Source of the DNA: Nitrospira sp.
GTDB lineage: Bacteria; Nitrospirota; Nitrospiria; Nitrospirales; Nitrospiraceae
Assembly (NCBI GenBank): GCA_005116955.1
Contig: SWDI01000002.1
Location: 226,518-265,086, forward strand
Direction of reading: 5' to 3'
Length of the DNA stretch: 38,569 nt
A program made the translations under genes and the position numbers. This document shows positions 1-38,569 of this stretch, piece after piece; positions within the stretch are counted from its first letter, which is position 1; each line of letters begins with the position of its first letter. Below the pieces are notes generated by a model. The model was not told where the DNA came from and ran no database searches. It saw only the letters and a program-made list of their open reading frames with translations.

Positions 1-55
1 GGCGTATCCTTTGGTTGCTTCGTTGTGTCGCGATCACAAATCAACCAGATACGCC
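1..55. repeat. Compound inverted repeat (hairpin) at window start
   Basis: GGCGTATC (1-8) pairs with GATACGCC (48-55), and TGGTTG (12-17) pairs with CAACCA (42-47). Inside lies a second hairpin, TTGTG (23-27) with CACAA (35-39). The whole stretch can fold into one long imperfect cruciform. It begins exactly at the first base of the window, so it may be the cut end of a larger repeat or mobile element; this cannot be decided here. Confidence 0.45.
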
Positions 56-140
56 GCGTCTTTTCAAACCCTCAAACACCAGATTTGGTTATAACTCATT
101 CACCACACAGCTTACGCAATGGATGCGTTTAACTCTTTGA

Positions 141-565
141 AAGTGGATTCCTGATTCAACCTTCCCCGTCGTAGAGGCCAGCCCACGCATTCTTCACGGA
201 TTCGACCCCAAGCTATCACTCAAAGCTCTTTCGGCTCTTGAACAAATTGGCGTCACGGTCAAACTAAATAACCCCGTGAGTGCTGTCCGTCAGGACGGAG
301 TGCTGGTCGGGAACGAATGGATCTTGTCCGGCAAAGTGATTGAGCGGCAAGCCACAAGCCCTCGCCACTCCCCCACACCCTGGCGGTTCCTTAAGATTCA
401 TACGGTCAGGTCAAAGTCTGAGCAGATCTCGCCATCCCAGATACTCCCCGGATCTTCATGATAAGGGACGCAGCCCATTGTGTCGGCAATAATGGAAAAC
501 CTTTGCCGGGAGTGGCACCTATCGCAGAACAACAGGGACGGTATGTTGCCGGTCTCTTCAACTAA
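141..565 (+). pseudogene. Remnant of type II NADH dehydrogenase (NDH-2)
   Basis: Two overlapping frames each carry pieces of an NDH-2 (NAD(P)/FAD oxidoreductase). From about 150 to 345 the frame encodes VEASPRILHGFD and a stretch around GVTVKLNNPVSAV, which resembles the NADH-binding half of these enzymes. From about 425 to 565 another frame encodes DLAIPDTPRIF, DAAHC and PLPGVAPIAEQQGRYVAGL, matching the FAD-binding 'GDAAH ... G.PLPGVAP.A.QQGRYVA' segment, and then a TAA stop. The frames do not join, so at least one frameshift lies near 345-420. The 5' part is missing, with an in-frame stop at 138-140, and the conserved Gly of GDAAH is Arg. I read this as a dead fragment of a membrane-associated respiratory dehydrogenase. 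Confidence 0.7.
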
Positions 566-881
566 GCCAGGAGCAAGGTTGATTTTTGTGCAATCTGCTA
601 CCACTCACAACAGACCGGTAACAGACCATGCAGATAAGTGAGTCCTGTACAGCCTCATGGATATCCCTAGCCCGTCAAGTACTGCAATATTTACATTAAT
701 TATATATCGTAAGTGACTGTAATACTTCACTAATAATACATATTTATATGCTTCAATGTGGCGCGTGACTCATGCTGATGCCTCTTTAGTTCGGTCTTTC
801 CACCTACCAGAGTAATAGCCCTCACTCCACCCCTATAGTACCGTTTCCCTACTGTTCAGACTTTCCACACAAGGAGAGAAC
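566..881. other. Intergenic stretch, AT-rich, no gene seen
   Basis: No open frame here has a ribosome site or recognisable protein. Bases 690-760 are strongly AT-rich, the likely promoter zone for the PilZ-like gene at 882. I could not place a convincing -35/-10 pair. Confidence 0.5.
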
Positions 882-1238
882 ATGCCTGCAGGACTTCTAT
901 CAAAAATTGGGATCGACTGTATGCTTTCAAAGGGAGGCAACGGCTTGAAGGGCGATGGGTGCCTGTATGAACTATCATCCTCTCACCCGGCCATCTTACC
1001 CCCTACAAAGCTGCGCCCTGGTGATTATGTCAAGCTCCGCTTGTGGTTCCCCGATGAAGACACTTTTAGCATGATCGAATTAGCGGAGGTGCAGTGGGTC
1101 AAGAATGAGTGGATCCAGATTGAACTTCTTCTTGTGTCAGCCAAAGACCAAACGAGGCTTAGACAATTCGTAGCTGCTGACGGAAAGCACGTGCCAACAT
1201 CAACCAGCATAGGCCGACAGATCATGATTCGCGCGTGA
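882..1238 (+). CDS. PilZ-like domain protein (118 aa)
   Basis: This small soluble protein resembles the short PilZ-domain proteins common in Nitrospira. The GDGCLYELSSSHPAI stretch (about residues 24-39), then LRPGDYVKLRLWFPD, then a strand ending in AEVQWVKNEWIQIEL, follow the PilZ beta-barrel pattern. The C-terminal QTRLRQFV helix is also typical. The canonical c-di-GMP signature (RxxxR ... D/NxSxxG) is not intact: no RxxxR precedes the barrel and the second motif reads ELSSSHP. Binding of c-di-GMP is therefore doubtful. AAGGAG lies eight bases before the ATG, a clear ribosome site. The gene stands alone, and its likely role is regulatory. Confidence 0.6.
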   Translation: MPAGLLSKIGIDCMLSKGGNGLKGDGCLYELSSSHPAILPPTKLRPGDYVKLRLWFPDEDTFSMIELAEVQWVKNEWIQIELLLVSAKDQTRLRQFVAADGKHVPTSTSIGRQIMIRA

Positions 1239-1349
1239 CAGCATCCACTGTGCGCAGCAACCTCATTGCAATATTTTCGTCATACCGACAGGAGCCCTAT
1301 TCTGACACCAGGCGAATCACAGTATGGATACTGAATTGAGGGACGAAGA

Positions 1350-1550
1350 ATGGAAAACCAACTCATTCGACGGGGATTGATCCAAGAGAACCTCCATCGA
1401 GAAGCATGCCCATATTGTGGAGGAAAGACATACCAACTTGTCCTTCGAACCTCCGGAACATTAGATGACCCAAGCCTATTTGTTCGTTGCTGCCAATGCA
1501 GCCGTCCACGAAGCCTGGATACGGACTTCAAACGTGTCCTGTATATCTGA
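1350..1550 (+). CDS. Small zinc-ribbon protein (66 aa)
   Basis: The sequence contains a CPYCGG knuckle (residues 20-25) and a CCQC motif (about 47-50), consistent with one zinc ribbon holding a structural zinc. A purine-rich GAGGGACGAAG lies just before the ATG and can serve as ribosome site. There is no signal peptide or membrane segment. It follows the PilZ-like gene by 111 bases on the same strand and may be cotranscribed. Function is unknown; the length and zinc-ribbon layout suggest a small nucleic-acid or protein-binding accessory factor. Confidence 0.5.
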   Translation: MENQLIRRGLIQENLHREACPYCGGKTYQLVLRTSGTLDDPSLFVRCCQCSRPRSLDTDFKRVLYI

Positions 1551-2097
1551 CTTTGGCAGCTTGGGCGTGGCTCACGAAAATGGAGGTCATCGTAATGCCG
1601 ATGCAAGGCTTTTGTAAACCAAGAGGGATTGGCCTCCGCTTCGCTATGGGCTGCCATTCATCCCCGCTCTTCCGAGCGGGGCATCCTGGCAGATCTTCGT
1701 GAAGATCAATCGAGCGCCTTCCAGGAGAAACCCATAACCACAGTCCAGCCATCAAGCCTCCGACAAAAGTTCTTTGAACTAATGAGCTGGCTACCAAGAA
1801 TGAAAACTCACTCTGGCACCCGCACACTCAAATTGCTTATACGTTTGTCCACAAGCACCCGTTTTTAGCCATAGACCCTACCCCCAGAATGGTGTCGAAT
1901 GCAGCATGATCATTCGTATGATGCCTGAGGAGCCTCCCATCGAAAACCAATTGTGAGACTGGATGCGCTGTCAGCCGAGACCTCACTCCTCTCTTGTACC
2001 CTTCCTATCAGCTGAGGTAAGATGCCCCCTCGTCGGTGATTCCCGCCCTAGCGACGCTTTCCGCTGTGGATGCGGCGAAATCCATTAATTGTGACGT
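1551..2097. other. Intergenic stretch, no supported gene
   Basis: Several short frames exist (for example 1629-1868 on the plus strand), but none has a ribosome site plus a recognisable protein. The only clear structure is the hairpin at 1662-1681. The stretch ends at the tRNA gene. Confidence 0.5.
1662..1681. repeat. Perfect 8-bp-stem hairpin, possible terminator
   Basis: CCCCGCTC-TTCC-GAGCGGGG forms a GC-rich stem with a four-base loop, 112 bases after the zinc-ribbon gene. No run of T follows on either strand, so it is at best a weak or factor-assisted terminator. Confidence 0.35.
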
Positions 2098-2190
2098 GGA
2101 GAGGTGGCCGAGTGGCCGAAGGCAGCGGTTTGCTAAACCGCCGTAGGGACAAAATCTCTACCGAGGGTTCAAATCCCTCCCTCTCCGCCA
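2098..2190 (+). tRNA. tRNA-Ser (anticodon GCU)
   Basis: The acceptor stem GGAGAGG (2098-2104) pairs with CCTCTCC (2180-2186), followed by discriminator G and an encoded CCA. The anticodon arm GCGGT-TTGCTAA-ACCGC puts anticodon GCT at 2132-2134, reading AGC and AGU. The long variable arm (CGTAGGGACAAAATCTCTACC region) is the class II form expected of tRNA-Ser. The T arm has the GGTTCAAATCC core. Total length with CCA is 93 bases. Confidence 0.97.
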
Positions 2191-2344
2191 CCCCCTCAAC
2201 CACATAGTTTGCGTGGAGCATAGAACCTCGCCTGACTGGCCCTACCTACTTCAGTGAGATTTCTGTTGTGAGATTTGGAAAGCCTATCGTATCCTTATGT
2301 GCCACATTGGCTCATCGACCATCATAAGAAAGGACTCCCACTCC

Positions 2345-3022
2345 ATGCGAATTCGTACACTATGTTTTGCCATAGGGCTTCTCACTCTCTCGGCACCGCT
2401 ATTAGCGGCCTCGCAGGATCCAGCGAATGATGACCAGAAGACTTTGTATGCTCTTGGATTGGCCATTAGCCAATCGCTTGGAAGCTTTTCGCTAAGCGAC
2501 GCCGAACTCGATATGGTCAAAAATGGCCTTACCGACGGCGTTCTAAAGCGCCCCCCCAAAGCTGACCTCCAGACATTTGGCCCGAAGATTCAACAGCTTC
2601 AACAATCTCGAGTGGCGCTGGTTGCTGAGGGTGAGAAGAAAGCAGGAGCCGCATTTCTAACCAAAGCGGCTTCGGAGAAGGGCGCCACCAAAACTGAATC
2701 CGGCATCGTGATCACCACCATCAAGCCTGGACCCGGGGCCACGCCTAAGGCAACGGATACGGTTAAGGTCCACTATCACGGCACCTTAACTGATGGAACA
2801 GTGTTTGATAGTTCTGTCAAACGAGGAGAGCCTGCAACCTTTCCTCTAGACAAAGTCATCAAATGTTGGACAGAAGGTGTTCAACAGATCAAGGTGGGCG
2901 GGAAAAGTCGGCTCGTCTGCCCCTCAAATCTGGCGTATGGTGACGCAGGATCACCGCCAGTTATCAAGCCTGGATCCACGTTGGTATTCGAAGTCGAGTT
3001 ACTCGAAATCGTCAATAAGTAG
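2345..3022 (+). CDS. FKBP-type peptidyl-prolyl cis-trans isomerase, exported
   Basis: The product is a FkpA/Mip-like folding catalyst that isomerises X-Pro bonds, probably in the periplasm. Residues 1-20 form a signal peptide (MRIRTL, a hydrophobic core, then ALLAAS-type cleavage). A helical FKBP_N dimerisation domain follows (about 25-110). The C-terminal FKBP domain starts at DTVKVHYHG, with FDSS, CWTEGVQQIKVGG and a final GSTLVFEVELLEI strand. The CWTEG form is the one usual in FkpA. A start 16 codons upstream (2297) is possible, but the 2345 ATG gives the signal peptide and has AAAGGA about 10 bases before it. The gene ends in a strong terminator. Confidence 0.93.
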   Translation: MRIRTLCFAIGLLTLSAPLLAASQDPANDDQKTLYALGLAISQSLGSFSLSDAELDMVKNGLTDGVLKRPPKADLQTFGPKIQQLQQSRVALVAEGEKKAGAAFLTKAASEKGATKTESGIVITTIKPGPGATPKATDTVKVHYHGTLTDGTVFDSSVKRGEPATFPLDKVIKCWTEGVQQIKVGGKSRLVCPSNLAYGDAGSPPVIKPGSTLVFEVELLEIVNK

Positions 3023-3029
3023 ACGTCTG

Positions 3030-3061
3030 AATGACCGCCCCTTCGAGAAGGGGCGGTCATT
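3030..3061 (+). terminator. Strong hairpin terminator after the FKBP gene
   Basis: A perfect 14-bp stem (AATGACCGCCCCTT / AAGGGGCGGTCATT) with a CGAG loop begins seven bases after the FKBP stop codon. Only a weak T-rich tail (CATTTGATT) follows. The next gene's TTG start lies four bases past the stem, so the hairpin may also affect translation of the transporter. Confidence 0.7.
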
Positions 3062-3064
3062 CAT

Positions 3065-4450
3065 TTGATTGAGACGGAAACCTCATCACAATCTGAACAA
3101 CGCTCACGCCATGTGTCTCTGGTCGAAACTACTGTGAGCGGGACGATTTCCTCGAATCCCATAGAATCTTCACCCCCTTCCCCTCTGCGCTGGTTGATTC
3201 TCGGGCTCCTCTTTGCCATCAGCGTTGTGACCTACATCGATCGCGTCAATATCTCCGTTACCGCGCGGCAAATGATGCCAGCGCTGGGGTTGACCGATCA
3301 GGAAATGGGCTTGATCTTCTCGGCATTCGTGGTCGGGTACGCTCTGTTCCAAATCCCCGGCGGCTGGCTCAGTGATCGTTGGGGCATACGCATCGTGCTG
3401 ACGATCGCACTGGTCTGGTGGTCCTGCTTCACCGCTTGGACAGCCGTCGCGGCGACATCATTTCTGGCCGGGCCCTTGGGAGTGGTTGGCGCTCTGGCCT
3501 GTATCAGATTTCTCCTTGGAGTGGGAGAAGCGGCAGCCTTGCCGACGTTTAATCGTGCGGTCACCGACTGGCTCCCGGCACATGAACGCGGCCTCGGCAT
3601 CGGCATCGCCATTGGTGGGATCGGAATCGGCGCAGCGATTACTCCCCCCCTCACCGCTTGGATCATGGTTAACTATGGTTGGCAATCAGCGTTTTACCTT
3701 TCGAGCGGCTTAGGGATAGGCCTCGCCGCTATCTGGTGGCTCTTGGCCGCTGATCGCCCGACAAGTCACCGATGGCACCACGATCACGAGACAGGACAAT
3801 CCACGACTTCGGTTCCCGTCACCCAGCCATCGATTCCTTGGACGACCTTCCGAAAAACACCAAGCGTGTGGTGGCTCACGTTGAGTTACGGATGTCTCGG
3901 CTATGTCGCGTACGTCTACATGTCATGGTTCTATCTCTACCTTGTCAATGCGCGTGGCTTCACTATCTTAAGTGGTGGGGTGTTTGCTGCCGCCCCCTTT
4001 CTCACAATTCTGATCTCATGTCCACTCGGTGGATGGGTCACCGATCGGCTAGCGATGCGCCACGGCATCACGAAAGGTCGTCAGATCGTAGGCATGACAG
4101 GCATGGGGTTAGCCGCAAGCTCGATCGCGCTCGGTGCGAGCGTGGAGTCTCCCTACCTGGCGATCGCCGGCCTTTCATTGGGTGCAGGCTGGCTCTACTT
4201 CACCATCGGCGCCTATTGGTCCTCGACAAGCGATCTGTCACCGACCCATGCTGGTAGCTTGTCAGGTCTCATGAATATGGGCGCCAATCTCGGTGGCGCC
4301 CTTTCGCCTACAATCACACCATGGATCGCTCACCAGTGGGGATGGCCCGCTTCGCTCGGCTTTGCCGCAATCATGGCCCTTATCGGTGGAATCATGTGGC
4401 TCGGCATCACCCCAGGTGATGGACTCACAAAAAATGGCCCTGAGCCGTGA
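3065..4450 (+). CDS. MFS transporter, ACS/phthalate-permease type
   Basis: This is a twelve-helix major facilitator protein of the anion:cation symporter group, which moves organic anions with protons across the inner membrane. TM1 begins near residue 41 and contains YIDRVNISV, a hallmark of this group. Loop 2-3 has the motif-A-like GGWLSDRWGIR. A second half with GGWVTDRLAMRHG follows a hydrophilic central loop (about 225-260). The substrate cannot be read. The start is uncertain: the TTG at 3065 gives 461 aa and has GGGGCGG nearby, but that lies in the terminator stem. A GTG at 3113 is an alternative. The first 40 residues are polar and not conserved in type. Confidence 0.88.
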   Translation: MIETETSSQSEQRSRHVSLVETTVSGTISSNPIESSPPSPLRWLILGLLFAISVVTYIDRVNISVTARQMMPALGLTDQEMGLIFSAFVVGYALFQIPGGWLSDRWGIRIVLTIALVWWSCFTAWTAVAATSFLAGPLGVVGALACIRFLLGVGEAAALPTFNRAVTDWLPAHERGLGIGIAIGGIGIGAAITPPLTAWIMVNYGWQSAFYLSSGLGIGLAAIWWLLAADRPTSHRWHHDHETGQSTTSVPVTQPSIPWTTFRKTPSVWWLTLSYGCLGYVAYVYMSWFYLYLVNARGFTILSGGVFAAAPFLTILISCPLGGWVTDRLAMRHGITKGRQIVGMTGMGLAASSIALGASVESPYLAIAGLSLGAGWLYFTIGAYWSSTSDLSPTHAGSLSGLMNMGANLGGALSPTITPWIAHQWGWPASLGFAAIMALIGGIMWLGITPGDGLTKNGPEP

Positions 4451-4515
4451 TGGCATGAACTCAACATCGTCACCAGTCCTTGTCATCGAGAAGACTGCCT
4501 TGATACAGTCAGACC

Positions 4516-5037
4516 ATGAGCATGCAGTTTCAAAAGAAGGATCCCCGCGTCACGATCGCCACGAGATTCGGTGAGATCAAGATTCGCTTCTACCCAGACG
4601 CTGCTCCGCGCCATGTGGAGAACCTTATCAATCTCATCAAGATGGGGTTCTATGACGGCACCACGTTCCATCGTGTGGTGCCTGGGTTCATCATTCAGGG
4701 TGGCGATCCGTTGAGTAAAACTCCCGAGCGTGCACTCCACGGCACGGGCGGACCAGGATACTTTCTTTCCCCCGAGCCAAATGATTACCCACATAAGCGC
4801 GGCGCACTCTCCATGGCAAAAATGCCGCGTGAGAGCAATAGTACGCGCGACTTCAACGATAACGGCTCACAGTTTTTTATCTGCGTCGGAGACAACAGCG
4901 GGTTGGATCGGTGCTACACGGTGTTTGGAGAAGTCTTTCGTGGGATCGACATCGTCGACAAGATTGTCGGTGCTCCTCGTGACGAGCGAGACAACCCACT
5001 CGATCCGATCAGAATTACGATGACTGTGAAGGAGTAG
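4516..5037 (+). CDS. Cyclophilin-type peptidyl-prolyl isomerase
   Basis: This single-domain cyclophilin (173 aa) is a proline isomerase. Visible signatures are FHRVVPGFIIQGGDP (active-site Arg and Phe), MAKMPRESNS, GSQFFICVGD and LDRCYTVFGEV. There is no signal peptide, so it should be cytosolic. The ribosome site before the ATG is weak; a second Met two codons on is also possible. It lies 65 bases after the transporter and 27 before the Sua5 gene on the same strand. Confidence 0.93.
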   Translation: MSMQFQKKDPRVTIATRFGEIKIRFYPDAAPRHVENLINLIKMGFYDGTTFHRVVPGFIIQGGDPLSKTPERALHGTGGPGYFLSPEPNDYPHKRGALSMAKMPRESNSTRDFNDNGSQFFICVGDNSGLDRCYTVFGEVFRGIDIVDKIVGAPRDERDNPLDPIRITMTVKE

Positions 5038-5064
5038 GCGATCAGGCCGCTGTGCAGCATTCCT

Positions 5065-6066
5065 ATGGAGAGAGAGAATAATCATGTGAAGGGCGCCATC
5101 CTCTCGGCATCAGATGCTGAATCCATTCGACGAGCAGGAAGAATCATCAAGACAGGTGGACTCGTCGCGTTTCCAACCGAAACGGTCTATGGACTCGGCT
5201 GCGATGCGATGAATGCTGAGGCAGCAGCGAAGGTCTTCGAAGCCAAACAACGTCCTCAGTTCGATCCACTCATCGTCCACATCGCTGACCTTACGCAGCT
5301 GGAGATGGTGATTGCATCTCTTCCTGCTGTGGGTCAGCGGCTCATTGACGCGTTTTGGCCCGGTCCGTTGACGTTGGTCTTGCCAAAACAGCCGGCGATC
5401 CCAGATCTCATCACCGCTGGGCTCTCGACGGTTGCAGTGAGAATGCCAAACCATCCAGTGGCGCAGAGCCTTATTCGAGAGGCAGGCACCCCGATCGCAG
5501 CCCCCAGCGCCAATCTATTCGGCTATGTCAGTCCAACAACGGCTCAGCACGTAGCTGCTGGGCTTGGGAGTACCGTCGACCTCATACTCGATGACGGACC
5601 ATGTCCGATTGGAGTTGAATCGACGATTGTTTCACTGGCAGGATCACAGCCCGAGTTGTTGCGCCCAGGCAGCATCACCATCGAGCAACTTAGTTCTATC
5701 GTCGGTTCTATTCGTCAGTCGTTGTCCGTCAATCACACGCCAATCGCGCCTGGTCAATTATCACGCCACTACGCAACCCAGACACCACTGACGATCTTAG
5801 CCTCAGCTGGAGCAAGGCCTATCCTAAAAGATGGCGCGCGCGCGGGTTTACTCATCCACTCGCATCCAAGGGACACCGACGATCGCTTTGCCGCCGTTGA
5901 AGTTCTTTCTTCAACCGGCGATCTAAGGGAAGCCGCACGCCATCTGTTTGCAGCATTGCGAAGGCTAGACTCCCTTGGTCTGGATCGAATCTATGCGGAG
6001 CCTTGTCAGGAAGAAGGGTTGGGGGTCGCGATCATGGATCGCTTGCGCCGGTGCGCGACGCTATAG
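5065..6066 (+). CDS. L-threonylcarbamoyladenylate synthase (Sua5 type)
   Basis: The enzyme makes threonylcarbamoyl-AMP from threonine, bicarbonate and ATP, the first step of t6A37 modification in tRNAs that read ANN codons. The YrdC domain (about 10-200) shows GGLVAFPTETVYGLG, the KxR-containing EAKQRPQFDPL, and APSANLFGYVSPT. The linker and C-terminal Sua5 domain (about 210-333) include PGQLSRHYA, the motif that closes over the active site. The length is that of a two-domain Sua5 rather than short TsaC. A GTG at 5086 has a better ribosome site (GGAGAGAGAG nine bases upstream) than the ATG at 5065, so the real protein may lack the first seven residues. Confidence 0.94.
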   Translation: MERENNHVKGAILSASDAESIRRAGRIIKTGGLVAFPTETVYGLGCDAMNAEAAAKVFEAKQRPQFDPLIVHIADLTQLEMVIASLPAVGQRLIDAFWPGPLTLVLPKQPAIPDLITAGLSTVAVRMPNHPVAQSLIREAGTPIAAPSANLFGYVSPTTAQHVAAGLGSTVDLILDDGPCPIGVESTIVSLAGSQPELLRPGSITIEQLSSIVGSIRQSLSVNHTPIAPGQLSRHYATQTPLTILASAGARPILKDGARAGLLIHSHPRDTDDRFAAVEVLSSTGDLREAARHLFAALRRLDSLGLDRIYAEPCQEEGLGVAIMDRLRRCATL

Positions 6067-6082
6067 GGTTGAACTGCTGGTC

Positions 6083-6117
6083 AGCTCCGCTCCCCTCTTG
6101 CATTGCGGGGAAGAGCT
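6083..6117. terminator. Probable bidirectional terminator between convergent genes
   Basis: AGCTC ... GAGCT with an inner CTCCCC / GGGG(A)AG stem lies between the Sua5 stop (6066) and the stop of the convergent SmbP-like gene (6122). The stem has a small internal loop and no long T run, so it is only a modest candidate. Confidence 0.35.
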
Positions 6118-6121
6118 ATCG

Positions 6122-6559
6122 CTACTTGGCAAACCCGAGTGCCTTCACTGATGCGCGTGCGGCTGTGCGAGCCTTGATAGCAGGATTGAGGAGCACCCCG
6201 GGATCTGCATGGATCCCGATTTCTGCGACCCGCTTACAGTGTCGGATAACGTCATGAAGGGACGCGATACCCTCCTCCCGGCCTGGATGCGACCTGGAGA
6301 GCTGTTTGATAAGCAATTCGGCATACTGCGCTGTCTCAGCACAATGGTGAATGATCGCCTTTGTATCACCCATTCCACCATGGGCAACCATGTCCTCAGC
6401 ATTCAATCGCAGCCCATCCGCCGCCTCACTCAGGCTTTGGCCCTGCTCAACGGCAAACACCGACGTGTGTGCAATAAGTGAAAAAACGATGATGAGGATG
6501 AGCCCAGAGATCATCGATGCGATGCTGGAGTATCCAGTTTGCACGCGTATAGCCGCCAT
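6122..6559 (-). CDS. SmbP-like small metal-binding protein, exported
   Basis: Residues about 14-36 are a hydrophobic export segment ending in FAVEQ. The mature part is helical and rich in Ala and His: AEDMVAHGGMGDTKAIIHH, then HCAETAQYAELLI, and IRHCKRVAEIGIHAD. This resembles SmbP, the small periplasmic metal-binding protein of Nitrosomonas, a four-helix bundle that binds copper and other divalent metals. That match is by pattern, not alignment. The ATG overlaps the stop of the upstream gene (TAATG), so translation is probably coupled. As the last gene behind the first oxidase module it may buffer or deliver copper there. Confidence 0.6.
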   Translation of the reverse strand: MAAIRVQTGYSSIASMISGLILIIVFSLIAHTSVFAVEQGQSLSEAADGLRLNAEDMVAHGGMGDTKAIIHHCAETAQYAELLIKQLSRSHPGREEGIASLHDVIRHCKRVAEIGIHADPGVLLNPAIKARTAARASVKALGFAK

Positions 6560-7065
6560 TAATAGCGCCCTTTGGGGATAATTACGGCAGATGTCAGCTC
6601 GTGATAAAGACGATGAAATGCTTCCGTTGTCAACTCAGGATTCTGCAACCTCGTCAAGGTCGCTTGATCAATCGGATATTCCACGGTGTCGTCATAATTG
6701 GATGACGCAATCGTAATAAACCTGGGAGGAAACAATCGTTCCGGCAGTAAGATGCCCACTCCTAGATTGTATTTTAGCGCCAATCGGATTGCTTCTCTGG
6801 CCTTATCGGCTGGAACTTCTCGCCCCAACCCGATATTCTGCGGTGGTTGTCCCATCCTGGCAAACTGGAAATGCACGTTGGAAAATCCGGCTTGGACAAA
6901 TTCCTGTTTGAGTTCGGCTTTACGAGCTCGATAGTGATAGGCAAGCACCACTTCAACACGGCTCACCGTCGGTGCCGCCGGTTTCTCCCCGAACGCGGAC
7001 AGCACCGTAATCTCACTCAGCAGGACGATGAATAGCAGACCGATCACATGCCACTGTATACGCAT
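6559..7065 (-). CDS. Exported protein of unknown function (168 aa)
   Basis: Residues 1-26 form a signal peptide (MRIQWHVIG, hydrophobic core, SAFGE). The mature part contains SRVEVVLAYHYRARKAELKQEF and a Leu/Arg-rich middle with REAIRLALKYNLGVGIL; no known motif or cysteine pair is visible. It begins two bases after the stop of the cupredoxin-like gene and overlaps the start of the SmbP-like gene by one base, so the three form one translational unit. By context it belongs to the first copper-oxidase module. Confidence 0.7.
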   Translation of the reverse strand: MRIQWHVIGLLFIVLLSEITVLSAFGEKPAAPTVSRVEVVLAYHYRARKAELKQEFVQAGFSNVHFQFARMGQPPQNIGLGREVPADKAREAIRLALKYNLGVGILLPERLFPPRFITIASSNYDDTVEYPIDQATLTRLQNPELTTEAFHRLYHELTSAVIIPKGRY

Positions 7066-7067
7066 CG

Positions 7068-7850
7068 CTATTTTGCCTTAAACGTAAATTCCACCGAACT
7101 GCTTTCTCCAGCCGCCACGGTGAATTCCCGATCCTGTTCCCCGAGAGTCGGATGCCAGGCCTTGATCCGGTAGGTGCCGACCGGGAGGTCTCTGATATCA
7201 AACATCCCCTCGCTCCCCGTCACGGCATAGTACGGGTTATCGACAGCAAGACCGTGTCCCTGCATATAGGGATGCATCCCGCATTGCATGATAACACCTC
7301 GCCGATCCCCGGTAAAACGAACAACATCCTGGGTTCCCCCTTTGGTCAGCGCAGGACGGTGAAACATAATAAAGATATGCTCCCAATCCCGTTCATATAC
7401 CTGAAGATCGTGTGCAACGGAATCCAGATTTTTCACGATGAGAGGATGCTCGTTGCGCATGACCGAGACATACGGCACGAACTGACAGATATTCGCTTCC
7501 AACTTGGTTGCTTCCAATTCGAACGGCTTACCGCTTTTTACGCCCTCGATCGTGACAATCACGTCTTTGAGTCCACCTTGTGGCCCTACCAAGACTTCAC
7601 GAAGCAGACGATAGCCGGATCCATCCGAAAGGGCACCGCAATAGCCCTGATCTGGATAGCGATGGAGTTTGAAGGCAGCCGGGTCAGGCTGATCGCCGGT
7701 GAAGTGCACCATCCCCTTGACTGCACCTCCATTCACGACCGCCATCGGCTCATAAGCCAATGCGAGATCCATCGCTCCCGTACTCACCATGAATATCGTG
7801 AAAGTCAGACCGATGAAACCAGGAACAAGAGTATTGGTGAATCGCCTCAT
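7068..7850 (-). CDS. Exported cupredoxin-like protein with CGMHPYM motif (copy 1)
   Basis: The 260-aa product has a signal peptide (residues 1 to about 33) and an N-terminal beta region starting GGAVKGMVHFTGD. The middle carries VAHDLQVYE, and later MQCGMHPYMQGHG. A His in the first element and the C-x2-H-x2-M cluster in the second match the ligand spacing idea of type 1 copper proteins (His, Cys, His, Met). The last 70 residues (GMFDIRDLPVGTYRIKAWHP) look like a carboxypeptidase-regulatory or transthyretin-like fold. A close paralog lies at 15057-15830, and each copy sits near a giant oxidase, which fits an exported electron partner or copper chaperone. An AGGGG ribosome site precedes the ATG. 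Copper binding is inferred. Confidence 0.72.
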   Translation of the reverse strand: MRRFTNTLVPGFIGLTFTIFMVSTGAMDLALAYEPMAVVNGGAVKGMVHFTGDQPDPAAFKLHRYPDQGYCGALSDGSGYRLLREVLVGPQGGLKDVIVTIEGVKSGKPFELEATKLEANICQFVPYVSVMRNEHPLIVKNLDSVAHDLQVYERDWEHIFIMFHRPALTKGGTQDVVRFTGDRRGVIMQCGMHPYMQGHGLAVDNPYYAVTGSEGMFDIRDLPVGTYRIKAWHPTLGEQDREFTVAAGESSSVEFTFKAK

Positions 7851-7866
7851 GACTATGCCCCTGTCG

Positions 7867-7896
7867 AAAAAACACTGGGGAGCGATGGCTCCCCAG
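7867..7896 (-). terminator. Intrinsic terminator between oxidase 1 and its small-gene cluster
   Basis: On the minus strand CTGGGGAGC-CATC-GCTCCCCAG is followed by TG and six T (7872-7867). This is a textbook rho-independent terminator after the oxidase gene. It lies only 17 bases before the next start codon, so the cupredoxin-like gene depends on read-through or RNA processing unless a promoter is hidden nearby. Confidence 0.75.
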
Positions 7897-7929
7897 CAGT
7901 AGAAGATTTTATAGATTCAGTAGGAGGGC

Positions 7930-7959
7930 GGCGTTACCCACGTGAAAGTGGGTAACGCC
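7930..7959 (-). repeat. 12-bp-stem hairpin just after oxidase 1
   Basis: GGCGTTACCCAC (7930-7941) and GTGGGTAACGCC (7948-7959) form a perfect stem with a six-base loop, 15 bases past the oxidase stop. There is no T run after it. Together with the terminator downstream it may protect the oxidase mRNA 3' end. Confidence 0.6.
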
Positions 7960-7973
7960 ACCGATATCTCTAC

Positions 7974-10900
7974 TTACTTTTTGCCCTTCAGCGAGGTCGG
8001 TGAGGCCTTGGCCTTACCAGACGGCTGCTCCGCAGTCCTTGTCGGCGGAACCTGCGGCATCAACGGTTTGATCCGTTGATCGTCAACCGGGAGGACCTTG
8101 AACAGGCCCCACTGTCCAGCGTTGGCAAAGGCCGGGCGCTGATTCTTCCACAGATAGTCGCCCGCGATCTTGTTCGGACCACCAGCCCCTCCTGTGAGAT
8201 AGGCATTGATGATTTCCGATCCGCCGAACTCCATAGTGCTGACCTGGTCGGCGCCCTGCATATATGGCTCGTGTGGCCATTCATGTCCATCAATCGTGAA
8301 TAGTTGCACCTGTTCACTGAATGCGCCCAACACGTGTACAGCCACGGGATCTCCAACGTGCGCCTGGAGCAGCGGGGTCGAAGGCGTATCCCCGGCTTTC
8401 ACGCAGCTGAAAATCTCGGACACATCACAACCCTTTTCCATTCGCCAGGCCGTCGGCTCCGAGCGGTAGTTGACCGCCGTGATGCCGGCGACTTGCTGAA
8501 TGTAGGGCATGAAGCTCACGCCTACGATGTTGTCCTCGTCCTGGAACATCAACGAGAAATCGCGATAGTTCTTCCGGCTTTCATTTCCAGAAAGTGTCCG
8601 GTCTACAAGGACATCGGCGCGCCAGCTGCTCTTCATTGTAATATCGTCACCCGACACTGGGTCGCGATACCGCGATCCCTTCGGACCAACGATGATAGAA
8701 CCAAACAGGCCATTTCGTGGATTTTCCACGACGTTCCCCCAATCCTGAATCAACGCAGCAAGCTCCCCATATTCAGGGTGAGCATAGTAGGTGTAGGTCT
8801 TGCTCTCGCCGGGACCAACCGTTTGATCACCGGGATTGTTACCCACATTGGCACCGAACGAATCCTTCGGGTTAAACGCCATCATGTCGACGTGGAACCC
8901 GGCTCGCTCCTTGGCCATCTCGTTTTTCAGATTGATTTTCACACAATCACCGACGTTGACGTGCAGAGTCAGTGGGCTCGGCTTGAGTTCTCCGGCCTTG
9001 ACCCGTCCACGATCTCCGTCGAGCACATACATCTTGCCCTGTTCATTGCCGAAAACCATCTTCCGCTCAAGATCGACTTCCATCACACCCGGTGCGCCCT
9101 CATGGTACCGGATCTGTTGATCGATCGCTGAGACATTAAAGGTCTTCACTGGCGACTCAGCCGGACACACCGACGGAGCAGACTTTTGAATTTGCTCACG
9201 ACTGGGTAATGGCTTCAAATCACCCTGCAATTCGTCAAACACACGGAAAATACCCCAACTGCCTTCTGCGAAATGCGACGCACGACCGCTATAGTAGAGA
9301 TAATCTCCGGCTTGTTTCTGTGGTCCCCCGGCGGCTGGAATAGCTGGATCATACCGCTCACCAATCACCAAATGGACCGTACTGCGCGGCATAGCATCTT
9401 TCCCGTACCGTTCCATCGGGAACCAGTGTCCGGTCACGTGCCAGGTATGCACTTCATTGGCCGATCCCACCAGCGCACGCACCATGATCGGATCGCCAAG
9501 ATAGGCGCGTAACAATGGCGTGCCTGGATCACCATGGATACCGGAAACGAACAGTTTGGATGGATCAGGATTGTTGACAAGCCGGACGCTCAACGGCTCC
9601 ACACGCATGCTGTAGCCGCTACCCGTGGTGGCTTCGCCTCCGTTCAGGAACCACATCGCAGACTTGTTGATACGTTCAGGGAACTGATGCGACGGCGGCC
9701 CATCCACCGTCACCGCATTCATCTTCGCCTGAGGATTGTCTGTTGTGATCAGCTCCGCGGATCTGGCATTGCTGTCCATGATATGCATCATGACTTCACG
9801 GAAACTGCCGCGGATGTGGGCCGAAACCGGCTCCAAGGTATGGATGTCCGCGATGGGGCCGCTCCGGATTTCTTTGCCGGTTACCGGATCATGATAGGTT
9901 GAACGTGGCGGCTCGGTGATAAACGCCGAGAACAGCCCATGGCCCCACGTATCCGTTCCGAACACATGGTCGTGCCAATAGATTGTGCCCAAATCGGCAT
10001 CGACATACCAGCGCTCACGAATGAATTCTACGCTCGCGATATCGCTCTTCTTATGACCGTACTTCAACGGCGCATCAAACGTGATGGTCTTGCCATTAAT
10101 TGCCTTGATCCGTACGATTTCAAAGAACTTCGGATCATCCATGCCCACGCCGAGCTCTGTGTTCACATGGAACTTAGACGTATCCGCGACAGTGATACTC
10201 CGAGCCCCGGCTTTCGTATCTGCCGTCAGCACCGTATTGCCCGGGAGCGGCATCCCCTTGTCCGGCTGTGGATCTTTCAGCATCGTGAAGGCCCGCAACG
10301 ACATGTCATAAGAGAACCCGATCGTCGGACCATCGGACGCACTCGTATCGAATTGGAAGAAGTGCGGGTGGAGATTGATCTTGTTCGACCACCCGGTCCG
10401 CGCATCATCTGGAATTTCATTCTTGAAGATGACGTCCACGCAATCATACACGTTTCCACGAATAACAAGCGGTAGTTGCTTTTTAGGATCCTTACGAACT
10501 TCCGCCTCTTCCTCGTGCAACACATAGATCATGCCGATCGGATCAACGACCGCCGCTGTTTTGGCCGTGGCCGGCTTGAGCGTGATCGGCAGCGTGATTG
10601 AATGGATTGTGAAGAACTTCCTCGGCGAATTCTCTGGGCACAAGCTCCACGGACCCTGCGCTCCTGGTTTCGGAGGCTCAGTATCCCTTGTCCCATCTTC
10701 CCGAACGCGGAATGGTTCCAACCACGGCGCACCGCCATGATTTGGCGCAAAGGGTGGCCGTTTCCCAAGATGCGGGCGCAGCCAGGGGAACGCCAACTTA
10801 CCCGTTTGTGGATCAAACGTGATCGGCAGGCGCTTCAGAGGAGCAGGCGACACATAGTCAGCCCACTTGTGTGGGGTCTCCGGTTCATTGAGTGCTAATG

Positions 10901-12719
10901 CCCCTTCCCACTTCCAATTCACCACCGTTGGATCGTTTGCCTTGGCTTGCTGAACTTGATCCTCCGTCTTACCTGGCAATCCCTGCGGAGGCAGCATGTA
11001 CTCCACCCAATCCTTGATGGAGACCTTCACTGGATTGGCTTTCCAATCCGTCTTATCCTTCGTGATTTCCCACTTCTTGCCGCCGTACCAATCAACCGTC
11101 GTACCGACCAGCTTATCGGAACTGATAGCAGCTTTAATCTTGCCCTTCCGATCCGGTAATTCCACAAGTGGTTTCATCACATCGGTCTGGAATCCTGGTT
11201 GCTGCAGCGTGTTATACACCCGCCAGAAGCCCCACATACCCGTCACGTAGTGCTGCGGGATATGGCAATGGAACACAAATTCTCCAGCCAGCGCTTGCAA
11301 CCCACCCGATCCGCCTTCGATCACTTCATCATAGATCTCGGACGGTCCGATTGACTGCACATCCAGTCGGTCGGAGGTATCATTGATCATTGGGAACTTG
11401 ACCGGACCATTCTTCGACAGCGTCGGATCCAGCTTGCTGGTTCCGGGCTGTCTGGCCCAACGAATCGACCCACCATGCAAGTGGTGCGAATGGACGATTT
11501 CTGAGCCACCGATCATGCGGAAGGTCGCAGGATCGCCCAAATAAGAACGTGGGATCGTGGTCGCCGGGTCACCGAACGTATAGGACCCATAGCCTTGCGA
11601 TTCATCAGCAAAACCAACGAGATGCTCTTGCATCTCCAACCGCGTCCCATGCGGCTCACTACGATAGTTGAGCAACCGAGCGGCCGGTCGATAGGTATCC
11701 GTATGGGCATCGCGCTGCGGGAGCATATCGCCCTTGCGATTCAAAAGCCGGAATGTCTCGTCACCGGCCTCATGATAGAAAATCACGAATTCCCGGAAGT
11801 CCGAGCCCTTTTCCTTATCGATAATGGCTTCCCAACCGCTCTTCATCTCCTCGCCTGTGAAGGGGCTCAAGAAACGAGATCCCCGTGGCTCCACCACGAG
11901 CGAACCCAGCAACCCGAGAGAATACTGATCTCTCGAGGCATGGCTGTGGAACGCATGTCCACCCTCTTGGGTGTCTGGGCCGATATACCACTCAAACTCA
12001 CCGGTCTTTCCCGTTGCCACCAAGGCCTCCGGATTATTGGCCGTTGCCGGTTTTCCGCTGTTGGTCACCAACAACTGTGACCCGTTGATGATGATGTTCG
12101 TGGGTTCGCCTTCGATCTGGTTGCGGAGTGTAATCCGCAAGCAATCGCCCTGGTTGGCACGAATGACCAGCGGCTGAATCAAGTCACCCTGCAGACCGTT
12201 GGAGATCGCGCCTTCAGCGAACGAGGGATCTTCGCTCTCACGCGCGGTGCGGTTTTTGACTTCTTCCGCACGCACCCCTGCGACATCCTCGGTGAGGGCA
12301 TACATGAAACCTGGATAGAAGTCTCCGAACCGATTCACCGTGATCTCGACGTTCATCGCGGTCACGTCGTATGAACGAACCGGTGCCGTCGCCGGGCATC
12401 GGCCACCCTGTGTCACCTTCACCTTGTCCATATCGTCGGCGACGAGCAACACCCCCTGCTGCATGGCGTGAGAACCGGCGCCTTGGAATGGTCCTTTTGA
12501 GTGGACCTGCCGCTCAATCTGCTCGACGGCCTTTGACATCTTGTCCATCAGCGCTGGGCCGGCCTGCGCACTGACTGGTGTCACAAGACCCGCAGTCGAA
12601 CCTTGAGCCACATGCGCATCGTGCGACATGATCGCACTAGCCGGCAGCGCCCCAGCTAATATTAGGCTGGCTGCGAACCCCAAGATTCCCGGCCCCATCC
12701 ATTTCGTTGATTCACTCAT
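7974..12719 (-). CDS. Giant multicopper oxidase, MofA/OmpB type (copy 1, 1581 aa)
   Basis: This exported oxidase is predicted to have six cupredoxin domains as three two-domain repeats. Each repeat starts near a GLLGSLVVEPRGS / GLFSAFITEPPRS / GLFGSIIVGPKGS strand. Copper ligands are visible as HSHHLHGG (about residue 409), HCHIPQHYVTGM (about 482, with the type 1 Cys and axial Met), LHPHFF (about 782) and WHDHVFG (about 913). The cysteine-containing sites thus precede the other two, a permuted order. Relatives include Leptothrix MofA (Mn) and Geobacter OmpB (Fe oxide), so metal oxidation or extracellular electron transfer is likely; the substrate cannot be read. The true start is the ATG at 12719 behind AGGAGGGTG. 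A GTG at 12770 belongs to an inserted mini-element. A signal peptide spans about residues 1-29. Confidence 0.93.
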   Translation of the reverse strand: MSESTKWMGPGILGFAASLILAGALPASAIMSHDAHVAQGSTAGLVTPVSAQAGPALMDKMSKAVEQIERQVHSKGPFQGAGSHAMQQGVLLVADDMDKVKVTQGGRCPATAPVRSYDVTAMNVEITVNRFGDFYPGFMYALTEDVAGVRAEEVKNRTARESEDPSFAEGAISNGLQGDLIQPLVIRANQGDCLRITLRNQIEGEPTNIIINGSQLLVTNSGKPATANNPEALVATGKTGEFEWYIGPDTQEGGHAFHSHASRDQYSLGLLGSLVVEPRGSRFLSPFTGEEMKSGWEAIIDKEKGSDFREFVIFYHEAGDETFRLLNRKGDMLPQRDAHTDTYRPAARLLNYRSEPHGTRLEMQEHLVGFADESQGYGSYTFGDPATTIPRSYLGDPATFRMIGGSEIVHSHHLHGGSIRWARQPGTSKLDPTLSKNGPVKFPMINDTSDRLDVQSIGPSEIYDEVIEGGSGGLQALAGEFVFHCHIPQHYVTGMWGFWRVYNTLQQPGFQTDVMKPLVELPDRKGKIKAAISSDKLVGTTVDWYGGKKWEITKDKTDWKANPVKVSIKDWVEYMLPPQGLPGKTEDQVQQAKANDPTVVNWKWEGALALNEPETPHKWADYVSPAPLKRLPITFDPQTGKLAFPWLRPHLGKRPPFAPNHGGAPWLEPFRVREDGTRDTEPPKPGAQGPWSLCPENSPRKFFTIHSITLPITLKPATAKTAAVVDPIGMIYVLHEEEAEVRKDPKKQLPLVIRGNVYDCVDVIFKNEIPDDARTGWSNKINLHPHFFQFDTSASDGPTIGFSYDMSLRAFTMLKDPQPDKGMPLPGNTVLTADTKAGARSITVADTSKFHVNTELGVGMDDPKFFEIVRIKAINGKTITFDAPLKYGHKKSDIASVEFIRERWYVDADLGTIYWHDHVFGTDTWGHGLFSAFITEPPRSTYHDPVTGKEIRSGPIADIHTLEPVSAHIRGSFREVMMHIMDSNARSAELITTDNPQAKMNAVTVDGPPSHQFPERINKSAMWFLNGGEATTGSGYSMRVEPLSVRLVNNPDPSKLFVSGIHGDPGTPLLRAYLGDPIMVRALVGSANEVHTWHVTGHWFPMERYGKDAMPRSTVHLVIGERYDPAIPAAGGPQKQAGDYLYYSGRASHFAEGSWGIFRVFDELQGDLKPLPSREQIQKSAPSVCPAESPVKTFNVSAIDQQIRYHEGAPGVMEVDLERKMVFGNEQGKMYVLDGDRGRVKAGELKPSPLTLHVNVGDCVKINLKNEMAKERAGFHVDMMAFNPKDSFGANVGNNPGDQTVGPGESKTYTYYAHPEYGELAALIQDWGNVVENPRNGLFGSIIVGPKGSRYRDPVSGDDITMKSSWRADVLVDRTLSGNESRKNYRDFSLMFQDEDNIVGVSFMPYIQQVAGITAVNYRSEPTAWRMEKGCDVSEIFSCVKAGDTPSTPLLQAHVGDPVAVHVLGAFSEQVQLFTIDGHEWPHEPYMQGADQVSTMEFGGSEIINAYLTGGAGGPNKIAGDYLWKNQRPAFANAGQWGLFKVLPVDDQRIKPLMPQVPPTRTAEQPSGKAKASPTSLKGKK

Positions 12720-12757
12720 ACGTTCACCCTCCTCCAGAAAATATTTCTCCGCACTAG

Positions 12758-12788
12758 TGGACTGTAACACTTAAATAGTTAGTATAAT
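12758..12788 (+). promoter_or_regulatory. Promoter inside the mini-element (reads rightward)
   Basis: TGGACT (12758-12763) and a perfect TATAAT (12783-12788) are 19 bases apart, a long but workable spacing. GGAGGG and an ATG follow at 12798-12810. It is present unchanged in the second copy at 38476-38506. It points away from the oxidase gene. Confidence 0.45.
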
Positions 12789-12807
12789 TGCGCCTATGGA
12801 GGGCGCG

Positions 12808-12948
12808 ATGAAACTGACTAACCGCGAACGCATGGAACTGCAACGGCAAGCCATACGCCAATACAACAAGCAGCCCAAACCCGTGAAGTGGAAGTACTTC
12901 GATCCATCGCGACGAATTACTCCCGAATCAATCGTTACAGGCCACTAG
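12808..12948 (+). CDS. 46-aa internally deleted IS630-type transposase
   Basis: The frame starts at an ATG with GGAGGG seven bases before it and stops at the TAG inside the terminal CTAG. The first 15 residues (MKLTNRERMELQRQA) look like the start of an IS630 transposase. The rest (RQYNKQPKPVKWKYFDPSRR) looks like the end of one, where 'YN...KPFKW.Y' is usual. The catalytic DDE core is absent, so the product cannot transpose the element. It may be a mere relic or may bind the element ends. Confidence 0.55.
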   Translation: MKLTNRERMELQRQAIRQYNKQPKPVKWKYFDPSRRITPESIVTGH

Positions 12949-13096
12949 TTGGGAACAACGTCAGACAAATTTCCGTTCAAAAGAATACTGTCAAGGAATG
13001 TTCTCGTAGAGGTCACACTTACTTGGGAGGATTGTTGCAACTGAATCACGAAGCACACACCACTGTGTAGCAAACAAAATTTATAGCGTTGGGACA

Positions 13097-13125
13097 TATA
13101 TATAGATTCCAAAGACCTTTTGCAA
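13097..13125 (-). promoter_or_regulatory. Predicted promoter for oxidase 1
   Basis: On the minus strand TTGCAA (13125-13120) and TATATA (13102-13097) are 17 bases apart. Transcription from about 13090 would give a leader of some 370 bases that includes the whole mini-element; before the insertion it would have been about 175 bases. Both boxes are palindromic, so strand assignment relies on the gene downstream. Confidence 0.3.
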
Positions 13126-13261
13126 CAGATGCTACAGGGATTTTTAGGCTACAGTAGTCTTCCTTCGTCATCATACCAGATGACACGGTCGGAATGCCTT
13201 CTGATACTGGCAGGTCGAGCGGCATAGCTGGTTACCCATACACCTTTTTCCGGTGAGGCTT

Positions 13262-13347
13262 TCAGAAGAACACCCGGCTCGTCCAAGTAACGGTGGAGTT
13301 GCACTGATCACTAATCCCTGATCGTAATAGAGGGCTTGGCCCTCTTC
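13262..13347 (-). pseudogene. Decayed 3' end of a MEMO-family gene
   Basis: Read on the minus strand, this stretch encodes EEGQALYYD, then after a one-base deletion GISDQCNSTVTWTSRVFF and a stop. The intact MEMO-family protein at 24809 ends EKGQVLRYDRG then ITDQYNSTVTYASLAFF and a stop. The DNA also aligns along this stretch, with most changes at third positions. Only about 28 codons survive and no start or upstream body remains. It is a true remnant of a second copy or of a closely related gene. Confidence 0.7.
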
Positions 13348-13484
13348 GACCGGGTGCAAACGCCACCCTGCATCCCGAAACCACACCCTAAATTTCGGCG
13401 TTGTCTTGCCAATTTGCTGTATTCCTCTCGACGCAGGCCTCTCCGGCCATTGACTCTCCGCCAATGTTCCCGGTACAGGAAGCA

Positions 13485-14360
13485 ATGAGAGCAATTCCGC
13501 GTATCTTCGGTATCTTTCTCGTCCTGGTTGTCCTGGGACTCTCCCTGCACCCAGCGACTGGAACAGCAAACGGAGAATCGCCATATGACGGCGTCGCCAC
13601 ATTCGCCTCGCGCTCGCCCATGATGACCATCCCTGAAGGCCACTTTTTCATGGGAACTGCCAGGACGACCCAGACTTCTTTCAGCCTTGAGTTTCCGTAC
13701 GATGACACCGAACAACCACAGCGCCGTGTGTGGCTTGACCGGTTCGAAATCGATCGCGATGAAGTCAGCCTTGGTGAGTTCCTACTCTGGTTACAGCAGC
13801 AGCGCCGTCCCATTTCTAGCGACTTGCGCAAACTGATCGACCATATGATGACCGTCCATGCCATGCGGCCTGAAGCGCTTGCTCATTGGCCCGCGCTCTA
13901 CGTCACCTGGGCGGAGGCCTTAGACTTTTGTCGCGCACAGGGCAAACACCTCCCGACCGAGGCTGAGTGGGAAAAAGCCGCCCGAGGAGAGAAGGGGAAT
14001 CTCTTTCCCTGGGGGCACCGACCTCCTGCGCCGGGGTTGGCCATGTTCGGGCAGTACCATATGCACGAAATTCCGATCGTGGCCTCGGTTGAGAGTGGTG
14101 AGCAGGGACGAAGTCCCTATGGCCTGCATCACATGGCTGGGAATGCCGCCGAATGGGTCGACGATTGGTTTGGGATCGATTACTATGCGACCATGCCAGA
14201 GCGCAATCCGAGGGGAACCAACCCAGGTCGCTATAAGGTGGTGCGAGGCGGTTCCTGGAAAAGTGCTCCGGTGTTGCTACGAACAGCCACGAGAAGCGGA
14301 GCCGCACCCAAACAGCGGGCAGCTACGATTGGGTTTCGCTGTGCAAAATCAATCCGATAG
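13485..14360 (+). CDS. SUMF1 / formylglycine-enzyme-fold protein, exported
   Basis: The 291-aa product has a signal peptide (residues 1 to about 27) and one SUMF1 (FGE-sulfatase) domain. Visible features are MMTIPEGHFFMG, FEIDRDEVSLGEF, LPTEAEWEKAARG, MAGNAAEWVDDWF, VRGGSWKS and the closing IGFRCAK. The paired cysteines that bind copper and form the active site in true formylglycine-generating enzymes are absent from the segment after GGSW. It is therefore unlikely to make formylglycine. NirV-type relatives beside copper nitrite reductases share the fold, which fits the copper-gene neighbourhood. ATG 13485 was chosen because it opens the signal peptide and has AGGA just upstream; 13401 and 13464 are longer options. 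Confidence 0.8.
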   Translation: MRAIPRIFGIFLVLVVLGLSLHPATGTANGESPYDGVATFASRSPMMTIPEGHFFMGTARTTQTSFSLEFPYDDTEQPQRRVWLDRFEIDRDEVSLGEFLLWLQQQRRPISSDLRKLIDHMMTVHAMRPEALAHWPALYVTWAEALDFCRAQGKHLPTEAEWEKAARGEKGNLFPWGHRPPAPGLAMFGQYHMHEIPIVASVESGEQGRSPYGLHHMAGNAAEWVDDWFGIDYYATMPERNPRGTNPGRYKVVRGGSWKSAPVLLRTATRSGAAPKQRAATIGFRCAKSIR

Positions 14361-14379
14361 TGGAGGAGAGAGCTACCTT

Positions 14380-15024
14380 ATGAAGACGCTGATGATCCTG
14401 GGATACGTTGTGGTTACCTTGGCGGCGATGAGTCTCGCTCCAAACGCCCCGTCCTCTCTCGGCGCCGTGACCGAACCCAACGATGGAACCGGTTGGAAAC
14501 TCTATACGAACGCCCGCTTTGGTTTCTCCGTCCGCTATCCCGATGACTGGCGACTTGGTAATCCGCTGCCGGACGGCGTCGGCGTGACGCTGTCCCCCAC
14601 GGTCGAGCATAGTCTCGTCGCCTTATCGGGTCATATGAATATCGTCGGTGGGACCAGTCAAGATGGGCGGCAGACGCTCGACGAGTTTGCCACAGCTCAT
14701 CGCCGCATTATCACGGAACTCTACGGAAAGAAGCACATCCCCATCACGTGGAGACCGGATCAGGAGAGGCTGTTGGCCGGATTTCCTGGAAAACGACTCA
14801 CCTTTACCTATGTCGACAGCACCGCGGGCGAGGTGATTGAACACCACGTCATGTCCCTCGGTCGGAACGAGGGACGAGGCATCCGAGTCAAAGTGCCGCT
14901 TTCTGGGGAACACCAACTCATGCCACTGATTGAGCGGATGCTCGCGACTTACCAACCTGGGCGAGATCAGAACGCGGTCAGCCCTCTCATGCCGAAACCT
15001 GAACTACCGGTTGCGCCACGATGA
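14380..15024 (+). CDS. Exported PsbP-like / DUF1795-like protein (214 aa)
   Basis: A signal peptide (about residues 1-29) precedes WKLYTNARFGFSVRYPDDWR, the opening typical of PsbP-like single-domain proteins. Later come VTLSPTVEHSLVALSG, KRLTFTYVDS and EHHVMSLGRNEGRGIRVKVP, consistent with the alternating strands of that fold. GGAGGAGAG lies nine bases before the ATG, a very good ribosome site; the longer frame from 14089 overlaps the SUMF1 gene and is not needed. It follows the SUMF1 gene by 19 bases and is probably cotranscribed with it. Its role is unknown. Confidence 0.75.
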   Translation: MKTLMILGYVVVTLAAMSLAPNAPSSLGAVTEPNDGTGWKLYTNARFGFSVRYPDDWRLGNPLPDGVGVTLSPTVEHSLVALSGHMNIVGGTSQDGRQTLDEFATAHRRIITELYGKKHIPITWRPDQERLLAGFPGKRLTFTYVDSTAGEVIEHHVMSLGRNEGRGIRVKVPLSGEHQLMPLIERMLATYQPGRDQNAVSPLMPKPELPVAPR

Positions 15025-15056
15025 AGGTGAGGCGAACCTCACCCCAGCCTATCCCA

Positions 15057-15830
15057 TCACTTGGCCTCAAACGACAGATCGAGTGACACCGTCTCATTGG
15101 GCTTTACAGTAATGTCCCGCTCTTGGCTTCCGAGGATCGGATGCCAGGCCTTGAGGTGATACGTCCCGGCCGGGAGATCGCCGATGGCAAACGAACCAGT
15201 GGGATCCGTGACCGCATAATACGGATTGTCGATCGCATAGCCCCAGTTCTGCATGTAGGGATGCATGCCGCACTGCATGGTAAACACTTTTCGCCCTTTG
15301 ACCAGCTGTACGACATCGGTAGTCCCACTCACATGCAGCGCAGGTCGATGGAGAACAATATCGACGCCGGCTTGATCGTACGCATAGCCTTGAATGTCGT
15401 GGGACACCGGATCACGATTAAACACCGTAATGCGACGCTTGTCGCTGACCACGGTGACGAAGGGCAGAAACTGGCACAGACTCGCTTCCACTTCCGCATC
15501 GGTGAAGGTGAAGGGCTTACCTTTCTGGATGCCTTCCACGACGAGGACCACATCCTTAAGCCCCCCCTCCGGCCCAAGATTAACTTCTTTCAGGAGCCGA
15601 TGCCCTTTACCATCCGATACCATGCCGCAATACTCGCGGTCGTAATAGCGGCGCAGCTCAAATTCTTTGGGTTCCGGAACAGTCCCGGTAAACGTCACCT
15701 TCCCCCGCACCGTCGCTCCATCCACCACCGGTGCCGACTCATAGGCCCCGGCATCGGTTCGTAGTCCGATTGTCAGGATCACCGACACACAGCCCGCCGC
15801 CCATAATGCGCCCATCATAGCCGTTCTCAT
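15057..15830 (-). CDS. Exported cupredoxin-like protein with CGMHPYM motif (copy 2)
   Basis: This is the paralog of the protein at 7068-7850, similar along its length. It has a signal peptide (1 to about 29), a first strand region GATVRGKVTFTG, VSHDIQGYAYD with the candidate His ligand, MQCGMHPYMQNWG with Cys, His and Met, and the C-terminal GSFAIGDLPAGTYHLKAWHP. The motif and the flanking DNPYYAVT are the best conserved parts, as expected if they form the metal site. The ATG at 15830 has GGAGGAAAT directly upstream; a longer frame to 15881 is unlikely. It starts 19 bases after the DUF4412-like gene and completes the second oxidase module. Confidence 0.75.
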   Translation of the reverse strand: MRTAMMGALWAAGCVSVILTIGLRTDAGAYESAPVVDGATVRGKVTFTGTVPEPKEFELRRYYDREYCGMVSDGKGHRLLKEVNLGPEGGLKDVVLVVEGIQKGKPFTFTDAEVEASLCQFLPFVTVVSDKRRITVFNRDPVSHDIQGYAYDQAGVDIVLHRPALHVSGTTDVVQLVKGRKVFTMQCGMHPYMQNWGYAIDNPYYAVTDPTGSFAIGDLPAGTYHLKAWHPILGSQERDITVKPNETVSLDLSFEAK

Positions 15831-15849
15831 ATTTCCTCCGGTCATGCGA

Positions 15850-16446
15850 CTAAGGTTGCGTATCGGCGGATGGATTCGCATTATCCAGCCGTCGTGGAAG
15901 TTCGAAGAGGAACGGAGATTGCTCCGTGAAGATCACCCGACGAAACTCCTCCGACCACTTTCCCTGCTTACTCACCGTCTTCAGCGGAAACCGCTCGGCC
16001 TTGGTTACCCATCTATAATACTGCCGAGTTTCACCCTGTTCAGCAACCGTCACTTCGAACAGTTCCGTGGGATGACCATTCAGCGTCTCGTCACCCACCA
16101 ACTCGCGTGAGACCTCTCCGCCCATTTTCTCAGTCATCATCAACAAATGGTCGGCCGCGATCGGGATCTCAAGATACTGCCGACGCTCCGAGAGGATGAG
16201 CCACGAATGCTGCTTGTCCATCCGAACGATCATGATACTGGCGCCTCGCTGGGGTTGTGCGTATTCGAACCGCCAACGATCGCCCTTAGCGTTGACATGG
16301 GCCGTGATGACAGACGCGCCGTTTTTTACGACCCGCTCAGCCGAAAAATCAAGCGCTGTAGCTGGCTCTGGTACACTCCCTGTGGCAATCGACACGAGCC
16401 AGATCAAGAACAGACGAATTGAGAGAGGGAGCCCTCGCGGTTCCAT
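15850..16446 (-). CDS. Exported DUF4412-like protein (198 aa)
   Basis: A signal peptide (about residues 8-31) is followed by FSAERVVKNGASVITAHVNAKGDRWRFE, then MIVRMDKQHSWLI, YLEIPIAAD and a C-terminal YYRWVTKAERFPLKTVSK. This resembles DUF4412 and related LolA-like beta proteins that follow lipoprotein or copper-protein genes. No metal motif is visible. It lies between the terminator of oxidase 2 and the second cupredoxin-like gene, on the same strand, and has no counterpart in the first module. Confidence 0.65.
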   Translation of the reverse strand: MEPRGLPLSIRLFLIWLVSIATGSVPEPATALDFSAERVVKNGASVITAHVNAKGDRWRFEYAQPQRGASIMIVRMDKQHSWLILSERRQYLEIPIAADHLLMMTEKMGGEVSRELVGDETLNGHPTELFEVTVAEQGETRQYYRWVTKAERFPLKTVSKQGKWSEEFRRVIFTEQSPFLFELPRRLDNANPSADTQP

Positions 16447-16497
16447 CAGTCTTTTTACCGTATGGTTGAGCTGAGTTCAAGACATCGTTCGCCGTTG

Positions 16498-16541
16498 AAA
16501 AACGAACGGGGGAACCCGGCTCTCACGAGCCAGATTCCCCC
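16498..16541 (-). terminator. Intrinsic terminator after oxidase 2
   Basis: On the minus strand a stem with five terminal G-C pairs (GGGGGAA ... TTCCCCC) and an inner GGCTC/GAGCC is followed by GTTCG and five T. It separates the oxidase from the small genes downstream, as in the first module. Confidence 0.7.
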
Positions 16542-16564
16542 GCCCATTAAGTCTCCACGTCGGT

Positions 16565-19500
16565 CTACTTGGCCTTCGCCTTCGTAGACACCGGGAGGGA
16601 TTTTGCTGAGGACTTACCCTCGGCTTGTTGTGTGGCCGGGGTTTTACCACTCAGCGGAAGGATGGCACGGCTATCACGATCCAGGACCTTCAGCATTCCC
16701 CAGTGCCCGGCATCGAGATAGCCAGGACGCTGATTGAGCCAGAGATAGTCACCGGGAATCCCGTTCGGTCCGCCGGCTCCACCGTGCAACCAGGCATTGA
16801 TGACTTCGGACCCACCGAATTCCATGGTGCTCACGAGGTCTGCTCCGCTGATGTACGGTTCGTGTTTCCATTCATGACCCGACACGCTGAAGAGTTGCAC
16901 CTGTTCGCTGAAGGCGCCCAGGACATGAATGACCACCGAATCTCCGACGTGCGCGGCGATCGTCGGCGTCACTGGCTGGTCACCCGTCTTCACACAGGCA
17001 AACACTTCGCTGTAGGCACAGCCCTTCTCGGTGCGGTAATCGGTCGGCTCCGACCGATAGTTCACCGCTGTCACGCCAGCCACCTTTTGGATATACGGCA
17101 TGAAGCTGGTGCCGGTTTGGTTATCTTCGTCCTGGAACAGGAGCGCAAACGAGCGGTAGTTCTGCCGTTTGTCGTTTCCTGATACAGTCCGATCGACAAT
17201 CACATCCGCCCTCCACGAGCTCTTCTGGGCCACATCCTCACCGGTCACCGGATCGCGATACTGCGATCCCTTCGGACCGATGATGACGGCACCAAAGAGT
17301 CCGTTCCTCGGATTCTCGATGACGTTCCCCCAATCCTGAATCAGGGCTGCGTTCTCCCCGAACTCCGGATGGGCGTAGAACGTATAGGTCTTACTCTGGC
17401 CCGGCGCGATCGTCTGATCGCCAGGATTATTGCCAGCGTTGATGCCCATGGACTCTTTCGGATCAAACGCCAAGTTATCCACGTGGAACCCGGCTCGCTC
17501 TTTTGCCATTTCATTTTTGAGATTCACCTTGATGCAATCACCGACGTTGACATGCAATGTCAACGGGCTCGGCTCAAGGTTGCCCGACGTGACTTTGGTC
17601 TTTTCGCCTTCGAGCACATACATCTTCCCAGTCTCGTTGCTCAGCACCATCTTACGCTCCAGGTCGACTTCCATCGTGCCAGGCGTGCCCTTGTTGTAGC
17701 GAATTACCTTGTCGATGGCCGAGACATTGAAGTTCTTCATTGGTGCGTCCGCTGGACAGACCGACTTGGCTGACTGCGGAATCTCGCTGCGCCCCGGAAG
17801 CGGCTTCAGCGTCGTCTCTGGCTTGTCGAGGACTCGGAAAATTCCCCAGCTGCCTTCGACGAAATGCGACGCCCGACCACTATAGTACAGGTAGTCCCCT
17901 GCCATCTGTTGGGGTCCGCCAGCGGCCGGAATGGCCGCATCGTACCGTTCTCCGATCACCACGTGCAGCGAGCTCCGCGGGATGGAGTTCTTGCTATACC
18001 GCTCCATCGGGAACCAGTGACCGCTGATGTGCCAGGAATGCACTTCGTTGGCTGACGTTTCCAACAGTCTGACCACCACTGGATCACCCAGATAGGCCCG
18101 CAACATCAGCGTATCCGGATCTCCATGAATCCGGCTGCTGAACAACTGCGACGGATCAGGGTTGTTGGCTAAGCGGACAGACAAGGGCTCTATCCGCATG
18201 TTGTACCCGCCACCGGTCGTGGCCTCGCCGCCGTTCAAGAACTTCATCGGCGAGAGGTTCAATCTGGCTGGATAGACAGCCGAAGGCGTCCCATCCACAG
18301 ATATCGCATTGACCCTCGCCTGTGGATTGTCGGCCGTAATCAATTCTGCCGCCCGAGGGTTGGAATCCATGACATGTGTCACGATCTCACGGAAAGACCC
18401 CCGGATATGGGCGGACACCGGTTCGGTCGTGTGAATGTCCGCGACGGGGCCGCTCCTGATTTCCTTACCCGTGACTGGATCATGATAGGTCGATCGCGGC
18501 GGCTCCGTGATGAATGAGGCATACTGCCCGTGCCCCCACGAGTCAAGTCCATACACATGGTCATGCCAGAACGTGGTGCCGAAGTCGGCGTCCACATACC
18601 AGCGCTCGCGGATCCACTCGACCGAGGCAATCTCACCCTTCTTATGGGCGTGCTGCAACGGCCGCTCAAAGGTAATCGTATTGCCGTCGATCTTGCTGAT
18701 ACGGGCTGACTCGAATCCATTCACTTCATCCATCCCCACGCCCAGCTCTGTCTTGACGTGGAACTTTGATGCATCCTTGACCTTGATGCTGGTCGCCCCC
18801 TTGGCGGCATCCGCCTCGATCGTGGTGTTCATCGGGACTGGCATGCCCTTGCCTGGGTGCTCATTCTTCAAGATCGTGAATGGCCGGAGCGACATCTCAT
18901 ACGAGAACCCGATGATCGGACCATCGGAGGCTTGCGTATCGAACTGGAACATGTGCGGGTGCAGGTTCGTCTTGCTGGAGAACCCTTGCCGTGCATCATC
19001 TTTCAGCTCGCTCTTATAGACGACGTCAACGCAGTCCTGCACGTTTCCGCGAATGACGAGCGGAAACTGCTTCGCTCGATTCTTTCGGACCTCAGCTTCC
19101 TCTTCATGCAACACATAGAGTAAGCCGTCCGGATCGACGATCGCCGGCGTCTTGGCCGTCGCCCCCTTCAAGGTAATCGGCAAGGTGATCGCATGGATAT
19201 TGAATTTCTTGAGCGGCGAGCCTTCCGGGCAGAGACTCCAGGGTCCGTTCTCGCCCGGTTTGGAAGGCTCGGTTGAATTGCTGCCATCGTCACGCCGGTG
19301 GATCGGCTCCAACCAGGGCGCTCCGCTATGGCTCGGCGAGAATGGTACTCGTCGGCCCAGATGCGGCCGTAGCCACGGCCACGACAGTTTTCCACTTCGT
19401 GGATCGAAAAGAATATCCTGGCGCTTTCCAGGTGTTGTCGATTTATAGTTCACCCATTCGTACGAGGTTTCAGGTTCCGTGAGAGCCTTTGTACCATCCC

Positions 19501-21337
19501 AGGCCCAATCATTGACCGTCGAGTCATAGGCCAGGGTCTGCTCCTTTTCCGTGTTCTTGTGCCCTGGCTTGCCCTGCGGCGGCACCTGCATCTCAACCCA
19601 ATCCTTGATGGAGACCTTGGCTGGATCGGCTTTCCAATCCGTCTGGTCCTTGGTGATTTCGAACTTCTTGCCACCGTACCAATCGACCATCGTCCCCACG
19701 AGCTTATCGCTTGCGACACCGGTCCTCATACGGCCGGCGCGATCCGGCAACTCAACCAGGGGTTTCATCACATCGGTCTGGAATCCTGGCGCTTGCAGGG
19801 TGTTGTACACCCGCCAGAATCCCCACATGCCCGTCACATAGTGCTGCGGGATATGACAGTGGAACACGAACTCGCCGGCCAATGCCTGCAATCCTCCTGA
19901 ACCGCCCTCGATCACTTGATCGTAGATCTCTGTCGGCCCAATGGACTGCACGTCGAGACGATCTGAGGTATCGCTGATGAGCGGAAACTTCACCGGACCA
20001 TTACTGGAAGCCGCGAAGTCCAGGTTGCTGTTCCCCGGCTGGCGTGCCCAACGAATGGACCCACCATGGAGGTGATGCGAATGCACGATCTCTGATCCAC
20101 CCGCCATCCGGAACTTGGTCGGATCGCCGAGATAGGAGCGGGGGATGGTCGTGGCTGGATCGCCGAACGTATAGGACCCATAGGCCATAGACTCATCACC
20201 GTAGAACCCCATGTGGGCCTGGAGCTCAATGCGGGTGCCGTGCGGCTCGCTGCGATAGTTCAGCAACCGTGCCCCAGGACGATAGGAATCGGTATGCGGG
20301 TCACGCTGCGGCAGCATCTCACTTTTCTTGTTCAAAATCCGGAAGGCCTCATCGCCTGCCTCATGATAAAAGATCGCGAATTCGCGGAAGTCTGCCCCTT
20401 TCGGATCTTCAATCATGGCTTCCCAGCCGCTCGCCATCGGCTTTCCATCGAACGGACTGAGATAGCGTGAGCCACGTGGCTCGACGACCAACATGCCGAT
20501 CAAGCCTTGATTGAACTGTTCGCGTGAGGCATGCGACCGGAGAAACCGTGCGCCCTCTTGTGTGTCTGGCTTGATGTACCATTCAAAATTTTGCTGCTTC
20601 CCCACCGCCACGGTCGTATCCGGATTCGACGGGGTGGCCGGCTTGCCGGTGGATGAAACCACCATCGACGACCCGTTGATGACGAGGTTGGTCGGCTCAT
20701 CTGCGATCTGGTTATGGAGCGTCAGCTTAAGGCAATCGCCCTGATTCGCTCGGATAACCAGCGGTTGGATCACATCACCCTGCAGACCGTTCGACAGGGC
20801 ACCGGGATCGTTTTCTTTTTCTCGCGCTTCCTTGTTCGCGGTCTCCTCGGCTCGTGCTTTATCCAGATTTTCGTTCAGGACGTACATGTACCCAGGGAAA
20901 TAATCGAGGAACCGGCTCAGCGTGATTTCGATACTGATCGCCGAGACATGATATTCCTTAACAGGCGCATTCGCTGGACACCGCTGACCGCCAGTGACCG
21001 ATACTTTGTCCGGGTCATCCACCACGAGCAACACGCCCTGTTGCATCATGTGGCTGTTGGCGCCCGTGCTATACCCTCCCTTCTTTCCGATGAACTCCTG
21101 CTGCCGCTTGATTTCTTCCATCATGCGGTCGTGAAGGACTGCCCCGCCTTCACGATAGATCACCTTTTTCGCAGTCGCTTGCTCCGCGCTGCTGTGGTGA
21201 CCATGCTGCTCAGCGGCCAACGCCATCGGTGTGATCGCGAGACCGCTCGTCAAGACTAGGCTGAGGAGTTGCCGCATAGCGCCAGCTCCTTTTAGCCTCC
21301 CACTTGATTTGGGAATGGTGGACTGCTTAGACCTCAT
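16565..21337 (-). CDS. Giant multicopper oxidase, MofA/OmpB type (copy 2, 1590 aa)
   Basis: This is a paralog of the oxidase at 7974 with the same three-repeat, six-domain plan and long identical blocks. Copper sites are HSHHLHGG (about residue 417), HCHIPQHYVTGM (about 490), LHPHMF (about 790) and WHDHVYG (about 922). The first repeat reads FLRSHAS where copy 1 has FHSHAS, so one extra His pair is lost. The fourth and sixth domains lack the Cys of a type 1 site in both copies. A signal peptide lies at about 21-42. Two starts have good ribosome sites: ATG 21337 (AGGGGAGG) and ATG 21277 (AAAGGAG). The second gives a compact signal peptide. Substrate unknown; Mn(II), Fe(II) or Cu are the candidates from relatives. 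Confidence 0.93.
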   Translation of the reverse strand: MRSKQSTIPKSSGRLKGAGAMRQLLSLVLTSGLAITPMALAAEQHGHHSSAEQATAKKVIYREGGAVLHDRMMEEIKRQQEFIGKKGGYSTGANSHMMQQGVLLVVDDPDKVSVTGGQRCPANAPVKEYHVSAISIEITLSRFLDYFPGYMYVLNENLDKARAEETANKEAREKENDPGALSNGLQGDVIQPLVIRANQGDCLKLTLHNQIADEPTNLVINGSSMVVSSTGKPATPSNPDTTVAVGKQQNFEWYIKPDTQEGARFLRSHASREQFNQGLIGMLVVEPRGSRYLSPFDGKPMASGWEAMIEDPKGADFREFAIFYHEAGDEAFRILNKKSEMLPQRDPHTDSYRPGARLLNYRSEPHGTRIELQAHMGFYGDESMAYGSYTFGDPATTIPRSYLGDPTKFRMAGGSEIVHSHHLHGGSIRWARQPGNSNLDFAASSNGPVKFPLISDTSDRLDVQSIGPTEIYDQVIEGGSGGLQALAGEFVFHCHIPQHYVTGMWGFWRVYNTLQAPGFQTDVMKPLVELPDRAGRMRTGVASDKLVGTMVDWYGGKKFEITKDQTDWKADPAKVSIKDWVEMQVPPQGKPGHKNTEKEQTLAYDSTVNDWAWDGTKALTEPETSYEWVNYKSTTPGKRQDILFDPRSGKLSWPWLRPHLGRRVPFSPSHSGAPWLEPIHRRDDGSNSTEPSKPGENGPWSLCPEGSPLKKFNIHAITLPITLKGATAKTPAIVDPDGLLYVLHEEEAEVRKNRAKQFPLVIRGNVQDCVDVVYKSELKDDARQGFSSKTNLHPHMFQFDTQASDGPIIGFSYEMSLRPFTILKNEHPGKGMPVPMNTTIEADAAKGATSIKVKDASKFHVKTELGVGMDEVNGFESARISKIDGNTITFERPLQHAHKKGEIASVEWIRERWYVDADFGTTFWHDHVYGLDSWGHGQYASFITEPPRSTYHDPVTGKEIRSGPVADIHTTEPVSAHIRGSFREIVTHVMDSNPRAAELITADNPQARVNAISVDGTPSAVYPARLNLSPMKFLNGGEATTGGGYNMRIEPLSVRLANNPDPSQLFSSRIHGDPDTLMLRAYLGDPVVVRLLETSANEVHSWHISGHWFPMERYSKNSIPRSSLHVVIGERYDAAIPAAGGPQQMAGDYLYYSGRASHFVEGSWGIFRVLDKPETTLKPLPGRSEIPQSAKSVCPADAPMKNFNVSAIDKVIRYNKGTPGTMEVDLERKMVLSNETGKMYVLEGEKTKVTSGNLEPSPLTLHVNVGDCIKVNLKNEMAKERAGFHVDNLAFDPKESMGINAGNNPGDQTIAPGQSKTYTFYAHPEFGENAALIQDWGNVIENPRNGLFGAVIIGPKGSQYRDPVTGEDVAQKSSWRADVIVDRTVSGNDKRQNYRSFALLFQDEDNQTGTSFMPYIQKVAGVTAVNYRSEPTDYRTEKGCAYSEVFACVKTGDQPVTPTIAAHVGDSVVIHVLGAFSEQVQLFSVSGHEWKHEPYISGADLVSTMEFGGSEVINAWLHGGAGGPNGIPGDYLWLNQRPGYLDAGHWGMLKVLDRDSRAILPLSGKTPATQQAEGKSSAKSLPVSTKAKAK

Positions 21338-22014
21338 AACTCGGCCTCCCCTTCTCTAGATATGTGACCACCTGAGAAACACTGAGCACCTGATAATTTA
21401 GATCTGCCTCAATTGCCGTACCCAACTGTGGTTAATGAGAACCGGCCTCCGAACTAACCTCCGACCTCGCACCTCAGAAGGTGAAGAGCTGGTGAAGGGC
21501 TCCTTCTTGCGAAGGAATGGGTCATTCGGAGGCCGGTCCAAAATCACCCCAACCTCCACCAGCGACAATTATTGTCAGCAATGGCTGTGCCGAAAAATGG
21601 AAGCGAATAGCATCAAGAAGAAATATCCCGTCAAAACAGATTGTTAGAGCGATTCTGAGGATGGAACATTCATCATTCGCTTTTGTGGAGTTTTTCTACA
21701 GGACGAGACTCTCGCTGAGCCCATCCCTCTCAACGTCAATAAATGAGCCATGTTGTGCTGTCTAATTCGTTAGACGGCGAGGATCGTGCAATTGGGGCAG
21801 GAAGGGGCAATTGAAGCGCTGTGTAGCACCGGGTGCTTGTGTCTTTCGTATTTCGCTGGGAGCAATCTAGCTACAAGAGACGAGGGCACTGAAGGGAGTC
21901 GGTTGGACGAGATTACAGACGATATCGGTCACTGCTTACACGGCAGGAGCCACGGGAAGCCTTTCTCAGTAACTCAGCCTGGTTCATCAATAGAATAGCT
22001 ATGCTCTTGGAGCC
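21338..22014. other. Intergenic stretch upstream of oxidase 2
   Basis: These 677 bases hold no supported gene. The ribosome site of oxidase 2 lies at 21345-21352. A large inverted repeat sits at 21441-21537. The short frames at 21435-21998 have neither ribosome sites nor recognisable products. Confidence 0.5.
21441..21537. repeat. 97-bp inverted-repeat structure
   Basis: ACCGGCCTCCGAA (21441-21453) and TTCGGAGGCCGGT (21525-21537) are perfect 13-base inverted copies 71 bases apart. Within the loop lies a second hairpin, TCCTTC-TTGC-GAAGGA (about 21501-21516). It may be a structured RNA, a mini-element or a leader of the oxidase transcript. Confidence 0.5.
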
Positions 22015-22929
22015 TCAGATCTTGGCCAAGAACCGGTTATGCACCCAACCTTCAATATCTCCATTCTTTGCCAGTTCCACCTTGTTCCATCGGTCGCGCT
22101 TCTCCAACAGCACGACCACCGTTCCCTTCTTGAGCGGTTCGGCAACAGAGGGAAACTCCACACCGGGACCACTTCGAATATTCAGCGTGGGCGCTATCAC
22201 TTCATACCGTTCCGGCTCCTCTTCTTCACGACCCAGGACCGAGGCACGGACATGCTCCAACGGGAAGGCGGGACCGGGATCTCGCTTTCGGTCGGGAGCG
22301 ATATCGTCATGGCCTATCACATCCTTCAGATCGTAGCGTCGAACCAGAAGTTGTGCGAGTTCCAAGGCACGTTGGATCTGCACTTCGGTGTAGGCATGCC
22401 ACCAGCGTGGTTCGCCGTCCAGTCTGTGCCTGGCATAGATGACTTGATCCTCGTCGTACAGCGTGCCGAACCAGGCCTGATACTTACCGCCGACTTTCGT
22501 GAGCGGGCCTGCATTATCCATCTCTATCCCAATGGCATAACTATTCAGGCCGCTCAACCCATCCCAATGACTCATGCCCGCGTGCCACGTCTTGACGTTG
22601 AACGGAACAAGTTGAGTAATCGAGCCATCCCTGCCCAGTACGACCAGTACGATATGAGCGGAGGCCTTCGATTCCGGGTTCGTCAACCAGTTGATTGAGC
22701 TCGTGGCACTTTTTCCAGCGGTGTAATGGAATACCAGATAGCGTGGAGCAAGGGCTCCTCCTTGGTTTGGAGTCTCGACGAATGAAACATTGCTACCCAC
22801 AAGCCGATTATCTTCGATAGAAAGGCCTGAACTTCGCGCAATCACAGTATGCCGCATCCCCGCTGATCGCACGGCTGCCTTTTTCTTCCTCGGAGTACGG
22901 CGATTTTTCAAAACACCTGCACGCGCCAT
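22015..22929 (-). CDS. N-acetylmuramoyl-L-alanine amidase with SH3 domain
   Basis: The enzyme should cleave the bond between muramic acid and L-Ala in peptidoglycan. The Amidase_2 domain (about residues 45-225) contains VFHYTAG (His68), TWHAG, IGIEMDN and GHDDIAPDRKRDPGP, giving zinc ligands His68, His207 and Asp217. A bacterial SH3 domain follows (about 236-304: LNIRSGPGVEFP ... GWVHNRFL). There is no signal peptide: the first 25 residues are very basic. ATG 22929 has AAGGAG six bases upstream; a GTG one codon earlier is too close to it. It is the downstream neighbour of the metzincin gene. Confidence 0.9.
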   Translation of the reverse strand: MARAGVLKNRRTPRKKKAAVRSAGMRHTVIARSSGLSIEDNRLVGSNVSFVETPNQGGALAPRYLVFHYTAGKSATSSINWLTNPESKASAHIVLVVLGRDGSITQLVPFNVKTWHAGMSHWDGLSGLNSYAIGIEMDNAGPLTKVGGKYQAWFGTLYDEDQVIYARHRLDGEPRWWHAYTEVQIQRALELAQLLVRRYDLKDVIGHDDIAPDRKRDPGPAFPLEHVRASVLGREEEEPERYEVIAPTLNIRSGPGVEFPSVAEPLKKGTVVVLLEKRDRWNKVELAKNGDIEGWVHNRFLAKI

Positions 22930-23072
22930 CACGAACTCCTTCCGTCACATAACAGAACATGCATCATGGCCCTTCTACCTACAACACAATGTTCGCACCT
23001 AGACACCCACCTAGCCCGTAAGAACCATGTTACAGCAGCAGAGGCCGCTATGGATTGCCCAGGCTGACACCC

Positions 23073-24101
23073 TCAGAGTTTTCGCACCTTGATCGAATAT
23101 TTTCCGGTTCCACTCACACGCGAATAGTGTCGAATCTGGACAAAATATTCCCCGGCAATGAAATCCCCTGCGATCTTGGCGTTGGTGTCGAGGCCGGAAT
23201 CATCGTCTTCTGCGATCAAGGCGGTCTCGCTGTTTGGCCCGAACAGTTTCATCACCACATCCGTCGGTCCCAGCGTATCGATGACATACCGCCCGTCCGC
23301 CGCCGCCGTAAACCTGTATAAGTCCTCCTCGCCCACCTTCCCAATCGACGCCTGCGTGCGGCGCTTGGCATTCACGAGGAGATCGACAGCGGTCGACGTT
23401 GTCCCCCCAGCCTGTGGATACATTTTGGCACCGGCGATGAAGGCCTTATCCATCGCGGACAAAACCTCATTCGCTTTGGTGCCGATCCCGTTGAGAGTCC
23501 AGGAGGCGGGAAAGAAATACAGCATGATGGAGTCCGGGTCGAATGACGTCCCATTGACCTGATTCGCGCTGTACTTGCGAAGAATGTTGTGGCGCGTGGT
23601 CGCCTCATCCCAGAAGTTCGGTGATTTCGCAGTTTCACGATTCACCACGGCTTCGTTCCACTGGATGCCTCCCGCCGGGTTTTGATGTTCATGAGCCAAT
23701 CCAATGGCATGCCCAAACTCATGGCCCGCAGTCCCCCCATCGAGAAAGCCGAGGTTCATGGTGGGTTGATCCAATGGAATGCCGCGGCAATCAGTGCCGA
23801 CATAGGACCAGGCTCCATCGTTCTGATCGAAGGTGATCCGTATTTCCGCATTCAGCGCATCGTTGAATGCAAACGTAAGATTGGCCACTTGAGACCACCA
23901 TTCGGCCTGTTGCCGGGCAACGCTCTGTTCGGTTGGAGTGCCTCCCATAAACCGCACTCTGAGCGTCGAACCATTCATCCATGTCTTCCCGATGGGAGCA
24001 ATCGCACGCCTCCCGCCGTCGCGCATCGGTTTGGTCCGCTGCAACCGCATGAGATCTCTTGGCAAGATCCGGTCGATACAGACTTTAGGGCGCTTGTCCA
24101 T
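23073..24101 (-). CDS. Metzincin-type metalloprotease with PPC domain
   Basis: The catalytic domain shows HEFGHAIGLAHEH (residues 127-139), the HExxHxxGxxHE zinc motif of astacin-like metzincins. A region with DSIMLYFFPAS may hold the Met-turn (usual form SxMHY). The C-terminal part (about 245-342) is a pre-peptidase C-terminal beta domain (EEDLYRFTAAADGRYV ... GEYFVQIRHYS). Such PPC domains are normally found on secreted proteases, yet no signal peptide is visible here: the protein begins with a basic, polar stretch. ATG 24101 has AAAGGAGAT seven to ten bases upstream. It lies 143 bases from the amidase gene. Confidence 0.88.
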   Translation of the reverse strand: MDKRPKVCIDRILPRDLMRLQRTKPMRDGGRRAIAPIGKTWMNGSTLRVRFMGGTPTEQSVARQQAEWWSQVANLTFAFNDALNAEIRITFDQNDGAWSYVGTDCRGIPLDQPTMNLGFLDGGTAGHEFGHAIGLAHEHQNPAGGIQWNEAVVNRETAKSPNFWDEATTRHNILRKYSANQVNGTSFDPDSIMLYFFPASWTLNGIGTKANEVLSAMDKAFIAGAKMYPQAGGTTSTAVDLLVNAKRRTQASIGKVGEEDLYRFTAAADGRYVIDTLGPTDVVMKLFGPNSETALIAEDDDSGLDTNAKIAGDFIAGEYFVQIRHYSRVSGTGKYSIKVRKL

Positions 24102-24808
24102 TTTTCTATCTCCTTTCAGCAACGCAAGAAGCGGTAGGCATCACCAATATCTTGACTTTCAATAACCCGAATTCTTTGAGGTTCCATCGCAACCATGAGT
24201 TGGTGCCGATCGCACTCCCTTACTTGTAGCAGGTCCCTCACTTACGCTTAGACGTTACCCTCTTAAAAGATGAAAACTCATACAACAATCATTCCATTCA
24301 GGCGGAATGCAAGTCTCTTCGAATCAGATAAATCCCCACCGCTCACACATCGTCCTGAAAAGGTCTCAACGGTGTTGATTCATTGAAGTTTATTGTTGAA
24401 TCGCGAACAAAGGATGGTTTTCGATCCCAATTGGACCGTATCAAAACGATACATCCGCAGTCGGTGAGAATGAGGCATGTATCAAAAAAGATTCTATGCT
24501 GAAATCTTTTGGATACAGGTGGGCTCTGGTTTTCGCTGTTGCCATGAACACCAGGAAAAACTACCATCCATGTCGTTCCCGATGCTCACTCTTCCCCTGA
24601 TCGAAAGATTCCATGAGTGCACCGGTCTGCGTTGAGTGGAGATCTCAAGAAACGCCATTGGGCCAAACTCGCAGATACGCTCATCTCTCAAAGTTGTCTC
24701 GATCACCAGGTCACACTGATCACCCTGGATCACGACGTTCATCTTTTGCCATTCAGGCAAGACTTTGCCTGGCAGGCTCGTCACAATAATTGTTCGGTCG
24801 GTTCCGCG
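24102..24808. other. Intergenic stretch, no supported gene
   Basis: These 707 bases separate the protease from the end of the eight-gene operon. Minus-strand frames at 24343-24567 and 24494-24784 are open, but neither has a ribosome site or known motif. They could be remnants. Confidence 0.5.
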
Positions 24809-26056
24809 CTAGAAGAACGCCAGGCTGGCGTAGGTGACGGTGGAATTGTACTGATCGGTGATGCCGCGGTCGTAGCGGAGCACTTGGCCTTTTTCGGCTT
24901 GGATTAATCGGAGCAGACTATAGATCGGGGAGAAGCCGGATATCCGCCGTTGATCGTTTTCTTTTTGAATATACCCGGAGAATCCAGCCGGCTTGAGCTC
25001 TTCGACCGGTTTCAACATTTCCAGATCCTGCTGCATTGAACGATGGAAAGAGAAATCGGTGGGTGGCGCACTATCGCCGTAGCGCATCCCCAAATGCGCC
25101 AACTCCCCTGCTGCGATGATGCACACGGTCTTTCCCGACGCCGCGATCACCTCTCGGAATGCGCTAAGGAGCTGCTCCACAGAGCTCTGAACAGCTGGAT
25201 CGTTGAGGCTGAGCGCAGAAAATGACGAGAGAATCGGGACGATCGTGAACGGTTTACCAACAGTGGTCTGGAGAAACGGCAACTGAAATTCAATGGCATG
25301 TTCTGTTTGGTGAGCCATCTCTTCGTCAAAGAGATTCGGCACCAGCCCCTTCAGCTGATCTACGATCGTTCGATCGGCTGGCACCACTCCTAGTGGTGTC
25401 TCAAAATCCTTGTCTGTGACGGCAAAGACATTCTCCAGCCCTGCATGGGCAGTCCCGATGATGACATAGACATCCGGCTGTTGAGCTTCCTGTAGCTCCT
25501 TGTAAGCCCATGCGTAGACCGATCCGGCTTGTTTAAGATCATACGTGGGGACAACCAGCCCCTTGATCAATTTGCCTTGGTTCTCTGACGGCTTAAAGTC
25601 AGGCCCCTCGCCGGATGTAAAGAACCCATCGATCTGCTTCTTCAGTTTGACACCGTCCGCCTCGTAACTGCGGCCAGCAAACGCCGCCTGCCGCATTGGT
25701 TGCTGCCGATACGCAATCCGGGCCTGTTGCTTGGCAGCCTCGACCCGTTCCCCCTCTAAAAAGAGTTTCTGCTCCAAATCCGTCACGAGCTGCTCCACCT
25801 TATTCGGCATCAGAAACTCGCCAAACCGTTTCAGATAGAGTGCACCGATGTCCTGGATGGAATGCTCTCCATCGAAATGTTGCACGATGAAGAAGAAATT
25901 GAGCGGTAGGACTAACCTCTCTTTGCTCAAACCACTGGGATCCCAGAGCACGATCAGCTGATCCTCCCCCTGCTTAATGGGAGAAAACTGCAGATTCCGC
26001 AAGACAGGGTATTGAGCAGGGCTTTTTACGATACCGGAGGTCATAGCGGAGGACAT
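24809..26056 (-). CDS. MEMO-family protein (AmmeMemoRadiSam B type) with extra N-terminal domain
   Basis: The C-terminal two thirds (about residues 125-415) match the MEMO family: AFAGRSYEADG, KGLVVPTYDLKQAGS, YVIIGTAHAG, HQTEHAIEFQLPFLQ, CIIAAGELAHLG and the closing tail TVTYASLAFF. The family belongs to the dioxygenase-like fold, and its reaction here is unknown. The other AmmeMemoRadiSam members (AMMECR1 and the radical SAM protein) are not in this window. The first 120 residues form a separate domain (LPLNFFFIVQHFDGEHSIQDI ... EFLMPNKVEQLV) that recalls PqqD-like winged helices. The start is uncertain: ATG 26056 lacks a ribosome site, and a TTG at 26110 overlaps the upstream stop. It is the last gene of the eight-gene operon. 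Confidence 0.85.
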   Translation of the reverse strand: MSSAMTSGIVKSPAQYPVLRNLQFSPIKQGEDQLIVLWDPSGLSKERLVLPLNFFFIVQHFDGEHSIQDIGALYLKRFGEFLMPNKVEQLVTDLEQKLFLEGERVEAAKQQARIAYRQQPMRQAAFAGRSYEADGVKLKKQIDGFFTSGEGPDFKPSENQGKLIKGLVVPTYDLKQAGSVYAWAYKELQEAQQPDVYVIIGTAHAGLENVFAVTDKDFETPLGVVPADRTIVDQLKGLVPNLFDEEMAHQTEHAIEFQLPFLQTTVGKPFTIVPILSSFSALSLNDPAVQSSVEQLLSAFREVIAASGKTVCIIAAGELAHLGMRYGDSAPPTDFSFHRSMQQDLEMLKPVEELKPAGFSGYIQKENDQRRISGFSPIYSLLRLIQAEKGQVLRYDRGITDQYNSTVTYASLAFF

Positions 26057-26106
26057 TGTAGGGGAGAAATGGTTACAGCCGCAACTGCTTCGACGCCCCC
26101 TCCTTC

Positions 26107-26868
26107 TCAATGAATATCAGGAGGTTGCTCTCGACCCCGTCGAGCGAGCAAAAAGAGAGCCCCAACCGTGAGTAGCGACAGCCAAACTGTCGGACGACCA
26201 TAGGAGGTATCGGAGAATTCGATCAAGTCCGTCAAGCGGCCGATCAACAGCGACATGCGTGCCATGACCGTGTAGCCAAACCCGGCGCCGAACGAAATCA
26301 TCAAGAAGAGAATACCGGTTCGTGCCACCGCCTTCCCCACTCCGCTATGCTCGATCGAGAAAAAGAAGTAGAACAACACCGAGCTAACACCGATGAAGAT
26401 GATGATCGCGTTGAGGTGGCTGGCCGGATTGAGCAGATTCATCGAGAACGTGACGCCTTCCGACCCAGTCATCGACAACAACGGCCGAATGGTATCCTCG
26501 ACTTGTTTGAGAATGAAGGATGACACCGTTCTTGGGATCGCCAACCCAGCGCCCATTCCCACAATGAAGGCGAACGCATACCGAGACATCCAGGCCGCCT
26601 TTGGCACATACCGAGTCAGCATCAGCATCCCAATGGCAACGGGAATCAGCAGGGCGATTTCACCATTCTCAACGATCGGCTTGACGACCAGATGCACGAT
26701 GACCGTATCGTAGGTCTTCACGATCACGTAGCCGACTGACACCCCTACATAGAGATGTTCCGCAAGTTTGAACAGCGGGTTGTCTTTGTAGAGGAACGAG
26801 AAGATCAGGAGGGTCAACCCGGTTGCGACCCACGCGCCTACGATCATTTCAAACGGCATCGTCGTCAC
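26107..26868 (-). CDS. Polytopic membrane protein, unknown function (253 aa)
   Basis: About seven membrane helices are visible (near residues 8-28, 41-60, 72-88, 99-120, 150-172, 185-208 and 228-245). Conserved-looking loops read FKLAEHLYVGVSVGY and RYVPKAAWMSRYAFAF. No transport signature is recognised. The start codon is a GTG seven bases after the upstream stop, with AGAGGGTG before it; an ATG three codons on is an alternative. It is the seventh gene of the operon and probably part of the membrane complex that the operon encodes. Confidence 0.8.
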   Translation of the reverse strand: MTTMPFEMIVGAWVATGLTLLIFSFLYKDNPLFKLAEHLYVGVSVGYVIVKTYDTVIVHLVVKPIVENGEIALLIPVAIGMLMLTRYVPKAAWMSRYAFAFIVGMGAGLAIPRTVSSFILKQVEDTIRPLLSMTGSEGVTFSMNLLNPASHLNAIIIFIGVSSVLFYFFFSIEHSGVGKAVARTGILFLMISFGAGFGYTVMARMSLLIGRLTDLIEFSDTSYGRPTVWLSLLTVGALFLLARRGREQPPDIH

Positions 26869-26875
26869 TGGTGCT

Positions 26876-27715
26876 TCACCCTCTTTGCTGGCGTAGAGAA
26901 AAATAGAACAAATTGCACATGATCACCAGCGCAATGATGGCGAGATGCGTGGCCGACTGCGCGTCCATCCCAGCCACGGCCTTGCCTTTCTGTCCGATCA
27001 GGTTTTCGTATTCCGCTGCGCCACGGAGACCCCCGATGAGGCCATTGATCTGACCGCTCCGTAGCAATGGATATAAACCGGGAGCCATCACGCCCGTGCA
27101 CCCACCACCCATTTCAAACTTATACTTATCCTTACCAAAGACATACCACTCTTCCACCCCCGGCCGTCCTGCCCCCAAACTCACCAGGTAGCTGACATCC
27201 TTCAAGCTGCGCACCCCCTCAAGAATCGGCAACTCCCTCGTGGGCTTGCCTCGATAGTCACTGGGATAGGCCGAGTAGAGGTCCTGTCCCATGTTGATAA
27301 TTACCGCTTGGCCACCGGGACTCCACCCGAGGAACGTATAATCCGTGCCATTTTCTTTTCCCATTTCTTTGGCAACTTGCGTCACTAACTGATCCGCCAT
27401 TCCTGTTCCGGACACCCACAGTGTCATCGTGATCACGTGAAGGTTCTTTTTGAACGCATGACGCAGCAGCGCGATCGCTTGCGGATACAGCTCGGGTTTG
27501 GACGCCGGGTCGAAATCAATCGACAGAAGGAACACCGAACCTTCCGGCAACGATTCAATATGGTCATACACACCACGCACTTCCGATGAAGTCTTAATCG
27601 GCAAGCCGACCGGATAGAGCAGCGGCAAGAGCGTGCAGAGACCGATCATCACGAAAATGATCCGCCGATCAATCTTGAGCATTTTTTCCGAGAAGGTCAT
27701 ACCCGCCATCCACAT
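26876..27715 (-). CDS. Membrane-anchored protein, unknown function (279 aa)
   Basis: One membrane helix lies near the N-terminus (about 17-36) and another at the C-terminus (about 255-272), enclosing a globular domain. That domain starts SSEVRGVYDHIESLPEGSVF and contains LLSIDFDPASKPELYPQA, LLRHAFKKNLHVITMTLW, GWSPGGQAVI and GKDKYKFEMGGGCTG. I have a memory of similar uncharacterised proteins beside GlmL-type genes in other phyla, but this was not checked. It follows the six-helix protein gene by 19 bases. Confidence 0.78.
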   Translation of the reverse strand: MWMAGMTFSEKMLKIDRRIIFVMIGLCTLLPLLYPVGLPIKTSSEVRGVYDHIESLPEGSVFLLSIDFDPASKPELYPQAIALLRHAFKKNLHVITMTLWVSGTGMADQLVTQVAKEMGKENGTDYTFLGWSPGGQAVIINMGQDLYSAYPSDYRGKPTRELPILEGVRSLKDVSYLVSLGAGRPGVEEWYVFGKDKYKFEMGGGCTGVMAPGLYPLLRSGQINGLIGGLRGAAEYENLIGQKGKAVAGMDAQSATHLAIIALVIMCNLFYFSLRQQRG

Positions 27716-27734
27716 CGCTCGCTCACAGCCTGCA

Positions 27735-28385
27735 CTAGTCCTTCCCTCCCCCGAGATACGACCGCTCTACGCCAAAGATGATCTTGAAGGACAACGCCAC
27801 GGCCCCGAGACTCACTCCGATCAGAATGGCGCGACGCACAGATGAGTTCAGGACATTCAAAATCCACGAAGACACATCGCCGCTCAGGGGAATCAAATAT
27901 TCACCCAACGGCACCCGTCCCATCATGACAATCACAGCCGCCACTAACAGCACGGCCGCTTCACGACTCTTGGCCCTGAACGAGCGATAGGCAGCCGAGG
28001 CGATGAAGAAGGCCAGGATGGCAAACATGGTCCCTTGTAGCGGCACCATCATGTAGTTGTAGACCCAGCCGAAGGCCGTCATGGTCCCTTCGACACTTTC
28101 CTTGCCATTGGCCCAGAGCCCAACCGCGATGGTGCCGAGCATCCCAATGTACAGCACGAGACTATAGCCCCAGCCCGCTTCTTGGCGTCTGATCTTCACC
28201 GCATGCTGATGAAACAGACTGGTCACTCCCAAGATCAAGGCAAACCCACCGACAATCTGCAGCCACTTCGTCGCGGAGGTGAGCATTTGTTCCGAAGCGG
28301 GATGCGGGACGTAATACTGAGCGGCAAACAGAAGGCCGGTGACCAAGGTGATCAAGAGGGGGAGCTGTCGGCGGAGAAAGATCAT
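27735..28385 (-). CDS. Six-helix membrane protein, unknown function (216 aa)
   Basis: Six hydrophobic helices are visible (about residues 8-25, 42-62, 72-93, 103-130, 145-165 and 190-208), and the protein begins MIFLRRQLPLLITLV. The ATG overlaps the stop of the FN3/DUF6754-like gene by four bases (ATGA), so translation is coupled. A longer frame to 28595 only reads antisense-like sequence inside that gene and should be ignored. Function unknown; by context a subunit of the same complex. Confidence 0.8.
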   Translation of the reverse strand: MIFLRRQLPLLITLVTGLLFAAQYYVPHPASEQMLTSATKWLQIVGGFALILGVTSLFHQHAVKIRRQEAGWGYSLVLYIGMLGTIAVGLWANGKESVEGTMTAFGWVYNYMMVPLQGTMFAILAFFIASAAYRSFRAKSREAAVLLVAAVIVMMGRVPLGEYLIPLSGDVSSWILNVLNSSVRRAILIGVSLGAVALSFKIIFGVERSYLGGGKD

Positions 28386-29656
28386 TTTAAATCCCTTAAC
28401 AGATCGAGAAACAACTGTGGCCATTGTGCGCCCGTGACGGCTCCCACCGTCGCCAATACGATGCCAATACCGATGGCACTCAGGACAACCGCCTTCCCGA
28501 TATCCTGACCGAGGAGCGTCCCGATCTGCACCGGTTCTTTGGAGAGGTATGCACTGGCAGCGTAGAGCTCCTCGCCGATCAAGGTGTAGTCGCAAGTCGT
28601 CACAAAGAACGGCAGCTGGTGATCTGAGTCAGTGCCGGCGATCTGAATGGCACCGGTACTTGCGCCTGTCTCCGTCAGCAGCAACGATTCGGCGAAGTAC
28701 GCGCCCATGAAGAAGTTCGCGGCCGGCTTCTTCCGCAACATAATCCCGTCCACTGCCGCCGTGTAACTGAACTGATCGGCCGTGATGAAAAAGTTGGCGT
28801 CTTCCTTGAAAAGATCCGGCTTGCCCGCTTCCAAATAGGCCTGCTTGGTAATTTCCTGGCAGACTGCCATCGTGATCGGTTCACGGTGTGGCACCAGCAG
28901 TTCCGTTTCGTACAGCGCAGCCCGTTTGGCAACTTTCCCTAAAATGACTGCGGCGGCGATGGTCGAAGGATCATGCAGGTCATGCGCGCCGGTCAGATAG
29001 AGGATCGGCTTGCCCAGCTCCGTTGCACGTCCGATCGCTTCATCGACCGCATCAAGACCTGGAATCCGCCGCAGGAAGATCTCGTGTCGCTTCGCGTAAC
29101 TGATCGAGTAAAACACGAGCCCGCCAAACGACAACGCGATGATGAGATTATTGAGCTGATTCCAATTAAACCAGTCCGGCGAAGGACTGGCCACCACGAC
29201 CGGGCTGAAGACCCGCTGGTCGCCTTGAACGGCTGCCACAGCAACGGCATAGGATGTCCCATCCTTGACCTCGAATCCCTTCGCGCTTCTGACCAGAACC
29301 TGATGCCAGGTTTTGTCGACGTTTCTGGTCCACCACGCGGTTTTTGCATCTTTGACGTACTTCGAGTTCCCTGGGAACTCCGCGATGATCGTGAGCGCTG
29401 CCGGATCAGTCGCAGCCGCATCACCGGCCAAGACTTGATACCGTGCATCCTGACCATCCCATGACGAGGGAGCCCACTGCACGGTCAGGCTGCCTCCACC
29501 ATCACTCGGCGTATCGAAGACCCGCACGTCTTGGGGAGCGCTGATCGATGTCTGTGCCAAGGCAGAGGAACAAAGCCAGCCAGACACCAGCAATGTCCAG
29601 ACAACCATACAGACGCTCCGTTGGCCGATTAACGCCTGAGGATTCACGTTGCTCAT
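28382..29656 (-). CDS. FN3-domain membrane protein, DUF6754-like (424 aa)
   Basis: A signal or anchor segment (about 15-35) is followed by a fibronectin type III domain (about 38-160: VRVFDTPSDGGGSLTVQW ... SYAVAVAAVQGD). A membrane helix lies at about 171-189. The cytosolic or periplasmic core after it begins RIPGLDAVDEAIGRATELG and contains LYLTGAHDLHDPSTIAA and NFFMGAYFAESLLLTE, which I associate with DUF6754. A C-terminal helix ends the protein (about 390-412). It overlaps its neighbours by four bases on both sides. The family has no known function; pairing with GlmL-type genes is a recurring pattern as far as I recall. Confidence 0.8.
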   Translation of the reverse strand: MSNVNPQALIGQRSVCMVVWTLLVSGWLCSSALAQTSISAPQDVRVFDTPSDGGGSLTVQWAPSSWDGQDARYQVLAGDAAATDPAALTIIAEFPGNSKYVKDAKTAWWTRNVDKTWHQVLVRSAKGFEVKDGTSYAVAVAAVQGDQRVFSPVVVASPSPDWFNWNQLNNLIIALSFGGLVFYSISYAKRHEIFLRRIPGLDAVDEAIGRATELGKPILYLTGAHDLHDPSTIAAAVILGKVAKRAALYETELLVPHREPITMAVCQEITKQAYLEAGKPDLFKEDANFFITADQFSYTAAVDGIMLRKKPAANFFMGAYFAESLLLTETGASTGAIQIAGTDSDHQLPFFVTTCDYTLIGEELYAASAYLSKEPVQIGTLLGQDIGKAVVLSAIGIGIVLATVGAVTGAQWPQLFLDLLRDLK

Positions 29657-30777
29657 GCCCCTTCGATGACTTCGATGTTCGTCCGCGGAATGACGGCTTT
29701 CTTTCCATCGGCAAATTTCACTTCTAAGACCCGCACCTCACTCTCTGTGGGGATCTTGGTGAGCCCTGATGGAAGCGCCGATACTTCACCGATACGCCCA
29801 AACATCGGATCGCGGATGATCCGGACCGGGTCGCCGAGACGAATGCCTTCGCGTTGTGACTGAGCTGCCCCCTTCGAACTGGTGTGTTCTTGAGGAATAA
29901 TAATCTCAGGACGAATCACACCGGCCCTGATCTGGGTGGCACCGGAAATCGAGGCCTTCTGGCCGACATGCGAGGAAAGTAGCTTGAAGGTCTTTGCCGC
30001 CATCGGAATCGTCCCGAACCCCTCAGTCAGAATCAGCGTGAACCCCACCTGTTCTGTTCCAGTAATGGCCACACCCAGGTCATAGCCCAGCAAGGCGCGC
30101 AAATCTTCATCGTGAATCCCGCCGACGACCAAACCGGCAACACCAACCGCCTTGGCCTGCTTCATCGCCTCGGCTGAAAGGAAGGATCCCCCGACCACGA
30201 CTTTGTCCTTCATGGCGCTATTGAAGTGTCCCGGCGTCAACGCTTCATCAGGTGCCTTCACCGCCATGACAATCTCCCCGGACGTTTCTCCACCGATGCC
30301 GAAGATCCCCTGGACAAGACTACAAGTCGTTTCGACCACGACGCCCTGCTGCGGAATCGTTTCGATGATCGTGCCGTTCGCATAGGCGAGCAGCTGAAGT
30401 ACTCGTGGAGGTTCGCGCAAGAGAACTTGTCCTGTGACGCTCGACACCGATTCGATCGTCCCCGCGACCGGCGAACGAATCTCCGTCTTAAACCATTTGA
30501 TCAGTGGCTTGTTCTCAGCGAGGATTTCGTCCTTTCCGACAACATCGCCTTCTTTTTTGATCAGATAGTCTTTGATCTCACCCGGAGCCACGCTGAGCTG
30601 ATTGGCAAGATTGACCGGAAACACTTTCCCCGGCAACTCTGCACGCGCCACAACTTGATCGGAACGGACCAGATCGCCGACAGTGACCACGACCGTCCCC
30701 GGCAACGGCAACATGCGCCGACGGTGGATCACCGTATGATCCGTGACTGTTAAGCCGGGGGTGTACGAATGGGCCAT
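29653..30777 (-). CDS. Barrel-sandwich / KOW protein, unknown function (374 aa)
   Basis: The N-terminal half has two lipoyl-like barrel-sandwich segments (residues 15-60 and 75-125), with GTVVVTVGDLVRSDQVVA, KKEGDVVGKDEILAENKPL and IRSPVAGTIESVSSVTGQV. This recalls the NqrA/RnfC and adaptor-protein type folds, but there is no modified-Lys motif. The middle is alpha/beta (VVVGGSFLSAEAMKQAK, GVAGLVVGGIHDEDL). The C-terminus has a KOW-like stretch (GDPVRIIRDPMFGRIGEV). No signal peptide or helix is seen. Its stop overlaps the next start (ATGA). It may link the GlmL ATPase to the membrane proteins, which is inference only. Confidence 0.75.
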   Translation of the reverse strand: MAHSYTPGLTVTDHTVIHRRRMLPLPGTVVVTVGDLVRSDQVVARAELPGKVFPVNLANQLSVAPGEIKDYLIKKEGDVVGKDEILAENKPLIKWFKTEIRSPVAGTIESVSSVTGQVLLREPPRVLQLLAYANGTIIETIPQQGVVVETTCSLVQGIFGIGGETSGEIVMAVKAPDEALTPGHFNSAMKDKVVVGGSFLSAEAMKQAKAVGVAGLVVGGIHDEDLRALLGYDLGVAITGTEQVGFTLILTEGFGTIPMAAKTFKLLSSHVGQKASISGATQIRAGVIRPEIIIPQEHTSSKGAAQSQREGIRLGDPVRIIRDPMFGRIGEVSALPSGLTKIPTESEVRVLEVKFADGKKAVIPRTNIEVIEGA

Positions 30778-30789
30778 TTAACGAGAGCC

Positions 30790-30815
30790 CTGAGTGCTGA
30801 GGACTGAGTGCTGAG
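30790..30815. repeat. Two-copy short direct repeat
   Basis: CTGAGTGCTGAG occurs at 30790-30801 and 30804-30815, in the 71-base gap between the GlmL-type gene and the barrel-sandwich gene. Short repeats of this type are scattered through Nitrospira genomes in my recollection. It is the only non-overlapping junction in this part of the operon. Confidence 0.6.
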
Positions 30816-30848
30816 CTAAGAGACTGGTGCGGAGGTCTGCCTCGTTTC

Positions 30849-32690
30849 TCATCGCTCGATACTCGGTCCTGGATAGAGCCCAACGGCATTGAACCATTTC
30901 GTCAGCGCTGTGACACGGCCTGGTTGATCAGCTGGAAGTCGGAGCGGTCGCCCACGGCCATCGAGCAAGAGTCCAACGACACCACCATGAACTTCCTTGG
31001 TCACGGGCACACCCGCCCCTGCCCCCATGTTGACCCCCTTGGCAGGTTGTACCTTAATCGTGGCCTGCTTACCGGACTCTAATGGAAACAATCTCAACTC
31101 GCCGAACTTCAAGGGCTCCTTCGTGGTCTTCCCATCGGGCCAGGTGATTTCATAGTCGGCACAGAGATCGCCGTCCTTTCCCTGTCCAATCGGCGCCACA
31201 CACGTCCCAAGGTAGACCATGCAATCTCGCACGAACACGTCGGTCGCTGCTTTCTCATTGATCGTGGAGAGCACTCCAAGGTGCGGCATCATGAAGATGC
31301 TGTCGACGGACAACCGCGTACAGCCCATCGGCTCATAGGCATCGACCATCATCAACATCGATTGGATCCGCCGCGGAGCATGTGACAGAATTCCCCCGCT
31401 TCCGACGATTAAATCCAGCTTCAACATATCGATCAGCGTCCTGCCAGAAACCTGTTGTTCGAAAACGTCGGAAATCGTCCGTTCCTGCTGCACACCCTTT
31501 AAGCCGGTTGCGAGCGACTTGTGATGAATCAACGCAAGCCGCAAGGCTTCTCGCGCGATCGCTTGCTCAATTTGCAGTTCATCGAGCGTCTGTGGAATGG
31601 TGGTGGGTCGGATCATCTTGTTCTTAATGCGGTTCCGCAGCGTCTGCTCATCGATCGTAAACGGGACCCAACGCATGATATTGGCGAGTCCCGCTTCCGC
31701 AAGCACATTCGATACACTGTAAGACATTCCGAGATTGGCACTGACCGTCCGGTTGAATAGGCCGTCAAAGACGGAAAACACGTCCGTCGTCGCTCCTCCG
31801 ATATCCACACCGATTAGGTTCAGATGTTCTCGTTTGGCGATCGCCTCCATGATGAGGCCGACTGCAGCGGGAGTCGGCATGATCGGCGCGCCGGCCATTT
31901 CCATGAGCTTCTTATAACCAGGCGCCTGCTGCATGACATGCTCAAGAAACAGGTCGTGAATCTTGTTGCGCGCCGGCGCCAAGTTCTCTCGCTCCAGCAC
32001 CGGCCTGATGTTCTCCGTGACGACCAGCGCCGACTTATCTTCCAGAATCTTTCTCACTTGCGGTTGGGCTTCCTTGTTGCCTGCATAGATCAGCGGCAAC
32101 TTGTAGGTCACGCCGAACCGTGGCCGTGGTTCCGCCGCAGCGATATATTCCGCCATTTCCACGACGTGGGTGACCGCCCCTCCATCGGTTCCGCCAGACA
32201 TCAGAATCATGTCCGGCCTCATAGAGCGGATCCGCTCGATCTTTTCGTGAGGCAGCCGACCGTCGTTAGCCGCCAGCACGTCGATGACGATGGCGCCTGC
32301 CCCCAGTGCCGCGCGCTGCGCGCTCTCACCCGTCATGTTCTGCACGACACCGGTCACCATCATCTGTAACCCACCGCCGGCGCTGCTGGTCGAGATGTAG
32401 ATATCAACACCGGTCTTGTCGTCCCGGCAGGGCGTAATGATCTTGTCACCGTCTAAAATCTTTCGACCGGAAAGCTCTTCGATTTCCACGATGGCATTCA
32501 GAACACCGCGTGTCACATCTTCGAACGGCGCTTCAACCGTCGTCGGGGCTTCACCGCGATAGGTCTGTCGATATTCGTCGCCGACTTTTTCGATGAGGAT
32601 GGCTTTCGTCGTGGTACTGCCACAATCGGTGGCGACAATGACGTTGAGAGGACGATCGATCTTGGGAGGAGTAGAGGTGGAAACCGTCAT
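30849..32690 (-). CDS. GlmL/MutL-family actin-fold ATPase (613 aa)
   Basis: This is an ASKHA (actin/Hsp70/sugar kinase) ATPase of the GlmL family, named for a gene beside glutamate mutase in clostridia. The phosphate-1 loop is ATDCGSTTTKA (residues about 20-30), phosphate-2 is GVDIGGATTDVFS (about 290), and the adenosine loop is IVGSGGILSHAP (about 427). No mutase subunits or B12 enzymes are in the window, so the gene is not acting with glutamate mutase here. It starts with an ATG overlapping the stop of the 123-aa gene by four bases. It is the likely energy-using subunit of the operon. The true substrate or client is unknown. Confidence 0.9.
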   Translation of the reverse strand: MTVSTSTPPKIDRPLNVIVATDCGSTTTKAILIEKVGDEYRQTYRGEAPTTVEAPFEDVTRGVLNAIVEIEELSGRKILDGDKIITPCRDDKTGVDIYISTSSAGGGLQMMVTGVVQNMTGESAQRAALGAGAIVIDVLAANDGRLPHEKIERIRSMRPDMILMSGGTDGGAVTHVVEMAEYIAAAEPRPRFGVTYKLPLIYAGNKEAQPQVRKILEDKSALVVTENIRPVLERENLAPARNKIHDLFLEHVMQQAPGYKKLMEMAGAPIMPTPAAVGLIMEAIAKREHLNLIGVDIGGATTDVFSVFDGLFNRTVSANLGMSYSVSNVLAEAGLANIMRWVPFTIDEQTLRNRIKNKMIRPTTIPQTLDELQIEQAIAREALRLALIHHKSLATGLKGVQQERTISDVFEQQVSGRTLIDMLKLDLIVGSGGILSHAPRRIQSMLMMVDAYEPMGCTRLSVDSIFMMPHLGVLSTINEKAATDVFVRDCMVYLGTCVAPIGQGKDGDLCADYEITWPDGKTTKEPLKFGELRLFPLESGKQATIKVQPAKGVNMGAGAGVPVTKEVHGGVVGLLLDGRGRPLRLPADQPGRVTALTKWFNAVGLYPGPSIER

Positions 32691-33058
32691 TGAGCCGTTG
32701 CTCCCTCTGGAGCAGACCTGGCTTCAATGATGGCAATCAAACGAGTCACTGTATCACGGCGTTCGAGCAATCGCGCAACTTGCTCAACTTCTTTAGCACT
32801 CATCACGCAATCAATGATCGGCGTGATGAAATGCAGGGCCTGACTGCCAAGGAAATTCATCGGCCCCATGGATTCCAAAAACATCGTCGCCGGAGCCGCC
32901 ATGCCGCGTTTGACGACCATCTCGGCTATTCGCTCGAGCAATTGGACATCTTCAATGGCGAGGGACTCAGTCTCAGGTCGAACGGCAAACGCATGGCGCA
33001 ATCCAACACGAACTTTCGCCAGTTTTTCCGCTGCATTTCCTCTGAACAGTGATCGCAT
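32687..33058 (-). CDS. Small conserved protein, first gene of the operon (123 aa)
   Basis: The protein is mostly helical, with EDVQLLERIAEMVVKRGMAAPATMFLES, then MGPMNFLGSQALHFITPII and EVEQVARLLERRDTVTRLI. The hydrophobic middle could touch the membrane. I recognise the 'AAP..FLES..P.NF.GSQAL.F' pattern from unnamed small proteins in other genomes but cannot assign a function. It shares a four-base ATGA overlap with the GlmL gene. No clear ribosome site precedes the ATG; the leader from the predicted promoter is about 32 bases. Confidence 0.75.
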   Translation of the reverse strand: MRSLFRGNAAEKLAKVRVGLRHAFAVRPETESLAIEDVQLLERIAEMVVKRGMAAPATMFLESMGPMNFLGSQALHFITPIIDCVMSAKEVEQVARLLERRDTVTRLIAIIEARSAPEGATAQ

Positions 33059-33096
33059 AAGTGCAGGGCGGATAAGGCAAACCTGGAACGAGCCGC

Positions 33097-33125
33097 ATTA
33101 TATGAAGGGGACAAAAGAGAGTCAA
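33097..33125 (-). promoter_or_regulatory. Strong sigma-70-type promoter of the GlmL operon
   Basis: On the minus strand TTGACT (33125-33120) and TATAAT (33102-33097) are exactly 17 bases apart. This is one mismatch from consensus overall. Transcription should start near 33090, just upstream of the first gene. The target duplication of the insertion sequence begins at the very next base (33126). Confidence 0.8.
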
Positions 33126-33141
33126 TTCAATGTGTCCATCG
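33126..33141 (+). repeat. Left target-site duplication of the ISNCY element
   Basis: TTCAATGTGTCCATCG is repeated exactly at 34566-34581, flanking the element on both sides. Sixteen bases fit the long duplications made by IS1202-like members of the ISNCY group. Confidence 0.85.
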
Positions 33142-34565
33142 TGTAGCTAGCACATCATCTGTCCGGTTTTTGTAGCACGGGAAGTGTCCGGTTTAGGGTG
33201 CGTCCTCAAGGAGGGCCACCATGACACGGGCAACCGTCCTACAGGAGGTGCGACAGATGCGATTTGAGGAGTTGTATGCGCGACGGCAGCGGCGAGAGCT
33301 GACGATGGCGGAGGCGGCGGAGATGCTGGGCGTGACGGAACGCACGTTTCGGCGGTGGAGCACTCGCTATGAAGCGGAGGGCATTGAGGGACTGGAGGAT
33401 CGTCGGCTGGGCCGCGCGTCGGCCCGGGCGGTCCCCGTCGATGAGGCCCTCCAGATGGTGACGCTGTATGAGACCTGCTATACGGGCTGGACCGTGAAAC
33501 ACTTCCACGAGCGCTGGCAGGCCGAGCATGGGGGGCAGCGGTCCTACACCTGGACCAAGAACCGGCTGCAGACCGCCGGACACGTGGTCCGTGCGCCTCG
33601 ACGCGGGGCGCATCGGAAGAAGCGGCCCCGCAAACCGTTACCTGGGATGATGTTGCACCAAGACGGCTCGACCCATGAATGGGTGCCCGGTTGTCAGTGG
33701 GATCTCATTGTCACGCTGGACGATGCCACCAGTGAGATGTATTCCGCATTCTTTGTGGAGGAAGAAGGCACCCAGAGCAGTTTTCGTGGTCTACGAGAGG
33801 TGATTGAGGCACAGGGCTTGTTCAGTTCCCTCTATACCGATCGCGGCTCGCACTACTGGTACACGGAGGATGCCGGTGGGAAGGTCGATAAGACGCGGCT
33901 CACGCAGGTGCATCGGGCCTTGCAGCAGGTGGGGATCACGCTCATTGCCGCCTATTCACCAGAAGCCCGGGGCCGATCCGAACGAGCCTTCCGCACCCTG
34001 CAGGATCGGCTGCCCAAAGAATTGGCGCTCGCTGGGATCACCGACATGGCCGCCGCCAATCAATACCTGACCACCCACTTCATTTCGGCGTATAACCGGC
34101 GGTTTGCGGTGCCGGCGGCTGAGACGGGCACCGCCTTCATCCTGTGGGTGGGGACGTCTCTCACGGAGATCCTTTGCGTGCAGGAGGAGCGCGTCGTCGC
34201 GAAGGACAACACGGTGCGCTATCAGGGCCTTAGCCTGCAGATCCCGTCAGATCCCCACCGGTTCCATTATGTGAAAGTCACGGTGCGAGTCCACGCCTAT
34301 CCGGATGGGACTCTGGCCGTGTTCCATGGCCCTCGGTGCCTGGCGCGGTACCATGCCGATGGCCGGTTGATCGAACCCGACGCTGCGGCAAGACGCCGGA
34401 AAGACGTGAGTCCTCGGTCACGCGGCCAGGCGATCGTTGGTTCTAGCGCAACTGTGCGCGCCAACTTTTCGGCGCGGGACTGAAATTCTTTACGGGAAAA
34501 CCGGGAGAGAGAAACCGGACAGATCCTGTGCTCCATACACCGGACAACTTCACTTGCTATCTACA
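33142..34565 (+). mobile_element. ISNCY (IS1202-like) insertion sequence, 1424 bp, complete
   Basis: The element runs from TGTAGCTAGCA to TGCTATCTACA, which are inverted copies with one mismatch. Inside each end lie two further sites: TGTCCGGTTT at 33160 and 33185 on the left, and inverted copies at 34511-34521 (AAACCGGACA) and 34537-34546 (ACACCGGACA) on the right. These are likely transposase-binding sites. One transposase gene fills the middle. The 16-bp target duplications are still perfect and the transposase is intact, so the insertion looks recent. Confidence 0.88.
33221..34483 (+). CDS. ISNCY-family transposase (420 aa)
   Basis: The N-terminal helix-turn-helix (about residues 20-65: RRELTMAEAAEMLGVTERTFRRW) should bind the ends. 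The integrase core has the catalytic triad in HQDGSTHEW (Asp148), YTDRGSH (Asp207) and GRSERAFRTLQDRL (Glu254). The C-terminal part with AANQYLTTHFISAYNRRFAV is characteristic of the IS1202/ISNCY group. AAGGAGG lies just before the ATG, an excellent ribosome site. The frame is intact, so the enzyme may be active. Confidence 0.93.
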   Translation: MTRATVLQEVRQMRFEELYARRQRRELTMAEAAEMLGVTERTFRRWSTRYEAEGIEGLEDRRLGRASARAVPVDEALQMVTLYETCYTGWTVKHFHERWQAEHGGQRSYTWTKNRLQTAGHVVRAPRRGAHRKKRPRKPLPGMMLHQDGSTHEWVPGCQWDLIVTLDDATSEMYSAFFVEEEGTQSSFRGLREVIEAQGLFSSLYTDRGSHYWYTEDAGGKVDKTRLTQVHRALQQVGITLIAAYSPEARGRSERAFRTLQDRLPKELALAGITDMAAANQYLTTHFISAYNRRFAVPAAETGTAFILWVGTSLTEILCVQEERVVAKDNTVRYQGLSLQIPSDPHRFHYVKVTVRVHAYPDGTLAVFHGPRCLARYHADGRLIEPDAAARRRKDVSPRSRGQAIVGSSATVRANFSARD

Positions 34566-34581
34566 TTCAATGTGTCCATCG
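34566..34581 (+). repeat. Right target-site duplication of the ISNCY element
   Basis: Exact copy of the 16 bases at 33126-33141. Joining the two sides shows the old junction: the GlmL operon promoter and the toxin-antitoxin promoter were divergent, with their -35 boxes about 39 bases apart. Confidence 0.85.
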
Positions 34582-34604
34582 ACGCACTCCCACAAAGTAT
34601 GTAT

Positions 34605-34633
34605 TTGACAGCATATTACTCATGTACCATACT
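34605..34633 (+). promoter_or_regulatory. Promoter of the toxin-antitoxin operon
   Basis: A perfect TTGACA (34605-34610) is followed after 17 bases by CATACT (34628-34633). Transcription would start near 34640, at the GTG that fits the family start. An ATG at 34622 lies inside the promoter and cannot be used from this promoter. Confidence 0.7.
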
Positions 34634-35005
34634 GACAAAGTGAAGAAGTGGGACGTTGAGATAGGCGACGAATTTGAGTCGGAGTTCGATGCACTGCCCG
34701 AAGATGTGCAGGACGAAATCCTGGCACATTCGCGCCTGCTCCAGGAATATGGTCCCCAGCTAGGACGCCCCCGCGTGGATACACTTAACGGGTCGCGCCA
34801 CGCAAATATGAAAGAACTACGCTTTAACGCCGCAGATGGCGTCTGGCGGGTAGCCTTCGCGTTTGATACCCGCCGGCACGCGATCCTGCTTGTCGCCGGG
34901 GATAAATCAGGAGGGAGCGAAAAGCGCTTCTACAATGAACTGATCCGCAAGGCTGACACGCGCTTTGACGCCCATCTCGGACGTTTGAGAAAAGAAAGGA
35001 AGTAG
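34622..35005 (+). CDS. HigB/RelE-type toxin (Gp49 family)
   Basis: This is a RelE-superfamily toxin, likely a ribosome-dependent mRNA endonuclease. The family pattern is clear: WDVEIGDEFESEFDALPEDV, LLQEYGPQLGRP, LNGSRHANMKELR, DGVWRVAFAFD and KRFYNELIRKAD. The open frame begins at ATG 34622, but the promoter evidence and the family N-terminus favour the GTG at 34640, giving 121 aa. No ribosome site precedes either start, so the mRNA may be leaderless. The antitoxin gene starts two bases after its stop. Confidence 0.85.
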   Translation: MYHTDKVKKWDVEIGDEFESEFDALPEDVQDEILAHSRLLQEYGPQLGRPRVDTLNGSRHANMKELRFNAADGVWRVAFAFDTRRHAILLVAGDKSGGSEKRFYNELIRKADTRFDAHLGRLRKERK

Positions 35006-35007
35006 TT

Positions 35008-35385
35008 ATGGCTACCAATGTACGCGACACCATAAAGGGCTTGAGTCCAGTCCGGCGTAAGAAGATCGAGGCACGCGCCGCCGCATTGATTGCTGAAGAA
35101 ATGTCCCTGAGGAATCTAAGGCAGGCATTGACTCTGACACAGGAACGTATGGCCGAAACCCTTGGCATTGGCCAGGACGGCGTGTCACGTCTCGAAAAAC
35201 GCAGCGATTTGCTGTTATCTACTCTGCGGACCTACATCGAAGCCATGGGTGGTCAGCTCTCACTGATCGCCAAATTCCCCGACCGTAAGCCTGTCACGCT
35301 CACCGGGCTGGCCACCATGGAGACGGCTCCCCATCCGCCCACACGCCCCCGCCGCCGCAAACGCACACGGGACCATGCTGCTTGA
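35008..35385 (+). CDS. HigA/XRE-type antitoxin
   Basis: A Cro/C1 helix-turn-helix lies at about residues 35-80 (LRQALTLTQERMAETLGIGQDGVSRLEKR). It is followed by LLLSTLRTYIEAMGGQLSLIAKF, typical of HigA antitoxins. It should neutralise the toxin and repress the shared promoter. The last 30 residues are Pro/Arg-rich and longer than usual; the tail overlaps a small open frame at 35375. AAAGGAAG before the ATG is a good ribosome site. Confidence 0.88.
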   Translation: MATNVRDTIKGLSPVRRKKIEARAAALIAEEMSLRNLRQALTLTQERMAETLGIGQDGVSRLEKRSDLLLSTLRTYIEAMGGQLSLIAKFPDRKPVTLTGLATMETAPHPPTRPRRRKRTRDHAA

Positions 35386-35449
35386 TCACTACAAGACGGT
35401 CATTCCGAACAGGAAGGCGACCCGTGACTACCTGAAAGGCGGTGTGTAA
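35375..35449 (+). CDS. 24-aa open frame between two TA-type genes
   Basis: The frame begins inside the end of the antitoxin gene and its TAA directly abuts the ATG of the CopG-type gene. The product (DHYKTVIPNRKATRDYL in part) has no known match to me. It could be the last piece of a lost toxin that once paired with the CopG antitoxin, or a translational coupler. Confidence 0.3.
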   Translation: MLLDHYKTVIPNRKATRDYLKGGV

Positions 35450-35776
35450 ATGAAAAAACGTCGACCATCGTATGAAGAACAAATTGCCAAAGAATATGAG
35501 AAAGGCCGGTTTAAGTCCGTTGCTCCCTCAAAATCCGAACTCAACCGCTTCAAAGATGCGGCCCGGGCGACGTTCATCAAGAACCGGAGGGTCAACGTGA
35601 GATTGTCCTCACCCGATTTGATGGATATCCAAACCCGTGCAGCCGAAGAAGGAGTGCCTTACCAAACGCTCATTGCCAGCGTGCTACACAAGTTCGTGAC
35701 AGGCCGATTCACGGAGAATTCATCGCGTCTCACAACGCGTTCGAGCGGGCGCGCCAAACGACGACGCGCTGCGTAA
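35450..35776 (+). CDS. CopG-type (ribbon-helix-helix) antitoxin
   Basis: The core reads SKSELNRFKDAARATFIKNRRVNVRLSS, then DLMDIQTRAAEEGVPYQTLIASVLHKFV, the layout of the CopG antitoxins that pair with RelE- or BrnT-like toxins. The tail is rich in Arg and Ser. No intact toxin sits beside it: upstream is the HigBA pair and a 24-codon frame, downstream a frameshifted gene. It is probably an orphan antitoxin. The ribosome site is weak (AAGGCGG), and the gene may depend on coupling to the preceding frame. Confidence 0.8.
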   Translation: MKKRRPSYEEQIAKEYEKGRFKSVAPSKSELNRFKDAARATFIKNRRVNVRLSSPDLMDIQTRAAEEGVPYQTLIASVLHKFVTGRFTENSSRLTTRSSGRAKRRRAA

Positions 35777-35804
35777 GACTTAGGGCATCAAAAGTCTGAC
35801 GGCC

Positions 35805-36067
35805 ATGGTACTCATCACACGCAAGACCGTCTCCGAAAAGCTTTCCGCCCATCTGCGCCATGAATTGTCGCTGGGCAACCTGGTGGACTGGGCAGAATCG
35901 GCGATAATGGACGGCGAATTCGATCCAGCCTATCTTCCGACCATTCGTGACGTTGTCGCCAGGATCGGCGTCGCCGACGTGCGCGCCTTCGGCCTCACCG
36001 GGAAGACTGCGAGCAACTCCTCACCCAGCTTGGCTATTCCGCACAAGTCAGCATCGTCGCCCGGTAG
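35805..36067 (+). pseudogene. Frameshifted small protein gene of a TA-associated type
   Basis: The frame encodes LITRKTVSEKLSAHLRHELS, LVDWAESAIMDGEFD and IRDVVARIGVADVRAFGLT, then runs into unrelated residues. In the next frame the DNA continues EDCEQLLTQLGYSAQVSIVAR and stops at TAG (36065-36067), which fits the expected C-terminus. A single lost base near 35998-36001 explains both. The whole protein would be about 87 aa, helical, function unknown. A sequencing error is possible. Confidence 0.65.
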
Positions 36068-36578
36068 TTCTCTATAACACATGCCGACACGTCGAGTTCG
36101 GCTCCATCCCTCACAGACGACAGCAACGCCCTTTCTGAACACCTCTCAACCGAGAGATTATTGAGGGCAACCTGACGTGACTGGAAAGAGGAACATTTTA
36201 TTCTGCAGTAGCCGCAGGAACTTCGGTTGCCTTGTTGGAACCGGCTATTGCAAGGCCTTCCCTACCTCAAAAGCGGTTAATGAAGCACTTGCCAACCCAC
36301 TCGTATTGACTGAGAAAATAACCCGCATAACCCAGCGCTCAACCCGTACACGCAGGAAGACGGCGCACACAACTTAGAGATGCATTACCTCTCCCGTTAG
36401 GAATAGCACCCTCGTAAGAACAGCACGGCTTGATCCTTCCTGCAAGAGAGCATTGACAAGTTAATTTCTACGCGCAAGAATCACTCACCAGTTTTCAGTC
36501 CAGCTGCGTGTACTATGCTGGTCAGTATAATCAATAGCTAGGCGTATGACTGTGATCGCGGAACACGAAACGAAGTAA
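36068..36578. other. Intergenic stretch, no supported gene
   Basis: Nothing here has a ribosome site plus a known product. TTGACA (36453-36458) with AAGAAT 17 bases on, and a TATAAT at 36526-36531 without a good -35, are possible promoter parts for the helicase gene. Confidence 0.45.
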
Positions 36579-38492
36579 ATGACTCCCGCAAGTAGCGCCA
36601 AAGAACGGTTGGTTCAGACATTTAAGTTCCTGAAGGAACTTAACGAGCTTCGCAACCCCGTGCCGCGTGATTTGTCCGAGGCCGATGTGATGCGGATAAA
36701 TACCTGGCCTTTGCATCCATGTGTGCAGATGCGACGTGGCGACCGCACGGAAGACGAGGCCAACGACGCGGCGGAGATGGAAATGGAACCACTCATCCGT
36801 ATCCAAAGGGCACGGTTGACGCCATGTCCAGGGCCACCTGCAATCTTGGACGGCTGGCTGAAGCCGGGATGGCAGTCGGTAGACGCGGAAGCACAGGTAT
36901 TGGAGTCGCGTAACTTCCAGGGCAAAGACAAGCAAACCAGCACTGCCGCTTTTATAGATGACCCGGAGCGCGTTGCGTCGCTGAACGAGTGGATTGTGGT
37001 ACGGGAAAAGTGGGCTGAGGCAGAGCGGCCGGCAACTGTGGCGCGTCAGCTCTTTGAGCGAATTCATGCGCTGTGGACGATGATGCAGCGAGAGGGTGAC
37101 CGCGTAGAACTTGTGCTTGCTGACGGGATGCTCAGTGTGGCGGAGCACTTTATCCAGCATCCGGTGTTAATGCAGCGGATAAATCTGGAGTTCGACCCGG
37201 CATTGCCAGAGTTTCACTTCAACGCTGGGACGGAAAAGGTGGAATTGCACCGCGCGTTGCTTCGGCTAGTACCAAGCATTGAAGGACGAATGATTGCGCA
37301 CTTCGACAAAGATCTGGAGGAGCAGCCGGTAGAGCCGCTTGGCGGCGAGAGCACCGAGGGATTTTTTCGTCGACTTGTACAGGGGTTGTTCAATGATGGC
37401 GAGTTTCTCGAAGAGAAGGTGCGCGGAACAGCGACCAGCCACCCGAGTATTTGGCGTGAGCCGCTAATGTTCCTCCGTCCACGGACGGCTGGTCTGAGTA
37501 CGACACTGGACTATATCCTGGAAGATTTGGACAACAAAGACACACAGGCGCCGGAAGGATTGTCGCGTATTGTAGGTGTGGAAACCAAGGATACTTCTGA
37601 GATACGTACCAGCAGCGATGACAAGGCGTCACGAATCCCAACTGGGACGGAGCCTGACATTCTTTTTAGCAAGCCCGCAAACGAGGAACAGTATGAAATT
37701 GCAGCACGGTTGATGAAAGCGAAAGCCGTGCTCGTGCAAGGCCCGCCGGGCACGGGCAAAACGCACACAATTGGGAATCTGCTTGGTTACTTACTCTCGC
37801 AGGGAAAGACCGTTCTCGTGACTGCACACACAACAAAGGCGTTGCGGGTGCTGCGGCGACAGGTGGACCAAGCGCTTCAACCTCTAGCCCTAAGCGTGCT
37901 CGAAAGCGACGCGGAGGGTCAGGCACAGCTTTCTCGTGCAGCACAGGACATTGCCGACCGGCTATCGCGCACCGATTCAGCAAGCTTGCGGCGCGAGGCA
38001 GGTCTACTCCGCGACAAGCGGCGAAAGTTACTCACCAGCAAAGAAGCCTTGCGTCGGCAGCTCCGGGATGCTCGCTTCAGTGAAGTAGAAGAGATCGTGG
38101 TCGGTGGAGAAGGGCTAAACCCAATTGATGTGGCGAGGCGAGTGAGAGCGGATACGGAGCGCGATGGCTGGATACCTGAGCCGCTCCAGCCTGGTATCTC
38201 GTGTCCGCTCACTGATGTCGAGATTCGGCAACTTTACAGCTCGCAAGGTATCCTCACACTGGCAGACGAGGCCCAGCTCACCGTGTCTCAACCAGCGCTG
38301 GCGGCGTTGGTCGCACCTGCGGATTTTCGCTTGCTCGCGGCGGAGCGGGCCGGCGCGGATTTGCGTGCTCAAGCGCATCGGCCCGAGCTTTGGAACGGAA
38401 CTGCTGTAGCCGGTTACACCACGACGCAGCTCCAGGGCCTTCATCAGCGTGTTCGGCAGGCAGCGGCGATACTAGTGGACTGTAACACTTAA
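36579..38492 (+). CDS. SF1 DNA/RNA helicase (COG1112-like), interrupted by an IS630-type element
   Basis: The N-terminal 350 residues are an unassigned helical region. The helicase core begins with the Q-like motif FSKPANEEQYEIA, then Walker A GPPGTGKT (388-395), and motif Ia-like VLVTAHTTKALRVL. The coiled-coil insert at about 455-500 (LRREAGLLRDKRRKLLTSKEAL) is usual for large Upf1/DNA2-type helicases. Motifs II to VI are missing because the gene is cut at about codon 631. The last seven codons (from 38471) come from the element, so the ancestral frame stops there. Large COG1112 helicases of this kind occur in defence islands, for example Mokosh-type systems; that is inference. No ribosome site is obvious at the ATG. 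Confidence 0.8.
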   Translation: MTPASSAKERLVQTFKFLKELNELRNPVPRDLSEADVMRINTWPLHPCVQMRRGDRTEDEANDAAEMEMEPLIRIQRARLTPCPGPPAILDGWLKPGWQSVDAEAQVLESRNFQGKDKQTSTAAFIDDPERVASLNEWIVVREKWAEAERPATVARQLFERIHALWTMMQREGDRVELVLADGMLSVAEHFIQHPVLMQRINLEFDPALPEFHFNAGTEKVELHRALLRLVPSIEGRMIAHFDKDLEEQPVEPLGGESTEGFFRRLVQGLFNDGEFLEEKVRGTATSHPSIWREPLMFLRPRTAGLSTTLDYILEDLDNKDTQAPEGLSRIVGVETKDTSEIRTSSDDKASRIPTGTEPDILFSKPANEEQYEIAARLMKAKAVLVQGPPGTGKTHTIGNLLGYLLSQGKTVLVTAHTTKALRVLRRQVDQALQPLALSVLESDAEGQAQLSRAAQDIADRLSRTDSASLRREAGLLRDKRRKLLTSKEALRRQLRDARFSEVEEIVVGGEGLNPIDVARRVRADTERDGWIPEPLQPGISCPLTDVEIRQLYSSQGILTLADEAQLTVSQPALAALVAPADFRLLAAERAGADLRAQAHRPELWNGTAVAGYTTTQLQGLHQRVRQAAAILVDCNT

Positions 38493-38569
38493 ATAGTTAG
38501 TATAATTGCGCCTATGGAGGGCGCGATGAAACTGACTAACCGCGAACGCATGGAACTGCAACGGCAAGC
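38472..38569 (+). mobile_element. Left end of an IS630-type element cut by the window edge
   Basis: The bases from 38471 on are identical to 12753-12851: terminal CTAG, promoter, GGAGGG and the first 15 transposase codons. The window ends there, so it may be a full IS630 or another mini-element. It inserted into the helicase gene. Confidence 0.85.

Follow-up and report, generated by a model that had tools for sequence, protein, structure and literature searches.

The His-Cys-His-Met ligand set of type 1 copper sites normally serves electron transfer, and amicyanin acts as the electron acceptor of methylamine dehydrogenase. Its copper ligands are His53, Cys92, His95, and Met98 (PMC12723479). 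In the Mnx system of Bacillus, the copper-binding proteins MnxE and MnxF (about 12 kDa) are partners of the oxidase MnxG, which requires them for activity and overexpression, and they are described as resembling no characterised protein (PMC5622069). The 2013 genome paper on Nitrospina gracilis reports a multicopper protein which resembles the manganese oxidase of Bacillus SG-1, is conserved in Ca. Nitrospira defluvii, and is located in the NXR gene cluster beside two cupredoxin-like copper proteins; the role suggested there for the multicopper protein is one against reactive oxygen (PMC3578206). According to a sand-filter study, the Nitrospira MAGs of the inoculum encode MnxG, and manganese oxidation by Nitrospira was proposed without proof (PMC12070406). 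Here we describe two gene copies of a Nitrospira genome whose products we take, with moderate confidence, to be exported type 1 copper proteins in which a cupredoxin domain is nested within a second domain and which act as periplasmic electron carriers working with a nearby MnxG-like oxidase.

The window, i.e. the whole stretch of 38,569 nucleotides that was analysed, is part of contig 2 of its source genome (G000; 3.65 Mb, 99.84% complete) and contains both copies (Table 1). Upon translation, the frame of copy 1 is free of internal stops; a longer open reading frame extends to 15881, and the start at 15830 is preferred because GGAGG is located four bases ahead of this ATG. Both proteins are probably exported. 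A third family member, 33% identical and with the motif CDQHEFM, is encoded on another contig of the same genome. The closest matches of copy 1 in named genomes are MAGs labelled Nitrospira or Nitrospirae with at most 96% identity, the top one being from groundwater.

Table 1 Features of the two copper-protein genes and their neighbours (positions in the window)
Feature	Position	Strand	Basis and remarks
Copy 1 (P0001)	15057..15830	-	257 aa, cupredoxin domain apparently nested in transthyretin-like domain; translation, AlphaFold model, fold comparison
Copy 2	7068..7850	-	260 aa, architecture as copy 1; CGMHPYM 7263-7283, His147 codon 7410-7412
Putative Sec signal peptide, copy 1 residues ~1-29	15744..15830	-	Hydrophobic N-terminus, by eye
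N-terminal half of split transthyretin/carboxypeptidase-regulatory-like domain, copy 1 residues ~36-103	15522..15725	-	Structural matches over model residues ~6..229 with 80-91 aligned residues, and mixed splice test; limits approximate
Cupredoxin domain, copy 1 residues ~110-200	15231..15503	-	Fold matches of model residues 82-172 to plastocyanin and amicyanin
His144, putative first copper ligand, copy 1	15399..15401	-	Aligned to amicyanin His53; His in 121/121 rows
CGMHPYM with putative copper ligands Cys187, His190, and Met193, copy 1	15252..15272	-	Aligned to amicyanin Cys92, His95, and Met98; 119/121 rows
C-terminal half of transthyretin-like domain including AWHP, copy 1 residues 201-257	15060..15230	-	Pfam PF13620, residues 204-253
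198-aa protein encoded between copy 1 and its oxidase	15850..16446	-	Weak DUF4412 similarity (E 0.08); relatives in 40/78 loci
168-aa protein downstream of copy 2	6559..7065	-	No Pfam match; relatives in 45/78 loci
145-aa protein, weakly SMBP-like (small metal-binding protein)	6122..6559	-	E 3.1e-4, under Pfam cut-off; relatives in 52/78 loci
MnxG-like multicopper oxidase, 1,590 aa, upstream of copy 1 with one gene between	16565..21337	-	Pfam Cu-oxidase_2 and _3; MnxG 9bxa E 1.5e-98
MnxG-like multicopper oxidase, 1,598 aa, adjacent upstream of copy 2	7974..12770	-	Solved MnxG, E 4.5e-90

A preliminary description of this DNA, made from the sequence, had pointed to a CGMHPYM cluster, an upstream His in a VxHD context, and a GxYxxKAWHP stretch as shared by both copies. 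The translations bear this out: CGMHPYM is present in both, together with VSHD or VAHD and with GTYHLKAWHP or GTYRIKAWHP, at an overall identity of 50% (121 of 240 residues). The pattern C-x2-H-x2-M occurs in three of the 175 stop-to-stop frames of at least 80 aa in the window, i.e. in the two copies and in an unrelated frame (6152-6478, plus strand), and arises in 56 of 20,000 shuffles of the copy 1 protein. This rarity makes a chance origin unlikely, and the stronger evidence is conservation; frame counts, shuffles, and conservation in frames that had not been selected by the motif together rule out a chance motif. Loci that were found with a pattern containing C..H..M cannot be used as a test of motif conservation. 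Among 67 family frames from the window and from loci of other genomes not selected in this way (gene repeats included), 66 have C-x2-H-x2-M and the only other one is truncated by a contig end, so that a loss in close homologues, which had been named as a possible refutation, was looked for and not seen. More distant frames, likewise not selected by the motif, gave a less uniform picture: it is kept in 32 of 36, two have C-x3-H-x2-M with a loop longer by one residue, and two have lost it.

In a non-redundant set of 121 full-length rows (those of 215 with at least 180 aligned residues and below 90% identity, a mixture of motif-selected and unselected rows), all four putative ligands are retained in 119, two rows with a loop longer by one residue being counted as kept if present. 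In the two exceptions Cys is replaced by Ser and Met by Ile or Leu, both residues being lost together. Such losses would fit a cupredoxin-like fold that holds another metal or none and has a structural or sensory role, as would a Bacillus cupredoxin-like domain of which, going by the entry titles, there are structures with either zinc or copper (4hcg, 4hcf); as 119 of the 121 rows, which come from both Nitrospirota and Proteobacteria, have all four ligands, however, this explanation is very improbable. Paralogues without the Cys and Met of the motif are located in L174 (463-1272) and L187 (1498-2280), the one in L174 directly preceding an intact copy. Two further cysteines of copy 1 are conserved, Cys119 in 121 and Cys68 in 117 of the 121 rows, and could possibly form a disulfide.

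A ligand set of Cys, His, and Met together with the upstream His agrees with a profile alignment (hhalign) in which His144, Cys187, His190, and Met193 coincide with His53, Cys92, His95, and Met98 of amicyanin, albeit for one pair and with a probability of 3% (E 0.014). The predicted placement was judged from the strand layout of the models and from the ends of the structural alignment; the latter agree, model residue 172 corresponding to amicyanin residue 105 with the Met located seven residues before the end in both. The spacing is, as had been stated, neither that of plastocyanin nor that of azurin, but it is not unusual, being that of amicyanin (PMC12723479). The PROSITE pattern PS00196 (PMC517927) does not fit when compared by eye, as the Pro or Gly required before the His is absent in CGMH.

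A predicted structure had been proposed as a check, and the AlphaFold models of copy 1 (pLDDT 90.6, pTM 0.89, alignment of 30 sequences) and copy 2 (pLDDT 90.2, pTM 0.89, 23 sequences) both contain a cupredoxin and a transthyretin-like domain. The middle part of copy 1, residues 82-172 of the model or 110-200 of the protein, matches plastocyanin 2plt (Z 10.5, rmsd 2.5, 86 aligned residues), amicyanin 1sf3 (Z 9.7, rmsd 2.1, 82 aligned), and the Bacillus cupredoxin-like domain 4hcg (Z 10.7, rmsd 2.1, 85 aligned). Taking both models together, the plastocyanin and amicyanin rows have Z scores of 9.3-10.7 at an rmsd of 2.0-3.0 over 82-93 aligned residues, in keeping with a Greek-key beta-sandwich. 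In Foldseek, copy 1 gave its best matches with a copper nitrite reductase of Thermus (E 1.8e-5) and with amicyanin (E 5.5e-5), several of the amicyanin rows being at an rmsd of about 9.

A second class of matches spans the model from near its first to its last residue, yet only 80-91 residues are aligned, which fits a domain built from both ends of the protein; as these comparisons give the first and last aligned residue only, we infer that the middle part is skipped. In this class, copy 1 aligns with 81 of the 86 residues of chain Y of 6hif (Z 10.7, rmsd 2.3) and over 91 residues with teneurin 8fia (Z 11.4, rmsd 2.4). Copy 2 aligns over 79 residues both with carboxypeptidase N 2nsm (Z 11.0, rmsd 2.0, model residues 10..228) and with carboxypeptidase D 3mn8 (Z 10.4, rmsd 2.0). 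A splice test with PF13620 gave a mixed result. The C-terminal part of copy 1 scored 37.8 bits alone (profile positions 30-80) and 42.3 bits when joined to two short N-terminal strands (positions 3-80), compared with 37.4 bits after joining to a control segment (positions 28-80); joined to the whole N-terminal part it scored 37.7 bits (positions 28-80), i.e. without gain. With CarbopepD_reg_2, the C-terminal part alone scored 23.6 bits and joining to the short strands gave 30.4, compared with 24.8 for the control and 24.9 for the whole N-terminal part; here the control, too, reached position 3. The joined halves of copy 2 scored 40.2 bits with PF13620 (positions 10-81) versus 32.2 bits for the whole protein, a comparison that has no C-terminal part alone as control. 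The claim is carried by the models and the fold matches, according to which the cupredoxin domain is apparently inserted into a split transthyretin/carboxypeptidase-regulatory-like domain. The transthyretin-like part recognised in the preliminary description is indeed present, but it is half of a split domain rather than only a tail, because the first strands are apparently N-terminal in the models; a tail simply appended behind the cupredoxin is disfavoured by the fold matches. Computation gives good support to a cupredoxin that retains all type 1 ligands and is nested within a transthyretin-like domain.

Scans of Pfam and NCBIfam found no model, for cupredoxins or otherwise, that covers the copper part of the window proteins. 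Both copies resemble the carboxypeptidase regulatory-like domain PF13620, which is, however, apparently interrupted in them by the whole cupredoxin domain; against the gathering score of 32.3 bits, copy 1 passes with 34.6 and copy 2 lies just below with 32.2. A sequence search of the PDB with copy 1 gave no match. A profile search listed 17 PDB sequences, nearly all of which match the transthyretin-like part, together with DOA1 at E 0.63 and, at E 0.84, 5fc9, the purple cupredoxin of Nitrosopumilus. PHROGs contained no match for the copper protein, and a viral origin is unsupported. With amicyanin, the copies share the order and spacing of the four ligands, the C-x2-H-x2-M loop, and the cupredoxin fold across about 82 residues. 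They differ from it in that they are nested in a second domain and carry the conserved Cys68 and Cys119, and neither matches the amicyanin model TIGR02657 (cut-off 110.2 bits) at E<=1; with this model, P0002, a relative encoded on a plasmid, reaches 15.9 bits. Among the open-access papers that were searched, none combines a carboxypeptidase regulatory-like domain with a cupredoxin or an inserted cupredoxin with a transthyretin-like domain, and the excerpt of PMC13374858 does not mention cupredoxins. The proposal of a new family holds insofar as the copper part has no Pfam or NCBIfam model; its members are common, however, and cupredoxin-like proteins were published in 2013 (PMC3578206). As far as the models go, folds and a ligand loop that are already known are combined here in a nested arrangement.

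The best functional clue, the MnxG-like oxidase gene located near each copy, was missing from the preliminary description. The two oxidases of the window are 68% identical to each other and score 117.9 and 140.1 bits with the MnxG model NF041487, far below its cut-off of 3100 bits, and are therefore called MnxG-like and not certified as MnxG. Within their first domain, the oxidase beside copy 2 has the motif FHSHAS and that near copy 1 FLRSHAS, which lacks one His. Among 73 oxidase frames of more than 1,450 aa (gene repeats included), the position is Arg in 27 and His in 15, and the SHAS string is absent in 31; the difference between Arg and His is possibly a change at a copper site.

As evidence for a partnership we rely on adjacency rather than on co-occurrence in genomes, because shared descent alone could yield the latter. 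In 13 genomes, 28 of 37 oxidase genes are followed on the same strand by a family member within 2.5 kb and nine are not; two rows of one gene in G048 were counted as one, and 12 weak rows, which belong to three different large genes and have E values no better than 1.6e-9, were dropped. Random placement gave a mean of 0.054 paired oxidases and a maximum of two in 2,000 trials, the genes being placed evenly on 4 Mb as a simplification. Seen from the copper protein, 38 of 73 family members of these genomes (75 rows minus two short fragments) have an oxidase within 2.5 kb upstream and 35 do not. In the 78 loci found with the copper protein, an oxidase is located within 2.6 kb upstream of 83 of 104 family frames, while 20 frames lack one and one is too near the contig start; the 104 include some fragments and an artefact in L124 (11987-16783), where an apparent fusion of multicopper oxidase and cupredoxin has its join in a masked run read as X. 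A screen of the close genomes, from which short fragments had been dropped, found pairing for at least 56 of the 93 oxidase rows, and of 20 stretches downstream of oxidases that appeared unpaired in this screen, five contain a family member (L055, L064, L066, L067, L071) and 15, three of them shorter than 2 kb, do not. Gene order thus makes a working partnership of the copper protein and the MnxG-like oxidase likely, though not universal.

Relatives of the other neighbouring genes in the 78 loci were scored as present by BLAST, with paralogues counted. Two genes on the plus strand at 13401-15024, one of the FGE-sulfatase (formylglycine-generating-enzyme-like) type, are convergent to copy 1 and have relatives in 42 and 39 of the 78 loci. 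Elsewhere in the window, tRNA-Ser (gct) is located at 2098-2190, and a transposase-like gene followed by a RelE/HigA-type toxin-antitoxin-like pair was recognised by eye from translations at 33221-35385. In another locus (L043, 5124-6284), a family member is flanked by genes that resemble, by eye, those of a zinc/manganese ABC transporter (binding protein, ATPase, and permease).

The recurrent pairing with the oxidase gene would also be expected if the protein were a copper donor or assembly subunit which loads or stabilises the giant oxidase, in function a counterpart of the MnxE and MnxF introduced above, and moves no electrons during turnover; the weakly SMBP-like gene downstream of copy 2 points in the same direction. 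The likeness to MnxE and MnxF, drawn from their description, lies in copper binding and in the oxidase partner, whereas copy 1 with its 257 aa is set against proteins of some 12 kDa; no chain named MnxE or MnxF was among the PDB matches listed for the copper protein. A multicopper oxidase of Nitrosopumilus (9cck) offers another comparison, its C-terminal cupredoxin domain matching copy 1 (Z 10.6, rmsd 2.0, 83 aligned), but there the cupredoxin is fused to the oxidase, whereas in the Nitrospira window the two are separate genes. A role as copper donor is rather unlikely, given a ligand set conserved in nearly all rows that normally serves electron transfer, and given that some relatives have SCO, cbb3, or cytochrome c genes nearby, while the annotated genes shown around them include no such oxidase.

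These relatives emerged from the distribution of the family. It is present in 57 of 59 close genomes (the source genome included), as is the oxidase, and the two exceptions, G041 and G053 (90% and 71% complete), lack both. Among 245 Nitrospirota genomes, 123 contain a match to the family; 88 of these, all in the class of the window, also have strong oxidase matches, and the remaining 35, which belong to other classes, are absent from the oxidase matches. Relatives were moreover found in 50 plasmid records (33 from Sinorhizobium, nine from Caballeronia, four from Rhizobium, and four others), and these together with the breadth within Nitrospirota rule out a family confined to Nitrospira. In the 25 plasmid rows listed, identity is 28.5-30.0%, and the annotation reads "carboxypeptidase regulatory-like domain-containing protein" in eight, hypothetical in two, and is without a gene in 15. 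Three proteobacterial neighbourhoods were examined: in two of them SCO and cbb3 oxidase genes are close by, and in the third the relative has a cytochrome c gene on either side. The MnxG-like oxidase is therefore not the only partner of the family, and such contexts would suit a redox carrier with varying partners.

A carrier need not be tied to the oxidase, however, and the protein might instead serve generally in the periplasm, e.g. between nitrite oxidoreductase and a terminal oxidase, and be located near the multicopper oxidase only through a shared ancestral nitrite-oxidation cluster. For the NXR clusters of Kuenenia, Nitrospina, and Nitrospira, a carrier role of two cupredoxin-like proteins was indeed proposed (PMC3578206), and a family member is located 30.8-33.8 kb from a TorD-like gene in 10 of 13 genomes and 43-59 kb from it in the other three. 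However, the window copies are on contig C2 and the TorD-like gene is on C3, and the pairing with the multicopper oxidase recurs away from this gene in several genomes (e.g. at three loci in G022), so that a general carrier of this kind appears improbable. The distance to the TorD-like gene also suggests that some of the NXR-cluster proteins may themselves be members of the nested family; the likeness, again by description, consists in copper binding and in clustering with an MnxG-like multicopper oxidase in Nitrospina and Nitrospira (PMC3578206). Since that paper placed cupredoxin-like proteins with such an oxidase in 2013, the pairing of copper protein and oxidase is not wholly new.

We therefore return to the carrier that works with the nearby oxidase. 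The fold, the aligned and conserved ligands, and the recurrent gene pairing were computed directly, whereas export, binding of copper, transfer of electrons, oxidase contact, the direction in which electrons flow, and the oxidase substrate are inferred in the following scheme. In copy 1, the amicyanin-type loop with Cys187, His190, and Met193 would bind type 1 copper together with His144, and the split transthyretin-like domain would probably provide a scaffold or docking surface. In the periplasm, the copper protein would partner the MnxG-like multicopper oxidase and most likely shuttle electrons one at a time between this enzyme and the respiratory chain, i.e. cytochromes c. Manganese(II) is the leading candidate for the oxidase substrate.

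The nested architecture may explain why a widespread copper protein carries a generic name, since what Pfam detects is the C-terminal half of the outer domain, whereas the inserted cupredoxin is missed. For Ca. Manganitrophaceae it was argued that manganese lithotrophy based on multicopper oxidases would require cytochrome c or another periplasmic carrier, and not oxygen directly, to receive the electrons, and Cyc2 and PCC_1 were favoured over multicopper oxidases (PMC9040806). An oxidase that passes electrons straight to oxygen saves no energy, and a conserved copper carrier encoded nearby would make an energy-saving route testable. In a bolder extension, to which we give little credence, the MnxG-like oxidase and the nested copper protein of Nitrospira and its relatives would form a two-part manganese(II) oxidase whose electrons reach cytochrome c by way of the type 1 copper carrier, and not only oxygen; if true, it would let nitrifiers save energy from manganese. 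The two nested proteins close to MnxG-like oxidases offer a concrete handle on the question of whether nitrifying bacteria oxidise manganese.
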